A DNA stretch of 64,000 nucleotides, from NCBI GenBank assembly GCA_949283695.1, contig CASDTX010000018.1, positions 1 through 64,000 of the forward strand, in the 5' to 3' direction. Source of the DNA: an uncultured Eubacteriales bacterium (GTDB lineage Bacteria; Bacillota; Clostridia; Lachnospirales; Lachnospiraceae). A program made the position numbers and the translations under genes. Positions 1-64,000 of this stretch are shown piece after piece. Every line of letters begins with the position of its first letter. The first letter of the stretch is position 1. The notes beneath the pieces were generated by a model. That model was given only the letters and a program-made list of their open reading frames with translations. It was not told the origin of the DNA and ran no database searches.

Positions 1-44
1 AGATGGTTCACAAAGTGAAGCCTTAGTACTTTTTTGTAATCCAT
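1..44 (-). CDS. istA: IS21-like transposase IstA, first 14 codons (partial)
   Basis: ATG at 44 reads MDYKKVLRLHFVNH before the window edge. This resembles the N-terminus of IS21-family IstA transposases (MDY..VLRLHFVN). A good Shine-Dalgarno sequence, GGAGG at 56-52, lies 7 nt upstream and is partly buried in a hairpin. Only the beginning is visible, so the family call rests on this short stretch plus the repeat-rich element end. Confidence 0.55.
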   Translation of the reverse strand, partial: MDYKKVLRLHFVNH

Positions 45-51
45 AGTAGGA

Positions 52-105
52 CCTCCAGATATAATATTTCTCCATTTTAAGGAGATGCGCTTATTATATC
101 TGGAG
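52..105 (-). promoter_or_regulatory. Hairpin sequestering the transposase ribosome binding site
   Basis: A perfect 14-bp inverted repeat (53-66 against 92-105) encloses a second 5-bp stem (69-73 against 81-85). On the minus-strand transcript the 3' arm contains the GGAG of the IstA Shine-Dalgarno sequence. Read-through transcripts entering from the flank would fold this hairpin and hide the ribosome site. Other IS families use such a device to limit transposition. The fold is direct sequence evidence; the function is inferred. Confidence 0.55.
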
Positions 106-197
106 ATCTATTGTCCGGTTAATGTGTCCTTACGTGTCCGCTAATTATGTCTCAGACTGTCCGCCGAATATGGCACAGGTGTCCGTTTAGCCCGACA

Positions 198-577
198 ATC
201 TGCAGAATGATATATACAATTGTCGCGCCGGCCATATAGCCGGTGTACATTGCCATAATCCAGGATTCTCTTGTCTGAGCCAGCGCATCCGCGAGCTGGT
301 ATCCGCCCATATCTACGGCGATGAACGTGGTGGCGGCCATCGCGGCATCTGCCCCGCAGAGCTGAAACAGCGGGGCAAATACTTTCTTGATAAACCATGT
401 CAGGTAGGGGGCAGATGCCGTAACACCTGCAACCGGGATGAAAATCGCGCCGATAGAGTAGATGCCTTCCAGAAACTGCGCGCCCAGTTCACTGTCTTCC
501 TTAAATACGTATGCCATGCAGCCGATGAAAGCGCAGGCCATAATGAGATAAATAACAATATTACCGAACAGGATCAT
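198..577 (-). pseudogene. EutH-like permease, truncated by insertion sequence
   Basis: The frame opens at ATG 577 and gives about 126 residues similar to the N-terminus of the ethanolamine permease EutH. Matching features are an early hydrophobic helix, a QFLEGIYSIGAIF-type segment, and the motif FIAVDMGGYQLAD, which parallels LACDMGGFFLAK in enteric EutH. EutH proteins are usually about 400 residues. The similarity stops at the IS21-like end near 197, and the frame closes at 152 inside the element. It is the last gene of the minus-strand catabolic operon, 13 nt after the alcohol dehydrogenase. The substrate need not be ethanolamine, since no other eut gene is nearby. The gene is probably inactive unless the remainder is expressed separately. 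Confidence 0.65.
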
Positions 578-590
578 AATTCAGATATCT

Positions 591-1760
591 CTAGCGATAA
601 GATTTTTCCAGTATTTCCATGAAATCTGCTTCTGTTAAGGTATACCGGTCTAAATCAACTCCGACCTGATTAACAGTCATGTCTACAATCTTCGCGAAGT
701 CTTCTTTCTGTACGCCGAAATCCGACATCTTCAGATCCCGCACGCCTGCATCATCCAGCAGTTTCGTCAGCGCTTTTACATAAGCGTATCCCGGTTTCTC
801 AGGATCCCGGACTTCGCCCATCATTTCGCCTAACTCGTCGAACTCCTGCGGAAGAAGTGCGCAGACCTTTTTATAATATTCTTCTGCGACAACAATTAAG
901 GTTGCGCCGTGCGGAAACTTGTTGTAAAAGCCGCCGAGTGTCTGCCCCAGAATATGATGGGATGTCACACTGTCGAGCGCCATGCTGTATCCGCCGAGGA
1001 TATCCGCAGCGTACGCCATATTTGTGCGGGCATCCTTGTCAGAAGGATCATGGACTACTTTGATTAAGTTTTCTGCGACTGTCTTTACTCCGTCTGCGGA
1101 ATATAGATCCAGCAGGCGGTTTCTGTGGCCGTTGGTCACATAGCACTCAGCATTGTGGAACAGTGCGTCAAAGCCCTGGTAAATGGTGAGCATTTTAGGC
1201 AGAGACATCATAAGTTCCGGATCAATGATCGACAGTGTGGGGAAAATTGCCTCGGATGTAAAATCCAGTTTTTCGTTAGTATCCTGATTGGTAATGACAC
1301 AGTACTGATCACACTCTGTACCGGTTCCGCATGTGGTCGTAATCGTGACTACGGGAAATGCCTTGTCTGCTTCCTGGCGTCCGCCGGTTCCGGTATATGC
1401 GTAGTTCCACAGATCCCCTTCCAGGGCCAGCATCAGGGCGCATCCTTTCGCCGTATCAATGCTGCTTCCGCCGCCTAATCCAAGGGTGAAATCACAGCCG
1501 TTCTGCCTGGCGAATTCCGTGGCTTCTTCTACGCAGGCTTTTGTCGGATTGGGCTGAACCTTATTGTATACGGTGTACTCTGTGCCTCCTTCTTTCAGAA
1601 GATTTTCTACGCGTTCAAGGATGCCCAGACTCTCCATGAGCCCATCAGCCGTAATGCAGATGAGTGCCTTTTTTCCGGGCATTTTTAGATCTTTTAAGTC
1701 ATTTAACCTTCCATATCCGAAAACAACTCTGGTCGGTAAATATGTATCAACAGAAAACAT
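591..1760 (-). CDS. Iron-containing alcohol dehydrogenase
   Basis: A 389-residue group III (Fe-type) alcohol dehydrogenase, interconverting an alcohol and an aldehyde with NAD(P)H. The NAD-binding motif GGGSSID lies near residues 97-102. The four metal ligands of the family can be matched to D198 and H202 (in GFDALFH), H269, and H284 (in FPHG). The extra histidine near the cofactor, present in enzymes such as FucO, appears to be Gln273 here. The start at ATG 1760 is chosen because AGGAGT precedes it at good spacing. The longest frame would begin 17 codons upstream, inside the previous gene. It sits between the YitT-like and EutH-like genes, so it probably reduces an aldehyde from the operon's pathway; substrate unknown. 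Confidence 0.85.
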   Translation of the reverse strand: MFSVDTYLPTRVVFGYGRLNDLKDLKMPGKKALICITADGLMESLGILERVENLLKEGGTEYTVYNKVQPNPTKACVEEATEFARQNGCDFTLGLGGGSSIDTAKGCALMLALEGDLWNYAYTGTGGRQEADKAFPVVTITTTCGTGTECDQYCVITNQDTNEKLDFTSEAIFPTLSIIDPELMMSLPKMLTIYQGFDALFHNAECYVTNGHRNRLLDLYSADGVKTVAENLIKVVHDPSDKDARTNMAYAADILGGYSMALDSVTSHHILGQTLGGFYNKFPHGATLIVVAEEYYKKVCALLPQEFDELGEMMGEVRDPEKPGYAYVKALTKLLDDAGVRDLKMSDFGVQKEDFAKIVDMTVNQVGVDLDRYTLTEADFMEILEKSYR

Positions 1761-1764
1761 GTTG

Positions 1765-2406
1765 TTACTCCTTTCTTTCTTGCTTAGTTTCGACTGGCTT
1801 GTACTCCACAATCAGATCTATGACTTTTGAACAGACAGCTGTAAATATTGCAGAATACAGGATGCCTTCCCATTTGCCGAGCGCGAAAATGCCGACGGTT
1901 ATAATGGTAATATCCATCAGAAACAGTGCAGTCCCCACCGGGATCCACGGTTTCTTATAATGGAGGATGCTTGCGATAGAGGTTGTGCCGCCGGTAGTTG
2001 CCCCTACTCTGAGCAGCAGCCCTACCGCAATGCCTACCAGTACACTTGAAATAATGGTGAATAAGAATGTCTTTTCTAATGGCATCTCGGGGAAAACCGG
2101 CTGCAGCAGATCTGTGAAAAAAGAAATGCCGCAGATAGCTGCAATGGTGTAGCACAGACTCTTTTTGCCCATAAATGTCATACAGAAAAACATGATCGGT
2201 ATATTTACAAGGACGGTCATTAAGCCTATCGGTGTGCCGAACAGTCGATGGCAGACCATAGCGGCGCCTATGATATTTCCGGGTACGACCTCTGGCGGGG
2301 TCACACATACTGATACTGCAGATAAAATGCTCCCCGCCAGGATAAAGCCGCCTTCTTTTATGTAGTTTCTGATCTGTTTTGAATAATTATGCCCAGATAT
2401 CTCCAA
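1765..2406 (-). CDS. YitT/YczE-family integral membrane protein
   Basis: About 213 residues with five to six hydrophobic segments, and the motif GATTGGTTSIASIL typical of the YitT (DUF161) family. The C-terminal DUF2179 domain of longer YitT proteins is absent. There is no ATG near the start of similarity. A TTG at 2406 preceded by AGAGGGA is the best start and overlaps the upstream racemase gene by 20 nt. The longest ATG frame would overlap that gene by about 150 nt and adds residues unlike the family. It may move a substrate or product of the operon, but YitT transport functions are poorly defined. The family is clear; the role is inferred only from position. Confidence 0.7.
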   Translation of the reverse strand: MEISGHNYSKQIRNYIKEGGFILAGSILSAVSVCVTPPEVVPGNIIGAAMVCHRLFGTPIGLMTVLVNIPIMFFCMTFMGKKSLCYTIAAICGISFFTDLLQPVFPEMPLEKTFLFTIISSVLVGIAVGLLLRVGATTGGTTSIASILHYKKPWIPVGTALFLMDITIITVGIFALGKWEGILYSAIFTAVCSKVIDLIVEYKPVETKQERKE

Positions 2407-3445
2407 CGGTAAATCCCTCTGTAAATGGATCGGTCGGATCCAAAACATATGTATTGTAGCCGTAAATCCATGACTGTCCCCCAACGGTTGGAATAACCGC
2501 CGGATAGTCGCTGTATTTATTTTCAATTTCTTCAACCAGCTCTCCCGTATACACGATACCGAGGATCCCTTCGTGACGGAACTTCTGATGCAGCATCAAT
2601 TCTCCTTTCGCGTACATGACAGCCATCTTCGCGCAGGTGCCGGTGCCGCAGGGGCATCTGTCCAGAGCTGCTGTCCAGGTAGCCGGATTGTCCAGATCTA
2701 CAAAGCCGCTTCCCACGCGAACGGAATTCTTCCAGTCTGCGTTTGGATTGTCCGTAGGGCCGGACAGCTCTACATTCGTAATTCCGATTCCGGGATAGTC
2801 CGGATGGGCAACCGGAAGCTGCTGCTGGGCCGCGCCGAGAATCAGAGAGGTCACTCTGGTAATCTCAGCACCGTGCTCCGGTTTCAGCTCCAGGCCCGGG
2901 AACTGGCGGACGTCAGCGATGACATAAAACATGCCGCCCCATGCCACGTCCACTTTCACCTTTCCAAGGTGCGGGACATCGATTTCTTTGTCAATATATA
3001 CTGCAAATGCCGGAACATTTTTAAAGGTCACCTGAGTGACTTTGCCGTTATGGCATTCTGCGTGAATCCGGATCAGACCGGCGGGAGCTTCCAGCGTAAA
3101 CTCTGTAACCGGTTCCTTCATGGGGATCATACCCGTTTCAAGCAGCACCGTTGCCACAGATATGGTATTTCCTCCGGACATGACAGGGTATTCCACCTGC
3201 TCCATGATAATAAAGCCTGCGTCAGCTTCCGGATGCTTGGGCGGAACAAGGAGATTGCAGCACATCGGCGGATATCCTCTTGGTTCGCGAAGCATTAACC
3301 GACGGATCTGATCGTCGTTCTTCTCCAGCCACTTCATCTGTTCATACACAGAATCCCCCGGGATATTGGGAACACCGCTGGTCACAACTCTCATGGGCTC
3401 TCCGGAATGGGTCTCGACAGTTGTAAATGTTCTTTTAAAGCTCAT
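2387..3445 (-). CDS. Proline racemase-superfamily enzyme (Ser/Cys type; hydroxyproline epimerase-like)
   Basis: A 352-residue PF05544-type protein. This superfamily includes proline racemase, 4-hydroxyproline 2-epimerase and trans-3-hydroxyproline dehydratase. The two catalytic positions are Ser90 (in VMSGGNTIS, where racemases usually have a Cys) and Cys266 (in DRCPCGTGTCA). A Ser/Cys pair rules out the classical Cys/Cys arrangement and the Cys/Thr arrangement of the dehydratases. It is compatible with an epimerase variant. It lies 12 nt after the aconitase X small subunit gene, with AAAGGAGG upstream of ATG 3445. Together with AcnX this points to a proline or hydroxyproline-like imino acid, but the substrate cannot be read from sequence. 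Confidence 0.8.
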   Translation of the reverse strand: MSFKRTFTTVETHSGEPMRVVTSGVPNIPGDSVYEQMKWLEKNDDQIRRLMLREPRGYPPMCCNLLVPPKHPEADAGFIIMEQVEYPVMSGGNTISVATVLLETGMIPMKEPVTEFTLEAPAGLIRIHAECHNGKVTQVTFKNVPAFAVYIDKEIDVPHLGKVKVDVAWGGMFYVIADVRQFPGLELKPEHGAEITRVTSLILGAAQQQLPVAHPDYPGIGITNVELSGPTDNPNADWKNSVRVGSGFVDLDNPATWTAALDRCPCGTGTCAKMAVMYAKGELMLHQKFRHEGILGIVYTGELVEEIENKYSDYPAVIPTVGGQSWIYGYNTYVLDPTDPFTEGFTVGDIWA

Positions 3446-3457
3446 ATGCGTCCTCCT

Positions 3458-3883
3458 TTATTTATATACGATAACCTCGTCTTTATCTTCGAAGATCTCG
3501 ATCTGCTTCGCGCCTTCAAGCTTGGAATAATCTTCTTCTGACAGATTGATCACCGGAAGAATCTGTCCGTAAAAATGCTTGCAGATCAGCGGGCCCGTCA
3601 GAATGACAGGATCTGTATAGATATTAATCAGCGCTGCCGGCGCGGTTCCAAGGCGGAGCATTTCCATGAGGACCAGACCGGCCCCGCTGCTGCCTCTGCC
3701 GAAAGGAAAGGCGAAGGCTTTCCCTTTGATATTTTCCTGATAGTTTGCGTGGCGATAGTCTGCGATTTCACCGGTCTGAATATTAACGCCGCCGACAAAG
3801 CTAAAGGAATCATTTGAATATACCAGATCTATTTTCTTTGATTCCGAAATGACATTTTTGCATTTCAATGTTAATTTTTCCAT
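3458..3883 (-). CDS. Aconitase X small (swivel) subunit, DUF126
   Basis: 141 residues matching the DUF126 swivelling domain of aconitase X. The active-site serine loop is visible as GRGSSGAG. It forms a dehydratase with the DUF521 protein encoded immediately upstream. The start at ATG 3883 is supported by AGGAGG, 9 nt away, and overlaps the large subunit's last codons by 13 nt, suggesting coupled translation. Known AcnX enzymes are mevalonate-5-phosphate dehydratase in archaea and cis-3-hydroxy-L-proline dehydratase in bacteria. The racemase-like neighbour favours the second. Confidence 0.85.
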   Translation of the reverse strand: MEKLTLKCKNVISESKKIDLVYSNDSFSFVGGVNIQTGEIADYRHANYQENIKGKAFAFPFGRGSSGAGLVLMEMLRLGTAPAALINIYTDPVILTGPLICKHFYGQILPVINLSEEDYSKLEGAKQIEIFEDKDEVIVYK

Positions 3884-5139
3884 ATGCTGCCTCCTCTGAC
3901 CACTTTTCCTGCAACAGCTGTCTCCACGCAATCCTGGAGATTTCCGAATACCGGATGGATGCCTACTTTGTTGAAACAATAGGTCGCAAATTTCCCTGAA
4001 TTGGTCATTATCGACTTCGTTCCCCAGGCTGCGGTCGGATATTCCATGGTACAGCCGTCAACAAAGATCTGTACGCCCAGCCCTTTGATCCGATCCAGCA
4101 GTCCGCTGGACTCCATGTCTGCATAATTGGTACGGCTTGTGAATACCCACATAGCAGTGTCCGGATGAATCTTTCTGCCGGCAAGCGCGTGTTCAAGTTC
4201 CTGGAACTCTGCACACGAGAAATGGGGACAGCCCATGGATACCAGATCGATCGGTCCTTCTTCATTAAAGTTGCACAGCTCAGCCTCGGCTTCTTTCAGT
4301 TCTTTTAAACCAATGGTAACGACTTCTTTCGGTTCTTTTCCGCCAAATGCCATCTCCAGCGTCTGTGCCTCCGGAGTGATTCCGATCAGGTGGAACAGTG
4401 CGATACCGCCGGAAGAAGCAGCGGTAGCCGCGAATTGCTTCAGGTTGTCAATGGTCAGATTCCTCTTCGGCATTCCCTGAAGTGCCCAGACTCTGTTTCC
4501 GACGATCTTGCCGTATGCATAAGCAACGTAGTTAAACATGCTGGGATCATCGAACATTTCTTCTTTGATATCATCTCCCAGAACAACAAGTCCTTCTGCA
4601 TATCTGTTCTCTGTAATATGCAGGCCGAACTTCGGCACACGCCCGGCAATGCCGCAGAGAAGTTCCAGCGGGCCGGCATAGCGGTTCGTTCTTGCTCCGA
4701 CAATGGAATTCATAAATGAGATCACATTCGATTCAGCAAATGCGACCTGGGCTCCGAAAGCCGGGGAATATCCAAGCTGATAAGGCGCGCAGGACCATGT
4801 CGGGATAGCCCCCATCTTGATATGAGCTGCCTCGATGCGCCGTGTTGCGGACATCCAGCTGCTCTCATGCTTCTGGAGATCCCATCTCTTCATATCCAAT
4901 GCGCAGGCATTGGTGGATGTGGGAACAGAAAACTTCGCTCCGATATCAGCCAGATGCTCGGCAAACGCCACCTGTGCCTCGCCAAAATAAACGGTACTGT
5001 CGTCATGACAGGCTGTAATCTCTACAAACTCTTCCGCCCCGTAGTACTCGCCAAGATCATACAGGACTTTCATAGACATCTGGGCAGCTTCCCCGTGTTT
5101 ACCGTCTAAAAGTTCTTTTTCATATTCTGTTAATTTCAT
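3871..5139 (-). CDS. Aconitase X large (catalytic) subunit, DUF521
   Basis: 422 residues covering the whole AcnX catalytic domain. Cysteines suitable for a metal or iron-sulfur centre occur in NACALDMKRW, PTWSCAPYQ, MGCPHFSCAEF, VDGCTMEYP and the C-terminal FATYCFNKVG. Bacterial AcnX proteins of this kind include cis-3-hydroxy-L-proline dehydratase, which forms delta-1-pyrroline-2-carboxylate. The start at ATG 5139 has AGGAGG at 8 nt; a GTG two codons earlier sits too close to it. It lies 18 nt downstream of the DapA-like gene and overlaps the small subunit gene. The enzyme class is secure; the substrate is inferred. Confidence 0.85.
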   Translation of the reverse strand: MKLTEYEKELLDGKHGEAAQMSMKVLYDLGEYYGAEEFVEITACHDDSTVYFGEAQVAFAEHLADIGAKFSVPTSTNACALDMKRWDLQKHESSWMSATRRIEAAHIKMGAIPTWSCAPYQLGYSPAFGAQVAFAESNVISFMNSIVGARTNRYAGPLELLCGIAGRVPKFGLHITENRYAEGLVVLGDDIKEEMFDDPSMFNYVAYAYGKIVGNRVWALQGMPKRNLTIDNLKQFAATAASSGGIALFHLIGITPEAQTLEMAFGGKEPKEVVTIGLKELKEAEAELCNFNEEGPIDLVSMGCPHFSCAEFQELEHALAGRKIHPDTAMWVFTSRTNYADMESSGLLDRIKGLGVQIFVDGCTMEYPTAAWGTKSIMTNSGKFATYCFNKVGIHPVFGNLQDCVETAVAGKVVRGGSIWKN

Positions 5140-5157
5140 ATACACTGCCTCCTGCTT

Positions 5158-6051
5158 TTAATATAAAACATCCAGGTTAAATAACTGTTTCACCTCTTCT
5201 TTTTCGGCCTCTGTTAAAGCAACCCGCGGACGGCGGCAGTATCCTCCCACATGCCCTTTCAGATCCAGGACATATTTGATGGCCTGAACCGGTTTCGCAA
5301 CTGTCTCCAGAGCGGTTAATCCCGGAAGGATCTCGCAGTAGATGTTTCTTGCTTTCTCGTAATCTTTCTCTGTATAGACAGCTTCAAACAGGTTCACACA
5401 CTGCTTCGGGGCCATGTTCGCAAGCATGCTGATCCAGCCGACAGCGCCGCACACGAAACTCTCATAAGCCATATTGTCCCAGCCGCAGAATACGGAGACG
5501 TGGTCTGTTGAATCGTTGAGCACTTCTGTCAGTTTACGGATGTTGCCGCTGGACTCTTTCACAACCTGAACCTGCGGCAGCTGCATCAGTTTCTTGTACG
5601 TCTCTCTCTCGATTTCAACACCTGCGCTGGACGGATTGTTGTAGATCATAATTGCTCCGCCGTTCACATGATCTGCAATGTACTTATAATATTCGTAGAT
5701 CTCTTCCTGGCTTGGATGGCAGTAATAGGTAGGCAGGATCATCACTGCGTCAGCGCCGCACGCAAACGCGTTGTTTGCCAGATCAGAAGCCTCGTCCGGC
5801 ATCTCACGGGTACATCCGACAATCACAGAAACCCGGTCTTTGATATAAGGAACCATCTCGCGAACATATTCTTTATGTTCTTCAAGTGTGATGCTCTGAT
5901 ATTCACCGGTTGCGCCCCAGACACAGATCCCCGGGACTCCGGATTCAATCAGATAATCCAGGTGCTTCTTCGCTGCGTCATAATCGAACGATCCGTCTTC
6001 TTTAAAAGGTGTGATTGATACGGGATAAACGCCTACAAAATTCTTGTTCAT
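5158..6051 (-). CDS. DapA/NanA-family aldolase or lyase
   Basis: A 297-residue class I (beta/alpha)8 enzyme of the dihydrodipicolinate synthase/N-acetylneuraminate lyase family. Visible landmarks are the pyruvate-binding GATGE loop (residues 46-50), Tyr137 in MIYNNP, and the Schiff-base Lys165 in VVKESSGN. The family also includes 4-hydroxy-2-oxoglutarate aldolase, 2-keto-3-deoxy-sugar aldolases and the deaminase of hydroxyproline breakdown. It is first in the minus-strand operon, so it is unlikely to be the housekeeping lysine enzyme. GAAAGGATC precedes ATG 6051. It probably acts on a keto-acid product of the racemase/AcnX steps. Confidence 0.8.
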   Translation of the reverse strand: MNKNFVGVYPVSITPFKEDGSFDYDAAKKHLDYLIESGVPGICVWGATGEYQSITLEEHKEYVREMVPYIKDRVSVIVGCTREMPDEASDLANNAFACGADAVMILPTYYCHPSQEEIYEYYKYIADHVNGGAIMIYNNPSSAGVEIERETYKKLMQLPQVQVVKESSGNIRKLTEVLNDSTDHVSVFCGWDNMAYESFVCGAVGWISMLANMAPKQCVNLFEAVYTEKDYEKARNIYCEILPGLTALETVAKPVQAIKYVLDLKGHVGGYCRRPRVALTEAEKEEVKQLFNLDVLY

Positions 6052-6133
6052 GGTTTCATCGATCCTTTCTTTTACTTCGTTTTTAAAGTTTCTTGTTTGT
6101 CAATAATCACTTTCGCATCCTCTTGCTGCCCAT

Positions 6134-6162
6134 AATATATCAAAGCATTTTTGGCCAAACAA
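6134..6162 (-). promoter_or_regulatory. SigmaA-type promoter of the imino-acid operon
   Basis: On the minus strand, TTGTTT (6162-6157), a 17-nt spacer and TATATT (6139-6134) form a good vegetative promoter about 85 nt upstream of the DapA-like start. The rest of the 358-nt divergent gap (6052-6409) is AT-rich and holds no supported gene. Short frames there lack ribosome sites and similarity. Confidence 0.6.
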
Positions 6163-6323
6163 GAGTAATAATAGCCAAGAATCAGCCCCCAAATTTCACC
6201 ATAAAAAACAAAGGATTGACGAAAAAAATACCTCTTTTTGAGAGTGGTTTTTGTAAAATCGGAACCAGTTGTCAAAATATTTTTTCTGGATTTTTATTTA
6301 TTTCCCCTGTAAAATATAAATAA

Positions 6324-6346
6324 CTGTGAGAATCAATTTTTCACAG
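6324..6346. promoter_or_regulatory. Palindromic operator candidate for the divergent GntR regulator
   Basis: CTGTGA (6324-6329) and TCACAG (6341-6346) form an inverted repeat with an 11-nt centre, 64 nt upstream of the GntR-family gene and between the two divergent transcription units. HutC-type GntR regulators commonly bind such palindromes in their own promoter region. Function inferred from position and symmetry only. Confidence 0.35.
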
Positions 6347-6409
6347 CGACGGTGTACTATGCAGTTACATTCTTAGGCATATCACGAGAACAGGAAAAGA
6401 GGTTTTATA

Positions 6410-7138
6410 ATGAAAAAACATGAATTACTGGAAGAACAGCTGATTACCTTAATCAAGAATGGAGAAGGGTGTGACTCCAACGGTAAATTTATCAGCGAGA
6501 GAAAAATTTCCGAAATGTTTCATACGAGCCGCACAACTGTGCGTACTGCCATCTCAAATTTGGAAAAGCAGGGATATCTGCTTCCTCTTCACGGGAAGGG
6601 AACATTCGTAAAGAACAGAACCCGCACGCAGTCGATCTATTCCGTTATTCGCTGTGTACAGGCTTATGCGGAGATGGGGATGGATCCTTCCACCAAAATT
6701 ATCGAAAAAGAAATTGTGCCTGCCACCGAATCTGTGGCCGCCAATCTGAAGGTTGAAACCGGAGCGCCGGTTCTCTATATCAGTAAACTGTTTTTCGGCA
6801 ATCGGATGGTTTTCAATGAAACTCATTCCTATGTGTCTGCCGAACGGTTCCCGGGAATCGAGAAGCAGAAATTTTCTACAATGCCCATTTTAGAGCTCCT
6901 GCGGGCTTCCTATGACGCGCGGTCTTCACGGACTGAACACGCCATTGAAGCCATCCTGCCTCCGAAATCAATCGCGGAACATCTGCAGATAAGCACAAGC
7001 ACTCCGCTGCTTCTGTTCGAATCCGTAACATCCGGGAGCTATAAGGAAGAGTATGTGCCGCTGGAATATTTCAAATGTTATTATAAAACTGATTATTTAA
7101 GATTTCGTTTTGAGCAGAAACACGACCAGGATTTTTAG
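6410..7138 (+). CDS. GntR-family transcriptional regulator, HutC/UTRA subgroup
   Basis: 242 residues. The N-terminal winged helix-turn-helix (about residues 20-68) includes SERKISEMFHTSRTTVR and ends in HGKGTFV. The C-terminal UTRA effector domain (about 85-235) has the typical EKQKFSTMPILELL and PLEYFKCYYK segments. It is transcribed divergently from the imino-acid operon, so it probably senses the substrate or an intermediate and represses that operon and perhaps the BCCT gene. AGAGG precedes ATG 6410. A terminator follows at 7198. Confidence 0.88.
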   Translation: MKKHELLEEQLITLIKNGEGCDSNGKFISERKISEMFHTSRTTVRTAISNLEKQGYLLPLHGKGTFVKNRTRTQSIYSVIRCVQAYAEMGMDPSTKIIEKEIVPATESVAANLKVETGAPVLYISKLFFGNRMVFNETHSYVSAERFPGIEKQKFSTMPILELLRASYDARSSRTEHAIEAILPPKSIAEHLQISTSTPLLLFESVTSGSYKEEYVPLEYFKCYYKTDYLRFRFEQKHDQDF

Positions 7139-7197
7139 CACTGTAAGAAATTTTTATTTTCTTTTTATAATTTTCTAAAACTGATTCTTTCTTTTTA

Positions 7198-7226
7198 AAT
7201 ACCAGTTGTTCATACTGGTATTTTTT
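7198..7226 (+). terminator. Rho-independent terminator after the GntR gene
   Basis: AATACCAGT (7198-7206), a 7-nt loop and ACTGGTATT (7214-7222) form a 9-bp stem running into a T tract (TTTTTT to 7226). It separates the regulator from the BCCT gene, which must have its own promoter in 7227-7381. I see no strong promoter there beyond a TATGAT at about 7311. Confidence 0.75.
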
Positions 7227-7381
7227 CATGTAAACCTTTGATTTTGTACACAAAAAAGTGCAGTTCTTTTTATCAATTTTGAGCATAGTTATTTCCTCAG
7301 AATTACGCTATGATAGCGGTGTCAATAATCCTTTTGCATTGCTGTTAACTGAAAAAATCACAACATGTGAAAGGAAATATT

Positions 7382-8986
7382 ATGGATAATCAGAATATAA
7401 ATACCAAGAAAGAAAGTAAGAAAAAAATGAATCCTTTGATTTTCTGGCCGCCGACCATTATCCTTGCAATCTTTGTCATCGCAGGAGCTCTGCGGACAGA
7501 ACAGGTCGGAAAGATTATGACGGATATGCTGTACGGCATGTCAGATTATTTCGGATGGTATTTGAACTTGCTTTCTTTGATACTCTTACTGATCTCAGTG
7601 GTCTTCATTGTACGTAAATACGGAGATATCAAGATCGGCGGAAAAGATGCCGAGCCGATGTACACGATTCCTCAGTGGATCGCCATGACGATCTGCGGCG
7701 GAATCGGAACCGGACTTCTGTTCTGGGCAATGGGCGAACCGATCTACCATTTCGCTACGCCGCCTGCAGGCGCGGGAGTGGAGGCATTCTCAAGAGAGGC
7801 CGGTATCTTCGCTGTTTCACAGGCAATGTGGGACTGGTCTTTTGTTCAGTACGCAACCTATACCATTCCGGGAATTGCGTGGGCAATTCTGGTAAACAAC
7901 AAGAAAATGCCGCTTTCTTATAATTCACTTGTTAAATTTCTGTTTAAGAAAGATATTCCGTGGCTTGCCAATATCTTCCGTGTGCTGACTGTATTCTGCA
8001 TCTGCGGATGTGTAAGCAACTCTATGGGCGCCGGACTTTTGCAGATCGGCGGAGGCTTAAACTCTGTATTCGGCATTCCGCAGACAGCTCTGATCTGGCT
8101 GATTGTAGCAATCGTGATTGCGGCAATCTTCGTATTGTCTTGTGTGTCAGGGCTTGGAAACGGACTGAAGAAGCTCTCTACGATTACAATGTACCTGTTC
8201 TTCGCTCTGATGCTCTATACATTAGTAACAGGAAACACTACATTTATCGGGAAAATCACTTCCGAATCTATCGGAAATATGATTGATAATTTCGCTACAA
8301 AAACAACGATGATGAACGCAATGGTGCCGGGAGAAACCTGGTCAGCAGACTGGATTGTTCAGTATTTTGCTTCCTTTATCGTATATATGCCTGTTATGGG
8401 AATGTTCTTCTGCCGTATGGCAAAGGGGCGTACGATCCGTCAGTTCGTACTGCTGAATATCGGCGTTCCGTCGATCTTCTGTGTGATCTGGATCGGAATC
8501 TTCGGCGGACAGGCGATCTATCTCCAGACAAGCGGTACCATGGATATCTGGGCAGCTGTAAATGAGCAGGGGATGCAGGCAACTGTATTCCAGATTCTGC
8601 AGAGTCTGCCGCTTGGAAAGATCCTGTGCGTGGTCTTCCTGGTGGCGATCTGCTTCTCCTTCTGTACGCTGGCCGATCCGATGTCTTCCGCGCTTGCAAC
8701 TGTATGTGTAGACGGACTTCACATTGAGTCAGAGCCGCCGAAGAACTTAAAGATTATCATCGGTGTTGTTATTACAGCGGTTGCTTATACATCAGTGGCT
8801 ACCGGCGGTCTGAACTCGATCAAAGGACTCTTCGTTCTTGTCGGACTGCTGATGTCTGTGCCCGGGTTGTTCTGTCTGGCTGCATCATTCAAAGCATGCA
8901 GACAGGTTCTGCATGAGAAGAATTACGGCTGTCCGGAAAATGAAAACGAAAACATGGAACTGCTGGAAGATAAAGAAACCGTATAA
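7382..8986 (+). CDS. BCCT-family transporter with altered substrate-binding helix
   Basis: 534 residues with about twelve membrane segments. Family hallmarks are GGIGTGLLFWAMGEPI near residue 100 and MAKGRTIRQF after TM8. In typical betaine/carnitine/choline carriers TM8 reads W..FYWAWWISW, forming the aromatic cage for trimethylammonium. Here the aligned stretch is WIVQYFASFIVYMP, so most tryptophans are gone. Transport of a non-quaternary substrate is therefore likely, perhaps the imino acid handled by the neighbouring operon. AAAGGA lies 8 nt before ATG 7382; the longer frame starts with a GTG five codons earlier that lacks its own site. Family call sure, substrate unknown. Confidence 0.85.
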   Translation: MDNQNINTKKESKKKMNPLIFWPPTIILAIFVIAGALRTEQVGKIMTDMLYGMSDYFGWYLNLLSLILLLISVVFIVRKYGDIKIGGKDAEPMYTIPQWIAMTICGGIGTGLLFWAMGEPIYHFATPPAGAGVEAFSREAGIFAVSQAMWDWSFVQYATYTIPGIAWAILVNNKKMPLSYNSLVKFLFKKDIPWLANIFRVLTVFCICGCVSNSMGAGLLQIGGGLNSVFGIPQTALIWLIVAIVIAAIFVLSCVSGLGNGLKKLSTITMYLFFALMLYTLVTGNTTFIGKITSESIGNMIDNFATKTTMMNAMVPGETWSADWIVQYFASFIVYMPVMGMFFCRMAKGRTIRQFVLLNIGVPSIFCVIWIGIFGGQAIYLQTSGTMDIWAAVNEQGMQATVFQILQSLPLGKILCVVFLVAICFSFCTLADPMSSALATVCVDGLHIESEPPKNLKIIIGVVITAVAYTSVATGGLNSIKGLFVLVGLLMSVPGLFCLAASFKACRQVLHEKNYGCPENENENMELLEDKETV

Positions 8987-9184
8987 CGCGGACTGAACTG
9001 ATACAGACTGCGGTTTTACGAATGGCGCTCCTGTGAACGGTAACGCTGAAACAGATATTGGAGGTGTGTTTTCGGGCGCGGGAAAGCGCTTGACACCAAA
9101 AGGCGGGATGTTGGATATATTTTATGATCTGATATCGGCGGAGCGAGTGATCAGCAGAAGATGTTTGGAAAAAGGAGGAGAACA

Positions 9185-9673
9185 ATGAGATTTAGACACG
9201 AGAAAGAATTTTCTTTCCCAATGGACACGGCCTGGCAGGCACTGCATAAAGCAAGCAGTCTGGATGTTTCACCGGGGAGTGAAGTGACGGTGATCTCGGA
9301 TGTGGAGTGGACGGCCAAGACAACAGGCTCAGATGATAAGACACTGTCTGTCACCCATTATTATGCGGATTTTGACGAAGCGCAGAAACGGGCAACAATC
9401 GAAGGCGCCAGTGACAATAAAAAGGGCCATGATTTTATCTACCTGACCCTGGAAGAGATTTCTGCGGAAGCAGTGAAATTGATCATAGAGGTGGAGATTA
9501 ATACCGGGGCACACTTCATTGCGAAGGCTGTGGGGGCAGTATTATCAAAACCTATCGAACAGATTATGTGCAAACACATCTATCAGAATTTTGAAGCATT
9601 GTGTTCAGGGGAAGAAACGAAGCGGATGAGCAAGGAAGAGCTGGATGCACATGCTCAGAAATTTTTCTCTTAA
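9185..9673 (+). CDS. SRPBCC/START-like small protein, function unknown
   Basis: 162 residues, soluble, starting MRFRHEKEFSFPMDTAW and ending in a long amphipathic helix (SKPIEQIMCKHIYQNF). This pattern suits the SRPBCC ligand-binding fold, though I cannot name a specific family. AAAGGAGGA precedes ATG 9185; the longer frame from 9161 overlaps this ribosome site and is less likely. A possible TTGACA at about 9089 lies upstream with no well-spaced -10. It is followed by a bidirectional terminator. Its link to the BCCT gene is unproven. Confidence 0.55.
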   Translation: MRFRHEKEFSFPMDTAWQALHKASSLDVSPGSEVTVISDVEWTAKTTGSDDKTLSVTHYYADFDEAQKRATIEGASDNKKGHDFIYLTLEEISAEAVKLIIEVEINTGAHFIAKAVGAVLSKPIEQIMCKHIYQNFEALCSGEETKRMSKEELDAHAQKFFS

Positions 9674-9696
9674 ATGACAAGATGAATTTTATTTTT

Positions 9697-9737
9697 ACCA
9701 GACAGAGCCCGGAGCTTCTGTCTGGTTTTCTTTTTTC
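9697..9737. terminator. Bidirectional terminator between convergent genes
   Basis: ACCAGACAGA (9697-9706) pairs with TCTGTCTGGT (9717-9726), a 10-bp stem followed by TTTCTTTTTT on the plus strand. On the minus strand the stem runs into TAAAAATAAAAT, a weaker terminator for the superoxide dismutase gene. It separates the SRPBCC-like and sod genes. Confidence 0.8.
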
Positions 9738-9742
9738 GACAA

Positions 9743-10447
9743 TTAGGGCCGGCAGGCAGTGCTTTGACAGCAATTCCGATCCATTTGCTGATAAAACCGT
9801 TCTTCCACCATCCGCCAGTTTACCACGCGGAACCAGTCGTCGATATATGTGGCGCGGACATTATAATGCTTCAGATAATAAGCGTGTTCCCATACATCAA
9901 TATTCAGAAGCGGGTACTGGTTCTTCGACAGCGGTGTGTCCTGATTCGCTGATGTGGTGATCACAAGCCGCCGATTCTCTGCGACAAGCCATGCATAACC
10001 GGAGCCGAATACGGACAGCGCCGCCTCTTTAAACTGTGCCTGGAACTTTTTCGGACCGCCGAAGTACCGGGAGAGTTCCTCGGAGAAAGCGGTCTGGTTT
10101 CCGAGACCCGGGATCTCCCGGGGGCATGAGCAGGATGGGGCGGAAGTCCGCGGCATACGGGCCGGAGACATGCCGTCGAAATAGAAACGGTGATTAAAAA
10201 CTCCGCCCGCATTGTTCCGGACCGGCGTCTGAAGCGGTCGGGGAAGGCGGCACCAGTGAATTAAGAGCTCTTCCAGAGAAAATCTCCGAAGAGAAGGATT
10301 CTCTTCGAGCAGCTTGTTCAGGTTGTCGATATAGGTCTGAAGATGCCTGTCGTGGTGAAGGTGCATGGTCTTTTCGTCTATGAATGGTTCCAGAGCGCTG
10401 TAGTCGTAGGGGAGCGGGGTGTTTACAAAAGGATAATAATGATTCAT
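9743..10447 (-). CDS. Superoxide dismutase (Fe/Mn family)
   Basis: 234 residues. Metal ligands are visible as the His in MHLHHDRHLQ, the His in GGVFNHRFYF, and Asp plus His in DVWEHAYYLKHY. GGVFNH replaces the common GGGHxNH, as in other clostridial forms. The segment after FYFDGMSP (around residues 95-125) is rich in Pro, Ser and Cys and unlike the usual short linker. The C-terminal half (GYAWLV, DVWEHAYY) is normal. It detoxifies superoxide in the cytoplasm. It lies 50 nt after the XRE gene on the same strand and may be co-transcribed with it. Confidence 0.85.
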   Translation of the reverse strand: MNHYYPFVNTPLPYDYSALEPFIDEKTMHLHHDRHLQTYIDNLNKLLEENPSLRRFSLEELLIHWCRLPRPLQTPVRNNAGGVFNHRFYFDGMSPARMPRTSAPSCSCPREIPGLGNQTAFSEELSRYFGGPKKFQAQFKEAALSVFGSGYAWLVAENRRLVITTSANQDTPLSKNQYPLLNIDVWEHAYYLKHYNVRATYIDDWFRVVNWRMVEERFYQQMDRNCCQSTACRP

Positions 10448-10497
10448 GGAGTTCCCTTGCCGTTTTTTACAGTATATGAATGGATATGCCCGGAATG

Positions 10498-11097
10498 TTA
10501 AAGAAAAGTAAGCATGGCTAAAACAAAAAACAACCCAAGCAGGAGTACTGCCGGATCAATGCCGCACAGATACAGCAGGTATCCCGCGAACCCCAGACTG
10601 AAAAGGGTAAAAACGCCGTATGCTTTTCTGCTGTTGGTATCTGCTCTGTTCAGCACCTGAAGGCAGAGCCCAATGACAGCGAAAGAGACGAATATTCCTG
10701 CAGTCAACGCCCCTCCGATACTGGCATGTCCGAAAAGATAGACGACACCGGCCGCTGCGAGTGTCACCAGTCCTACTGTCCAGGTGAGAAAATGGTCCTG
10801 TCGTTGATTGAGCCGTTCCATCTCAACGGCGTTGGTCATAAGCTCAGCGGTAGTTTGCTCATCCTGTAAATATTGTTTTTCGGATTCCAATTTTTCAGAG
10901 CGCATCAGTTCGAGGACGGACAGGTCTAAGGCGTCTGCCAGGGGAACGAGAAGACTGATATCAGGGAATCCTTTCCCGCGTTCCCAGCGGCTTACCGCTT
11001 TGTCTGTGATTTGAAGTTTGGATGCCAGTTCTGCCTGCGTTAGATTCTTTTCTTTCCGGCACTGGGTAATAAATGTGCCGAATTTTTCTGCGTCCAT
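10498..11097 (-). CDS. XRE-family regulator with C-terminal membrane domain
   Basis: 199 residues. The N-terminal helix-turn-helix (about 8-62) reads LTQAELASKLQITDKAVSRW, typical of clostridial Cro/CI-type regulators. After a charged helix, three to four hydrophobic segments occupy residues 105-199, so the DNA-binding domain is probably membrane-anchored. CAGGAGGTGAG precedes ATG 11097. Targets are unknown; the downstream superoxide dismutase and the divergent two-component system are the nearest candidates. Confidence 0.8.
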   Translation of the reverse strand: MDAEKFGTFITQCRKEKNLTQAELASKLQITDKAVSRWERGKGFPDISLLVPLADALDLSVLELMRSEKLESEKQYLQDEQTTAELMTNAVEMERLNQRQDHFLTWTVGLVTLAAAGVVYLFGHASIGGALTAGIFVSFAVIGLCLQVLNRADTNSRKAYGVFTLFSLGFAGYLLYLCGIDPAVLLLGLFFVLAMLTFL

Positions 11098-11252
11098 ATA
11101 CTCACCTCCTGGATAAATGATATCATATCAGCAGTAAATCGGAAATCGACGGAACATTTCCTATTCTTATCCATGCATCATTGAGAAATAAATAAGCTTC
11201 TAAAATAAATAAAAAGTGTCAAGATATGATGAAGAGAGAAATTTTCTCATGA

Positions 11253-11281
11253 TTGCTTCAGAGGAATCTATCTGTTAGAAT
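11253..11281 (+). promoter_or_regulatory. SigmaA-type promoter of the first two-component/ABC locus
   Basis: TTGCTT (11253-11258), 17 nt and TAGAAT (11276-11281) lie 40 nt upstream of the response regulator start. The hexamers match the consensus well and the spacing is ideal. Confidence 0.6.
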
Positions 11282-11320
11282 AAGGGCGATAATAAGCCGG
11301 ACGCAGGAAGGAGATGTAGG

Positions 11321-11983
11321 ATGCTGATAGGAATTATTGAAGATGACCGACTGCTCAACCAGGCGCTTGAACATGTCCTGAGTACAGCCGGCTATGATAC
11401 GGTCTGTACCCATACGAAGGAAGAGGCACTTACCCTGCTCAGCGGAAATGAGGACCTTCTGCTGGTTGATATCGGACTTCCGGACGGAGACGGAATCCGC
11501 CTTTATCAGGAACTGAGAACCCGGGGAAAGACGCCGGCTATTTTTCTGACTGCCAGAGACGAAGAAAAGGATATGCTTGACGCGTTCAACTGCGGCGCTG
11601 ACGATTATGTTGTGAAGCCTTTTTCTATGAAAATTCTGCTGAAACGGGTGGAAGTGGTATTGAAGCGGAGCGGCGGCGATGAGATGCTTGTCTGTCGGGA
11701 TCTCGTGTTATATCCGGGGAGAAAGCAGGTGTTTCTGAACGGTGCGGAGATCGCGCTGACGGCAAAAGAGTACCAGCTGCTGGAGTATCTGATGATGAAT
11801 CAGAATCAGGTCTTGACGAAAGAGAATCTGCTGGATCAGGTCTGGGGTCTGGACGGCGATTTCGTGTCGGATAATACGCTCAGCGTGACCATCGGACGGC
11901 TGAGGAAGAAGATTGAACCGTGTGCGGGGCAGCCGGTGTATATCCGGAATGTGTTCGGCATGGGGTATCGGATGGGAGATTAG
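11321..11983 (+). CDS. OmpR-family response regulator (antibiotic-peptide module type)
   Basis: 220 residues: receiver domain with acidic pocket EDD (7-9), phospho-acceptor Asp50 in LLVDIGLPDG and Lys in VVKPF; then a winged-helix DNA-binding domain (about 128-220). It is followed 3 nt later by its kinase, then an ABC ATPase and a large FtsX-type permease, the layout of Bce/Vra-type peptide sensing and resistance modules. It probably activates the downstream transporter genes. Confidence 0.88.
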   Translation: MLIGIIEDDRLLNQALEHVLSTAGYDTVCTHTKEEALTLLSGNEDLLLVDIGLPDGDGIRLYQELRTRGKTPAIFLTARDEEKDMLDAFNCGADDYVVKPFSMKILLKRVEVVLKRSGGDEMLVCRDLVLYPGRKQVFLNGAEIALTAKEYQLLEYLMMNQNQVLTKENLLDQVWGLDGDFVSDNTLSVTIGRLRKKIEPCAGQPVYIRNVFGMGYRMGD

Positions 11984-11986
11984 AGT

Positions 11987-12919
11987 ATGATGGGGATTGG
12001 TATCATAGCTGCGTGTATGCTGGGATTCGGCGCAGGAGCGGGAGTGATGCTCCAGAGACAGAGGAGGATGCGGATGCGGGAATTGGAGCAGATCTCGCGT
12101 CTGGCGGAACAGATCATGAATGAGATCACGATCAGTGCCGCGTCCTCCGGGGAAGAAACCATGTTCGGCAGGATCGAACACCAGCTGGTTCGGGTGCAGG
12201 AGATGCTGCAGGGAAGGAAGGACGAGGCTGAGAGGAGCCGTGATGAGATCCAGAAACTGATCTCAGAGATTGCCCATCAGATGCGAACACCGCTGGCAAA
12301 TATCCGTACATACACAGGGCTTCTGGGAGAGGAGCCGGAAGAGAAGGACTATCTGGCTGCCCTGGAAGAAAGCGAGAAGAAACTTTGCTTTCTTGTGGAA
12401 AGCTTTGTCCGAATGGCCAGGCTGGAACAGCACATGATCCAGATCCGGAAAGAGGAGAAAGACATCCGCAGAACGATCCAGAACACGTTCGGACAGATTC
12501 AGACCCGGGCAGAGGAGAAGCAGATCCGGTTTGCAGTTGCACTGCCTGATGCAGTCAGCTGTCTGCATGATCCCAACTGGTTCGGCGAAGCCTTCTATAA
12601 TGTTCTGGATAATAGTGTAAAATACAGTGAGGCCGGGGGACGGATCGAAGTGGATGTTTCTGTAAATGAAATGTTTCTGAAGATCCGAGTGAGAGATTAT
12701 GGAATCGGTATTGATGAGGGCGAGGAGGCCAGGATCTTTCAGAGATTCTGCCGCGGAAACCGGGTGACGAATCAGCCGGGCTTCGGAATCGGGCTGTATC
12801 TTTCCAGAGAAATCATGAATCTTCACGGCGGTTCTATGACGGTGAAGCGAATGGACCCGGGGATCCGCATAGAAATGAACCTTCCGGTATCAGAAGTAAA
12901 TCCCCGGCAGCAGAAATGA
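11987..12919 (+). CDS. Sensor histidine kinase, short membrane anchor
   Basis: 310 residues. A single clear hydrophobic helix (about 3-23) anchors it and there is no sizeable extracellular sensor. The dimerisation box has His97 in IAHQMRTP. N, G1 and G2 boxes appear as NVLDNSVKYS, RDYGIGID and GFGIGLYLS. Kinases of this minimal kind often depend on their partner ABC transporter to sense peptides. It sits between its response regulator and the ABC ATPase. Family assignment is secure; the stimulus is inferred. Confidence 0.87.
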   Translation: MMGIGIIAACMLGFGAGAGVMLQRQRRMRMRELEQISRLAEQIMNEITISAASSGEETMFGRIEHQLVRVQEMLQGRKDEAERSRDEIQKLISEIAHQMRTPLANIRTYTGLLGEEPEEKDYLAALEESEKKLCFLVESFVRMARLEQHMIQIRKEEKDIRRTIQNTFGQIQTRAEEKQIRFAVALPDAVSCLHDPNWFGEAFYNVLDNSVKYSEAGGRIEVDVSVNEMFLKIRVRDYGIGIDEGEEARIFQRFCRGNRVTNQPGFGIGLYLSREIMNLHGGSMTVKRMDPGIRIEMNLPVSEVNPRQQK

Positions 12920-13002
12920 ATCTTCCGGCATGATTTGCTCCGTTGTCAGAAGATTGTCAGATTTACCATATATAATAGGCAGGGACAGGAGGTGTGCAAC
13001 GT

Positions 13003-13710
13003 ATGAAAATGGTAGATGCGGTAAATCTGAAGAAATATTATATTACGGATACCTATGAGGTACATGCGCTGGACGGCGTATCTCTGTCTGTTGAAGACGG
13101 GGAATTTCTGGCAGTGGTCGGTACGTCCGGCAGCGGGAAGACTACGCTTCTGAACATGCTGGGCGGTCTGGATGTCCCTACTTCAGGAGGCGTCTGGATC
13201 CGGGGGAACAGCCTGAAGGATATGGGCGGAGAAGAGCGGACGATCTTCCGCAGACGGAATATCGGATTTGTCTTCCAGCAGTATAATCTTGTTCCCGTGC
13301 TCAGCGTATATGAGAATATCATTCTTCCGCTGAGGCTGGACGGCGCGGAGGTCGATGAGAACCTGCTGGAAGAGCTGACGCAAATGCTGGGAATCCGGGA
13401 CAAACTGGAACGTCTGCCGGAGACATTATCCGGAGGTCAGCAGCAGAGGGCGGCCATTGCGCGGGCGCTTCTCTCGAAACCTGCGGTCATACTGGCCGAT
13501 GAACCCACGGGAAATCTGGATTCGGTTACCAGTATGGAGGTAGTGGGACTTCTGCGGTCCTGTGCCGCCAGGTTTCATCAGACCGTAGTATTGGTTACGC
13601 ACCAGGAAGAAGTGGCCCAGATGGCAGACCGGATCATCCGCATGGAAGACGGCAGGATCTGCGGGGCGGACAGGGGAACACCAAGAGAACAAGGAGGAGG
13701 CAATGGATAG
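13003..13710 (+). CDS. ABC transporter ATPase (MacB/LolD/BceA type)
   Basis: 235 residues with Walker A GTSGSGKTT, Q-loop VFQQYN, signature LSGGQQQR and Walker B VILADEPTGNLD. It energises the FtsX-type permease encoded next, whose start overlaps this stop by 8 nt. ATG 13003 is chosen because AGGAGG lies 10 nt upstream; the longer GTG frame begins too close to that site. TATAAT-like TATAATAG at about 12971 could be an internal promoter, but no good -35 is seen. Confidence 0.9.
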   Translation: MKMVDAVNLKKYYITDTYEVHALDGVSLSVEDGEFLAVVGTSGSGKTTLLNMLGGLDVPTSGGVWIRGNSLKDMGGEERTIFRRRNIGFVFQQYNLVPVLSVYENIILPLRLDGAEVDENLLEELTQMLGIRDKLERLPETLSGGQQQRAAIARALLSKPAVILADEPTGNLDSVTSMEVVGLLRSCAARFHQTVVLVTHQEEVAQMADRIIRMEDGRICGADRGTPREQGGGNG

Positions 13711-16636
13711 AAAAGAGTTTACTCCGAATGATAATGGTGCTGTGATCCGAATGCTTTCCAAAGTATCCGGGAATGAGAACAAAGGGAGAAACAGGATCCT
13801 TACAGGCGCCGTGCTCATCTGCGTTGTTACACTGACAATGGTGTTCGGGATCTCGTCGGGCAAGATCCAGGCAGAATACATTCAGTCAGTGCGGGAGGCG
13901 GGAACAGCAGCTTCTGCCTGTATCAAGCGGGCGAATCAGGAACAATACAACTGTGTACAAGCCCTTTCTTACGTGGAGGCAGCAGGGCGCCGGATCCCGG
14001 TCGGAAGTGCGTACGCGCAGGAGACGGCAGAAGAAGCGGAGCAGGACAGCGGGGCGCAGGACCATCTGGTCGGTACGGTCTGCTGGGTGGATGAGGCGGC
14101 ATGGGAAGATCTGCTCTGCCCGGCATATACGAAGATTCACGGACAGTATCCCCATGAGCAGCAGGAGATCATGCTCCCGGAACGTGCTCTGGAGGCGCTG
14201 AAGATTGAGGCGCCGCAGGAAGGCATGGAGATCCGGCTGAACATATCTGTGGGATTGTTCCGGACAGAGGCAGAAGTGTTCACACTCTGCGGGTGGTTTA
14301 CTGATTATGCGGACGAAACGAGTACGGCCTCTCCGTGCTATATTTCACAGGCGAAGCTGAAGGACTGGGGGTATGGTATGGAGGAGTGTGATATCCTGCT
14401 CAGACAGGCGGATCATCTGGATTGGAGAGAGACAGAGGAGAAGCTGTATCAGGACGTGCGGATGCGGGAGGCTGGACAGAAGATTACGGTGTCCAATACG
14501 TTCGCGTACACCGCAGTGAATCAACTGGCGGGCGGCTACGGAATGGCCGCTGCAGGGGCGGCTGTGGTCTTGTGCGGGATGTTCTTCTTGATTCACAATG
14601 TCCTGCAGATCTCCATGATGGAGGACGTCCGTCAGATGGGACTGCTGAACATCATCGGTGCGACGGAGCGGCAGATTCGAAAGATCTACTATGGACAGAC
14701 TGCCCGGGTTCTGCTCCGTGGGCTTACGGCAGGGGCAGCTGTTTCGGCCCTTCTTCTGCTGGCTGTGATTCCGGAAATACTTGGCAGGCAGTATTTAAGC
14801 GGACTTGGAGGACCGGAAGAATTCCGGATCTTCCGTCCGGCGGTTCTGAGTGCGGCAGTATTGTTTACGGCGCTGCTGACGCTGGGAGCATCCTCCGGCG
14901 TGATCCGCCGGATTGTGGGGCAGTCCTGTGTGGAGAGCGTACACTATACAGGCCTGCCGGGGAAGAGGCCCAGAAATTCTGCGAAATCATCCGGGATAAG
15001 GCAGACAGACCGCCCTGCAGATCGATCCGCGGATTGGGCTGCAGATCCATCCGCAGATCCGTTCGCGGATGGACGTGAAGCCGGAAAGCGCAGGCGACGG
15101 CAGAGAAGCGCAGCCGCTGAGATCGTCTATATGGCTGGGCGCAATGTGACCAGATATCGGGGGCGGTTTCTTCTGACCGTATTGTCATTGTTTCTGGGAA
15201 TGGCGGCTTTTCTCGGGGCGGAAGTGATTTCGTCGGGCAGTGATTACGCCCATGTGATTGAGCAGAGACCGGATTTCCTGATCGCCGGACAGTTCAGTGA
15301 AGGAGGACAGGCCCAGGGGTACGGAATCGAGTACCGGTCGAGAGACGCGGGGGAAGATCCGATGCGCACCGACGGATCGAATATCGAACTCCTGTATGAT
15401 AATGAATATGATGAGTTCTCACCGATCTCTGCGGAGGTAAGGAAGCGGCTGCTGGACCTGGACGGTGTGGATCGGGAGCGGTCTTATATTATGGAGGGAG
15501 CTTATCTGTATTCCGAGATTTCCAGAAAAGGGGTCCGGCCGTTCCTGGATGAGACAGCTTCTGCGTATGCACGGGAAAGCGAGGAAACAGAACTGATCGG
15601 GGGCTGGGAGCCGGACACCATTCAGATCCTCAGCGCGGCAGAGATCCGGGACCTGGAAGACTATGCGGAGAAGGAAGAGCTGCCGGTGGATCTGGAATCT
15701 CTGAAAGAGGGAAAAGGCGTGATACTGCTGCATGACCATATGCTTTCTCCTGAACAGGAGCAGATGTCCGCTGAAAGTATCGGGGAGCCGGTATTCTTTA
15801 CCAGCCTTTGGTCCCAAGAGGAGCGGGTAAGCTGGAACCAGATGAGTGCTGAGGAACGGGACGCTTTGGATAAGGGAGACACCGAATACGAAGGAGAGCG
15901 GTCAGATGCATTTCAGGTGAGCGGCTATCTGGACAATCAGGCAGAGGGATTCCCCGCGATTCGCCAGTCCTGGCATGGAGCGGAAGGCTCCTGGCATTAT
16001 CTCATCAGCGAAAAGGGATTTGCACGGCTTCCGACGGAGAAGAAGACACTCTATCTGGAACTGAATATCGAAGAAGGTCAGGAGCAGGCGGAGGGAAACT
16101 TAAAAGCTGAGATCGATCAGATCATATCCGAAGAGAACCAGCGGCGGGCGCAGATCACCGGGACCGGAATCAGCAGCGAAACCGCGGAGGCGGGAATCTT
16201 CTGTATCAGCAAGTCTGATCTGACCGCGGAGGCAGCAAACTACATTCGCGGGAACCGGCTTGTTCTGGGAAGCATCAGCGCGGTTTTGCTCGTGGGAGGT
16301 CTGATGAATTATTTCAATGTTATGGCAATCGGACTTTTTGCACGGAGAAAAGAATTTGAAATTATAGAAAGTATCGGGATGACAAAGAAACAAAAATATG
16401 TCATGATTGTCGCGGAAGGCGGACTGTATGCCCTCCTGGCCGCGGCACTGATGCTGACAGCAGGCGGCGGACTTCTTCTGCTGATTCGGATTTATATGGA
16501 ACAGAAGCTGTCCTACTTTGTGTTCGGCTGGCCAGCCGGGTGGATGCTGGCGCTGGCCGGGGGCCTGGCGGTGATCTGTATGGGGATGCCGGCGGTATTC
16601 CTGTCACGGAGAGGGAAAGGACCTGAACGGCTGTAA
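13703..16636 (+). CDS. Large FtsX-domain ABC permease
   Basis: 977 residues. A first TM lies near 27-48, then an extracytoplasmic region, then three TMs (about 275-400) of a first FtsX core. A charged linker follows (about 425-470) with repeated Ala-Asp units (DRPADRSADWAADPSADPF). A second half has a TM near 490, a large acidic extracellular domain (about 515-850), and three TMs ending at the C-terminus (MacB/FtsX core). The partner ATPase overlaps its start. It may export or sense antimicrobial peptides. It is longer than a typical BceB (about 650) and nearer the roughly 800-1000-residue clostridial permeases. Confidence 0.82.
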   Translation: MDRKEFTPNDNGAVIRMLSKVSGNENKGRNRILTGAVLICVVTLTMVFGISSGKIQAEYIQSVREAGTAASACIKRANQEQYNCVQALSYVEAAGRRIPVGSAYAQETAEEAEQDSGAQDHLVGTVCWVDEAAWEDLLCPAYTKIHGQYPHEQQEIMLPERALEALKIEAPQEGMEIRLNISVGLFRTEAEVFTLCGWFTDYADETSTASPCYISQAKLKDWGYGMEECDILLRQADHLDWRETEEKLYQDVRMREAGQKITVSNTFAYTAVNQLAGGYGMAAAGAAVVLCGMFFLIHNVLQISMMEDVRQMGLLNIIGATERQIRKIYYGQTARVLLRGLTAGAAVSALLLLAVIPEILGRQYLSGLGGPEEFRIFRPAVLSAAVLFTALLTLGASSGVIRRIVGQSCVESVHYTGLPGKRPRNSAKSSGIRQTDRPADRSADWAADPSADPFADGREAGKRRRRQRSAAAEIVYMAGRNVTRYRGRFLLTVLSLFLGMAAFLGAEVISSGSDYAHVIEQRPDFLIAGQFSEGGQAQGYGIEYRSRDAGEDPMRTDGSNIELLYDNEYDEFSPISAEVRKRLLDLDGVDRERSYIMEGAYLYSEISRKGVRPFLDETASAYARESEETELIGGWEPDTIQILSAAEIRDLEDYAEKEELPVDLESLKEGKGVILLHDHMLSPEQEQMSAESIGEPVFFTSLWSQEERVSWNQMSAEERDALDKGDTEYEGERSDAFQVSGYLDNQAEGFPAIRQSWHGAEGSWHYLISEKGFARLPTEKKTLYLELNIEEGQEQAEGNLKAEIDQIISEENQRRAQITGTGISSETAEAGIFCISKSDLTAEAANYIRGNRLVLGSISAVLLVGGLMNYFNVMAIGLFARRKEFEIIESIGMTKKQKYVMIVAEGGLYALLAAALMLTAGGGLLLLIRIYMEQKLSYFVFGWPAGWMLALAGGLAVICMGMPAVFLSRRGKGPERL

Positions 16637-16683
16637 ATATTGTGTAAATATTTGAACTTGGACTAGCCGTTCTCCGCGCGGCT

Positions 16684-16692
16684 TGATACAAT
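16684..16692 (+). promoter_or_regulatory. pyk: Extended -10 promoter of pyk
   Basis: TGATACAAT (16684-16692) is an extended -10 element 34 nt upstream of the pyruvate kinase start. The -35 region is weak (TAGCCG at 17 nt spacing), which extended -10 promoters tolerate. Confidence 0.4.
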
Positions 16693-16725
16693 AGAAGAAA
16701 GTATTTTAACAGGAGGTCATAAATC

Positions 16726-18150
16726 ATGCGGAGAACAAAGATCGTATGTACTCTCGGACCGTCTACGGATAAGGACGATATACTGGAAACTCTGGTCAGG
16801 GAAGGAATGGATGTAGCCAGATTTAATTTTTCTCACGGGACACATCCGGAGCAGAAAGAGAGACTGGATAAGCTCAAAGAGATCAGGGAACGTCTGAATA
16901 AGCCGGTGGCGGCTCTGCTGGATACGAAGGGACCGGAGATCCGGATCCGTACATTTGCAGAAGGCAGAGTGGAACTGGAAGAAGGACAGCCTTTTACGCT
17001 GACGCCGGATGAGATAGAAGGGACAAAGGAGAAAGTATCTGTTACCTACGAAGACCTGTACCGGGATGTGAAGGTAGGCGGGCGTGTTCTGATTGACGAC
17101 GGACTGATCGAGCTGGAAGTGACAGCCATTGAAGGAAAGGACGTGCACTGTGTCGTGAAGAACGGCGGGACAGTCTCGAACCGAAAGGGCATTAACCTGC
17201 CGGGCGTGGAAGTCAGTATGCCATTTATCAGCGAGAAGGACAGAGAGGATATTCTGTTTGGGATCCGGGAAGGGTTTGATTTTATTGCAGCCTCCTTTAC
17301 AAGAACGGCGGAGGATGTGGAAGAGATCCGAACCCTGCTCCGGGAGAACGGGGGAGAACGGATGAATATCATCGCCAAGATCGAGAACCAGCAGGGCGTG
17401 AATAATATCGACAGCATTATCGAAGCCGCGGACGGTATTATGATCGCGCGCGGGGATATGGGAGTAGAGATCCCTCTGGAAGAAGTGCCTGTGATTCAGA
17501 AGAAACTGATTTCCAAGGTATACCATGTCGGGAAACAGGTGATCACAGCTACGCAGATGCTGGATTCGATGATGAAGAATCCGCGGCCCACCAGGGCGGA
17601 GACGACCGACGTAGCCAATGCGATCTATCAGGGCACCAGTGCCATCATGCTCTCTGGAGAGACCGCGGCCGGGAAATATCCGGTGGAAGCTCTGCGGACC
17701 ATGGTCAAGATCGCAGTGCGTACGGAGAGTGATATGCCCTACAGCCAGCTCTTCAGTGTGCGCGAGAAGGAAGGAAAGCCGGATATGACCACAGCGATTT
17801 CTCACGCGACCTGTATGACCGCAATTGATCTGGATGCCAAGGCGATCATCACAGTCAGCAAGTCCGGGCATACGGCGAGGATGATTTCAAAATACAGACC
17901 GGGGTGCCAGATTGTGGGATGTTCGCCGGATGAGCATACATGCCGGCAGCTGAATCTGTCCTGGGGTGTGTTCCCGGTTTATATTAAAGAAGAGTACAGT
18001 ATGGAGATCCTCTTCCTGCATGCGACAGAAGCGGCAGAACGCATGGGATATGTGGAGGAAGGAGATGTGGTCGTGCTCACGGCAGGTGTGCCGCTGGGGC
18101 GCGCAGGCAACACCAACCTGATTAAGACGACGGTAGTGGGCGAATACTGA
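16726..18150 (+). CDS. pyk: Pyruvate kinase
   Basis: 474 residues, the normal length for the form lacking the extra PEP-utiliser domain of some Bacillus enzymes. It converts PEP and ADP to pyruvate and ATP in glycolysis. Visible motifs are RRTKIVCTLGPST at the N-terminus, the NFSHGTH substrate loop, LLDTKGPEIR, the catalytic MIIAKIENQQG-type stretch (KIENQQG), and GVEIPLEEVP. AACAGGAGGT precedes ATG 16726. It has its own promoter and a strong terminator at 18202, so it is monocistronic. Confidence 0.95.
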   Translation: MRRTKIVCTLGPSTDKDDILETLVREGMDVARFNFSHGTHPEQKERLDKLKEIRERLNKPVAALLDTKGPEIRIRTFAEGRVELEEGQPFTLTPDEIEGTKEKVSVTYEDLYRDVKVGGRVLIDDGLIELEVTAIEGKDVHCVVKNGGTVSNRKGINLPGVEVSMPFISEKDREDILFGIREGFDFIAASFTRTAEDVEEIRTLLRENGGERMNIIAKIENQQGVNNIDSIIEAADGIMIARGDMGVEIPLEEVPVIQKKLISKVYHVGKQVITATQMLDSMMKNPRPTRAETTDVANAIYQGTSAIMLSGETAAGKYPVEALRTMVKIAVRTESDMPYSQLFSVREKEGKPDMTTAISHATCMTAIDLDAKAIITVSKSGHTARMISKYRPGCQIVGCSPDEHTCRQLNLSWGVFPVYIKEEYSMEILFLHATEAAERMGYVEEGDVVVLTAGVPLGRAGNTNLIKTTVVGEY

Positions 18151-18201
18151 TCAGGAGCAGCGTGAAGCAGAACGGCCGGATTCGGTACAGAAAATATGCT
18201 G

Positions 18202-18246
18202 GGAGGTCCTTCCTGTTTCCCGATGGGAACAGGAGACCTCCTTTTT
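18202..18246 (+). terminator. Terminator of pyk
   Basis: A long stem with small interruptions pairs GGAGGT and TCCTGTTTCCC on the 5' side with GGGAACAGGA and ACCTCC on the 3' side, and is followed by TTTTT. The remaining gap to 18426 is AT-rich and must hold the next promoter; no clear hexamer pair was found. Confidence 0.85.
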
Positions 18247-18426
18247 CTGCAGAACGCTAAGAAATTTTTAAGATTTATATCAAGTTTTTTTTAACAGCAC
18301 TTTTTTATATTGATGGTAGAAACACAGGCACTTCAGAATGAGAGGCTCTGGAGCACAATGTTTCGGAGAACAGCAGGGGGCGCGGACGTGAGGCGGATAC
18401 CCTGCGGATGAACGCAGGAGGGACAT

Positions 18427-19179
18427 ATGAGAAGTGAGACAGCGAAAGCAGGAGCCCCATCCGGAGAAACCGCTTCGGATGCCGTAATCCTGGTGGTGGA
18501 CGACAATCGGGAGATTGTTTATTCCATCAGTGAACTACTGAAATACGAGGGGTACACGACGGTGGCCGCGTATGACGGAATGGAGGCGCTCAGCGTGCTG
18601 GAACAGGAGCGGGTTGATCTTATTCTGCTGGATGTGATGATGCCCAGACTTAATGGTCTGTCAGCGCTTATGAAACTGCGGGAGAAGTACCGCATCCCGG
18701 TGATCATTCTTTCGGCACGGACAGAAGAAAGCGACAAGGTATCGGGGCTGATGCTCGGGGCCGATGATTATGTGGAGAAGCCCTATAATCCGGCAGAACT
18801 GACAGCCCGTGTGAAAGCGCATCTGAGAAGATACCGGACCTGGGGGTGCGGCGGGCCGCAGGGAGACGAGGACCAGATTGTAAACGGCGGGCTCGTGCTG
18901 GATAAGAAACAGCGGGTGATCATTGTAGAAGGAGAGGAGGTCAGGCTGACAGCCACAGAATATAAGATCATGGAACTGCTGATGGAGCATCCGGGCCAGG
19001 TGTTTTCGGCAGAACAGATCTATGAGAATGTCTGGAAAGAATCTGCGTCATTTACGGTTGAGAATACGGTAATGGTGCATATCCGTCATATCCGCGAGAA
19101 GATCGAGATTGATGCTAAGAGACCAAGATATGTAAAGGTGGTGTGGGGAATTGGATACAAAATGGAAAAATACAGCTGA
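18427..19179 (+). CDS. OmpR/PhoB-family response regulator
   Basis: 250 residues. Receiver domain (about 20-137) with DD at 25-26, phospho-acceptor Asp69 in LLDVMMP and Lys in YVEKPYNP; winged-helix domain (about 150-248). The first 18 residues are an unstructured extension. Its last 29 nt overlap the following kinase gene. VanR/VncR-like by overall appearance, but no resistance genes are adjacent, so the regulon is unknown. Confidence 0.87.
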   Translation: MRSETAKAGAPSGETASDAVILVVDDNREIVYSISELLKYEGYTTVAAYDGMEALSVLEQERVDLILLDVMMPRLNGLSALMKLREKYRIPVIILSARTEESDKVSGLMLGADDYVEKPYNPAELTARVKAHLRRYRTWGCGGPQGDEDQIVNGGLVLDKKQRVIIVEGEEVRLTATEYKIMELLMEHPGQVFSAEQIYENVWKESASFTVENTVMVHIRHIREKIEIDAKRPRYVKVVWGIGYKMEKYS

Positions 19180-20464
19180 GAAGTGGATCGGATTTGGGAA
19201 GGAAAACTGGAAGAGCATAACCGGACTGATTTTGGCGGCAACAGGCATATTTTTCTTCTGGAATATCATTGCGAACAGAAGCCTGTATCCTACCGAGATG
19301 GCGCTGTTCCTGGGGTTTGACGGGAATCTTCTGCTCGGCATCGGCGTGGGGATGATGCTGCGGGAGCGGCTGCGCAAAGAGTACGCAGACTGGGAACCGG
19401 GGAAAGAAGCGGACATTGAGAAGTGGGAGGAGACAGAGCGCAGCTGGAAACGGCGTCTGACAGCGGCGGGGATTCTTGCTCTTCTGCTGGCGTTCTGGTA
19501 TCTGAGCTATCTGATGGGCGGCGGAGTATGGTTTGGCTATGGAGTTTATGTGAATTATGCGTCCGGGTATATTATGATCTTCAGTGTGCTGATTCAATAT
19601 ATTCTCTGCATGGAGGTGCTCGGACGGGTTCAGCGCAGGCAGCTGGAGCGGTTTATGGATTTGCTGGAAGAGAACGTGGCCAGACGCCTGGCCAAAGCGT
19701 TGGAGATCGAGAAAAAGAGTTTGGAGAAGGCGTCGCGCAGTGATCAGCTTCGGGTGGATCTGATCACAAACGTATCGCATGATCTGAAGACGCCGCTGAC
19801 GTCCATTGTGGGCTATCTTGAATTGATCAAAAAGGAAGAACTCAACGACACTGTGCGGGATTATGTAGAGGTGATCTCTGAACGGGCAGAGAAATTAAAA
19901 GAGATGATTCACAGCCTGTTCAGTCTGGCGAAAGCCAGCAGCGGGAATGTGGAGCTGCACCTGGAGAAGTTCGAAGTGAACCGTCTGATCGGACAGCTCT
20001 TCGCAGATATGGAAGACCAGGTCCAGGAGAGCGGACTGGAATTTGTGAAGCGCCTGACAGAGGAGAATACAGAGCTGGTGTCGGACAACAGCTACTTCTA
20101 CCGGATCTGCCAGAATCTGGTGGAGAATGCCCTGAAATATTCGGCAAAGGGGACGCGGGTGTTCGTTAAGACAGAAGTACGTGCGAAGACGCAGGAAGAG
20201 GAGCGCAGGATCTGTCTGGAGATTACAAATACATCAGGCTATCCCATGGACTTTACGAAAGATGATATTATCGAGCGGTTCGCACGGGGGGATCAGGCCC
20301 GCTCCGGCGACGGCAACGGCCTCGGCCTGGCGATCGTCAGCACTTATACGAAAGCCCTGGGCGGAGAGTTTGATATTCGGATTGACTGCGACCAGTTCAA
20401 GGCCTGCCTGATGTTTCCGGCCCCTGAGCGTACGGAGGAGGTATTGACATTTCCTGAGAGCTGA
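19151..20464 (+). CDS. Sensor histidine kinase with four membrane segments
   Basis: 437 residues from TTG 19151, inside the response regulator gene; GGTGGTGTGGGG just upstream may serve as ribosome site. Hydrophobic segments lie near 23-41, 51-70, 104-123 and 138-157, without a large extracellular loop. The kinase core has His210 in NVSHDLKTPL, N box NLVENALKYS and G box GDGNGLGLAI. VanS-like core. The next ATG would remove the first membrane helix, so the TTG start is favoured. Confidence 0.82.
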   Translation: MDTKWKNTAEKWIGFGKENWKSITGLILAATGIFFFWNIIANRSLYPTEMALFLGFDGNLLLGIGVGMMLRERLRKEYADWEPGKEADIEKWEETERSWKRRLTAAGILALLLAFWYLSYLMGGGVWFGYGVYVNYASGYIMIFSVLIQYILCMEVLGRVQRRQLERFMDLLEENVARRLAKALEIEKKSLEKASRSDQLRVDLITNVSHDLKTPLTSIVGYLELIKKEELNDTVRDYVEVISERAEKLKEMIHSLFSLAKASSGNVELHLEKFEVNRLIGQLFADMEDQVQESGLEFVKRLTEENTELVSDNSYFYRICQNLVENALKYSAKGTRVFVKTEVRAKTQEEERRICLEITNTSGYPMDFTKDDIIERFARGDQARSGDGNGLGLAIVSTYTKALGGEFDIRIDCDQFKACLMFPAPERTEEVLTFPES

Positions 20465-20507
20465 AGTATTGTATTAACAACATAATACAATGAAGGCGGT
20501 GAAAGCT

Positions 20508-22148
20508 ATGATCGAGATAGTGATTGGAATTCTTGGGACTGCCCTGTTCATCCAGTTCATATTTCTCATTTCCTATATCGGCATGAAACGCAGGCGGAGA
20601 GCATTTGTGCGGGAGAAATTCGGCAAAGTGCCCAAGCCCAGGGAATGGAATGAGAATATCCGGGGATTCTATGACGTGGTAAGCGACGGAAGCGGCGTGG
20701 ACGACGTTACGTGGAACGATCTGTCTATGAACGAGGTGTTCCAGCGGATCAGCCAGTGCGACACTTCTGTGGGCGAGGAAATTCTATACTGGAAGCTGCG
20801 GAGAAATCAGATGACCGAGGAGGAGCGGCAGCTCTTTGAACGGCGGGTGCGGATGTTCCTGAATAATGAAAAGGAACGGGAGGAGATCGAAGTCCTGCTG
20901 TGCGAGATCGGGAAGAGTCCGGCTTCGTACAGCATACCTGCTTATCTTGACAGTATGGATGTCTATCTTCTGAAGAATATGTGGATCTACAGGGTGATGC
21001 AGGTTCTGCTGGCCGCATCCTTCCTGTTCTTGCTGATCGTTCATAATGATGCGGCTGTGATGCCGTTTGTTGTGGTCAGCGTTGCAAACCTGATGCTCTA
21101 TACCGCGGTCAAGATGAAACACGAAACCGGACTCTATATGGTGGGCACTGCGGTAAGCCTTCTGAGAAGCGGCAAACAGCTATGTAAGCGGAGGGAGATT
21201 GAAGTGTTTTTTCCGGAGCTGAAGAAAGCACTTTCCGGCCTTAAGGGAATCTCCCGGACAGGCTGGTTCCTGCAGTTCCAGCAGGCAGGAAGAGACTCAC
21301 AGGATATTCTGGCGACATTTCTGGATTACATCGGCGGGATTACCCTGTGGCAGGTCACGACCTACGACAAGGTGATGCGCAGACTGAAGGCACAGCAGGA
21401 GACTTACTTTGCCGTGTATCAGTGCATCGGGGAGATGGACGCGGCTCTGAGCACGGCGTCCCTGCGCAAAAGTCTTCCCTGGTACTGCCTTCCGCACTTC
21501 GGCAGCGGGAAGACGATCGAGATGAAAGAGGCCTATCATCCGCTCATCCAGGATCCCGTGGCCAACAGTGTGACGATCGAGAAGAACTGTCTGATTACGG
21601 GTTCTAATGCCTCGGGAAAGTCAACCTTTATCAAGGCTGTGGCGGTCAACGCGATCCTTGCGCAGGCGCTCAATACCTGCGCGGCAGATGTGTGGATCCT
21701 TCCGGAATGCAGCGTCATATCGTCCATGGCTGTCAAGGATGATCTGATGGCGGGCGAGAGCTATTTTATCCGGGAGATCCGGTATTTGAAGAGAATCCTT
21801 GACAGTCTGTGTGAAGAGAAGACTGCACTGTGTGTGATTGACGAGATCCTGCGGGGGACGAACACTGGTGAACGGATCCGTGCTTCCCGGGCGATCCTGG
21901 AATATCTCCTGGATAAGAACTGTATCGCTCTGGTCGCCACCCACGACAAAGAGCTGACAGAGCTTCTCGGCGGGGAGTATGCCAACTATCATTTCAGCGA
22001 GGAGATCGGGGAGAATGACATTACGTTCAGTTATCAGATCCTGAAAGGGCCTGCAACCTCTCACAACGCGGTAAAACTGCTGGAATTCGCAGGATTTCCG
22101 CAGGAGATCATCCGGGCGTCAGAGGAGACGGCCGAAAGGAAAGGATAG
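20508..22148 (+). CDS. Membrane-anchored MutS-like ATPase
   Basis: 546 residues. An N-terminal membrane helix (about 2-26) and two more near 165-210 anchor it. The C-terminal part is a MutS domain V ATPase: Walker A TGSNASGKST, then MAGESYFIREI, Walker B LCVIDEILRGTNTGER and a switch ATHDKEL. The mismatch-recognition domains of true MutS are missing. Such membrane MutS paralogues are common in Firmicutes and their role is unclear. Start ATG 20508 follows AAGGCGGTG; the longer frame adds six codons without a better site. Confidence 0.8.
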   Translation: MIEIVIGILGTALFIQFIFLISYIGMKRRRRAFVREKFGKVPKPREWNENIRGFYDVVSDGSGVDDVTWNDLSMNEVFQRISQCDTSVGEEILYWKLRRNQMTEEERQLFERRVRMFLNNEKEREEIEVLLCEIGKSPASYSIPAYLDSMDVYLLKNMWIYRVMQVLLAASFLFLLIVHNDAAVMPFVVVSVANLMLYTAVKMKHETGLYMVGTAVSLLRSGKQLCKRREIEVFFPELKKALSGLKGISRTGWFLQFQQAGRDSQDILATFLDYIGGITLWQVTTYDKVMRRLKAQQETYFAVYQCIGEMDAALSTASLRKSLPWYCLPHFGSGKTIEMKEAYHPLIQDPVANSVTIEKNCLITGSNASGKSTFIKAVAVNAILAQALNTCAADVWILPECSVISSMAVKDDLMAGESYFIREIRYLKRILDSLCEEKTALCVIDEILRGTNTGERIRASRAILEYLLDKNCIALVATHDKELTELLGGEYANYHFSEEIGENDITFSYQILKGPATSHNAVKLLEFAGFPQEIIRASEETAERKG

Positions 22149-22220
22149 AACGTGGCAGCGGCTCGTTGTGCCGCTGTCTGCTTCGTAATAAAACAGAGCC
22201 GAAAGGAGTAAGAGAATCGC

Positions 22221-24293
22221 ATGATACGGACGGAAATCCTGGCAGAAATGAAAGAGACAGCGGACGCGATATTCAGTCATCCCGAACTGTCGCTGCAAGA
22301 AAAGGAGTCCTCCCGCAGGCTTGCGGAATTCCTGGAGAGATGGGGATTCACGGTGAGCTGGGGCACGGGAGGATTCGAGACAGCATTTACCGCTGAGTGG
22401 GGAGCGGGGGAGCCGGTGATCGGATTCCTGGCAGAGTATGACGCACTTCCGGGGCTTCAGCAGGAGTGCGTGCCAAGACAGAGCGGAGACGGCGGCCCGG
22501 GCCACGGCTGCGGCCATCACCTTCTGGGGACGGCGTGCGCGGGAGCAGCGGCAGCCCTCAAAGAACGGATGGAGGAAGCGGGACTTCCGGGGACACTGCG
22601 GGTATACGGATGCCCGGCGGAAGAGATCGTAGTGGGGAAGATCCGCATGAATGAAGAGGGAGTCTTTGACGATCTTGCGGCGGCGGTAACCTGGCATCCC
22701 TTTGACCGGAACCGGGTGAGCTATGATATCTGGCAGGCTCAGGATATTAAGAATTACAAGTTCTTCGGAACCGCGGCCCACGCGTCGAAACATCCGGAGA
22801 TGGGCCGGAGCGCGCTGGACGCGGCAGAACTGATGAATGTGAGCGTGAACTATCTCCGAGAGCATGTGGCTGATGATGTGAGGATGCACTATACTTATAC
22901 GAATACAGATGGACCGGCCAATATTGTGCCGTCCTTTGCCTCTACGAACTATTTCATCCGATCCGGACAGTGGGAGCGGACGGCCGACGTTTCCGGCCGG
23001 GTGGACGACTGCGCGCGGGGCGCCGCACTGATGACCGGGACCCGGGTGGAGATCGAGCGTGTGACCTGTAATAAAGAAATGAAAGTCAGCAGGACGCTGG
23101 CAGAAATGTTCTATGAGGAAATGGGGAAGATCCCGGTTCCTTCTTATACGGAGGAAGAGCTTGCGTTTGCAGCAGCAATCACAGAGAACGCGGGGCTTTC
23201 GAAGGGGCAGAAGGGATATTTTACCGGGCTGGAGCCTCTCGAGGATCAGCCGGTGCCGCTGGCCATCGGGACGGACGTCTCGGATGTGAGTCACACCGTG
23301 CCGACGATTATGCTGAGCGCAGCCTGCATGTGCCGGGGAACGCCGCTGCACCACTGGGCGGCCGCGGCGCAGGCCGGGATGAGCATCGGCCGGAAAGGCA
23401 TGGAGTATGCGGCGGAGTGTATGGCGGCAGGGGCGTACAGGCTGGTGACGGAGCCGGAGATCCTGGAGCATGCATGGAGAGAGCACAGAGCGGACGGCGG
23501 GTCTGAGGCCCGGTCCGGGAGCGGCTCAGAAGGCGAACAGGAAGTACTGACTGGTTCCCGGCAGGAAGCTGCGGAAGCAGGTGAGAGAGAACCCCGGCCG
23601 AAGAAAATCATCCTGGGCTCTGCGTCTCCCCGCAGACGGGAACTGCTGGCGCAGATGGGCGTGGAGTTCGAAGTCCGAGTCAGCGGGAAAGAGGAAGTCT
23701 ACCGCAGCACAGTTCCGGAAGAGATTGTGAAGGAACTGGCGCTGATGAAAGCGGAGAACACAGCCGAAGAGCTGACGGCAGAGGAACCTGGGACAGAGAA
23801 AACGGGAACAGAGGAGTCGGCAGCAGAAACAGGCGGACTCCCGGGAGCAGACAGGGCGACCGGCGGCCATGGCCGGGACCGGAATCAGATCCTGCGCGGC
23901 CGGATTGTGCTGGGCGCGGATACGGTGGTTGTTCTGGACGACAAGATTCTGGGCAAACCCGCAGATGAGGCGGATGCGTTCCGAATTCTCAGGGGGCTTC
24001 AGGGAAGATCACACATGGTCTATACCGGAGTGGCAGTACTTGATTTCGGGGCAGACGGCAGGAAACGTGTTTACAGTCATGCTGCAGGGACAAGGGTGTA
24101 TGTTCATTCTATGAGCGACGAAGAAATCCGCGGATATATTGCTACCGGGGAACCGCTGGACAAGGCAGGGGCTTACGGCATACAGGGCCGTTTCGCGCCG
24201 TATATTGACCGGATAGAGGGAGATTACTATAATGTAGTGGGACTTCCGGTATCCTATGTCTATCAGATTCTGAAAGAATTGGGGGCAGTGTGA
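22221..24293 (+). CDS. M20-family amidohydrolase fused to Maf nucleotide pyrophosphatase
   Basis: 690 residues in one uninterrupted frame. Residues 1 to about 425 form an M20D amidohydrolase (AbgB/aminobenzoyl-glutamate hydrolase type) with EYDALPGL, metal-site GHGCGHHLLG and PAEEIVVG. After a Ser/Gly/Glu-rich linker, residues 461-690 form a Maf/HAM1-like nucleoside triphosphate pyrophosphatase with GSASPRRREL, LGADTVVVLDD, KAGAYGIQG and IEGDYYNVVGLP. The Maf part carries an unusual acidic insertion at about 512-556, between the first helix region and the GADTVV strand. AAAGGAG precedes ATG 22221. Maf proteins usually stand alone and help remove modified nucleotides. Whether the halves cooperate or merely share a promoter is unknown. 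Confidence 0.85.
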   Translation: MIRTEILAEMKETADAIFSHPELSLQEKESSRRLAEFLERWGFTVSWGTGGFETAFTAEWGAGEPVIGFLAEYDALPGLQQECVPRQSGDGGPGHGCGHHLLGTACAGAAAALKERMEEAGLPGTLRVYGCPAEEIVVGKIRMNEEGVFDDLAAAVTWHPFDRNRVSYDIWQAQDIKNYKFFGTAAHASKHPEMGRSALDAAELMNVSVNYLREHVADDVRMHYTYTNTDGPANIVPSFASTNYFIRSGQWERTADVSGRVDDCARGAALMTGTRVEIERVTCNKEMKVSRTLAEMFYEEMGKIPVPSYTEEELAFAAAITENAGLSKGQKGYFTGLEPLEDQPVPLAIGTDVSDVSHTVPTIMLSAACMCRGTPLHHWAAAAQAGMSIGRKGMEYAAECMAAGAYRLVTEPEILEHAWREHRADGGSEARSGSGSEGEQEVLTGSRQEAAEAGEREPRPKKIILGSASPRRRELLAQMGVEFEVRVSGKEEVYRSTVPEEIVKELALMKAENTAEELTAEEPGTEKTGTEESAAETGGLPGADRATGGHGRDRNQILRGRIVLGADTVVVLDDKILGKPADEADAFRILRGLQGRSHMVYTGVAVLDFGADGRKRVYSHAAGTRVYVHSMSDEEIRGYIATGEPLDKAGAYGIQGRFAPYIDRIEGDYYNVVGLPVSYVYQILKELGAV

Positions 24294-24320
24294 AATTCAC
24301 ACTGCTCCTTTCACGACTGC

Positions 24321-24352
24321 AGCGCCGGTTCAGACCGGCGCTATTGTTATTT
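24321..24352 (+). terminator. Terminator after the amidohydrolase-Maf gene
   Basis: AGCGCCGGT (24321-24329), loop TCAG and ACCGGCGCT (24334-24342) form a perfect 9-bp stem followed by ATTGTTATTT, a modest T tract. A second small palindrome, GTGTGAAATTCACAC, sits just upstream. Confidence 0.6.
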
Positions 24353-24501
24353 CCGGCGGCAGATGTTATGATACAGGAGATGCGGCGCAGGGACGAATCC
24401 TGCGGCGGAGCAGATCGGGCGAAATGATGCGGCTGAGAGGAGGATGCCTCTTATGACCGGCGCTGTGTACGAAATGTGAAGAGAGAAAAGGAGCTGCGTT
24501 C

Positions 24502-25515
24502 ATGACAAAAAAACTAAAAAAAGAAACTACAGCAAAGAATCCGTCTGCCAAGGATACGGTCCGCAACGGCAGGAAAAAAGGCAGGTTTCAGAGGCTGGCT
24601 GAGGCACTGTCTATGGAGCTTCGGGAGCACAGAAGTTCGTTTATTGTATATTTTACCCTGCGTTTCCTTGTCATTGTGATGATGATTCTGCAGCTGCTGA
24701 ACCGGAATTATGAGAATGTATTTCTCTGTGCTCTGACCCTGCTGCTTCTGATTGTGCCGAGCCTGGTTCAGATTACGTTCCGGGTGGAACTGCCAACGAC
24801 TCTGGAGATTATCATTCTGGTATTTGTATTTGCGGCGGAGATTCTGGGAGAGATCAGTGAATTCTATTTGATGTTTCCCTTCTGGGATACGGTGCTGCAC
24901 ACGCTCAACGGATTCCTGGCGGCAGCGATCGGATTCTCCCTTGTGGATCTGCTCAACCGGAGTGAGCGCACGGTGTTTCATCTGTCGCCGCTGTTTACGG
25001 CGATCGTGGCGTTCTGCTTCTCTATGACCATTGGAGTGTTATGGGAATTCTTTGAGTTTGGGATGGATCAGCTGCTCGGATACGACATGCAGAAAGATAC
25101 CGTGATCCATATGATTCGCTCCGTGACGCTCGATCCGGCCGGACATAATGTGCCGTATACGATCTCAAATATTACAGAGACCGTGGTCAACGGACAGGAA
25201 CTTGGGCTGGGCGGGTACCTGGATATCGGCCTGATCGACACCATGCAGGATCTGATCGTTAATTTTATTGGAGCTCTGGTGTTCTCTGTGCTCGGATTTT
25301 TCTATGTGAAGACCCGGGGCAAGGGGACGGTGGCAGGAAGGTTCATCCCCAGGAGGAAGGCGGAGGACCGGGACTTCCTGCGGATCGTCGGAGAGCAGGA
25401 AGCCGGGAAAGCAGAGTCAGAGCCCGGGAGCAAAGAAGAACGAAAAGAGCAGATAGAAGAAAATATATTAATGTCTGAAGAAACGGAAAACGATCTTCCA
25501 AACCAGAAAGAGTAA
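24502..25515 (+). CDS. Multi-pass membrane protein, DUF2238/YjdF-like
   Basis: 337 residues with a basic N-terminus and about six hydrophobic segments between 55 and 275. The stretches WDTVLHTLNGFLAAAIGF, GVLWEFFEFGMDQ and DTMQDLIVNFIGA resemble the DUF2238 (YjdF-like) family. A charged Glu/Lys-rich tail (285-337) ends it. AAAAGGAGC precedes ATG 24502. Its 3' end overlaps the convergent gene by 48 nt, and the overlap falls in the disordered tail. Function unknown. Confidence 0.6.
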   Translation: MTKKLKKETTAKNPSAKDTVRNGRKKGRFQRLAEALSMELREHRSSFIVYFTLRFLVIVMMILQLLNRNYENVFLCALTLLLLIVPSLVQITFRVELPTTLEIIILVFVFAAEILGEISEFYLMFPFWDTVLHTLNGFLAAAIGFSLVDLLNRSERTVFHLSPLFTAIVAFCFSMTIGVLWEFFEFGMDQLLGYDMQKDTVIHMIRSVTLDPAGHNVPYTISNITETVVNGQELGLGGYLDIGLIDTMQDLIVNFIGALVFSVLGFFYVKTRGKGTVAGRFIPRRKAEDRDFLRIVGEQEAGKAESEPGSKEERKEQIEENILMSEETENDLPNQKE

Positions 25516-26163
25516 GAATGCGCCCAATATGCTGGCAGCGATGTACAGCAGGATTACCGGGATATTTCCCAGATATGGGATCAGGTCACGGAAGACGATC
25601 TGCTGCATCGGATAGTTCGGATTGATGTAGAACATGTTGATCGTGCCAAAGCGGTCCAGGGTCAGGTTGAGGACTTCTGCCGTGCAGCAGCACCCGAGGT
25701 ACAGTGCTGTAGCGTGAAGGAAGGGGCGCAGAGGAAACGGACGCCGGAAAGAAGGGGACGGCTGAAGTCTGCCGTATGTGATCCCCGCCCCCACGCCGAC
25801 CAGGATGAGGAGGATATGCCACAGGTAGGAGTGAAGCGTCAGGGGTGCGGCAGGATAGTGCAGGCCGCTCTGGTCCGCGAAGGCCGCCAGTCCGCCCAGC
25901 AGCCCGTAGCACATAAGAAAGGTAAGCAGGGCCCGGCGGATTCTGTTCTGGCGGAACCAGGGATAGAGGAGAAGAACATACATGGGGATGCTGCAGAGCT
26001 GAAATGGAAAATACCACCAGTTATAAGCGCCGCCGCCCACGGAGAACGTCAGCGTCAACTGTTTCCAGAGTTCACTGCCCAGCATGAGCACGCCGCATAG
26101 GAAAAAGAGCCTGTCGGACAGGCCGGGAAATGCGTTCCCAAGCAGTCTTATTTTCGATTTCAT
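25468..26163 (-). CDS. YwaF-like (TIGR02206-type) membrane protein
   Basis: About 231 residues with seven hydrophobic segments. WWYFPFQLCSIPMY and LHSYLWHILLIL recall the YwaF/TIGR02206 family of integral membrane proteins of unknown function. ATG 26163 follows AAGGAAGTG; the longest frame adds six codons at 26181 without a better site. The C-terminal helix is encoded across the overlap with the convergent gene. A promoter lies at 26257-26285. Confidence 0.6.
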   Translation of the reverse strand: MKSKIRLLGNAFPGLSDRLFFLCGVLMLGSELWKQLTLTFSVGGGAYNWWYFPFQLCSIPMYVLLLYPWFRQNRIRRALLTFLMCYGLLGGLAAFADQSGLHYPAAPLTLHSYLWHILLILVGVGAGITYGRLQPSPSFRRPFPLRPFLHATALYLGCCCTAEVLNLTLDRFGTINMFYINPNYPMQQIVFRDLIPYLGNIPVILLYIAASILGAFLLFLVWKIVFRFFRH

Positions 26164-26256
26164 TCGGTTCACTTCCTTCATTCGTCCGGCATTCCGTCCG
26201 GAATGTCTTACCCCCGGTTAATACTTACAATAGATTATACCGCAAAAGCAAACGAA

Positions 26257-26285
26257 ATTATACCTCCCTGACGGCTATCTGACAG
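26257..26285 (-). promoter_or_regulatory. Promoter of the YwaF-like gene
   Basis: On the minus strand CTGTCA (26285-26280), 17 nt and a perfect TATAAT (26262-26257) precede the gene. A second TATAAT lies at 26239-26234 and could be an alternative -10. Confidence 0.45.
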
Positions 26286-26511
26286 AAGATTGTTAAAAAA
26301 TAGACATTAAAGTGTACGGAATAGACGAAAAATCAGTGGAAATATATTCGCTTTCTTGTGAAATGCTCATAAAAAAATGGCTGCATGAAAAAGAATTCAA
26401 AAAAACCAGTGGAAAAATGAATAAAAAATTCCGGCTGATTGTATCCGAAAAAGTACAAAATGAAATAAAAATCGCGATAAAAATGCAGACCCGGGCAGGG
26501 AAAACAAAATA
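26286..26511. other. AT-rich intergenic stretch, no supported gene
   Basis: A Lys-rich frame of 67 codons (26312-26515) crosses this region but has no ribosome site, is biased by A-rich sequence and runs into the ATP synthase promoter. I see no terminator, RNA or repeat here. Confidence 0.5.
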
Positions 26512-26540
26512 TTGACAAAAAAATAGACGCGGCGTAATAT
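26512..26540 (+). promoter_or_regulatory. Strong sigmaA promoter of the ATP synthase operon
   Basis: A perfect TTGACA (26512-26517), 17-nt spacer and TAATAT (26535-26540) lie about 265 nt upstream of atpB. This is the best promoter match in the window, suiting a highly expressed operon. Confidence 0.75.
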
Positions 26541-26806
26541 TACTACAGCTTTTGAAGAGAGGCTCCATATTAATAAGTAACAACAGCATATCCGCCTGCT
26601 TCAAAAGCGGGGAAATGATTCGAAACAGAGGGGTTCAACGGGGAACAGCTCCTTTTTTTGTGCCCAAAATCCGGTGCGGACTCGATCTGTGCGATGCCGG
26701 ATGAATCTCGGCTGAATCGAAATCCATTGAAATACCCCGGAAATGCAGAGTAAAAAACACAGGAAGAAAAGGAGGGAGCAATACGGGAAATCTGACAGAT
26801 AAACTG
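26541..26806 (+). other. Long untranslated leader of the atp operon
   Basis: No gene is seen between promoter and atpB; atpI, often first in such operons, is absent. A bulged stem formed by GGGGTTC and GAACAGCTCC ending at about 26662 is followed by seven T residues and could attenuate transcription (weak call). A very good GGAGGG at 26771-26776 sits about 30 nt upstream of the first ATG, too far to serve it (see atpB). Confidence 0.4.
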
Positions 26807-27466
26807 ATGGAAGAATTGAACTGTGAGACAGTCTTTCACCTTCCGGTCCTGGGCGCAATCTCAGAATCAGTTGTTGTCACGTGGATCATTATGGCGGTGC
26901 TCGTCATAGCATCCATTCTCCTGACAAGGAATCTGAGAGTGGAAAATCCAGGCAAGGTGCAGATCGCTCTGGAAGCAGCGATTGGCTGGGCACAGGATTT
27001 CTTCGAGGGGATCATCGGGAAAGAAAACCGAAAATACACCCCGTATCTGATTACAATCATTCTCTACCTTGCCGCGGCAAATACGATTGCGCCGCTGTGC
27101 GGGTTCAAGCCGCCCACGAAAGATCTGAATGTGACGGCCGCGCTCGCGATTATGAGTATGTTTGTGATCGAGTTTTCCGGCATCCGCAAGAACGGAGTAG
27201 TCCATTGGGTGAAGCATTTCGCCCGGCCGGTTCCAATCGTAGCGCCCATTATGGTGCTGGAGATTGTGATCCGCCCGCTGTCTCTGTGTATGCGTCTTTT
27301 CGGAAATATGCTGGCCGGATTTGTAGTGCTGGAACTTCTGAAATGCTTTGTTCCGCTGATCATTCCGATCCCGGTAAGTTTTTATTTTGACATCTTCGAC
27401 GGACTGCTGCAGGCGTACGTGTTCGTTTTTCTGACAGCGATCTTTATGACAGAGGAGATGGAGTAG
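26807..27466 (+). CDS. atpB: F-type ATP synthase subunit a
   Basis: 219 residues from ATG 26807; hydrophobic Fo subunit forming the ion half-channels. The essential arginine of helix 4 lies in IVIRPLSLCMRLFGNML. GNMLAGFVVLELL and the final helix are typical. The annotated ATG has no ribosome site. In frame upstream, ACG at 26783 lies 6 nt after GGAGGG and would add TGNLTDKL, which fits the usual beginning of this protein. Real translation may therefore start there or at CTG 26792. The operon order is a-c-b-delta-alpha-gamma-beta-epsilon. Confidence 0.88.
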   Translation: MEELNCETVFHLPVLGAISESVVVTWIIMAVLVIASILLTRNLRVENPGKVQIALEAAIGWAQDFFEGIIGKENRKYTPYLITIILYLAAANTIAPLCGFKPPTKDLNVTAALAIMSMFVIEFSGIRKNGVVHWVKHFARPVPIVAPIMVLEIVIRPLSLCMRLFGNMLAGFVVLELLKCFVPLIIPIPVSFYFDIFDGLLQAYVFVFLTAIFMTEEME

Positions 27467-27591
27467 CCCCTTCTTTTGCGGCGGCAGCTATGTTAAGCAC
27501 GCAGTGCGGATTTCAATGATGATGGCGCGTCCGCGGACAGGAATCTTGTGAGGGCAGAATTGATTTATAAAAAGAAAAGGAGATTAAAACA

Positions 27592-27813
27592 ATGGAAGCA
27601 GTTATAGCAATCGGAGCAGCAGTTGCTGTATTAACAGGTATTGGAGCAGGTGTTGGTATCGGTATCGCAACAGGGAAAGCGACAGAGGCGATCGCAAGAC
27701 AGCCGGAGGCAGAGAGCAAGATCTTTAAGAACCTGATCCTCGGATGTGCGCTTGCAGAGGCGACAGCGATCTACGGCTTCATCATCGGCCTTATGATTAT
27801 CCTCTTCCTGTAA
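27592..27813 (+). CDS. atpE: F-type ATP synthase subunit c
   Basis: 73 residues, two hydrophobic helices joined by the ARQPEA loop. The ion-binding carboxylate is Glu56 in ALAEATAIYG. In sodium-binding c rings (Ilyobacter) the ligands Gln32, Glu65 and Ser66 occur in GVGQG and AEST. Here the matching residues are Ile23, Glu56 and Ala57, so two sodium ligands are missing and proton coupling is more likely. AAAAGGAG precedes ATG 27592. Confidence 0.93.
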   Translation: MEAVIAIGAAVAVLTGIGAGVGIGIATGKATEAIARQPEAESKIFKNLILGCALAEATAIYGFIIGLMIILFL

Positions 27814-27876
27814 TCAGAGCATTCATTCACGGTTGCAGACACAAGAGGAAGAGATCAGGAAAGGCGGGGTGAAAAG

Positions 27877-28392
27877 ATGATAAAGATAGATATGTCCATT
27901 GTCTATACTATCATAAACCTTATCGTTCTTTATCTTCTGCTGAGACATTTTCTCATCGGACCTGTGACGCAGATCATGGAGAAGAGAAAGCAGATGATCA
28001 ATGACGGGTTTAAGAATGCGCAGAAGATGCAGGATGATGCCCTTCAGATGAAGCAAGAGTATGAAGCGGCCTTAAGCGGGGCGAAGCAGGAATCTGTACA
28101 GATCGTAGAGAACGCCCGCAGAAGTGCGAAGTCCGAGTATGACCGCATCGTCAGCGAGGCCGAAGACAAGGCCGGAGGCATGATGGAATCGGCGAAGGAG
28201 ACCATGCGCATCGAGCGAGAGAAGATGATGAAAGAGATGCAGTCAGAGATCTCGGGCCTGGCCATGGCTTCTGCAAGGAAGATCATCGGAGAGGGTACCG
28301 GCGCGCAGAATGGTCAGGAACTGTACGATCAGTTCTTAAAAAAGACATCCGGAAAAGCAGGTGAGGGCAGTGAAGATGAAGACAGGAAGTAA
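27877..28392 (+). CDS. atpF: F-type ATP synthase subunit b
   Basis: 171 residues: one N-terminal membrane helix (about 8-27) followed by a long charged coiled coil (30-150), the peripheral stalk. GGCGGGGTG precedes ATG 27877. Its 3' end overlaps the delta gene's start region by 17 nt, so the two are probably translationally coupled. Confidence 0.92.
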   Translation: MIKIDMSIVYTIINLIVLYLLLRHFLIGPVTQIMEKRKQMINDGFKNAQKMQDDALQMKQEYEAALSGAKQESVQIVENARRSAKSEYDRIVSEAEDKAGGMMESAKETMRIEREKMMKEMQSEISGLAMASARKIIGEGTGAQNGQELYDQFLKKTSGKAGEGSEDEDRK

Positions 28393-28903
28393 GATCCGGT
28401 ATTCTTCGCCGGCAGCTGCGTATGGAAAGGTCCTGTACGGCATGGGGCTTCCGGAGGATCAGGTGGCGAAAGCGAGGGAGATCTTTCGGGAAGTACCGCA
28501 GCTTCATGATATATTTATCAATCCGACGATCTCGCTTAAGAAGAAATTCTGTGTTGTGGATCGGGTATTTCCGGAGCGGATGCGGAATTTCCTTAAGACT
28601 GCGTGCAAGTATCATCGGATGGATCTGATGGATGAGATTTTTGCCGCTTATGATGACTGTGCAGACGCGCGGGATCAGGTGATCCGGGCAGAACTGTACT
28701 GTATGGTGCCGCCAAGTGAGAGCCAGAAGAAACGTATGGAGGAGTTCCTGTGCGGCAAGTATGGAGGCGGCAGGGCGGAGATTGCGGTAAGCAGGGATGA
28801 TGCTCTGCTTGGCGGATTCATCCTGCGGGTCGGAAGCGATGAGTACGACTGGAGCGTTAAGGGGCGCATGGACAGGCTGGCGCAGACGCTGAGCGGCAGA
28901 TAG
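28376..28903 (+). CDS. atpH: F-type ATP synthase subunit delta
   Basis: 175 residues. It links the b stalk to the top of F1. The N-terminal helical domain begins [20 protein letters not shown], and the C-terminal part ends [19 protein letters not shown], with the family's GGxxLRVG motif. ATG 28376 is used because GAGGG lies 8 nt upstream; the longer frame starts with a GTG five codons earlier. Confidence 0.88.
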
Positions 28904-28974
28904 GCTGTGCGGGACTGCTTCCGTCGGCGGAGATGCCGGGAAGCGGCAGATATAGAAACCTGGAGGTGAACAAG

Positions 28975-30480
28975 GTGAGTTCAGTCAATTCAGACGAGAT
29001 TATCTCGATCCTGAGAGAAGAGATCGAGAATTTTGATAGTATGAGCAGGGACAGCGAAGTGGGAACGGTCGTCACAGTAGGCGACGGCATTGCTGAGATC
29101 TATGGGATTGACCATGCCATGTATGGAGAGATCGTCACATTCGAGACGGGGCTTAAAGGCATGGTTCAGGATATCCGCAAAGATGAGATCGGCTGTATTC
29201 TGTTCGGAAGCGACTCCGAGATCCGAGAGGGAACGAAAGTGTCCCGCACCGGGAAGAGAGCCGGGGTTCCGGTTGGAGACGCCTATATAGGAAGAGTTGT
29301 CAACGCTCTTGGGGAGGCGATTGACGGCAGAGGAGCGATCGAGGCGGACGACTACCGCCCCATCGAGCGGGAGGCCCCGGGAATCATAGACCGTAAATCG
29401 GTCAGCGTTCCAATGGAGACCGGGATTCTGTCCATCGACGCGATGTTCCCCATTGGACGGGGACAGCGTGAGCTGATTATCGGAGACAGGCAGACAGGAA
29501 AGACTTCGATTGCTATAGATACAATATTGAATCAAAAAGGGCAGGATGTGATCTGTATTTACGTCGCTGTAGGGCAGAAGGCATCCACTGTGGCGAAGGT
29601 GGTAAACACCCTGAGAACCCACGGGGCTATGGACTATTCCATTGTGGTGTCATCCACGGCAAGTGACTGTGCGCCCCTGCAGTACATCGCGCCTTACGCG
29701 GGAACTGCGATGGCGGAGCACTTTATGTACCAGGGGAAAGATGTGCTGATTGTCTATGACGACCTGTCAAAGCATGCTGTCGCTTATCGTGCACTGTCTC
29801 TTCTGCTGGGACGTTCCCCGGGGCGCGAGGCATATCCGGGTGACGTATTCTATCTGCATTCCCGGCTTCTGGAACGGTCCAGCCGCTTAAGCGACGCCCT
29901 GGGCGGCGGATCAATTACCGCCCTCCCGATTATTGAGACACAGGCCGGGGATGTGTCCGCATATATTCCGACCAATGTGATCTCGATTACAGATGGGCAG
30001 ATCTTCCTGGAGAGCGGCCTTTTCGCAGCGGGCACGCGCCCGGCTGTAAATGTGGGACTTTCCGTATCCCGTGTGGGCGGCGCGGCGCAGACGAAGGCGA
30101 TGAAGAAGGCTTCCGGAAGCATCCGAATCGACCTTGCTCAATACCGCGAGATGGAAGTATTTACCCAGTTCAGCTCAGATCTTGATGCGGGGACGAAGGA
30201 ACAGCTGGAGTACGGAAGCGGCCTGATGGAACTGCTGAAGCAGCCGCTGTATCATCCGCTTTCTCTTCATGAGAAGGTGATTACGCTGTGTGCAGCAACC
30301 CACAAGGTCATGCTGGGAGTGCCGAAGAAGGAAATCAAGAAGTTCCAGGCTGACATGCTGACGTATTTTGACGCGGCTCATCCGGAGATCGGACAGGAGA
30401 TAGAAGAGAAGAAGGTACTGTCAGAAGAACTGATCACGAAGATCACAGAGACCGCGAAGGAATTCAAGAAGAGCAGGTGA
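28975..30480 (+). CDS. atpA: F-type ATP synthase subunit alpha
   Basis: 501 residues from GTG 28975, which gives the expected start [17 protein letters not shown] and has GGAGGTGAA upstream. The ATG frame from 28933 adds 14 residues not found in the family. The P-loop is GDRQTGKTS; the arginine finger region is in ISVTDGQIFL-type sequence (read here as [11 protein letters not shown]). It is the regulatory nucleotide-binding subunit of F1. It ends 4 nt before the gamma start. Confidence 0.95.
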
Positions 30481-30484
30481 TAGT

Positions 30485-32807
<2,323 letters not shown>

Positions 32808-32845
32808 AGGCTGCCGGCAGGGAAGAAGAACAGGAGTGCACGCAT

Positions 32846-33262
32846 ATGGATACATTTGGTCTGAAGATCATAGCAAGTGACAAAGTATTCTACGACGGCC
32901 GATGCCGGAAAATGACGGTCCCTGCAGCGGACGGCGAGATCGGGATCCTTCCCAACCATGAAAATATGGTCATTGCCATCGCGGTGGGAATCGGCAGGAT
33001 GGAAGCAGAACCGGGGAAATGGCAGGAAGTTGCGCTGGGGGGCGGTTTCGCGGAGATTGTCAATAACCGTGTGACCCTGATCGTGGATACGGCGGAGCGT
33101 CCGGAGGATATTGATGTCCGCAGGGCACAGGAGCAGCGGGAGCGGGCGCAGGAACAGCTGAGGCAGAAGCAGAGCATCCAGGAGTATTATCATACGCAGG
33201 CATCTCTGGCCCGGGCGATGAACCGGCTGAAGCTTGCGCAGGATAAGAAATGGAACCTGTGA
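32846..33262 (+). CDS. atpC: F-type ATP synthase subunit epsilon
   Basis: 138 residues: N-terminal beta-sandwich (about 1-86, with VPAADGEIGILPNHENM) and a C-terminal helical hairpin rich in Gln, Arg and Glu that can inhibit rotation. AACAGGAG precedes ATG 32846. Last gene of the operon. Confidence 0.92.
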   Translation: MDTFGLKIIASDKVFYDGRCRKMTVPAADGEIGILPNHENMVIAIAVGIGRMEAEPGKWQEVALGGGFAEIVNNRVTLIVDTAERPEDIDVRRAQEQRERAQEQLRQKQSIQEYYHTQASLARAMNRLKLAQDKKWNL

Positions 33263-33373
33263 TCCGTCCGCAGGAAACCGCGCTGCCGGAGAGAAAGCGG
33301 AGGCACGGTTCAAGAAAGAGTGAGATAAGACTGTCAGTAAACGAGGATCTTAAGTAAACGAGAGGTTCAAACA

Positions 33374-33409
33374 GATGAGGGTGCGACCGGCATCGGTCGC
33401 ACCCTCATC
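33374..33409. terminator. Perfect 16-bp hairpin after the atp operon
   Basis: GATGAGGGTGCGACCG (33374-33389), loop GCAT and its exact complement (33394-33409). Only GGCTTT follows, so the T tract is poor; the very stable stem may still terminate or protect the 3' end. The rest of the 322-nt gap holds the next promoter and a leader hairpin. Confidence 0.6.
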
Positions 33410-33431
33410 GGCTTTCATGCGCAGTTGACGC

Positions 33432-33460
33432 TTGCAATTCATCATCAGGTATACTATTAT
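33432..33460 (+). promoter_or_regulatory. Promoter of the GGDEF/EAL operon
   Basis: TTGCAA (33432-33437), 17 nt and TATTAT (33455-33460). An overlapping TTGACG at 33425 with TATACT at longer spacing is an alternative. Confidence 0.5.
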
Positions 33461-33504
33461 ATAAATAGTTGACTTTTAGCTGGAAGAATGTCCAGTGAAA
33501 CAAT

Positions 33505-33536
33505 AAAGTTTCTCGGCGCGGCCGGTGAGAAACTTT
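33505..33536 (+). promoter_or_regulatory. Leader stem-loop upstream of the GGDEF/EAL gene
   Basis: AAAGTTTCTC (33505-33514) pairs perfectly with GAGAAACTTT (33527-33536), loop of 12 nt, then GGTTGGATTTTT. It resembles an attenuator. I do not see the conserved cores of known c-di-GMP riboswitches. Confidence 0.35.
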
Positions 33537-33584
33537 GGTTGGATTTTTCGGGCCGCAGGATTTTACGAGCAGGGGAGAAAAAAT

Positions 33585-35204
33585 ATGAGCGACAGTTATA
33601 AACCACGTTCTCTCGCAGAGATTATGAACGATATATTGAGTACAGTTCGTGATTACTACGATGCAGAATACGCTTATTATGTGGAAAAGGAACAGGGAGA
33701 TATCGAGTCGATCTACGAGTGGTGCGCAGAGAATATCGAGTGGCAGCGGGATAAGCTGAAGCTGCTCTCTGAGGATCAGCAGCCCAAGTGGATGAAAGAA
33801 GAGATTACCGATACCACCGCTGACAGTTACAGTGTCTTTCTGCAGAGCGGTGAGGATACCACTTCGATCCTTGCGGCAGTAGGCGTGCACCGGGGCGGAT
33901 GTACGCTGGATCTGATGCGGGCGCTGCTCCCGTATATTCCGCAGGCCATCGCGCTGCACAAGCTGCAGAAGCAGCAGGAGTACCTCAGTTACCACGATGA
34001 TCTGACCGGACTTCTGAACCGCAACAGCCTGGTACATTATCTGGATCATACAGATGAAACCGGACTGAAGTCGCTGGGCGCCCTCTCGGTCGATATTAAT
34101 GGGCTGAAGAACTTTAATAAGGAGTTCGGGCGTGAGTACGGAGATGAGGTTGTGATCCGGGTAGGGGAAGTGCTGCAGGAGTATTTCCGCAGCGGAGAAG
34201 TGTACCGGCTTACCGGCGACGAGTATCTTGTACTGATGGAGGACGCCTCATACGAAGAATTTACGAAACAGATCTATGCGGCGCATACGAAGCTGGACAA
34301 TATCAGCCTGGGACTGGTGTCTGTGGGCTACGCGTGGGAGAAGGTTGACATTGATGTAGACAAGCTGGTCAACAGCGCGGAAGTAATGATGCGCGAGGAG
34401 AAGAAGAAATATTATAAGAATCTGCGGAAAGGCCATCACGAACCGATCATCAAGCAGGATCTTCTGGATGATCTGGAGCAGGGCAACTTTATTGTGTGTC
34501 TGGTGCCGAAGATGGATGTGAAGACCGAGGAGGTGGCCGGCGCGGAGGCAGTCGTGCGGTACCACCACAAGGATCTGGGGGTTCTTGATCCGGGAAGATA
34601 TATCAATCTTCTGGAGGAGACCAAGCTGTCCCACTACCTGGATCTTTATGTGTTCGAGGAAGTGTGCAAGACGCTCCACAGATGGGAGATCGAGAATCTG
34701 CCCATGGTTCCCATATCGGTGAATTTCGCCGGGGCCACTCTCCGGCAGGAGAGTGTGGCAGATAAGATGCTCCGGCTGATTGAGAAATATCATGTGCGCT
34801 GCGAATATCTGGAAGTAGAAGTGTCCGAGGCGGGGAATGATATGAATCAGGAGATGCTGGCAGAGACCAGCAGCAAGATCCGGAAAGGCAATGTCAGGGT
34901 GATCCTGGATCACTTTGGGGCGAAAGATTCCAGTTTCTCCATCTTGTCGCTGATGGAATTTGACGGATTGAAGCTGGATAAGAGCCTGATCACGAATATT
35001 GTGGGCAGCAGCCGCAGCCGGATCGTGGCCCAGGCTGTGATCGATATCTGCAGGCAGCTTGGAGCCTATGTAGAGGCCGCAGGTGTGGAGACACAGGATC
35101 AGCTGAATGTTCTCGGGGAGCTTGGGTGTGATGTGGCCCAGGGAACCCTGTTTAACAAGCCCATCAAGATTGAGACATTTGAAGTCCGCTACCTCAGGAA
35201 ATAA
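33585..35204 (+). CDS. GGDEF-EAL protein with degenerate catalytic motifs
   Basis: 539 residues, no membrane helices. An N-terminal domain of unknown type (1-130) is followed by a GGDEF domain (about 135-275) with TGDEY in place of GGDEF. The EAL domain (about 290-535) starts GAEAVVRYHHKD (EAV for EAL), has DHFGAKDSS for the usual DDFGTGYSS and AAGVET for AEGVET. Loss of the metal-binding second Asp and the Glu suggests no phosphodiesterase activity. TGDEY may or may not synthesise c-di-GMP. ATG 33585 has GGGGAGAA upstream. It ends 4 nt before the PPTase start, so it heads a small operon. Confidence 0.82.
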   Translation: MSDSYKPRSLAEIMNDILSTVRDYYDAEYAYYVEKEQGDIESIYEWCAENIEWQRDKLKLLSEDQQPKWMKEEITDTTADSYSVFLQSGEDTTSILAAVGVHRGGCTLDLMRALLPYIPQAIALHKLQKQQEYLSYHDDLTGLLNRNSLVHYLDHTDETGLKSLGALSVDINGLKNFNKEFGREYGDEVVIRVGEVLQEYFRSGEVYRLTGDEYLVLMEDASYEEFTKQIYAAHTKLDNISLGLVSVGYAWEKVDIDVDKLVNSAEVMMREEKKKYYKNLRKGHHEPIIKQDLLDDLEQGNFIVCLVPKMDVKTEEVAGAEAVVRYHHKDLGVLDPGRYINLLEETKLSHYLDLYVFEEVCKTLHRWEIENLPMVPISVNFAGATLRQESVADKMLRLIEKYHVRCEYLEVEVSEAGNDMNQEMLAETSSKIRKGNVRVILDHFGAKDSSFSILSLMEFDGLKLDKSLITNIVGSSRSRIVAQAVIDICRQLGAYVEAAGVETQDQLNVLGELGCDVAQGTLFNKPIKIETFEVRYLRK

Positions 35205-35208
35205 GCGT

Positions 35209-35835
35209 ATGGTCAGAGCATGGGCGGCAGATGTTTCTCCACTTTACCGGGAGGAACGGTACAGATATTATTATGAGAAGCTTCCGGAGTTCCGCAGGAG
35301 AAAGGCAGATGCGCTTCGGATTCCGGAGATGAAGGCGCAGAGTGCGGGAGCGTGGATCTTGTGGGAACGGATCCGCGCAGAATACGGGCTGAGGGAGTCC
35401 GCGGTTTTTAACCTTTCTCATTCTGGCAGCTATGTGATGTGCGCTGCATTACTGGACGGGAAAGCGGCCCGCGTGGGCTGCGATCTGGAACAGGTGGGGC
35501 AGCTCCGGGAAAAAGTGGCAGAGAGATTCTTCTGCCCGGAAGAATATGAGACAATTATGGGCGCCGGAACGCAGGAAGAGAGAACCGAACGATTCTATCG
35601 GTACTGGGTGCTCAAAGAAAGCTTCATGAAAGCAACAGGAAAGGGAATGGCGCTGGCTGCAGACTCGTTCTGTATCCGGCTGGGAGAACCGCCGGTGCTG
35701 GTGAGGCAGCCGGAAGAATTTCCTGAACAATATTACTATATGGAATACCGTCAGAAAGGGATGCCTTATAAAATGGCAGTGTGTTCCAGCGACGGGGAGA
35801 TTGACGGAGAATTGTATATGGAGTTTAAACTATGA
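35209..35835 (+). CDS. 4'-phosphopantetheinyl transferase, Sfp type
   Basis: 208 residues. Sfp-type enzymes attach phosphopantetheine from CoA to carrier proteins. Key motifs are FNLSHSGSYV, VGCDLEQV (Mg-binding Asp) and RYWVLKESFMKATGKG (WxxKExxxK). The N-terminal half is short, as in stand-alone clostridial forms. AGGAAATAAGCG precedes ATG 35209. The stop overlaps the next ATG by 4 nt. No NRPS or PKS genes are in the window, so the target carrier protein is not evident. Confidence 0.85.
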   Translation: MVRAWAADVSPLYREERYRYYYEKLPEFRRRKADALRIPEMKAQSAGAWILWERIRAEYGLRESAVFNLSHSGSYVMCAALLDGKAARVGCDLEQVGQLREKVAERFFCPEEYETIMGAGTQEERTERFYRYWVLKESFMKATGKGMALAADSFCIRLGEPPVLVRQPEEFPEQYYYMEYRQKGMPYKMAVCSSDGEIDGELYMEFKL

Positions 35836-36632
35836 GAAGAAGGAATTCCGCGGGAAGGCTTAAGAGAGTATTTCTGGGCGGCATTGTGACGGGAGCGGCA
35901 GCGGGAATTATATTTACCGTGCTGACTGCGTACGGCATTATCTCCAGCAAGGAGAAAGCCTATGAGGAACAGATCACGAAGCTGACAGATGAGAATGAGA
36001 AACTGACACTGCAGGCAAACAAGAGGCAGGCGGCGCATGACAATACCGGGCTGCTTGCCAGTGATGAGGACGGCTGGATGCTGGCTCTGGTAAATGAGGA
36101 ACATCCGATGGAAGATACATCCTATGTTCCCGCGCAAATGACCGAAGTGGAGAGCGAGCGGTCCGTGGATACACGAATCGCGGAGGCACTGGAGGAGATG
36201 CTGGATGATGCGGCAGCGGAGGGGCTGAGCATGTATGTGGCGTCGGCATACCGTTCCTTCGAACAGCAGCAGACCGTGTTCAATGCGACGATGCAGGATT
36301 GGATCGGCCAGGGGTATTCGCCCCTTGCCGCATACGATGAGACGAAGAAATCCGTAGCAGTACCGGGGACAAGCGAGCACGCCACGGGACTTGCGGTAGA
36401 TATCATTGCCTCAGAGTACGAGGCCCTGGATGATCAGCAGGGGGATACAGACGAGCAGAAGTGGCTGATGGAGCACTGCTGGGAGTATGGTTTCATACTC
36501 CGATATCCGCCGGAAAAGGCCGATGTAACAGGAATCATTTATGAACCATGGCATTACCGTTATGTAGGCAAAGACGCGGCAAAAGAGATTACAGAACAGG
36601 ATATCACGCTGGAAGAGTATCTGGGGCAGTAG
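35832..36632 (+). CDS. VanY/DacC-like D,D-carboxypeptidase (M15B)
   Basis: 266 residues. An N-terminal membrane anchor (about 15-36) and a coiled stretch precede an extracellular M15B peptidase domain (about 110-255). Zinc ligands are His and Asp in GTSEHATGLAVDI and His in EPWHYRYVG; the catalytic Glu is in the same EPWH motif. It trims the terminal D-Ala from peptidoglycan stem peptides. It overlaps the PPTase gene by 4 nt (ATGA). Confidence 0.87.
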   Translation: MRRRNSAGRLKRVFLGGIVTGAAAGIIFTVLTAYGIISSKEKAYEEQITKLTDENEKLTLQANKRQAAHDNTGLLASDEDGWMLALVNEEHPMEDTSYVPAQMTEVESERSVDTRIAEALEEMLDDAAAEGLSMYVASAYRSFEQQQTVFNATMQDWIGQGYSPLAAYDETKKSVAVPGTSEHATGLAVDIIASEYEALDDQQGDTDEQKWLMEHCWEYGFILRYPPEKADVTGIIYEPWHYRYVGKDAAKEITEQDITLEEYLGQ

Positions 36633-36689
36633 TTCCGGCGGGATCCAAGACAAAGAAGAGGGTATAAATATACAATAAGGAGGAAGACA

Positions 36690-38033
36690 ATGGAAGATTT
36701 AACATTTGGGGAACAGGTCAAGATTATCCTTGGGAGAAAAGGGATGACAATCAAGCAGCTTGCAGAGCTGATTGAGGAGAAAACAGGCAAGAAAATGTCC
36801 AGGCAGAACCTGACGCAGAGGCTTGGACGAGATAATTTCCAGGAGCAGGATATGCGGATGATCGCGGGAATCCTGGAATGCCCCTTCCATCTGAGCATTA
36901 TGTCCGCGGACGCTCAGGCACAGCCCCGCAGTACGGCATCTCTCGAGAGAGCAGCTGCAGCCCGCACGGAGGCCGTGGAGCGGATGACAGAGGAAGAGAG
37001 GGCAGATCTGACCCGCCAGGCTGAGACGGCGGTTCTGGCGGAAGAGATGCTGGAAGAGCCCGATGCTGTGCCGGAAGTCAGAGCAGAAGCAGCGGCGCCG
37101 GTGCGGACAGCGGATGCGGCTGAGAATCTGCAGATGACTCCGGAAGCAGGGGCGCCTGCTGCGGCAGAGCCAGCGATGGAGGCTGCAGAGATAAATGTTG
37201 CAGAGACAAATGAAGCAGAGTCAAATGCGGCAGAGATAAATACAGCAGAAATAAATGCAGCAGAGACAAATGCGGCAGAGATATATTCGGCGGCAGAGCC
37301 GCAGGCGGAAGCTTCGGACGAAAGAGATGTGACGATCGGGGAGCTTTATGATATGCATCAAGAGCTGGAGGCACTGGAGGAGAGCGCGAAGGCGGGAGAG
37401 CCGGTAGAGGAGATCAAGAAGGAACTGGAGAAGCCGAAGAGAGAAGGCTTCCTGAGCGGCGGTTTCTTCCTGCGCCGGAAGAAACGCGATAAGGAGAAAG
37501 AGAAAGCGCAGGAAGTCCGGGAGGTAAAGCCTGAGATACCGGAGCCTTCAGCAGAACCGGTGCAGGCAGCAGAAGAACCGGAAGCGCCGGAGACCTGGGA
37601 AGCACCAGAGAATTGGGGCGCGCCCCAGTCTGACAGCCAGGCTGTGGAAGAGCAGGACAGCTGGGGGATGGAAGATGCAGACGGCTGGGGCTCAGCAGAG
37701 CCGCAGACCGGATTCGCCTCAGAGACAGCGCCGGTCTACGAGAGTTCCGGGTATCAGGAAGTTCCGGAACAGGGAAATGATGATTTTGAACCCGTGATCG
37801 TGCATGAGGATGCGGAGGAGGATGCCGTGGTCGGAGATTTGAATCCATATACCGGCCGGGAATACCAGTCCAACAGTGTCCGTATGCATCCGACCAGGAT
37901 CGGGTATGTGCAGGTTTATGACCGTAACATTCATAAATGGACAGATATGACGGAATGGGCTTTCCTCGGACTTCAGGAGCGGAAGAAGGCACTGCTTGGA
38001 AAGGCTTATGAACCGCCGATCTATCTTGACTGA
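36690..38033 (+). CDS. HTH protein with long acidic low-complexity region
   Basis: 447 residues in three parts. Residues 1-72 form an XRE-like helix-turn-helix (MTIKQLAELIEEKTGKKMSRQ). Residues 75-385 are acidic, Ala/Glu/Pro-rich and probably disordered. They contain seven five-residue repeats of the form A-E-x-N-x at 165-199 and Trp-containing repeats (ETWEAPENWGAPQ). Residues 386-447 form a compact conserved-looking C-terminal segment (YIGRE-like YTGREYQSNSVRMHPTRIG, then WTDMTEWAFLGLQER). AAGGAGGAAG precedes ATG 36690. I do not recognise the family; it may be a DNA-binding scaffold. Confidence 0.65.
   Translation: MEDLTFGEQVKIILGRKGMTIKQLAELIEEKTGKKMSRQNLTQRLGRDNFQEQDMRMIAGILECPFHLSIMSADAQAQPRSTASLERAAAARTEAVERMTEEERADLTRQAETAVLAEEMLEEPDAVPEVRAEAAAPVRTADAAENLQMTPEAGAPAAAEPAMEAAEINVAETNEAESNAAEINTAEINAAETNAAEIYSAAEPQAEASDERDVTIGELYDMHQELEALEESAKAGEPVEEIKKELEKPKREGFLSGGFFLRRKKRDKEKEKAQEVREVKPEIPEPSAEPVQAAEEPEAPETWEAPENWGAPQSDSQAVEEQDSWGMEDADGWGSAEPQTGFASETAPVYESSGYQEVPEQGNDDFEPVIVHEDAEEDAVVGDLNPYTGREYQSNSVRMHPTRIGYVQVYDRNIHKWTDMTEWAFLGLQERKKALLGKAYEPPIYLD
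37182..37286 (+). repeat. 15-bp minisatellite, seven in-frame units
   Basis: Seven tandem 15-bp units close to GCNGCAGAGATAAAT encode AAEIN, VAETN, EAESN, AAEIN, TAEIN, AAETN and AAEIY. The unit keeps the reading frame, so copy-number changes would alter protein length without frameshift. Confidence 0.85.
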
Positions 38034-38079
38034 TACTGACGTGCGGAACTTCTGAGACAGAGGGAAGGAGCAGAGACAG

Positions 38080-39507
38080 ATGGAGTGGGAAACACTGCTT
38101 TCTCCCAGAAGAGAGCGGGAAAGCGCGAAGCGGCAGAAGTCAGCGGATCTGCGCAGTGAGTTTGAGAAGGATTACCACAGGATCATCGGGAGTGCTTCCT
38201 TCCGGAGGCTTCAGGATAAGACACAGGTATTTCCCCTGGATAAGAGCGATTTTATCCGCACGCGGCTGACACATTCGATGGAAGTCTCGTCTCTCGGCAA
38301 ATCGCTGGGGCAGAATATCGGTCAGAACATCCTGCAGTACAGGAAGGACTCCGGGTTCACTCCTCAGATGAAGGAAGATATTTCTCACATTCTGGAGTGT
38401 GCCGGACTGATCCACGATATCGGGAATCCGCCCTTCGGACACTTCGGGGAGATCGCCATCCGGGAATGGTTCGCGCGGAATCTTCCGGAGCTGGTGTTCA
38501 AAGGAGAACGCGTGGAAGAGATGCTGACAGAACAGATGAAGCAGGATCTCTATCATTTCGAGGGCAATGCGCAGGCTTTTCGCCTGGTAACCAGACTGCA
38601 TTATCTGGTAGATGAACACGGAATGAACCTGACGTATGCGCTGCTGAATACGATTATCAAATACCCGGCGGCTTCCACGCAGATCAATGAAAACAGCGGA
38701 AATATCAAAGACGGCAAGATGGGATATTATCTGGCAGACGAGCAGATCTTCCGCAAGGTCACAGAGACGACAGGGGCAGGGAATCACCGGCATCCGCTGA
38801 CATATATTCTGGAGGCGGCCGATGATCTGGCCTATAAGACGGCGGATATCGAGGATGCATTTGTAAAGGGATTTATTTCTTATTACACGCTGGAGAGAGA
38901 ACTGGCGCCGCTGGAGGAAGCGATGCAGAGAGACGGGGGATGCTCCGGGGAGAACGGATTCCGTCCGCTGGAGAAGCTTCATCAGCTCTACGAGCGGGGA
39001 CAGGCCAAGGGCGTGAGCAGTCCGGAAGCCTACGCAGTGAAGAACTGGATGGTCAGCGCGCAGGGATTTCTGATCAGCTGTGCGACTTATGGGTTCACCT
39101 CGCATTATGACCAGATTATGAGCGGGACGTTTGGCAAGGATCTGTTCTACGATACATATGGGGAGAAGCTGATGGATCTGCTTGGAGATATGGCGTTTCG
39201 TTATGTGTTCTCTTCGATGGCGATCTATAAGATGGAAGTATCAGAATCTACGATTCTGAATTACCTGATGGACCGGCTTGTCCATGCGGTTCTGTATTAT
39301 GATACGGATGTCCGGCAGGATACGATTGATACCCGGGTGGTATCCTTTATATCAGATAATTATAAGAATGCATATAAACTGCAGGCAGAAGGCAGGAGCG
39401 AAGCGGAGAAGCTGTATCTCCGCCTGCTCCTTGTGACAGACTATGTGTGCGGCATGACGGACAGTTACGCGAAGCGGCTCTACCAGGAGATGAATGGGAT
39501 TATTTAG
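38080..39507 (+). CDS. dgt: dGTP triphosphohydrolase-like dNTPase
   Basis: 475 residues. HD-domain dNTP triphosphohydrolase: RRLQDKTQVFPLD, TRLTHSMEVSS (first His), and ECAGLIHDIGNPPFGHFGE with the HD pair. It hydrolyses dNTPs to nucleosides and triphosphate, affecting nucleotide pools. GGAAGGAG precedes ATG 38080. It overlaps the convergent DUF6128-like gene by 8 nt. Confidence 0.92.
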   Translation: MEWETLLSPRRERESAKRQKSADLRSEFEKDYHRIIGSASFRRLQDKTQVFPLDKSDFIRTRLTHSMEVSSLGKSLGQNIGQNILQYRKDSGFTPQMKEDISHILECAGLIHDIGNPPFGHFGEIAIREWFARNLPELVFKGERVEEMLTEQMKQDLYHFEGNAQAFRLVTRLHYLVDEHGMNLTYALLNTIIKYPAASTQINENSGNIKDGKMGYYLADEQIFRKVTETTGAGNHRHPLTYILEAADDLAYKTADIEDAFVKGFISYYTLERELAPLEEAMQRDGGCSGENGFRPLEKLHQLYERGQAKGVSSPEAYAVKNWMVSAQGFLISCATYGFTSHYDQIMSGTFGKDLFYDTYGEKLMDLLGDMAFRYVFSSMAIYKMEVSESTILNYLMDRLVHAVLYYDTDVRQDTIDTRVVSFISDNYKNAYKLQAEGRSEAEKLYLRLLLVTDYVCGMTDSYAKRLYQEMNGII

Positions 39508-40585
39508 GGCCTACGCAGCGGCACCAGTGGCCGAAGTCGCCAGAGTCATTGCGCTCTTCCGGCCCAAGGCCGATGGAGGAGGCATAAGCCCGTGTAAACC
39601 GCGGAAAACCAAACAAGTCTGCGGCCCGTGCCTCCCGGGAGTCATAGGTTCCGGGAACGCCAAGCCACATCCGCCCGTCTTCTTCTGCGAGAAGGAGATG
39701 GCCGTAGCAGCGGTATCCGTGAAGCAGGAAGCTGTTGTTGGCCAGCGGCCAGAATTTCCGCGGGAGAAGCGAGAGATCTTCGCGGTGGATCTTGCGGGCG
39801 AATCTTGCGGAGGGGGCTTCCGGCGGGGCGCCGCCAGAGAGGTCTTCTGCCGGGGGCTCATCGCGGGAAATTACCGGGAAAGTGTCTGCAGGAGCAGCTT
39901 CTGATAAAGTGGTATCGCAGAGAACTTCGGATGATGTCTCATCGGAGGAGAGTTCCGCCGGGATCGCATCCTGTGAGGTTTCTGTCGGTTCGGCTGCTGC
40001 TTCCGTCGGCTCGGTCATTGTTTCTGTCGGTTCGGCTGCAGTTTCCGCCGGTTCTGCTGTTTCTGGCTCTGCGTTTTGCTGGGCGGAAGCATTTTCCGCG
40101 GCCTGTACTTCGATGGGGACAGAAGCATTCGAGGCATCAGCGTGTATACTGGTTTTCGTGCCGGACAGGAATTGTTCCGGCATTTTTTTGACGGGCGGAT
40201 GCATCATGCTGATATCGATATCGAAGAAAAGGTCGGAAGCCATCCAGAACAGGGTGTCTCTGTCGGAGGGCGGCTTTATAATGAATCCGTCGATCTGCGT
40301 AAGGGGACGGCCTTCCGGGAAGTTGGATTCTGCAACCGGAAGCCGCGCGGAGATGTTCTTGCGGAAACAATTCAGTGAAGCAATCTGGGACGAGGTTACA
40401 TGGATCTGATCGTCGTCGCGGTAAAAGGCATGCAGTTCCACGGAAGCTCCGTTTCCCACAGGGATTCCGCGGACATTGATCTGCAGGATGCAGGAACGAT
40501 AATGGCGGGAGATGCGGATAAAGCCCACGTTTCTCCTCCGCTTATTATTTTCGTATTCATAGAGATAGAATGTACCTGGATTCAT
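39500..40585 (-). CDS. DUF6128-like protein with Glu/Pro/Thr repeats
   Basis: 361 residues. N-terminal domain (about 1-130) starts MNPGTFYLYEYENNKRRRNV. A low-complexity middle (about 145-255) is rich in Ala, Glu, Pro and Thr with four 7-residue repeats. The C-terminal segment (about 265-361) has LLPRKFWPLANNSFLLHGY and WLGVPGTYDSRE, resembling the DUF6128 domain known from Lachnospiraceae. Function unknown. The minus-strand frame is coherent across all three parts; plus-strand frames opposite it are shadows. Confidence 0.7.
   Translation of the reverse strand: MNPGTFYLYEYENNKRRRNVGFIRISRHYRSCILQINVRGIPVGNGASVELHAFYRDDDQIHVTSSQIASLNCFRKNISARLPVAESNFPEGRPLTQIDGFIIKPPSDRDTLFWMASDLFFDIDISMMHPPVKKMPEQFLSGTKTSIHADASNASVPIEVQAAENASAQQNAEPETAEPAETAAEPTETMTEPTEAAAEPTETSQDAIPAELSSDETSSEVLCDTTLSEAAPADTFPVISRDEPPAEDLSGGAPPEAPSARFARKIHREDLSLLPRKFWPLANNSFLLHGYRCYGHLLLAEEDGRMWLGVPGTYDSREARAADLFGFPRFTRAYASSIGLGPEERNDSGDFGHWCRCVGPK
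39974..40057 (-). repeat. 21-bp tandem repeat, four in-frame units
   Basis: Four 21-bp units on the minus strand encode AEPAETA, AEPTETM, TEPTEAA and AEPTETS inside the DUF6128-like protein. The repeat preserves the frame and likely makes a flexible linker. Confidence 0.75.
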
Positions 40586-40671
40586 AGGCTGTAATTCCCT
40601 CTGGTCTTGTCTTTTTCATTTCAGTCTATTCCGCAGAGCAGAGAAAAAGAACAGTGGGTGAAAGGAAAATC

Positions 40672-41193
40672 ATGAAAGAAAAGAGTATGGAGTATCAGGA
40701 AGATCAGAAGAACATGGATGAGAAATATATGAAGGAAGCCATCCGCCAGGCAAAGAAAGCCTACAAGCTGGACGAGACGCCCATCGGCTGCGTTATTGTC
40801 TGTGAGGGGAAGATCATAGGCAGAGGATATAACCGGAGAAATACGGATAAGAGCCCGCTCGCGCATGCGGAACTCTCGGCGATCAAGAAGGCGAGCCGGA
40901 AGCTTGGAGACTGGCGGCTGGAAGAGTGCACCCTCTATGTGACGCTGGAACCGTGTCAAATGTGTGCCGGGGCGATCATCCAGGCACGGGTGCCCCGGGT
41001 GGTAGTGGGATGCATGAACCCCAAGGCGGGCTGCGCGGGCTCGGTCTTGAATCTGCTGAATGTAGCTGCGTTTAACCACCAGGCGGAGCTGACAACCGGA
41101 GTACTGGAGGAAGAGTGCAGCGCGCTGATGACCGGGTTCTTCCGGGAGCTGCGGGAGCGCAAGAAGATGCTGAAGAAGAGTGCGGCGCCATAA
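40672..41193 (+). CDS. tadA: tRNA-specific adenosine deaminase
   Basis: 173 residues. It makes inosine at the wobble position of tRNA-Arg. Zinc site: HAE in PLAHAELSA and PCxxC in LEPCQMCAGAI; catalytic Glu in HAE. An N-terminal extension of about 20 charged residues precedes the core at YMKEAIRQAKKAY. ATG 40672 has GAAAGGA 6 nt upstream; the longer frame begins at a GTG six codons earlier. In many Firmicutes the SRP RNA and dnaX follow tadA; here an alpha-galactoside locus does. Confidence 0.93.
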   Translation: MKEKSMEYQEDQKNMDEKYMKEAIRQAKKAYKLDETPIGCVIVCEGKIIGRGYNRRNTDKSPLAHAELSAIKKASRKLGDWRLEECTLYVTLEPCQMCAGAIIQARVPRVVVGCMNPKAGCAGSVLNLLNVAAFNHQAELTTGVLEEECSALMTGFFRELRERKKMLKKSAAP

Positions 41194-41249
41194 TTTTCAC
41201 TGCTGATCAGCAACCATGCACACCTTCGCAGCCAGGCGGAAATATTTGT

Positions 41250-42101
41250 TTATTTTTTCTTTTCCTCCCGGAAGTATTTGGGAGACATTCCGTACACATT
41301 TTTAAACGCGCGTGAGAAATGCAGCTGGTTTGCGTAGCCCACGGCGTTTCCGATCTCGTTAATAGAGAAGTCTGTGGTGATCAGAAGCTGGGCGGCCCGG
41401 GACATTCTGTACTTGATCAAGTATTCCTGGGGGCCTTGTCCAATCCGTTCTTTGAACAATTTCAGAAGTTGATTCCGGTGAATGTTGCACTGTGCGGCAA
41501 TGGATTCCACCGAGATATCGTTCATAAAGTTTTTCTCAATATATAAAAATGCAGTCTGCAGATAATAGTCAGAAAGGGACCCGCCGGGGCTGAGGATGCT
41601 GACTGGTTTCCCGGCAGCGCGGATCAGGCAGTCGGCAAATTCATACAGCCGTGCCTGTTTGTAGAAATGAGTTCCTTCCGCGGGGGAAGCGAGTGCCATC
41701 ATAGTTTCCTGAAGCCGGATGGAGAGCAGCCTGTCAGAGGATTTCCAGATTGGAGCCGGGACAGAAAGTCCGGCCTGTGAGATGATCTCCGAGGAATAGA
41801 CGCCGTCAAATTCGATCCAGACGTATTCCCAGGGATGGTCTTTGTCGGCCCAGTATGTGGTCACCTGGCCGGGGAAAATCAGGAATCCCTGGCCTGTATG
41901 AATGTGAAAATGGCGTTCATTTTTGTCCTCGTCTTCTGTCATCAGCGTTCCTGCGCCGGAGATTACATAATGAAACAGGTAATGATTTCTCGTGCATGGT
42001 CCGAAAGATGCAGCTCCGTCATTGTCGGCATATCCTGCCTGATAAGGATTCAGATCAAGGAAGTTCTCGTTTGGGAACAGATAGAATAATCCGGGTTTCA
42101 T
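41250..42101 (-). CDS. AraC-family regulator of the alpha-galactoside locus
   Basis: 283 residues. N-terminal cupin sensor domain (about 20-150, with HIHTGQGFLIFPGQ) and C-terminal double helix-turn-helix (about 185-283: SVESIAAQCNIHRNQLLKLF and INEIGNAVGYANQLHFSRAF). MsmR/RafR-like. Divergent from the sugar ABC/alpha-galactosidase operon, which it probably activates when raffinose- or melibiose-type sugars are present. ATG 42101 follows AAAGGAGACG; the longer frame lacks this. Confidence 0.88.
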   Translation of the reverse strand: MKPGLFYLFPNENFLDLNPYQAGYADNDGAASFGPCTRNHYLFHYVISGAGTLMTEDEDKNERHFHIHTGQGFLIFPGQVTTYWADKDHPWEYVWIEFDGVYSSEIISQAGLSVPAPIWKSSDRLLSIRLQETMMALASPAEGTHFYKQARLYEFADCLIRAAGKPVSILSPGGSLSDYYLQTAFLYIEKNFMNDISVESIAAQCNIHRNQLLKLFKERIGQGPQEYLIKYRMSRAAQLLITTDFSINEIGNAVGYANQLHFSRAFKNVYGMSPKYFREEKKK

Positions 42102-42189
42102 TGTCCGCGTCTCCTTTCGATTTATAAACTGGCGTTGATGCACAAAGGGCAGCGCGCCTCAGCCCACGTAATTTCGATTATCATCATTA

Positions 42190-42245
42190 TATACCAAAAT
42201 GCACATGCATGTATACCATTTTTTCGAGTGGTGCATTTTGGTATA
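42190..42245. promoter_or_regulatory. 15-bp inverted repeat operator in the AraC-sugar operon gap
   Basis: TATACCAAAATGCAC (42190-42204) and its exact complement GTGCATTTTGGTATA (42231-42245) are centred 41 nt apart, about four helical turns. A partial direct copy, GTATACCATTTT, lies between. It sits upstream of a TACAAT (-10-like, about 42299) with no consensus -35, as expected for an activator-dependent promoter. Probably the AraC-family binding site. The remainder of the 292-nt gap holds nothing else I can support. Confidence 0.6.
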
Positions 42246-42393
42246 AAATTGCCTTCATGCCGATATGGAAGGAAGCGGGATGGGTTGATAGAATATAGCT
42301 ACAATAACATGTTAGAGAAAAAGCAGAAACGGCCGTCTGCAGAAAAGAAGAGCAGGATTATACAAGATTCTGGACAAAAGGAGGATCATTTAC

Positions 42394-43674
42394 ATGAATA
42401 AGTTATGGAAAAGAGTACTTGCGGCGTCAATGGCAGGGACCATGGTTTTCGGACTCTCAGCCTGCGGTTCATCCGGCGGCAGCGGAAGCGGCGACGGAAA
42501 GCTGGTCTTCATGATCTGGGATTCCGGACAGAAGAGCGGCATGGAAGCGATTGCTGAGGCTTACATGGAGGAACATCCGGATGTGACAATCGAAGTGCAG
42601 GCGTCCGGCTGGGATGAGTATTGGACGAAACTGGAAGCTGCGGCCAAGAGTAATTCTCTTCCGGATATTTTCTGGATGCATTCCAATCAGATGTATACAT
42701 ATGCGGATGCCGGAATTCTGGCTGACTGCACGGAGATTGTTGACGAATCCGATTATTCCGAGATCTCTGTGGAGAACGCGAAAGGCAGTGACGGCAAGAT
42801 CTACGGAGTTCCGAAAGATAAGGATACAATCGCATTATTGTACAACAAAGAACTCTTTGATCAGGCAGGTGTGGCATATCCCAGCGCCGGCTGGACCTGG
42901 GATGACCTGACAGACGCCTCTCAGAAGATCTATGACGCAACCGGTAAATACGGATATATGGCATACTCTCATGACCAGGTGGGCTACTGGAACTTTGTAT
43001 ACCAGAATGGCGGGCAGATCCTGAATGAGGACGGATCTGAGGCTATGTATACAGAGACAGCGACCTCTGACGCCATCAAATACTACATCGGTCTTCAGCA
43101 GAATGACTGGTGCCCGACTCAAGAGCAGTTCGCGAATACCGGGGCAGCTGAGATGTTCTTCTCCGGGCAGGGAGCGATGTATTATGCAGGCAACTGGGAT
43201 CTGGCAAATCTGTGTGCAACTTACCCGGATATGAACGGGAAATGGGATGTGGCGGTTCTGCCGAAATGCCCGGATCCGGCTGAAGGCGACGGACGTGCAG
43301 TCATCTCCAACAGTGTATCTTATGCGACGGCAGCCGAAGGAGACAACCATGATATCGCCATGGATTTCCTTCAGTTCCTTGGATCAGAAGAGGGCCAGAG
43401 AATTCAGGGAGAATCCGGAGTGGCAATCCCGGCTTACAACGGCCTTGAGGATACCTGGGTGCAGACATTTGCCAACCAGGGATACGAAGTAAACGTAGGC
43501 AATCTGATCGAGCAGTTTGATTACAGTGTGAAATACGTGAACAATGCATCACGCCGTGCATGGGAGCCGGAAGTAGAGCAGACAGTGCTTGATATCTATG
43601 CAGGCAATCTGACCGTAGACGAAGGAATCCAGCAGATGCAGGACGAGGTGACACAGGCAATCGCGGATCAGTAA
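42394..43674 (+). CDS. Sugar ABC transporter substrate-binding lipoprotein
   Basis: 426 residues, family 1 solute-binding protein. The lipoprotein signal is MNKLWKRVLAASMAGTMVFG followed by the lipobox LSAC (Cys at 24). A Gly/Ser tether and the two-lobed binding domain (VFMIWDSGQKSGMEAIAEAY onward) follow. It delivers alpha-galactosides to the permease pair encoded next. AAAAGGAGG precedes ATG 42394. Confidence 0.92.
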   Translation: MNKLWKRVLAASMAGTMVFGLSACGSSGGSGSGDGKLVFMIWDSGQKSGMEAIAEAYMEEHPDVTIEVQASGWDEYWTKLEAAAKSNSLPDIFWMHSNQMYTYADAGILADCTEIVDESDYSEISVENAKGSDGKIYGVPKDKDTIALLYNKELFDQAGVAYPSAGWTWDDLTDASQKIYDATGKYGYMAYSHDQVGYWNFVYQNGGQILNEDGSEAMYTETATSDAIKYYIGLQQNDWCPTQEQFANTGAAEMFFSGQGAMYYAGNWDLANLCATYPDMNGKWDVAVLPKCPDPAEGDGRAVISNSVSYATAAEGDNHDIAMDFLQFLGSEEGQRIQGESGVAIPAYNGLEDTWVQTFANQGYEVNVGNLIEQFDYSVKYVNNASRRAWEPEVEQTVLDIYAGNLTVDEGIQQMQDEVTQAIADQ

Positions 43675-43695
43675 GATTTGAAGGAGGAACTCCTG

Positions 43696-44577
43696 ATGAA
43701 GAAATCAAAGAAACTTGGTCAGGATAATGCGTGGGGCTATCTGCTGATAGCTCCCACGATTATCGGACTTTTCATTTTAAATGTGTACCCGTTCATCGAC
43801 ACCATCATCTTAAGCTTCTGTAAGAGCGGTGTGTTTGGCGGGAGAGAATTTGCCGGCCTGCAGAATTATGCGGAAATGTTCGGAAGCGGCGAGTTCTGGC
43901 AGGCGCTGTGGAATACGGTTTATTTCTGTATCCTGACCGTTCCGGTAGGCGTATTTCTCGCCCTTCTGGTGGCCATTCTGCTGAATGCCAAGGTCAAAGG
44001 GAAAGTTGTATTCCGCGCGATCTTCTTCCTGCCCATGGTTGTGGCTCCGGCTGCGGTGGCAATGGTCTGGAAATGGATGTTCAACTCAGAGTACGGAATT
44101 ATCAATACGGTCTTCCATCTGGATGCAGGCTGGACGACGAATCCGAATCTGGTCATCCCCACAGTCGCAATCGTGGCGGTCTGGAGTGCCATCGGATATG
44201 ACGCAGTCCTGCTTCTCTCGGGAATCCAGAATATCTCGAAGAGCTACTATGAGGCGGCAAGTCTAGACGGATGTACCAAGCTGCAGCAGTTCCGCTATAT
44301 CACGCTGCCGATGGTATCGCCCACGCTGTTCGTTGTGCTGATCATGCGTCTGATGGCATCTCTGAAAGTCTACGATCTGATCTACATGATGATCGGAGAG
44401 GGCAATCCGGCGCTGAGCAAGTCTCAGTCACTGATCTATCTGTTCTACCGTGAATCCTTTATCAAAGGCGACAAGGGAATGGGATCTGCGATCGTCATTG
44501 CGACCGTTCTTCTGATCGGCATCATCACGGCGATTCAGTTCGTGGGGCAGAAGAAGTGGGTTAATTACGAAGTATAG
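43696..44577 (+). CDS. Sugar ABC permease, MalF/UgpA type
   Basis: 293 residues, six membrane helices. The EAA loop contacting the ATPase is visible as YYEAASLDGCTKLQQFRYITLP. No ATPase gene is in the cluster, so a shared MsmK/MsiK-type ATPase encoded elsewhere is likely. ATG 43696 follows AAGGAGGAAC. Confidence 0.92.
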   Translation: MKKSKKLGQDNAWGYLLIAPTIIGLFILNVYPFIDTIILSFCKSGVFGGREFAGLQNYAEMFGSGEFWQALWNTVYFCILTVPVGVFLALLVAILLNAKVKGKVVFRAIFFLPMVVAPAAVAMVWKWMFNSEYGIINTVFHLDAGWTTNPNLVIPTVAIVAVWSAIGYDAVLLLSGIQNISKSYYEAASLDGCTKLQQFRYITLPMVSPTLFVVLIMRLMASLKVYDLIYMMIGEGNPALSKSQSLIYLFYRESFIKGDKGMGSAIVIATVLLIGIITAIQFVGQKKWVNYEV

Positions 44578-44589
44578 GAGGCGGATAAG

Positions 44590-45414
44590 ATGAAAAAGAA
44601 AAAGACGTTGTCAACGGTTTTAATCTATGTCGCCCTGATCATCGGAGCAGTGATTATGGTATTCCCGTTCATCTGGATGATCCTTACCGCTGTCAAGACG
44701 AATGCGGAAGTTCTGCAGGTGCCGCCGACGATCCTTCCCGAGAAATGGGATTTCTCCTCGTTCGGCAAAGTATTTGACCTGCTGCCGTTCGGCCATCTGT
44801 ATCTGAACACGGGGCTGATGATTCTCTTCCGTGTCCTGTGCGCAGTCGCCTTCAGCTCCATGGCGGGCTACGCGTTCGCAAAACTGGATTTTAAAGGAAA
44901 GAATTTCTTCTTCACCCTTGTAATCGTGCAGCAGATGATCCCCGGACAGATCTTTATCATCCCGCAGTATGAGATGGTATCTGCGGTTGGGATGACGGAT
45001 ACGATCTTCTCGCTGGTATTTCCGGGACTTGTCAGCGCGTTCGGTACCTTCTTTTTAAGACAGGCTTATATGGGAATCCCGGACGAGATCGCAGAAGCGG
45101 CGTACCTGGACGGATGTAACCGGTGGCAGACGTTTACGAAAGTCCTGTTCCCGCTGACGAAATCATCTGTGGCGGCCCTGGCTGTATTTACGGCAGTGTT
45201 CTCTTATGCAGACCTGCTCTGGCCGTTGGTTGCCAATACGAATATCAATTCCACGACGCTGTCAGCAGGTCTCTCTACACTGAACAGTCTGTCCAGCACG
45301 AACTATCCGGTGCTGATGGCAGGATCCCTGCTCGCGATGCTGCCGATGGTGATCTTGTATCTGATCTTCCAGAAACAGTTTATCGAAGGTGTGGCAATGA
45401 CCGGAGGAAAATAA
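44590..45414 (+). CDS. Sugar ABC permease, MalG/UgpE type
   Basis: 274 residues, six membrane helices; EAA loop EIAEAAYLDGCNRWQTFTKVLFP. Partner of the MalF-type permease 12 nt upstream. TAGGAGGCG precedes ATG 44590. Ends 16 nt before the alpha-galactosidase. Confidence 0.92.
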   Translation: MKKKKTLSTVLIYVALIIGAVIMVFPFIWMILTAVKTNAEVLQVPPTILPEKWDFSSFGKVFDLLPFGHLYLNTGLMILFRVLCAVAFSSMAGYAFAKLDFKGKNFFFTLVIVQQMIPGQIFIIPQYEMVSAVGMTDTIFSLVFPGLVSAFGTFFLRQAYMGIPDEIAEAAYLDGCNRWQTFTKVLFPLTKSSVAALAVFTAVFSYADLLWPLVANTNINSTTLSAGLSTLNSLSSTNYPVLMAGSLLAMLPMVILYLIFQKQFIEGVAMTGGK

Positions 45415-45430
45415 TAAAGAGGTACAGTCT

Positions 45431-47623
45431 ATGGAACTTATCACATTACAGACAAAGAATACGACTTACCAGATGGGAATCAATGATTTGGGTTTTTTGC
45501 TTCATTTATATTACGGGCCAAGAGCTGAGGGCGATATGAGCCGTCTGCTCGACGCCCGGGACAGAGGCTTTTCCGGAAATCCCTATGAGATGGGACTGGA
45601 CCGGACGTTTTCCACAGATGTGGTGCCGCTAGAGTACCCATGCTATGGAAACGGGGATTATCGAAGTCCGGCCTTCAATGTCCGAAGCAGCCGCGGAGTA
45701 TTCGGCGCGGATTTAAGATTCAAGAAATGGGAGATGAAATCCGGAAAATACAGCATCCCGGGCCTGCCTGCCGTCTTCTGCGATGAGGAAGAGGCATACA
45801 CGGCGGAGATTCTGCTGGAGGATGAGGCTTTAAGGCTGGAAGTCCTCCTCCGGTACGGGGTGCTGCCCGGGATTGATGTGATTACGCGCAGCGTGGTCGT
45901 GCGCAACAGAGGAAAAGAAACGGTGTACATTGACAAAGTGTACAGCGCCTGCCTTGATTTTATCAGTGGAAATTATGGGCTCCTTCACTTTTGCGGCAGG
46001 CACACCATGGAAAGAAATCTGGAGCGTGTTCCGGTCATTCACGGGAAACAGCAGTTTGGAAGCCGCAGAGGAACGTCCAGCCACCAGCACAATCCGTTCT
46101 TCATCCTGGCGGATGAGGAGACAACGGAAGACTATGGTTCCTGTTACGGGATGGCGTTCCTCTACAGCGGCAACTTCTCCTTTGAGGCAGAGAAAGACCA
46201 GTATCATCAGACAAGGATCCAGATCGGGATGCTGGATGAGATGCTGGATGCTCCGCTGGAACCGGGCGAAGAATTCTTCAGCCCGGAGGCCGCGATGGCA
46301 TATACGTCAGAAGGATTAACAGCACTGTCGCATATCTATCATGATCTGATACGGAACCATGTGTGCCGCGGCAAGTACAAGAATGCGTCCCGCCCGGTCC
46401 TGGTCAACAACTGGGAAGCCACTTATATGGACTTTGACGGGGAGAAGCTGATCGAGATCGCCCGCAGGGCAGCAGAACTGGGGCTTGATATGTTCGTGCT
46501 TGACGATGGCTGGTTCGGCAAGAGAGACAGAGACATCAGCGGACTCGGCGACTGGACCGTCAATGAGAAGAAGCTGGGAGGACCGCTGTCAAAGCTTGCG
46601 GACGCGGTCAATGGTCTGGGGATGAAGTTTGGTCTTTGGATCGAGCCGGAGATGGTGAATGAGGACAGCGATCTGTACAGGGAACATCCGGACTGGGCCT
46701 ATGTGATACCGGGCAGGAAGCCCAACAGGTGCAGGAACCAGCTCGTTCTTGATTTCTCACGGCCCGAAGTGGTGGATTACATTTTCGAAAGCATTACCCG
46801 GGTGATTGACTCGGCAAATGTGGAATATATCAAGATGGATATGAACCGGAGCATCTGCGATGTCTTCACGGCAGTGGAGGGATATCAGAACTATGGGAAG
46901 ATCATGCACGAATATGTGCTTGGCGTCTATGATTTCCTGGAGCGGTTAAACCAAAGGTATCCGGAGCTGCTCATAGAAGGATGCAGCGGCGGAGGGGGGA
47001 GATTCGATATGGGAATGCTCTATTATACGCCGCAGATCTGGTGCAGTGATAATACGGATGCCATTGAGCGTATCCGCATTCAGCACGGAACTTCCTTCTG
47101 CTATCCGCCTTGTACAATGGGCGCCCATGTCTCTGCGGTTCCGAATCATCAGACCGGCCGGATAACGGATATTAAGACCCGGGGTGTTGTAGCTATGGCC
47201 GGAAGCTTCGGGTATGAGCTGGATCTGAACCTTCTCACAGAAGAAGAGAAAGCGGAAGTAAGAGGACAGATCAGAGACTATAAAAAATATGAACACCTGA
47301 TTCTGAGCGGAGACTACTACCGGCTCCATACCCCGGGGAAAGATACAGAGGCGGCAGCCTGGGCTTTCGTGAGCAAAGATCAGAAGGAAGCGCTCCTGAG
47401 TATTGTATCTCTCGATACCCATGGAAACGAACCTGCGAATTATATCCGGCTGAGAGGGCTGAGACCGGATCTTGTATATCACTGCGGGGAAGGCGGAGAA
47501 CTGTACAGCGGAGCTGTGCTGATGCATACCGGATATCCCGTGCCGATTGTGCCGGGAGAGTATAAGGCATGGCAGATCCATCTGACCGCGCAGTCCGCCG
47601 GATCGTTGGAAGTGCCGTTATAG
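45431..47623 (+). CDS. Alpha-galactosidase, GH36
   Basis: 730 residues, full-length GH36 enzyme without signal peptide, so cytoplasmic. It removes alpha-1,6-galactose from melibiose and raffinose-type sugars imported by the ABC system. The nucleophile is Asp470 in YIKMDMNRS and the acid/base Asp540 in WCSDNTDAIER; EGCSGGGGRFD is the family's substrate loop. AGAGGTACAGTCT precedes ATG 45431. A terminator follows at 47639. Confidence 0.93.
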   Translation: MELITLQTKNTTYQMGINDLGFLLHLYYGPRAEGDMSRLLDARDRGFSGNPYEMGLDRTFSTDVVPLEYPCYGNGDYRSPAFNVRSSRGVFGADLRFKKWEMKSGKYSIPGLPAVFCDEEEAYTAEILLEDEALRLEVLLRYGVLPGIDVITRSVVVRNRGKETVYIDKVYSACLDFISGNYGLLHFCGRHTMERNLERVPVIHGKQQFGSRRGTSSHQHNPFFILADEETTEDYGSCYGMAFLYSGNFSFEAEKDQYHQTRIQIGMLDEMLDAPLEPGEEFFSPEAAMAYTSEGLTALSHIYHDLIRNHVCRGKYKNASRPVLVNNWEATYMDFDGEKLIEIARRAAELGLDMFVLDDGWFGKRDRDISGLGDWTVNEKKLGGPLSKLADAVNGLGMKFGLWIEPEMVNEDSDLYREHPDWAYVIPGRKPNRCRNQLVLDFSRPEVVDYIFESITRVIDSANVEYIKMDMNRSICDVFTAVEGYQNYGKIMHEYVLGVYDFLERLNQRYPELLIEGCSGGGGRFDMGMLYYTPQIWCSDNTDAIERIRIQHGTSFCYPPCTMGAHVSAVPNHQTGRITDIKTRGVVAMAGSFGYELDLNLLTEEEKAEVRGQIRDYKKYEHLILSGDYYRLHTPGKDTEAAAWAFVSKDQKEALLSIVSLDTHGNEPANYIRLRGLRPDLVYHCGEGGELYSGAVLMHTGYPVPIVPGEYKAWQIHLTAQSAGSLEVPL

Positions 47624-47638
47624 GGGGATAAAATAAAA

Positions 47639-47684
47639 ACGCTGACAGTGTCCTGAGAAAGGCTGCTGTCAGCGTATATTTTTA
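47639..47684. terminator. Bidirectional terminator between alpha-galactosidase and SRP RNA
   Basis: ACGCTGACAG (47639-47648) pairs with CTGTCAGCGT (47666-47675), followed by ATATTTTT on the plus strand; on the minus strand the stem runs into TTTTTATTTTAT. It can end both the sugar operon and the SRP RNA transcript. Confidence 0.8.
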
Positions 47685-47705
47685 TGTACTTTGTATTCTT
47701 TTTTT

Positions 47706-47966
47706 CGTGCATTGCGCTTCGAACTTGACCAACAGGCGTTACCCCGGCAGTTGACTCAGCCCAGGCACCCTCACGGCACCCGAGAGCTCCTCCTTAGTGC
47801 TGCTCCGTTCCCGGCCTGACACGGTTCACAGGTTCCCGTCGCGTGAGACCCAAACATCAACATCACTTACCGGGGGCAGCCCCGCCAGCTGCCGCCCTCT
47901 GCGCAATATCACCCCTGCTATAGCGGATTGCAGGTACAAGGTACCGCTAACACCCCGGCTGCACGA
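47706..47966 (-). ncRNA. ffs: Signal recognition particle RNA, large bacterial (Alu-containing) type
   Basis: On the minus strand the S-domain core reads GTGTCAGGCCGGGAACGGAG followed by CAGCA, the variant of GUCAGGUCCGGAAGGAAGCAGCA. The 5' part carries the Alu-domain signature with TAGCGGTACC and CTGCAATCCGCTATAGCAGG. The 5' GTGCA and 3' TGCAC ends can pair. Length of about 261 nt matches the Firmicute scRNA. It works with Ffh in membrane protein targeting. Ends are estimated to within a few nucleotides. Confidence 0.93.
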
Positions 47967-47971
47967 GCATT

Positions 47972-48000
47972 AATTTACACGATTTTCAGAGAAATGTCAA
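47972..48000 (-). promoter_or_regulatory. Strong promoter of the SRP RNA
   Basis: On the minus strand a perfect TTGACA (48000-47995), 17 nt and TAAATT (47977-47972) place the start at about 47965, matching the predicted 5' end of the RNA. Confidence 0.75.
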
Positions 48001-48068
48001 TGCATTTTGATTTTTTTCCGCTTCCGGATGCAGTTAACCGGAAATGCTGGCGAACCAGATGGCTGGAC

Positions 48069-49274
48069 TTAAAGTTCTAATTCGTCGGCACTTGGGATGT
48101 AGGACTGGGAGTACAGGATCACCATATCGCCTTCCCGCAGGATCATGTTTCCGTTCGGGATCATGACCCGCTCTTTTCGTTTCACGAGTACGATGATGGT
48201 ATGCCGTGAGATATCCAGTTCCCGGATGCGGTGGCCGTTCCAGGGATTGCTTTTCTGCAGGATGATTTCTTTCAGCCGGATGTGCTCCTTATCCTGGAAG
48301 GATTCTGCCGCCAGTACCATGATATCGTCCGCACGGAGGACCAGATTCCCACGGGGGACAAGGATCTTATGGTTGCGCTGTACCACAGCCGCGATCACCC
48401 GTTCAGGCAGGTGGAGCTGGGACAGGCTTTTATTGACCCAGGAATCTCGCTCTGTGAGGTGAATCTTAATGAAGTGGACGTCTTCTTCCTGCCCGTATTC
48501 GCTGATCCGTTTGATCCGGGAGTACTGATCGACAAATCCGGCGGAAATAATACCGGTGGGGATGGCGACCATGCCCACCCCCAGGAAGGTGATGAAGATT
48601 CCGAACAGCTTGCCGATGGGCGTGATGGGGTAGATGTCCCCGTAGCCCACGGTCAGAAGCGTGGATGCTGCCCACCAGATGCCGGAGAAGGCGTTCTCGA
48701 AGACGTCGGGCTGGGCTTCGTGTTCCAGACTGTACATGCACAGGCTGGACGCCAGCATGAGGATCAGGATAATGAAGACAGAAGAAAAGAGCTGCTGCCG
48801 CTTCCCCCGGAGAACATCGGTAATCAATTTGAAAGAGTCATAGTAAGAGTTGATCCGGAACAGCCGGAAAATGCGCATGATTCTGAGCATGCGGAACGCC
48901 ACGGCCCCGGAAGGGAAGAAAATGGGCAGGTAATAAGGCAGGAATGAGAGCAGGTCCACGATTCCTGTAAACGAGAAGATGTATTTGAAAGCCGCACGGG
49001 GCGGATTGAATTCGGGGTACATATATTTAGAGATCCACAGCCGCAGCATACAGTCAAGGCAGAAAGAAGCCACGGTGATCTGTTCAGCAAGAATCAGAAG
49101 CTCACCGTATTTTGCACGATAGGTTTCATAGGTAAAGAGAATGCTCACCGCAAGGTTGAGAACAATGCAGAACATGTATACAGTGTCATAGATCCGTCCA
49201 ATCCTGTCGAAACCGGTTCTGACTTCAATAATTTCATATACACGGTAACGAAAATGTTCGATTTTCTCTTTCAT
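48069..49274 (-). CDS. Voltage-gated-type potassium channel with C-terminal RCK_C domains
   Basis: 401 residues. Six membrane helices; S4 shows Arg at every third position (RMLRIMRIFRLFR), and the pore carries the K+ filter TVGYGDIYP. Two TrkA_C-like ligand domains follow (about 265-330 and 335-398), each with a VLRADD/ILREGD-type ending; the nucleotide-binding RCK_N domain is missing. This arrangement suggests voltage sensing plus regulation by a small anionic ligand. ATG 49274 has GGGGGG upstream. Confidence 0.87.
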   Translation of the reverse strand: MKEKIEHFRYRVYEIIEVRTGFDRIGRIYDTVYMFCIVLNLAVSILFTYETYRAKYGELLILAEQITVASFCLDCMLRLWISKYMYPEFNPPRAAFKYIFSFTGIVDLLSFLPYYLPIFFPSGAVAFRMLRIMRIFRLFRINSYYDSFKLITDVLRGKRQQLFSSVFIILILMLASSLCMYSLEHEAQPDVFENAFSGIWWAASTLLTVGYGDIYPITPIGKLFGIFITFLGVGMVAIPTGIISAGFVDQYSRIKRISEYGQEEDVHFIKIHLTERDSWVNKSLSQLHLPERVIAAVVQRNHKILVPRGNLVLRADDIMVLAAESFQDKEHIRLKEIILQKSNPWNGHRIRELDISRHTIIVLVKRKERVMIPNGNMILREGDMVILYSQSYIPSADELEL

Positions 49275-49304
49275 CTCAGCGGCCCCCCTGAAACTATTTT
49301 CTAC

Positions 49305-49332
49305 ATTATACTACATATTTCGCGATCTGCAA
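49305..49332 (-). promoter_or_regulatory. Promoter of the potassium channel gene
   Basis: Minus strand TTGCAG (49332-49327), 16 nt and a perfect TATAAT (49310-49305), 31 nt before the channel start. Confidence 0.55.
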
Positions 49333-49372
49333 TGCAGCAGTTGTTCTGCGGCGCGGAAACAGTGCAAGAGAA

Positions 49373-49401
49373 TTGCAGGAAGCGGGAAATAGTGATAGAA
49401 T
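49373..49401 (+). promoter_or_regulatory. Promoter of the radical SAM gene
   Basis: TTGCAG (49373-49378), 17 nt and TAGAAT (49396-49401), 32 nt before ATG 49434. It is divergent from the channel promoter. Confidence 0.55.
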
Positions 49402-49433
49402 AGGTAGAAATCTCGTGAAAAAGGAGCGCGCCG

Positions 49434-51182
49434 ATGAAGATTCTTTTGATGGCGGTCAATGCAAAATATATTCACTCCAACCTGGCGGTATACAGTCTGA
49501 GAGCTTATGCACAGCAGGGCGGCGCGTCAGCTGATATCGCGGAGTATACGATCAATCAGCAGACAGAGGAGATCTTGATGGATGTGTATAAGAGACGTCC
49601 GGATGTCCTCTGTATTTCCTGTTATATCTGGAATATCTCGCAGGTCGAGGAGCTGATCCGGGAGATCCCGAAGATCCTGCCGGAAGTTCAGATCTGGCTG
49701 GGAGGACCGGAGGTATCTTATAATGCGCGGGATGTGCTGGAGAAATATCCTCAGACGGCGGGAGTCATGCAGGGGGAAGGCGAGGAGACGTTCCTCGAAC
49801 TGACCGGCGTCTGGAGGCAGAGGAAGGGATGCGTACTCTCTGAGATCCGAGGGATTACTTACCGGCGGCAGGACGGCGTGATCATAGAGAATCCGCCCAG
49901 ACCGGTGATGGATCTGAGTAAAGTTCCCTTCGTCTATGAGCAGATCGAAGACTTCGAGAACCGGATCATCTACTATGAGTCCAGCCGCGGGTGCCCGTTT
50001 GCGTGCAGCTACTGCCTGTCCTCAGTGGATAAATGTCTCCGTTTCCGGGATTTGGAGCTTGTGAAGCAGGAGCTGCAGTTCTTCATTGATCATGAGGTGC
50101 CTCAGGTGAAGTTCGTGGACCGGACATTTAACTGCCGCCGCGAACATGCGATGGCGATCTGGAGCTACATCAAGGAGCATGACAGGGGGATCACGAATTT
50201 TCATTTCGAAGTGGCGGCGGACCTTCTGCGGGAAGAGGAGATTTCTCTGATCCGTTCCATGAGAGCGGGCCTGATTCAGCTGGAGATCGGTGTTCAGTCG
50301 GCCAATGAGAATACGATCCGTGAGATCAGAAGGGTCATGAACCTGGAGCGGGTGGAAGCGGTTGTGAGCAGGATCCGGGAGAACCGGAACGTGCACCAAC
50401 ATCTGGATCTGATCGCGGGACTCCCCTGGGAGGATTATGAGAGCTTCGCCCGTTCGTTCAACCGGGTGTATGCCATGGAGCCGGATCAGCTGCAGCTGGG
50501 ATTTCTGAAAGTGCTGAAAGGGTCGCTGATGCATGAGAAAGCCGGGGAGTATGGTCTGATCTGCCAGGAGCGGCCGCCTTATGAGGTGCTCTCTACCAAC
50601 TGGCTGTCTTATGGGGATGTGATCAGACTCAAAGGCGTGGAGGAGATGGTGGAGGTATATTATAACAGCGGACAGTTCCGTTATACGATGTTCCATCTGC
50701 AGGAGGAATTCTCCTCTCCGTTTGCCATGTATGAGGCGCTGGCAGCATATTATGAAGAACATGGACTGTTCCGCGTGAAGCATTCCAGGATCGCCAGGTA
50801 TGAGATTCTGAATCGTTTTATTATGTCCGTGCTCGGTGGGCAGATAAACGGAGAGAAAATGACCGGCGGAGATGCGGGAACGCGGGATCCGCAGAAAAAG
50901 GCAGAAGCATACAGGGAATGGTTGACATTGGACCTGTATCTGAGAGATAATGTGAAAAACCGTCCCGGGTTCCTGGGGGAAAGCCAGGTAGATCCTGACG
51001 AGGCGGCAGATTTCTACAAGCAGGAGGAAGCCGGGCACAGATATCTGCCCGGATATCGCGGATATGACAGGAGACAGATGCGCAAGATGACGCATCTGGA
51101 GCGAATCGGCGGGGCCCTGCTGCTGTTTGATTATCTGGAGAGAGACCCGCTCACAGGAGATGCGCGGATCTGCAGGATCTAG
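49434..51182 (+). CDS. B12-binding radical SAM protein (DUF4080-like C-terminus)
   Basis: 582 residues. An N-terminal cobalamin-binding-like domain (1-130; MKILLMAVNAKYIHSNLAV, WLGGPEVSYN) precedes a radical SAM domain with the 4Fe-4S motif CPFACSYC (near 187-194), then a C-terminal region seen in clostridial DUF4080 proteins. The B12 loop lacks an obvious DxHxxG histidine, so base-off binding is uncertain. Substrate unknown. AAAAGGAGCG precedes ATG 49434. Its stop codon lies inside a large palindrome. Confidence 0.82.
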   Translation: MKILLMAVNAKYIHSNLAVYSLRAYAQQGGASADIAEYTINQQTEEILMDVYKRRPDVLCISCYIWNISQVEELIREIPKILPEVQIWLGGPEVSYNARDVLEKYPQTAGVMQGEGEETFLELTGVWRQRKGCVLSEIRGITYRRQDGVIIENPPRPVMDLSKVPFVYEQIEDFENRIIYYESSRGCPFACSYCLSSVDKCLRFRDLELVKQELQFFIDHEVPQVKFVDRTFNCRREHAMAIWSYIKEHDRGITNFHFEVAADLLREEEISLIRSMRAGLIQLEIGVQSANENTIREIRRVMNLERVEAVVSRIRENRNVHQHLDLIAGLPWEDYESFARSFNRVYAMEPDQLQLGFLKVLKGSLMHEKAGEYGLICQERPPYEVLSTNWLSYGDVIRLKGVEEMVEVYYNSGQFRYTMFHLQEEFSSPFAMYEALAAYYEEHGLFRVKHSRIARYEILNRFIMSVLGGQINGEKMTGGDAGTRDPQKKAEAYREWLTLDLYLRDNVKNRPGFLGESQVDPDEAADFYKQEEAGHRYLPGYRGYDRRQMRKMTHLERIGGALLLFDYLERDPLTGDARICRI

Positions 51183-51241
51183 TACATCGTTTGATAAATA
51201 ACTGGACCAATCGCGCAGTTATTTTCGAAACGATGTACTAG
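51179..51241. repeat. Long nested palindrome overlapping a stop codon
   Basis: CTAGTACATCGTTT (51179-51192) pairs perfectly with AAACGATGTACTAG (51228-51241). After a 3-nt internal loop, AAATAACTG (196-204 of this block, that is 51196-51204) pairs with CAGTTATTT (51216-51224), leaving loop GACCAATCGCG. No T tract follows, so a simple terminator is unlikely. It could be an RNA processing element or a small palindromic repeat. Confidence 0.7.
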
Positions 51242-51260
51242 GAAAGGAAACGGATGGATT

Positions 51261-51362
51261 ATGAATTTTCATGATAAAAAAGTAAGAAGGATCATATCAG
51301 TTATTATCCTGCTCGTTGTCGTGGCTATGGTAGTGACGATGATTGTGCCCTATCTGGTGTGA
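51261..51362 (+). CDS. 33-residue single-pass membrane protein
   Basis: ATG 51261 encodes MNFHDKKVRRIISVII followed by a Leu/Val-rich helix and MIVPYLV, ending at TGA 51360-51362. A basic N-terminus followed by one membrane helix is typical of small membrane proteins. The ribosome site is weak (GGAT at 6 nt; AGGAAAGG further off). It lies between the radical SAM and AIR-synthase-like genes, 19 nt before the latter. Supported by composition and fit in the gap; function unknown. Confidence 0.5.
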   Translation: MNFHDKKVRRIISVIILLVVVAMVVTMIVPYLV

Positions 51363-51381
51363 CAGAATCACGGAGAGGATT

Positions 51382-52449
51382 ATGAGATACGGAAAGATCA
51401 CACAGACCGCATGGCAGCGGTCTGTCCGGAAACAACTGCATACGAGAGGGCCGGAACTTCTCTTCGGGCCTACACCGTGGGAGGCCTGTTCCGGACTGGC
51501 CGCGGAGGGTGCCGGAGACAAGGGATTCCTGTGGACGGAGGCCCATGCTTACGGCCGTTCCGGGCGAACCGGATTCTACGCGGTTCTGCAGGCAGCCGGA
51601 GAACTGGCGGCCAGAGGAGCCCGGATCTGCAGCGTATCTGTGCGGGTCCTGCTGCGGCCGGACGCGGAAGAAGAGGAACTGAGGGAACTGACGGCAGGGA
51701 TCGAGGATGCCTGCGCCGGTCTGGGGATCTGTGTAAGTACTTTTCAGGGCGAGGTTACGCCTGCGGCTGCGCAGAATACCGTGTTTGTCACAGGGGCGGG
51801 AACGATCCGGTCAGAGGCGGAGACAAGAGAAACCCGGGAAAGTTCCCATCCGGGCGCGGATCCGGCGGCCTGCGGCAGGCGGGATGATGGATCCGGGCAG
51901 GAGATCCTGCTCTGCGGGTACGCGGGACTGGAGGGAACCCTCCGTGTTCTGGGTGAGGCAGAGGAGGAACTGAAGACCCGGTTTGTGCCTGCGTTTCTTG
52001 CCCGGACAGAGGCGCTGAAAGACGAGCTTGTCACGCCGGATCAGCTGCTGGCGGCTCAGTACCAGGGCGGACGGATCACAGCGGTCCGCCAGATCGGAAG
52101 CGGCGGCGTACTGGCAGCGCTCTGGGAGCTGGCGGAGATCCTGCATACAGGGCTGGAAGCAGACCTGAGAGCTGTGGCGCTGAAGCAGGAGACGGTAGAG
52201 ATCTGCGAGTTCTTCCGCCTGAATCCTTATCAGATGACGTCGGCGGGGAGCTTCCTGATCGTGACGGAAGATGCGGAGATCGTGCTGAACGTGCTTGAGA
52301 AGGCGGGGGCGCGAGCCGGAAGGCTTGGGGTTACGAAAGCGCAGAATGCGCGGGTGATCACAAGCGGAGAAGAGACAAGATATCTGGACCGTCCTGCGCC
52401 GGATGAGCTGGTGCGCTGGACGGCAGAGCGGACAGGAATCAGAGAATGA
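51382..52449 (+). CDS. AIR synthase/HypE-like protein
   Basis: 355 residues. MRYGKITQTAWQRSVRKQL is the usual beginning of a Lachnospiraceae group related to PurM/HypE/ThiL ATP-binding proteins. QIGSGGVLAALWELAE matches the glycine-rich loop of the AIR synthase C-terminal domain. The Asp-rich ATP site of true HypE is not obvious. A variable insertion (about 150-180) is rich in Arg, Glu and Gly. AGAGGATT precedes ATG 51382. It probably forms an operon with the Lrp-like regulator and aminotransferase. Confidence 0.65.
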   Translation: MRYGKITQTAWQRSVRKQLHTRGPELLFGPTPWEACSGLAAEGAGDKGFLWTEAHAYGRSGRTGFYAVLQAAGELAARGARICSVSVRVLLRPDAEEEELRELTAGIEDACAGLGICVSTFQGEVTPAAAQNTVFVTGAGTIRSEAETRETRESSHPGADPAACGRRDDGSGQEILLCGYAGLEGTLRVLGEAEEELKTRFVPAFLARTEALKDELVTPDQLLAAQYQGGRITAVRQIGSGGVLAALWELAEILHTGLEADLRAVALKQETVEICEFFRLNPYQMTSAGSFLIVTEDAEIVLNVLEKAGARAGRLGVTKAQNARVITSGEETRYLDRPAPDELVRWTAERTGIRE

Positions 52450-52475
52450 CCATTTTATCAGGAGGATATAAGGAA

Positions 52476-52979
52476 ATGAATGATAAGAAAGAAGCTTTGA
52501 GAATTGAGATCTTAAAATATATTGAAAAGCACAGCCGTGTGGATCTGGGAGAACTGGCAGTGCTGCTGGGCGTGGAAGAGACGGATGTGGCCAATGAGAT
52601 GGCGCAGATGGAGAAGGAGAAAGTGATCTGCGGCTACCATACACTGATTGACTGGGATAAGGCCGGAGTAGAGATGGTGACGGCGCTGATCGAGGTGCGT
52701 GTGACGCCCCAGAGGGACCGGGGCTTCGACCGGATCGCGGAGCGGCTCTATAATTATCCGGAAGTGTATGCGGTGTATCTCATATCCGGAAGTTATGACC
52801 TGCTGGTCACGCTGGAAGGAAAGACGCTCAAAGAAGTGTCACGGTTCGTATCCGAGAAGCTTTCACCCATTGACGGCGTCCTGAGCACGGCTACGCATTT
52901 TATTCTGAAGAAATATAAAGACCACGGCACCATTATGGTGACAAAGAAAGAGTCAGAAAGGATACCGGTGACACTGTAA
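52476..52979 (+). CDS. Lrp/AsnC-family transcriptional regulator
   Basis: 167 residues: N-terminal winged HTH (about 8-60; HSRVDLGELAVLLGVEETDV) and C-terminal RAM ligand domain (about 70-150; YAVYLISGSYDLLVTLEG). It likely senses an amino acid. The stop overlaps the aminotransferase start by one base (TAATG), so the two are coupled. ATG 52476 follows AGGAGGATATAAGG. Confidence 0.88.
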   Translation: MNDKKEALRIEILKYIEKHSRVDLGELAVLLGVEETDVANEMAQMEKEKVICGYHTLIDWDKAGVEMVTALIEVRVTPQRDRGFDRIAERLYNYPEVYAVYLISGSYDLLVTLEGKTLKEVSRFVSEKLSPIDGVLSTATHFILKKYKDHGTIMVTKKESERIPVTL

Positions 52980-54151
52980 TGAGAAATCCATTATCGAAAA
53001 AAATCATTGACATACAGCCCTCGGGCATCCGTAAATTCTTTGACGTGGCAAATGAGATGAAAGACGCGATCTCACTTGGCGTCGGCGAGCCGGACTTTGA
53101 CACCCCCTGGCGGATCCGCGAAGAGGGCATCTTCTCTCTGGAGAAGGGGAAAACATTCTACACCTCCAATGCAGGACTGAAAGAACTGCGGCAGGAGATC
53201 ACCAAATATCTGGAACGGACGATTCAGGTATCTTATGATCCCATGAAAGAGACCCTGGTGACGGTGGGAGGGAGCGAGGCTATTGATGTGGGCCTGCGCT
53301 GTATGCTGGATCCGGGGGATGAGGTGCTGATCCCTCAGCCCAGTTATGTATCCTATCTGCCCTGTACGGTGATGGCGGACGGTGTGCCGGTGGTGGTGCC
53401 GCTTCAGTATGAAAATGAGTTCAAGCTGACAGTCGAGGACCTGGAGAAATATACCACCCCCAAGACGAAAGTCCTGATCATGCCGTTCCCCAACAATCCT
53501 ACCGGATCGATCATGACGAAGGAGGATCTGGAGCCTGTGGCAGAATTCGTGAGAGAGCACGATCTGTATGTGCTGTCTGACGAGATCTATTCAGAACTCA
53601 CGTATAAGACAAAACACGTTTCCATCGCGTCGATGCCGGGGATGCGGGAGCGAACCCTGGTGATCAACGGATTTTCAAAAGGCTTTGCCATGACCGGATG
53701 GCGCCTCGGGTTCTGCTGCGGACCGGGAGTGATTATTGAACAGATGACGAAGCTTCACCAGTTTGCCATCATGTGTGCGCCTACCACAAGCCAGTATGCG
53801 GCGGTGGAAGGATTGAGGAACTGCGGCGACGAGGTGGAAGAGATGCGGAAAGCCTATAACCAGAGGAGACGGTTCCTCATGCATGAGTTCGCGCGGATGG
53901 GGCTGGAATGCTTTGAACCGTTCGGCGCGTTCTATGTCTTCCCCAGCATTCAGGAGTTCCACATGACTTCAGAAGAGTTTGCCACCAGACTGCTGGAAGA
54001 GGAGAAGGTGGCGGTGGTGCCGGGAACTGCATTCGGCGAGTGCGGGGAAGGATTCCTGCGGATCTCTTATGCGTATTCCCTGGAAGATCTGAAGGAAGCG
54101 CTGGGGCGGCTGGGGAATTTCATCCAGAAGCTGAGAAATGAAAGACCGTGA
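52979..54151 (+). CDS. Pyridoxal-phosphate aminotransferase, class I/II
   Basis: 390 residues. The PLP lysine is in INGFSKGFAMTGWR; NNPTGSIM, the Asp in VLSDEIYSEL and the C-terminal FLRISYAYS Arg are present. It resembles the PatA/aspartate aminotransferase group paired with Lrp regulators in Firmicutes. The amino-acid specificity cannot be read from sequence. Confidence 0.9.
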   Translation: MRNPLSKKIIDIQPSGIRKFFDVANEMKDAISLGVGEPDFDTPWRIREEGIFSLEKGKTFYTSNAGLKELRQEITKYLERTIQVSYDPMKETLVTVGGSEAIDVGLRCMLDPGDEVLIPQPSYVSYLPCTVMADGVPVVVPLQYENEFKLTVEDLEKYTTPKTKVLIMPFPNNPTGSIMTKEDLEPVAEFVREHDLYVLSDEIYSELTYKTKHVSIASMPGMRERTLVINGFSKGFAMTGWRLGFCCGPGVIIEQMTKLHQFAIMCAPTTSQYAAVEGLRNCGDEVEEMRKAYNQRRRFLMHEFARMGLECFEPFGAFYVFPSIQEFHMTSEEFATRLLEEEKVAVVPGTAFGECGEGFLRISYAYSLEDLKEALGRLGNFIQKLRNERP

Positions 54152-54168
54152 GAAGGCAGGAACAGCAA

Positions 54169-54708
54169 ATGATCAACATCGTACTTCTTGAACCGGAGAT
54201 CCCGGCAAATACGGGGAATATCGGCAGGACCTGCGTGGCAGCAGGCGCCCGTCTCCATCTGATCGAGCCTCTGGGCTTCAGCCTCTCGGAGAAGGCGCTG
54301 AAGCGGGCCGGCATGGACTACTGGAAGGATCTTGACGTGACGACCTACATGAATTATGAGGAGTTCCTGGAGAAGAATCCGGGAGCCAGGATCTACATGG
54401 CGACAACCAAGGCGGAAAAACTATATACAGAAGTCTCCTACGAACCGGACTGCTTTCTCATGTTTGGGAAGGAGAGCGCGGGGATCCCGGAAGAACTTCT
54501 GGTCGAGAACCGGGAGAACTGCGTGCGCATACCCATGATGGGGGAGATCCGTTCTCTGAACCTGGGGAATTCTGCGGCTGTGGTGCTCTATGAGGCTCTG
54601 CGGCAGAACGGGTTTGCGGGGATGCAGCGGGAAGGAAAGCTGCATCATCTGAACTGGGACGGCGGACCGGCTGCCGGGCAGGCGGAATCGAATCCGGATC
54701 GGAGATAA
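54169..54708 (+). CDS. trmL: tRNA (cytidine/uridine-2'-O-)-methyltransferase
   Basis: 179 residues, SPOUT/SpoU family. INIVLLEPEIPANTGNIGRTC is the diagnostic start, and the knot is formed by FGKESAGIPEE and IPMMGEIRSLNLGNSAAV. It methylates the wobble nucleotide of tRNA-Leu. ATG 54169 follows CAGGAACAG; the longer frame starts at a GTG seven codons earlier. Confidence 0.92.
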   Translation: MINIVLLEPEIPANTGNIGRTCVAAGARLHLIEPLGFSLSEKALKRAGMDYWKDLDVTTYMNYEEFLEKNPGARIYMATTKAEKLYTEVSYEPDCFLMFGKESAGIPEELLVENRENCVRIPMMGEIRSLNLGNSAAVVLYEALRQNGFAGMQREGKLHHLNWDGGPAAGQAESNPDRR

Positions 54709-54715
54709 GAGTGAT

Positions 54716-54749
54716 GAGGGCTGCAGAGAATCTGCAGCTCTTGATTTTT
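54716..54749 (+). terminator. Terminator after trmL
   Basis: GAGGGCTGCAGA and TCTGCAGCTC form a stem with a small bulge and GAA loop, followed by TTGATTTTT. It isolates the sulfoquinovose operon from upstream transcription. Confidence 0.7.
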
Positions 54750-54764
54750 GGCAGTTTACACAAA

Positions 54765-54787
54765 ATTAATTAAAAATATTAATCAAA
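54765..54787 (+). promoter_or_regulatory. Operator candidate, copy 1 (23 bp)
   Basis: A 23-bp AT-rich element beginning ATTAATTAAAAATATTAATC matches copy 2 at 54930 in 19 of 23 positions. It contains the inverted half-sites TTAAT and ATTAA. It lies upstream of the -35 of the sulfoquinovose operon promoter. Confidence 0.5.
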
Positions 54788-54819
54788 AAGACGAAAATAA
54801 AAAATCTCTAAAAAATCCA

Positions 54820-54848
54820 TTGCCTAATCAGAAAACAGGGGTTATAAT
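54820..54848 (+). promoter_or_regulatory. SigmaA promoter of the sulfoquinovose operon
   Basis: TTGCCT (54820-54825), 17 nt and a perfect TATAAT (54843-54848), about 120 nt upstream of the transaldolase start. The two 23-bp repeats flank it. Confidence 0.7.
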
Positions 54849-54929
54849 GCACATAGAAATCGCGGATATGGCTGTGAAAATAAGTGAAAATAGTAAAAGA
54901 GCATATCTGCGGTCCCTTTTTTTAACCAT

Positions 54930-54952
54930 ATTAATTAACAGATTTAATCAAA
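54930..54952 (+). promoter_or_regulatory. Operator candidate, copy 2 (23 bp)
   Basis: ATTAATTAACAGATTTAATC followed by AAA, 19 of 23 identical to copy 1. It ends just before the Shine-Dalgarno sequence of the transaldolase gene and lies downstream of the promoter, so a repressor bound to both copies could loop out the promoter. Confidence 0.5.
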
Positions 54953-54968
54953 TGAAGGAGGAAGAAAA

Positions 54969-55655
54969 ATGAAGTATTTTCTGGACAGCGCAAAGATTGA
55001 GGAGATCAAAGAGGCTTACCACACATTCGGGATCGACGGAGTGACGACGAATCCGAGACATATCATGGTGAGCGGCAAGCCGTTCCTGACCGTGATCAAG
55101 GAACTGGCTGACTGGGTGAAAGAGGAGGGGATCGAAGGATACGAGAAGTTCCCGATCTCTGTGGAGATCAATCCTCATCTTGACGATCCGGATGTGATGT
55201 ATGAAGAAGGAAAGAAGATCGCTGCGATGAGCAGCAACTTTGTCATTAAGATTCCGTCTACTTATGCAGGAATCCAGGCAGCACGCAGGCTGGAAGCAGA
55301 CGGTGTCCGCACCAACGTGACCCTGGTATTCTCTCCGGCACAGGCGATCCTTCCGGCGAAGAACGGCTCTCTGTTCGTATCCCCGTTCATCGGATGGAAA
55401 GAGGCAAACGGTGAAGACTGCAAGGAATATATCAAAAACATCGTAAAGATCTATGAGAACTACGGCTTCAAGGGAAAGACACAGATCATCTGTGCTGCAA
55501 TCAGAACGCCGAAGCAGATCGCGGACTGCGCGGAGGCAGGAGCTGACATCGTCACAACCGGTCTGGCAGTCTATCAGGACAGCATCAAACATGCTTACAC
55601 GAATCAGGGATTGGAGACATTCCGGAATGCCTGGGACAACACAGCGGCAGAATAA
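54969..55655 (+). CDS. sftT: Transaldolase-family enzyme, probable 6-deoxy-6-sulfofructose transaldolase
   Basis: 228 residues, the compact TalC/fructose-6-phosphate aldolase-like form. Visible family motifs are FLDSA, TTNP (26-29) and the Schiff-base Lys94 in FVIKIPST. In sulfo-transaldolase operons of Firmicutes such an enzyme splits sulfofructose, handing the three-carbon glycerone unit to glyceraldehyde-3-phosphate and releasing sulfolactaldehyde. The role here is inferred from the neighbours (DUF4867 isomerase, sulfolactaldehyde reductase-like protein, YihQ-like glycosidase). AAGGAGGAAG precedes ATG 54969. Confidence 0.8.
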   Translation: MKYFLDSAKIEEIKEAYHTFGIDGVTTNPRHIMVSGKPFLTVIKELADWVKEEGIEGYEKFPISVEINPHLDDPDVMYEEGKKIAAMSSNFVIKIPSTYAGIQAARRLEADGVRTNVTLVFSPAQAILPAKNGSLFVSPFIGWKEANGEDCKEYIKNIVKIYENYGFKGKTQIICAAIRTPKQIADCAEAGADIVTTGLAVYQDSIKHAYTNQGLETFRNAWDNTAAE

Positions 55656-55697
55656 AGCATAAAGGATGATCAAAAGGAAGGAAAGAAGGCAGAGAAA

Positions 55698-56561
55698 ATG
55701 AAGATAGGTTTCATCGGACTTGGCATCATGGGCGAATCCATGAGCGAGAATATTATTAAGAAACATGATGACGAGGTTTATGTATTTGACTTTGTGAAAG
55801 AGAAGGTAGAACTCCTTGTGGAAAAGGGAGGAATCGGATGCAGCAGCTCACTGGAGCTTGCGGGGAAGGCAGATGTGATTATTTCCATGGTTCCCAAGTC
55901 AGAGCACTCCATGTCCGTATACAAAGAGATCCTTCCGGCCCTGGATGAAAGCAAGCTCTGTATAGATATGAGCACCATTGATCCGTCTGTGTCCGTGGAG
56001 ATCTCGGAGATGGTGAAGAAGACAGGCGCTCAGTTCGTAGACGCGCCGGTCGTAAAGTCCAAGCCGGCGGCGATTGCCGGGAAGCTGGGGATCTACATGG
56101 GCGGAGATGAGGATGCCTGCAGGAAGGCAGAACCGATCCTGGCCTACATGGGCGAAAATATCATCCGTATGGGAAGCAACGGCAAGGGCCTTGTCATGAA
56201 GATCTGTCATAACGCGCTTGTATCCCAGATTCAGAACGGTGTGAATGAGACATTGACTCTGGCTCAGAAATACGGGATCGATATTGACAGCTATACCACA
56301 GCGATCTCTTACGGCGGAGGACAGAACTTCTATCTTGACTCCAAATCAGCGCCGATCAAGAATGAGGATTATACGACAGCATTCTCCATCGAGAACATGT
56401 ACAAGGATGTGAACATCTGCATGAACATGGCGCAGGAGCAGGGGATGAATCTGGCCGGGGAAGCTGCCGCAAAGGCTGTTTATGACAAAGCGATGGAGTG
56501 CGGATACGGCAAAGAAGACTTCTGCGCGACAATCAAAGCAGTGCGTGAAATGCAGAAATAA
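55698..56561 (+). CDS. Beta-hydroxyacid dehydrogenase family, probable sulfolactaldehyde reductase
   Basis: 287 residues. N-terminal Rossmann motif GFIGLGIMGESM and the catalytic-lysine region GKGLVMKICHNALVSQ mark the 3-hydroxyisobutyrate/tartronate-semialdehyde reductase family. This includes E. coli YihU, which reduces sulfolactaldehyde to 2,3-dihydroxypropane-1-sulfonate (DHPS). In this operon that is the fitting job, regenerating NAD+ during fermentation. AAGGAAGGAAAG precedes ATG 55698. Confidence 0.8.
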   Translation: MKIGFIGLGIMGESMSENIIKKHDDEVYVFDFVKEKVELLVEKGGIGCSSSLELAGKADVIISMVPKSEHSMSVYKEILPALDESKLCIDMSTIDPSVSVEISEMVKKTGAQFVDAPVVKSKPAAIAGKLGIYMGGDEDACRKAEPILAYMGENIIRMGSNGKGLVMKICHNALVSQIQNGVNETLTLAQKYGIDIDSYTTAISYGGGQNFYLDSKSAPIKNEDYTTAFSIENMYKDVNICMNMAQEQGMNLAGEAAAKAVYDKAMECGYGKEDFCATIKAVREMQK

Positions 56562-56578
56562 AAAAGGATGTAAAAGAG

Positions 56579-57244
56579 ATGCTGGAAAGATTAAATCAGA
56601 AAAATGACGTGGTGATTCACAGTGTCAGAGAAGCATGTTTCAAAAGCTACGGGCGCGTCATAGAAGGGTATGATTTCTCGGAGCTGACATCATATATGGA
56701 AAACCATACCTCTATTCCGGAGAACGGAAACGTATATACGCCTTCTGTACCGGAGATGGAGGAGACGGAAGCAGCGGAGAGGATCCGCACAGTGCTCTAT
56801 GGGGAGATGCCGATTGAGATCGGATACTGCAACGGCCGCAATACGACGTATAATGGATTCGAGTACCACAAGGGAAGTGAAATCAACATCGCGGTGACAG
56901 ACTTTATGCTCGTTCTGGGACATACATGGGATATTGCAGACAATACATACGCTGTGGAAGACGCGGAAGTGTTTTACATAGAGAAGGGGACGGCGATTGA
57001 GATGTATCAGACGACGCTCCATCTGTCCCCGTGCCGTGTGTGTGACGAAGGATTCAAAGACATCGTGGTTCTGCCGCGCGGAACGAACACACCGCTGGAG
57101 CACAAAGAAGAAGGTCAGGAGGGGGAAGGCAGGCTTCTGCTTCAGAAAAATAAATGGGTGCTTGCGCATCCTGAACGAGAGCCGCTGATCCGGCAGGGAG
57201 CTCATCCGGGTGTGACCGGAGAGAACAAAGAACTGTTTTATTAA
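56579..57244 (+). CDS. sftI: DUF4867 protein, probable sulfoquinovose isomerase
   Basis: 221 residues, cupin-like, no membrane segments. Candidate metal-binding residues include the His in GFEYHKGSEINI and Glu residues in EVFYIEKGTAIEMY. DUF4867 proteins accompany sulfo-transaldolase operons and have been assigned as the isomerase turning sulfoquinovose into sulfofructose. The family match is by recollection of sequence style and context. It starts 17 nt after the reductase. Confidence 0.7.
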   Translation: MLERLNQKNDVVIHSVREACFKSYGRVIEGYDFSELTSYMENHTSIPENGNVYTPSVPEMEETEAAERIRTVLYGEMPIEIGYCNGRNTTYNGFEYHKGSEINIAVTDFMLVLGHTWDIADNTYAVEDAEVFYIEKGTAIEMYQTTLHLSPCRVCDEGFKDIVVLPRGTNTPLEHKEEGQEGEGRLLLQKNKWVLAHPEREPLIRQGAHPGVTGENKELFY

Positions 57245-57250
57245 AAAATC

Positions 57251-57305
57251 CATACGCTGCCGGAAGCGAAATACTGGACATATTTGACGGCTTCCGGTAC
57301 GTATG
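57251..57305 (+). promoter_or_regulatory. Intra-operon stem-loop
   Basis: CATACG (57251-57256) and CCGGAAGC (57260-57267) pair with GCTTCCGG (57290-57297) and CGTATG (57300-57305). No T tract follows directly. In the 158-nt gap between isomerase and symporter genes it may stabilise the upstream mRNA or adjust expression of the downstream genes. Confidence 0.5.
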
Positions 57306-57402
57306 GAAATGAAAATTAAAATTTTCGAGAGTATTTTACCATAAGAAAAATGACGGCGTAACTGTCAGTTTATACAAATATTCTTAGGGAATGGAGGAAA
57401 AT

Positions 57403-59163
57403 ATGGAACATTTAGGGTTTACTTTAGTGACATTTATACTTTTTACAGCAATGGTCGGTGTTATTTCCGGAAAGATCGTCAGCGGATCTGACGACCAGAA
57501 GACGGCCAAAGGATATTTCCTCGCAGGCAGCGGCCTGGGCGGAACCTTTATCGCAGGATCTATGCTGCTGACCAACCTGTCAGCGGAGAACCTGGTAGGA
57601 CTTTCGGGACAGTCGTACGGAGCCAACATGTCAGGTATGGCATGGGAGGCGACAGCAGTGATCGCAACCGTTGTGATGGCATTCGTATTCCTGCCCATGT
57701 ATCTGCGGAAAGGATATACCACACTCCCGGAATTCATGGAAGAGCGTTACGGAATCGTTGTAAGAAGAATGGTGTCGATTCTTTTCCTGGTGGGGTATCT
57801 GTTAGTCGGTATTCCGGTCTGCCTTTATGCAGGTGCAATTGCATTCAATCAGATCTTTGACCTGGGAGAGATCTTCGGCATCAGCGATACGATGGCCCTT
57901 ACCATTCTGATCGTGCTGGTCGGTATCATCGGAGCACTCTATGCAGTCTTCGGCGGCCTGAGAGCAGTAGCGGTATCGGATACGATCAACGGCATCCTGC
58001 TGGTAGTAGGTTCGGTTATTGTCGTGGTATTCGGATTTATCGCGCTGGGGAAGGCGAACGGCGGCGGATTTATCACAGGTGTACAGGATGTACTCAACAA
58101 TGCGCCTGAGAAACTGAACGCGATCGGGGGAAAGGGCGACCCGGTACCGTTCGCATGTATCTTCACCGGTATGCTGCTGGCGAACCTGTTCTACTGGGGC
58201 ACGAACCAGGTGCTGATCCAGAGAGCTCTGGGCGCGAAGAACTTAAAAGAAGGACAGAAGGGCGTGCTGATCTCCGGTTTCCTGAAGATGATGGTTCCGC
58301 TTCTCCTGGTACTCCCGGGTGTGATCGCGGCAAGGCTTGTGCCTGGGCTTGCGAGCAATGACTTCGCATATCCGACTCTGGTTGCAAGGTCTCTGCCATG
58401 GCCGGTGATCGGACTGTTCTGTGCGGCACTGTTCGGCTCCATTATCTCTACTTATAACTCTTTCCTGAATGCGGCAAGTACAGTGTTTATGATGGATATC
58501 TACAAACCAATCTTTAACCCGAATCTCTCAGAAGAGAAGACGGTTAAGATGGCGAAGAAGGTCGGCTGGGGATTCGCTGCATTTGCGATTGTCTTCACAC
58601 CGTTCCTTGACGTACTGAGCACAGGCCTTTATGACTTTGGCCGAAGCTTCACCGGATTCTACAACATACCGATCATCACGATCGTACTGATCGGTATGTT
58701 CTCGAAGAAGGGCTCTACACTTGGATCCGTATGCGCGACGATCTTCCATGTGATCTTCTACGCATGCTACAAGTTCTTCTTCCCGGCAATCGACACACCG
58801 TTTACAAACGCGGTATGCAGCATCAACTATATGCACATTTACGCGATCTCCTTCCTGATCATGCTGGTGATCATCTTCATCTGCAGCAAGATCGCTCCGA
58901 ATACAAAGGAATTCGATAAGGGAAGCCAGCGCGATAAGAACTATGACATGACACCGTGGGTACACGGCAAAGCCTTTGCTGTATGGCTGATTTCCTTCCT
59001 GATCTACGAGTACTTCATGTTCTCGCCGGCAGGGCTTGCAACGACAGACAAGAATATTGCTTTGATCGCAGGAGTGACAATCGCGCTGATTGTTGAGACG
59101 GTAGTGCTCATTATCATGCAGAAAGGGAAGAAACAGGAAACACAGGTACAGGCTGCTGAATAA
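57403..59163 (+). CDS. Sodium:solute symporter (SSS family), probable sulfoquinovose/sulfoquinovosyl-glycerol importer
   Basis: 586 residues with about 14 hydrophobic segments. SSS hallmarks are KGYFLAGSGLGGTFIAGSML, TTLPEFMEERYG and ALYAVFGGLRAVAVSDTING. Na+-coupled uptake is typical of the family. Its place between isomerase and glycosidase suggests it brings in sulfoquinovose or its glycerol glycoside. ATG 57403 has GGAGG 5 nt upstream; an ATG four codons earlier overlaps that site. Confidence 0.82.
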   Translation: MEHLGFTLVTFILFTAMVGVISGKIVSGSDDQKTAKGYFLAGSGLGGTFIAGSMLLTNLSAENLVGLSGQSYGANMSGMAWEATAVIATVVMAFVFLPMYLRKGYTTLPEFMEERYGIVVRRMVSILFLVGYLLVGIPVCLYAGAIAFNQIFDLGEIFGISDTMALTILIVLVGIIGALYAVFGGLRAVAVSDTINGILLVVGSVIVVVFGFIALGKANGGGFITGVQDVLNNAPEKLNAIGGKGDPVPFACIFTGMLLANLFYWGTNQVLIQRALGAKNLKEGQKGVLISGFLKMMVPLLLVLPGVIAARLVPGLASNDFAYPTLVARSLPWPVIGLFCAALFGSIISTYNSFLNAASTVFMMDIYKPIFNPNLSEEKTVKMAKKVGWGFAAFAIVFTPFLDVLSTGLYDFGRSFTGFYNIPIITIVLIGMFSKKGSTLGSVCATIFHVIFYACYKFFFPAIDTPFTNAVCSINYMHIYAISFLIMLVIIFICSKIAPNTKEFDKGSQRDKNYDMTPWVHGKAFAVWLISFLIYEYFMFSPAGLATTDKNIALIAGVTIALIVETVVLIIMQKGKKQETQVQAAE

Positions 59164-59178
59164 GCGAGGAGGATCATT

Positions 59179-61189
59179 ATGATGCAGATAATAAGAGAAA
59201 ACAACGGCTTCAGGCTGATCGCCAACGGACAGGAAATCCTGTCCTGCGGCCCGGATTCCCCGATGATCTATGCGGGATACGGACAGGAAGATGTGGATAT
59301 GTACCGCGGAAACTTCAAGATCCGGGACTATGTGATCGAGCGCTGCCCGTTAAGCGTAACAGAGATCCGTGAGAATGACGGCAGCCTGGAGCTGGATTTC
59401 GAGGGAAAGATTACGGTTCTGGTAAGGGCGGAAGAGGATGTCTGCACACTGGATTTCACCCAGAAGGACGAACATATCAACCGTTTCTGGTTCCGTGTAT
59501 CCGCGGACAAAGAAGAGAAGTGTTATGGCTGCGGCGAGCAGATGTCCTACTTCAATTTAAGAGGAAGGAACTTCCCGCTCTGGACGTCTGAGCCGGGCGT
59601 GGGAAGGGACAAGACGACCTATGTGACATGGCGTTCGGATGTGGAAAATAAAGCAGGCGGCGATTACTATAATACGAACTATCCGCAGCCCACATTCGTT
59701 TCCACAAAGCAGTATTATCTCCACGTAGATTCTACAGCTTACGCGGATTTCGACTTCCGCAACAAGGATTTCCATGAGCTTCAGATCTGGGAAGTGCCGC
59801 GGCAGATCCGTATCGAGGCGGCAACCGATTATCTTACACTTCTGGAGAAGCTGACCGCGTATTTCGGCAGACAGCCGGAGCTCCCGGACTGGGTGTACAA
59901 CGGCCTGATCATCGGCGTGCAGGGCGGAAACGAGCGCTCCTTCGGGCTGCTTGACAAGACGCTTGAGAAGGGAATCAAGGTCGCCGGCATCTGGTGTCAG
60001 GACTGGTGCGGCAAGCGAGTGACTTCTTTTGGCAAGCGGCTGCAGTGGGATTGGAAATACCATAAAGAGATGTACCCGGATCTTCCGGAGAAGATCAAAG
60101 AAGTAAATAAAAAGGGCGTGCGCTTCCTCGGGTATGTAAATCCGTACCTTGTAAATGACGGGGAGCTCTATAAAGAAGGAAAAGAGAAAGGATACTTTGC
60201 GACAAAGAGTGACGGAAGCGACTATCTGGTGGACTTCGGCGAGTTCTACTGCGGCGTGGTAGACCTGACCAACCCGGAAGCCTTCGAGTGGTTCAAAGGC
60301 GTGATCAAAGAGTATACGCTGGGAATCGGAATCGACGGCTGGATGGCAGATTTCGGCGAGTATCTTCCGACAGATGATATCTGTCTCCACAACGGCGTAT
60401 CGCCGATGATCGAGCACAACCACTGGCCGGTACTCTGGGCGAAATGTAACTATGAGGCAGTGAAAGAGTCAGGGAAACTGGGCGAGGCAGTCTACTTCAT
60501 GAGAGCCGGCGGCGCTGGCAGCCAGAAATACTGCACACTTCTGTGGGCAGGCGACCAGTCCGTAGACTTTACCATCCATGACGGGCTGGCATCCGTGATC
60601 TGCGGGGCATTGAGCGCCGGGATGATGGGATGCGGCCTCACCCACAGCGATATCGGAGGGTATACGTCTCTGTTTGACAATACAAGGACGAAGGAACTGT
60701 TCCTGCGCTGGATTGAGATGGCGGCCTTCACCCCGTTCATGAGAACCCATGAGGGCAACCGGCCGGATACGAACTTCCAGTATTATGACGATGAGGACAC
60801 CATGGACCGGATGGCAAGACTGGTGGATGTATATACCATGCTTGCGCCATATACGAAGGAACTGGTAAAAGAGAACTCCCAGACAGGGCACCCGGTTCAG
60901 CGGCCGCTGTTCCTGCACTATGAGGAGGATAAGAAAGCTTACGATATCCAGTATGAATACCTCTTTCCGGCGCGACATGCTGGTGGCCCCGGTGTATGAG
61001 GAAGGACGGCATGACTGGACGCTGTACCTGCCGGAGGATGAGTGGATTCATCTCTGGACAGGCAAAGCATACGGCGGCGGTGAAGTGACTGTCTCGGCAG
61101 AACTGGGATATACACCGGTATTCTACCGCAGAGGAAGCAGCCACGAAGCGCTGTTCCGTGAGATCGGAGAGAAATACGGAGTGAAATAA
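59179..61189 (+). pseudogene. yihQ: Sulfoquinovosidase (GH31, YihQ-like), frameshifted near the C-terminus
   Basis: The first frame (59179-60999) encodes 606 residues closely resembling E. coli YihQ, then goes off family at LFPARHAGG. The rest (RRDMLVAPVYEEGRHDWTLY and onward to 61189) continues in the +1 frame. Removing one T from the TTT at 60964-60966 restores a 669-residue protein. The nucleophile is Asp391 (WMADFGEYLP) and the acid/base Asp459 (WAGDQSVDF). Sulfonate-binding positions matching YihQ Q288, R301, W304 and Y508 are Q274, R287, W290 and Y495. No signal peptide, so cytoplasmic. It releases sulfoquinovose from sulfoquinovosyl-glycerol. The break is either a real mutation or a sequencing error. 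Confidence 0.88.
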
Positions 61190-61939
61190 ATGAACTATCT
61201 AGCATTCTACATCGTGATATTTCTGACCAATATTATACAGGGCATAACGGGCTTTGCGGGGACCATCCTCGCAATGCCCCCGGGCCTGATGCTGGTCGGC
61301 TACGACGTGGCGAAGCCGGTGCTGAATGTACTGGCGATTCTGGCCGGGATCTATGTGTTCGCCAGCCAGGGGAAGCATGTGAACTGGAAAGAATTAAGGA
61401 AAGTGGTGCTGGTCATGGCAGTCGGCATCTTCTCCGGCATCTTTCTGAAGTCTCTGTTCGTGGATTACGAGAGCCTGCTCTATAAATGCCTCGGAGTATT
61501 CGTTCTCGTGCTGGCTGTGCAGGGCTACTGGAAGCTGATCCGGCCGAAACAGGAACCCCGTGAAACAAACGGTTCCCACGCGGCGGCAGAAGCGAAATCC
61601 TGCGCGCTGCTGGTGGGGTCCGGCGTGGTGCACGGCATGTTCGTCGCCGGGGGACCGCTGCTCATCGGCTACCTGTCCGGGAAGATCCGGGACAAGGTCA
61701 GCTTCCGGGCGACCATATCAACGGTGTGGATCATACTAAACACCATCATCCTGATCGATGATATCCGTGCGGGACTGTGGACACGGGAGCTGATGATGAC
61801 CCAGCTGATCTCCATCCCCTTCTTCGCGGCCGGAATGATCGCGGGAACCGTGCTCTATAAAAGGATGAGCCAGCTTCTGTTCATGAAGCTTACCTATATC
61901 CTGCTCTTCATATCAGGCATCACCCTGCTTGTGAAGTGA
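61190..61939 (+). CDS. TauE/SafE-family exporter, probable DHPS exporter
   Basis: 249 residues, about eight membrane helices; NIIQGITGFAGTILAMP and a second GxxxGxxxxGGPLL-type repeat (GSGVVHGMFVAGGPLLIGYL) are typical of TauE/SafE. These proteins carry sulfonates and related anions, and in sulfoglycolytic operons they are thought to export DHPS or sulfolactate. It begins immediately after the glycosidase stop (TAAATG). Confidence 0.85.
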   Translation: MNYLAFYIVIFLTNIIQGITGFAGTILAMPPGLMLVGYDVAKPVLNVLAILAGIYVFASQGKHVNWKELRKVVLVMAVGIFSGIFLKSLFVDYESLLYKCLGVFVLVLAVQGYWKLIRPKQEPRETNGSHAAAEAKSCALLVGSGVVHGMFVAGGPLLIGYLSGKIRDKVSFRATISTVWIILNTIILIDDIRAGLWTRELMMTQLISIPFFAAGMIAGTVLYKRMSQLLFMKLTYILLFISGITLLVK

Positions 61940-62050
61940 CCGGTGACTGCGGAGTCCGCTTCTGCCCTGCGGCGCAGAGGAAATGAGACCTGGCAGACAT
62001 TTGGGATGTGGTGACAAGGATTGGATTTATAATTAAGGAGGCTTACGATT

Positions 62051-63187
62051 ATGAGAAAAGCGTTTATCTGCCCGACGAAATATGTTCAGGGCGAGGATGA
62101 GATATTAAATCTTGGTTATTTTGTTCAGACATTCGGCGATTCTGCACTTCTGATCGCGCATCCGGATGATGTGCAGCGGGTGAAGGAAAAGCTGGATCAG
62201 ACCGCGGAGAAGTTCGGCGTGACGTTCGTCGAGAGCGGGTTCTGCGGGGAGTGCTCCCGCCAGGAAGTGGCAAGGCTCCAGGCGCTGGCGAAGGAGAAGA
62301 ACTGTACCTGTACCATCGGGCTTGGCGGCGGCAAGGCCATTGACACAGCGAAATGTGTGGCAGGGGGCGAGGCGCTGATCATCGTTCCGACGATCGCGGC
62401 GACCGACGCTCCCACAAGCCACTCGGCAGTGCTCTATACACCGGAAGGCGCGTTTGATGACTATGCATATTTTAAACAGAGCCCGAGCGTGATTCTGATC
62501 GACACCTCAGTGATCGCGAAAGCGCCGACCCGGTTCCTTGTATCCGGGATGGGAGACGCCCTCTCGACATATTTCGAAGCACGGGCGAACGTAAGATCCT
62601 TCACAAAGGTGAATGCAGGACTTCCCTGCGGCGTCAGGGAGGGAAGCTGCCCGGAAGCCAGAGGCACGAAAGCGGCGTTTGCGCTTGCGACCCTCTGCTA
62701 CCAGACACTGCTTGAAGACGGCGTGAAGGCAAAGCAGGCCAGTGACAGGAATGTCCTGACAGCAGCTCTTGAAAATATTATTGAGACGAATATTCTCCTC
62801 TCCGGGCTTGGGTTCGAGAGCGGCGGTCTGGCGGCAGCTCATGCGATCCATGACGGACTTACGATCCTGGAGGGAACCCACAAGTATTTCCACGGGGAGA
62901 AGGTTGCCTTCGGCACGATCGCGCAGCTCGCGCTGGAGAATGCGCCCGCGGAGGAGATGGAGGAAGTGCTCACGTTCTGCACAAGCGTAGGACTTCCGGT
63001 CTGCCTGGAAGATATCGGAGTGACGGAGATCTCCGAAGAAGAGTTAAGGGCAGTTGCAGAGAAAGCATGTATTCCGGAGGAATCCGTACATGCCATGCCG
63101 TTCCCGGTGACCGTTGAGAGCGTGATGGCAGCGGTTCTTGCGGCCGACGAGGCGGGCAGGCAGTTCAAGGCACGCTGCCGGGCGTAA
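62051..63187 (+). CDS. gldA: Glycerol dehydrogenase
   Basis: 378 residues, GldA-type polyol dehydrogenase. NAD motif GGGKAIDTAK (92-101); zinc ligands Asp169 in GMGDAL, His in GGLAAAHAIHDG (264/267) and His281 in KYFHGEKVAFG. It oxidises glycerol to dihydroxyacetone with NAD+, or works in reverse. AAGGAGGCTTACG precedes ATG 62051. Followed by dhaK, it would route glycerol cleaved from sulfoquinovosyl-glycerol into glycolysis. Activity on DHPS, a glycerol analogue, is an alternative. Confidence 0.88.
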   Translation: MRKAFICPTKYVQGEDEILNLGYFVQTFGDSALLIAHPDDVQRVKEKLDQTAEKFGVTFVESGFCGECSRQEVARLQALAKEKNCTCTIGLGGGKAIDTAKCVAGGEALIIVPTIAATDAPTSHSAVLYTPEGAFDDYAYFKQSPSVILIDTSVIAKAPTRFLVSGMGDALSTYFEARANVRSFTKVNAGLPCGVREGSCPEARGTKAAFALATLCYQTLLEDGVKAKQASDRNVLTAALENIIETNILLSGLGFESGGLAAAHAIHDGLTILEGTHKYFHGEKVAFGTIAQLALENAPAEEMEEVLTFCTSVGLPVCLEDIGVTEISEEELRAVAEKACIPEESVHAMPFPVTVESVMAAVLAADEAGRQFKARCRA

Positions 63188-63201
63188 GGAGGATGAAGGC
63201 T

Positions 63202-64000
63202 ATGATGAAGAAGATTATCAATCGTCCGGAGACCGTGGTGATCGAGATGTGCAACGGACTGGTCATGGCGCATCCGGAACTGGCGTTTAACCGGAAATAT
63301 AAAATCGTACATAAAAAAGAAATCAACAGAAACAAGGTCAGCCTGATCAGCGGCGGCGGGAGCGGCCATGAGCCGGCGCACGCGGGATTCGTCGGGCAGG
63401 GAATGCTGGACGCAGCAGTATGCGGCGACATCTTCGCATCCCCGTCTCAGATCCAGGTATACCAGGCACTCCGCGAGACCGCGGGGACCAAGGGCACCCT
63501 CCTTATCATTAAAAACTACAGCGGCGACATGATGAACTTCAAGAATGCCGCACACCTGGCAGAAGAGGACGGGATTCAGGTTGACTATGTCCGGGTGGAC
63601 GACGACATCGCCGTTCAGGACAGTCTCTATACCGTAGGCCGCAGAGGCGTGGCAGGAACAGTTCTTGTACATAAGGTGGCAGGAGCGGCAGCTGAGGAAG
63701 GGCTTTCTCTCGCAGAGGTCAAGAAAGAGGCAGAGAATGCGGCAGCCCATGTGCGCAGTATTGGGTTCGCGTTCAGCTCCTGTACTGTTCCGGCCAAAGG
63801 AACCCCTACCTTTGATATCGGAGAAGGGGAGATGGAATATGGCGTGGGGATCCACGGTGAACCGGGGATCAAGCGAGAGCCCATCGCAGAAGCGGACGAG
63901 CTTGCCCAAAGGATGGCTGACGCACTGATCGAAGAACTGGGAGCGAAAGAAGGCGATGAGATCACAGTTCTGGTGAACGGCTTCGGAAGCAGCCCGCTGA
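63202..64000 (+). CDS. dhaK: Dihydroxyacetone kinase subunit DhaK (partial, runs off window)
   Basis: 266 codons are visible of the usual 330-360. SGGGSGHEPAHAGFVGQG binds the substrate region, and His218 in YGVGIHGEPG is the residue that covalently holds dihydroxyacetone. DhaK works with DhaL and a phosphotransferase DhaM (PTS type) to make dihydroxyacetone phosphate; those genes would lie beyond 64000. In-frame ATGs at 63193, 63202 and 63205; 63202 is best placed, 9 nt after AGGAGG. Confidence 0.9.
   Translation, partial: MMKKIINRPETVVIEMCNGLVMAHPELAFNRKYKIVHKKEINRNKVSLISGGGSGHEPAHAGFVGQGMLDAAVCGDIFASPSQIQVYQALRETAGTKGTLLIIKNYSGDMMNFKNAAHLAEEDGIQVDYVRVDDDIAVQDSLYTVGRRGVAGTVLVHKVAGAAAEEGLSLAEVKKEAENAAAHVRSIGFAFSSCTVPAKGTPTFDIGEGEMEYGVGIHGEPGIKREPIAEADELAQRMADALIEELGAKEGDEITVLVNGFGSSPL

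Follow-up and report, generated by a model that had tools for sequence, protein, structure and literature searches.

The trans-4-hydroxy-L-proline operon consists of genes for an epimerase, a D-hydroxyproline oxidase, a deaminase and an alpha-ketoglutarate semialdehyde dehydrogenase. In operons of this type, the step performed by the DHDPS (DapA) family is the deamination of Δ1-pyrroline-4-hydroxy-2-carboxylate. A deaminase of this type requires a 4-hydroxyl group, and an iron-containing alcohol dehydrogenase (Fe-ADH) requires an aldehyde. Gut Clostridia also possess the glycyl-radical trans-4-hydroxyproline dehydratase HypD, which is described as using dehydration in place of oxidation, through another enzyme family and with P5C as the product (PMC7077986). 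The aconitase X (AcnX) of Pseudomonas aeruginosa is reported to use 2,3-cis-3,4-cis-3,4-dihydroxy-L-proline about 300-fold more slowly than its main substrate, and its authors inferred Δ1-pyrroline-4-hydroxy-2-carboxylate as the product (PMC5144071). The AcnX subclasses IIc to IIf were left without function by the authors of the crystal structure (PMC8184944). 3,4-Dihydroxyproline itself is reported from diatom cell walls (PMC4557024). Neither a dihydroxyproline pathway nor the present operon was found in the titles and abstract openings of the literature searched, a set with subscription journals mostly outside it.

Gene content and layout of the locus

The window is the whole stretch of 64,000 nucleotides that was analysed. 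The gene families were assigned by profile search with Pfam and NCBIfam models, and the features of the locus are as follows.

5158..6051, minus strand: DHDPS/DapA-family enzyme, predicted Δ1-pyrroline-4-hydroxy-2-carboxylate deaminase type (PF00701, 201 bits)
3871..5139, minus strand: AcnX large subunit (PF04412, 412 bits)
3458..3883, minus strand: AcnX small (swivel) subunit (PF01989, 71 bits)
2387..3445, minus strand: proline racemase superfamily enzyme (PRS), predicted 3-hydroxyproline-type epimerase/dehydratase (PF05544, 346 bits)
1765..2448 (ATG) or 1765..2406 (TTG start), minus strand: YitT-family membrane protein (PF02588, 129 bits)
591..1760, minus strand: Fe-ADH, predicted pathway aldehyde reductase (PF00465, PF25137)
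152..577, minus strand: truncated EutH, N-terminal third (PF04346, 127 bits, positions 2-122 of 351)
6410..7138, plus strand: GntR/UTRA regulator (PF07702, PF00392)
7382..8986, plus strand: BCCT-family carrier with an altered aromatic box (PF02028, 373 bits)

The seven genes on the minus strand, in the order listed from DapA to EutH, are separated by 18, -13, 12, about -62 (-20 with the alternative YitT start), 4 and 13 bases. They are read as one operon because these distances are so short, and the gene set is a real, tight operon from which the regulator and the BCCT carrier diverge. The first-pass annotation had proposed this single operon, and the family search and the spacing confirmed both AcnX subunits, PRS, the DapA-family enzyme, Fe-ADH, the divergent GntR regulator and BCCT. 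Its two membrane carriers did not stand as named, as they are a YitT-family protein of no assigned function and a EutH fragment. The interval it gave (591-8986) excludes that fragment (152-577).

The EutH fragment covers positions 1-124 of a 413-position model, and its likeness to full-length EutH stops at window position 203. No second EutH piece was found in the 79%-complete assembly, and the sequence at 1-230 exhibited no match in the plasmid collection. The contig end at the broken EutH is possibly an assembly artefact.

Relatives and residues of the pathway enzymes

Close relatives of the DapA-family protein were found in only two of the 392 genomes of the order besides its own, at 57-59% identity (E 1e-60). 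Both relatives (G439 and G328) sit in trans-4-hydroxyproline-type operons, assigned by gene set, which also encode a PRS, an aldehyde dehydrogenase (ALDH) and a set of flavin dehydrogenase genes. The window DapA and these two form one clade with support of 100/100. Three of the six plasmid matches that were opened (H1, H2 and H9) belong to the same kind of operon. The window operon thus shares with the trans-4-hydroxy-L-proline operon a 58%-identical DapA-family enzyme and the same predicted intermediate. It differs in having no flavin oxidase, Cys/Cys epimerase or ALDH, with dehydratases placed before the shared step and an alcohol dehydrogenase after it.

The window DapA exhibits the motif YNNPSSAG against YNVPSRT of DHDPS, and GATGE against GTTGE. 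The arginine of YNVPSRT, Arg138, has a role in DHDPS. The protein scores 211.1 bits against the dapA equivalog model TIGR00674 and so passes its cut-off of 206.15, which counts against a deaminase; the relative from G439 scores 194 bits. The name dapA is not decisive, since it is also given to genes within the hydroxyproline operons of B. badius and Priestia. A DapA of lysine synthesis is unlikely by motif and kinship and because the genome holds a separate family member (292 bits) with both motifs, yet the dapA cut-off is just passed. The window enzyme is most likely a Δ1-pyrroline-4-hydroxy-2-carboxylate deaminase rather than an aldolase. The aldol cleavage suggested earlier was not borne out, as the enzyme clusters with those of trans-4-hydroxyproline-type operons, where the family performs a deamination.

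The window AcnX retains the equivalents of Ser70, Asp203, Cys273, Glu292, Ser293, Lys530 and Tyr534 (numbers follow the structure paper; the deposited chain is shifted by 10 from them, as worked out by eye). It shares with the cis-3-hydroxyproline-type enzyme AtAcnX the family, the two-subunit form, the catalytic Ser, Lys, Tyr and Glu and the nitrogen-contact Asp203, and it would likewise be expected to act on an amino acid with a 3-hydroxyl group. In contrast to AtAcnX, the small subunit, aligned to 7cnp and relatives, has Val at Trp35 and Gly at Thr72, another nitrogen contact. Ile206 is Val, Cys71 is Ser, and the Fe-S cysteines are of type II; the operon also has no Pyr2C reductase, unlike the AtAcnX system. 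The side chains of Trp35 and Ile206 are suggested to account for the poor use of 3,4-dihydroxyproline (PMC8184944). In TkAcnX, whose substrate is acyclic, Asp203 is replaced by Ala (PMC8184944) and Trp35 by Leu; a Val at the latter site therefore does not point specifically to a 4-hydroxyl group. A mevalonate 5-phosphate dehydratase was set aside by the score (169 bits, against 224 bits for the cis-3-hydroxyproline enzyme) and the retained Asp203. AcnX of the same Val type adjoins an OCD-family reductase, without DapA, in Butyricicoccus faecihominis (82% AcnX identity) and G821, and has neither beside it in G863, which counts against the dihydroxyproline route proposed below. By its residues, the window clade may belong among subclasses IIc to IIf.

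PRS exhibits Ser90 in MSGGN and Cys266 in RCPCGTG, and the pair named in the first-pass annotation is thus present. The dyad, with Ser on one face and Cys on the other, is that of the 3/4-hydroxyproline epimerase type and of PRS cluster 9 as described in PMC4113996. The best of six PRS family models scores 302 bits, under its cut-off of 550, and the five others score lower. The closest enzymes are those of Rhizobium and Peteryoungia (68-74% identity; 72-74% to Rhizobium), and two aligned Rhizobium rows exhibit the same Ser/Cys pair and insertion. Their loci hold an Ldh_2 or OCD reductase and betaine uptake genes. An Ldh_2-family gene adjoins PRS in 11 of the 13 loci read, and Ldh_2 is described as one of two families holding Pyr2C reductases (PMC4113996). 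These loci differ from the window operon in carrying NADH:flavin oxidoreductase and reductase genes and in having no AcnX near PRS in any of the 13. The DapA-family gene adjoining PRS in Peteryoungia is only 31% identical to that of the window.

A candidate route for 3,4-dihydroxyproline

With DapA acting in series, the substrate should bear hydroxyl groups at both C3 and C4. We chose 3,4-dihydroxyproline because it is the simplest substrate that allows AcnX, DapA and Fe-ADH to act in series. It would be imported by BCCT. AcnX would remove water across C2-C3 of the 2,3-cis form, while PRS would epimerise C2 or dehydrate the 2,3-trans form, and both routes would converge on Δ1-pyrroline-4-hydroxy-2-carboxylate. 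DapA would then take off ammonia to give 2,5-dioxopentanoate (alpha-ketoglutarate semialdehyde), which Fe-ADH would reduce to 5-hydroxy-2-oxopentanoate, consuming reducing equivalents. The usual flavin oxidase would be bypassed. We give an anaerobic, oxidase-free 3,4-dihydroxyproline route a probability of roughly 0.4; the substrate in this organism, its stereochemistry, the order of the steps and the substrates of Fe-ADH and BCCT are those we infer.

A hydroxyproline-type imino-acid pathway with dehydration first, aldehyde reduction last and no oxidase in the operon had been anticipated, and it is supported by the loci of the DapA and PRS relatives and by the AcnX aspartate. The earlier substrate, a hydroxyproline isomer or a related compound, holds as to the proline type and is narrowed, given DapA in series, to one with both hydroxyl groups. 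Against the proposal, DapA and Fe-ADH accompany AcnX in one of seven close AcnX loci, no close Fe-ADH relative was found in 266 genomes (best 43%), PRS relatives are tied to betaine uptake in 7 of 13 loci, EutH and YitT have no place in the route, and EutH is broken. HypD, for its part, is not in the window operon. If true, parts of the 3- and 4-hydroxyproline routes merge into a single oxidase-free pathway, which would be a further way of breaking down hydroxylated prolines besides HypD and the flavin route, and the operon context offers the AcnX clade a specific candidate function.

The same genome holds, on C46, a paralogous AcnX-PRS-BCCT cluster that additionally encodes a 2-oxoacid:ferredoxin oxidoreductase and an ADP-forming acyl-CoA ligase; the AcnX small subunit there has Trp at the Trp35 position. 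A dedicated pathway can be drawn, rather doubtfully, in which the C4 pocket has opened in this type of AcnX, the key intermediate of 4-hydroxyproline degradation arises by dehydration, and the 4-hydroxyproline deaminase thereby becomes usable to an anaerobe that dispenses with the flavin oxidase. The semialdehyde would then be reduced, and the 2-oxo acid perhaps oxidised by these two enzymes to 4-hydroxybutyrate and ATP, as a redox-balanced fermentation.

Alternative readings

The operon may instead serve two substrates, which we consider unlikely. AcnX and PRS would make Δ1-pyrroline-2-carboxylate from cis- and trans-3-hydroxyproline, while DapA and Fe-ADH would process Δ1-pyrroline-4-hydroxy-2-carboxylate that an oxidase encoded elsewhere forms from 4-hydroxyproline. 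In other bacteria, hydroxyproline clusters are reported often to serve several isomers (PMC5144071). The relatives also divide in this manner, with DapA in 4-hydroxyproline-type operons and PRS and AcnX beside genes of Pyr2C-reductase families. However, the window PRS is not of the Cys/Cys type found in the G439 operon. The family search found neither an oxidase nor a pyrroline reductase in the operon, as had been stated earlier. Searched for OCD-family reductases, the 79%-complete assembly yielded none, and it gave no convincing hydroxyproline oxidase; a search with a hydroxyproline-operon oxidase returned one FAD oxidoreductase at 29% identity, in a locus that looks GlpA-type by eye.

It is equally improbable that BCCT imports hydroxyproline betaine or N-methyl-hydroxyproline, which AcnX and PRS would dehydrate with the methyl groups on or after their removal elsewhere. 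BCCT lies beside AcnX in four of the seven close loci (also in L046, L047 and L005), and ProXWV-type uptake genes and NADH:flavin oxidoreductases lie near PRS relatives in 7 of the 13 loci, although many of these come from near-identical Rhizobium. The loss of the Thr72 nitrogen contact is consistent with such a substrate, and a Yoonia locus holds DapA-family, ALDH, MttB-family and BCCT genes. Against this, the ring-nitrogen contact Asp203 is retained, and no demethylase gene was found in the operon. Of the BetP positions that we take to be aromatic-box sites, Trp189 and Tyr197 are kept, whereas Trp194 is Tyr, Trp373 is Ser, Trp374 is Phe and Trp377 is Tyr. The carrier thus belongs to the Pfam family, lacks the BetP aromatic box and is perhaps unable to bind methylated ammonium groups.

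Retro-aldol cleavage was dropped behind deamination as the leading model because the DapA relatives were found in hydroxyproline-type operons, and we now regard it as quite improbable. DapA would split 5-amino-4-hydroxy-2-oxopentanoate, the opened AcnX product, into pyruvate and aminoacetaldehyde, which Fe-ADH would reduce to ethanolamine for EutH to carry. Aldolases exist within the DapA fold, EutH immediately follows Fe-ADH, and Fe-ADH reaches 189 bits against the choline dehydrogenase model (cut-off 550). That score is one of 17 NCBIfam matches, all below their cut-offs, of which the best are ErcA, choline and 4-hydroxybutyrate dehydrogenase (186-189 bits). The 58% identity of DapA to hydroxyproline-type operon genes and the truncation of EutH argue against the cleavage.

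A similarly slight chance is given to AcnX, PRS and BCCT forming one pathway with DapA, Fe-ADH and EutH adjacent for another purpose: no DapA or Fe-ADH was found within the 20 kb read around the C46 cluster, but the operon has seven same-strand genes, DapA first, with no more than 18 bases between neighbours. The expectation that the set is conserved together held always for the AcnX pair (seven of the seven close loci) and partly for BCCT (four) and PRS (three), and failed for DapA and Fe-ADH, which accompany AcnX in the window only (1/7).

Hydroxyectoine, 3-hydroxy-trimethyllysine and carnitine would fit BCCT, RidA and the second-cluster oxidoreductase, but they were set aside by reasoning, as prolines are what the relatives of PRS and DapA indicate. 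In Butyricicoccus faecihominis and G821, AcnX likewise has a divergent regulator, 50% identical to the GntR/UTRA protein of the window.

Gene content and proposed route

The window is the start of a contig in a 2.9 Mb, 79%-complete assembly. The operon lies on the - strand in the order DapA-family (DHDPS-family) enzyme, aconitase X (AcnX) large subunit, AcnX small subunit, proline-racemase-superfamily enzyme (PRS), YitT-family gene, iron alcohol dehydrogenase (Fe-ADH) and the N-terminal third of EutH; adjacent genes overlap or are no more than 18 bases apart. Divergent from the operon are a GntR/UTRA regulator and a BCCT carrier.

Features of the window
1-203, contig start: sequence in place of the remaining EutH, holding a 17-base inverted repeat (50-66 / 92-108)
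2387-3445, - strand: PRS
5158-6051, - strand: DapA-family enzyme
9743-10447, - strand: Fe/Mn superoxide dismutase family gene, near the BCCT end

The EutH family match ends after about 124 residues, which is window position 203 against full EutH. No second EutH piece was found in the 79%-complete assembly. The replacing sequence may be an insertion element or the assembly end.

In our view, the operon handles an imino acid of the hydroxyproline type, by way of dehydration (probability about 0.7). The substrate is tentatively 3,4-dihydroxyproline, which diatom cell walls contain (PMC4557024). Were AcnX, PRS, DapA and Fe-ADH successive steps of one route, AcnX and PRS would need a 3-hydroxyl and DapA a 4-hydroxyl on the substrate, and 3,4-dihydroxyproline would provide both. 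Dehydration would give Δ1-pyrroline-4-hydroxy-2-carboxylate, DapA would convert this to 2,5-dioxopentanoate and ammonia, and Fe-ADH would form 5-hydroxy-2-oxopentanoate. The formulae of this route balance (C5H9NO4 - H2O; + H2O - NH3; + 2 H). Two separate substrates, with the two hydroxyls on different compounds, are unlikely.

Neighbours of PRS and the BCCT carrier

PRS has a Ser90/Cys266 dyad, a kind described for cluster 9, a 4-hydroxyproline epimerase promiscuous for 3-hydroxyproline (PMC4113996). No PRS relative was found at E 1e-90 in the 392 order genomes outside the own genome. At E 1e-100, 28 plasmid records were matched (26 from Rhizobium; 27 at 60-80% identity), and 13 of the 28 loci were read using tblastn and annotation, with Pfam on three. 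Counts among the 13 are not independent, many Rhizobium loci being near copies of each other. An Ldh_2-family gene adjoins PRS in 11 of the 13, ProXWV-type uptake genes and NADH:flavin oxidoreductase are present in seven, and a DapA-family gene lies within 12 kb in four (L123 by annotation). One Peteryoungia locus has betaine uptake, OCD, DapA-family, ALDH and DAAO-type oxidase genes with a close PRS relative. The NADH:flavin oxidoreductase presumably resembles StcD, the N-methylproline demethylase of Sinorhizobium (PMC12239276). In PMC4113996, Δ1-pyrroline-2-carboxylate reductases come from two families, Ldh_2 and OCD. A role in the breakdown of 3-hydroxyproline or of (hydroxy)proline betaine is therefore probable for the PRS clade. 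Loci L111, L114 and L116-L120 (Rhizobium, Peteryoungia), which pair ProXWV-type uptake genes and NADH:flavin oxidoreductases with Ldh_2 or OCD and a near relative of the window PRS, look like a hydroxyproline-betaine pathway.

AcnX is also found beside methyltransferase genes, which again connects it with methylated amines. In L012, Pfam confirmed one of the three MttB-like genes and the remaining assignments were made by eye.

AcnX beside MttB-like genes
L053, 5881-10654: AcnX beside BCCT and MttB-family methyltransferase
L012, 9995-18950: AcnX beside RidA-like and MttB-like genes, Candidatus Formimonas warabiya

In alignment with BetP, the window BCCT keeps Trp189 and Tyr197 and has Tyr for Trp194, Ser for Trp373, Phe for Trp374 and Tyr for Trp377, in BetP numbering. 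All four BCCTs that accompany close-type AcnX carry these changes. Thus, the carrier is non-standard, and its family gives no reading of the substrate. A betaine or N-methyl substrate for the operon is unlikely.

The DapA-family step

The window DapA has the Lys and YNNP motifs, with GATGE and YNNPSSA compared to GTTGE and YNVPSRT in DHDPS. The own genome has a separate DapA-family member (292 bits) with the DHDPS motifs. At E 1e-60 among 392 order genomes, the window DapA is matched, apart from its own genome, in G439 and G328 only (58-59% identity), and the three form a 100/100 clade in a 20-row tree. The G439 and G328 operons contain PRS (Cys/Cys in G439), a 2Fe-2S/FAD/ferredoxin/DAAO-type set and aldehyde dehydrogenase, and most of their proteins have counterparts in Bacillus badius and Priestia megaterium loci. 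This gene set matches the trans-4-hydroxyproline pathway described in PMC4113996. A plasmid search with DapA matched 1643 records, and six were opened among the 30 listed. Of these, H1, H2 and H9 lie in a trans-4-hydroxyproline-type operon, H5 and H18 in partial or betaine-type sets, and H19 in neither.

The window protein scored 211 bits for the NCBI dapA equivalog, just above the cut-off of 206 (G439 relative, 194), which counts against the deaminase reading. This score does not alter the probabilities given here, since in Bacillus and Priestia, too, genes of hydroxyproline operons are named dapA. The aldol cleavage proposed by the first-pass annotation is not needed, as the DapA-family step in the trans-4-hydroxyproline pathway is ammonia removal from Δ1-pyrroline-4-hydroxy-2-carboxylate (PMC4113996). 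An aldolase route ending in ethanolamine is very unlikely.

AcnX and conservation of the gene set

AcnX residues were mapped by eye on alignments, with roles taken from PMC8184944. The window AcnX retains Asp203 (Ala in TkAcnX, the mevalonate 5-phosphate dehydratase), Cys273, Glu292, Ser293, Lys530 and Tyr534. Also kept are the three cysteines of the TkAcnX Fe-S cluster. Val replaces both Trp35 and Ile206, Gly replaces Thr72 and Ser replaces Cys71. According to PMC8184944, 2,3-cis-3,4-cis-3,4-dihydroxy-L-proline may be used extremely poorly because of contacts that Trp35 and Ile206 make. P. aeruginosa AcnX acts on that compound about 300-fold slower than on cis-3-hydroxyproline, with Δ1-pyrroline-4S-hydroxy-2-carboxylate as the inferred product (PMC5144071). 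TkAcnX has Leu at the Trp35 position; therefore, Val is read as another or larger substrate, not as dihydroxyproline.

AcnX of at least 55% identity occurs in seven loci (window, C46, G056, GPF-1, B. faecihominis, G821, G863), and 20-21 kb was read around each. Among 23 AcnX large chains placed in a tree, these seven form a 100/100 group, which divides into a Trp-type (100/97) and a Val-type (94/98) group; Trp35 occurs in the three oxidoreductase-linked loci and Val in the window, B. faecihominis, G821 and G863. A wider group of ten (97/96) adds Phaeobacter, G899 and Rhizobium sp. BG4. The Phaeobacter AcnX adjoins an annotated OCD-family gene and that of G899 the start of an OCD-like gene (by eye).

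Paralogous cluster on another contig of the own genome
L046 (G000:C46:15000-34999), 2492-15604: paralogous BCCT-AcnX-PRS cluster

The C46 cluster is a putative second pathway in the same genome. Its paralogs are BCCT (55-58%), AcnX large (59%), AcnX small (55%) and PRS (72%). Neighbours are 2-oxoacid:ferredoxin oxidoreductase alpha, beta and gamma (Pfam), a small ferredoxin-like gene (by eye), ADP-forming acyl-CoA ligase, a PhzF-family gene, a PucR-type regulator and an amidohydrolase whose best-fitting model is that of a Xaa-Pro dipeptidase (225 bits against a cut-off of 500). The ligase best matches acetate-CoA ligase (466 bits) and also 4-hydroxybutyrate-CoA ligase over nearly the whole length (419 bits), both far below cut-off. 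Speculatively, the oxidoreductase could oxidise 5-hydroxy-2-oxopentanoate, with ATP made via the ligase. Similar sets with RidA are found in G056 (same genus) and Clostridiales GPF-1 (by eye). The G056 PRS consists of two overlapping ORFs (L047, 1891-2891) and may be frameshifted.

Among the seven loci, BCCT is present in four, PRS in three (the G056 copy in two pieces), oxidoreductase with ligase in three, a regulator sharing 50% identity with the GntR of the window in three (window included), YitT in two, an OCD-family gene in two (B. faecihominis by Pfam, a near-identical copy in G821), and DapA and Fe-ADH in one each. Therefore, the full set is not conserved and the core is conserved in part. 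The gene set observed in the first pass holds as real, because the main Pfam matches of the operon and divergent genes are far above cut-offs. That the genes are chance neighbours is very unlikely.

The close-type AcnX is rare, occurring in two of 58 genus genomes. At E 1e-80, AcnX occurs in two of 392 class genomes (the other a 39% relative) and four of 87 Butyricicoccus-family genomes (one a 37% relative). Each count includes the window's own genome or that of the search centre.

Other AcnX pairs lie beside a gene of the aromatic amino-acid (histidine) ammonia-lyase family and/or urocanase, and may act on a histidine derivative.

AcnX pairs beside histidine genes
L009, 23-12542: also imidazolonepropionase-like amidohydrolase, formiminotransferase and two AcnX pairs in tandem
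L048, 5714-9937: AcnX pair
L052, 9261-14584: AcnX pair
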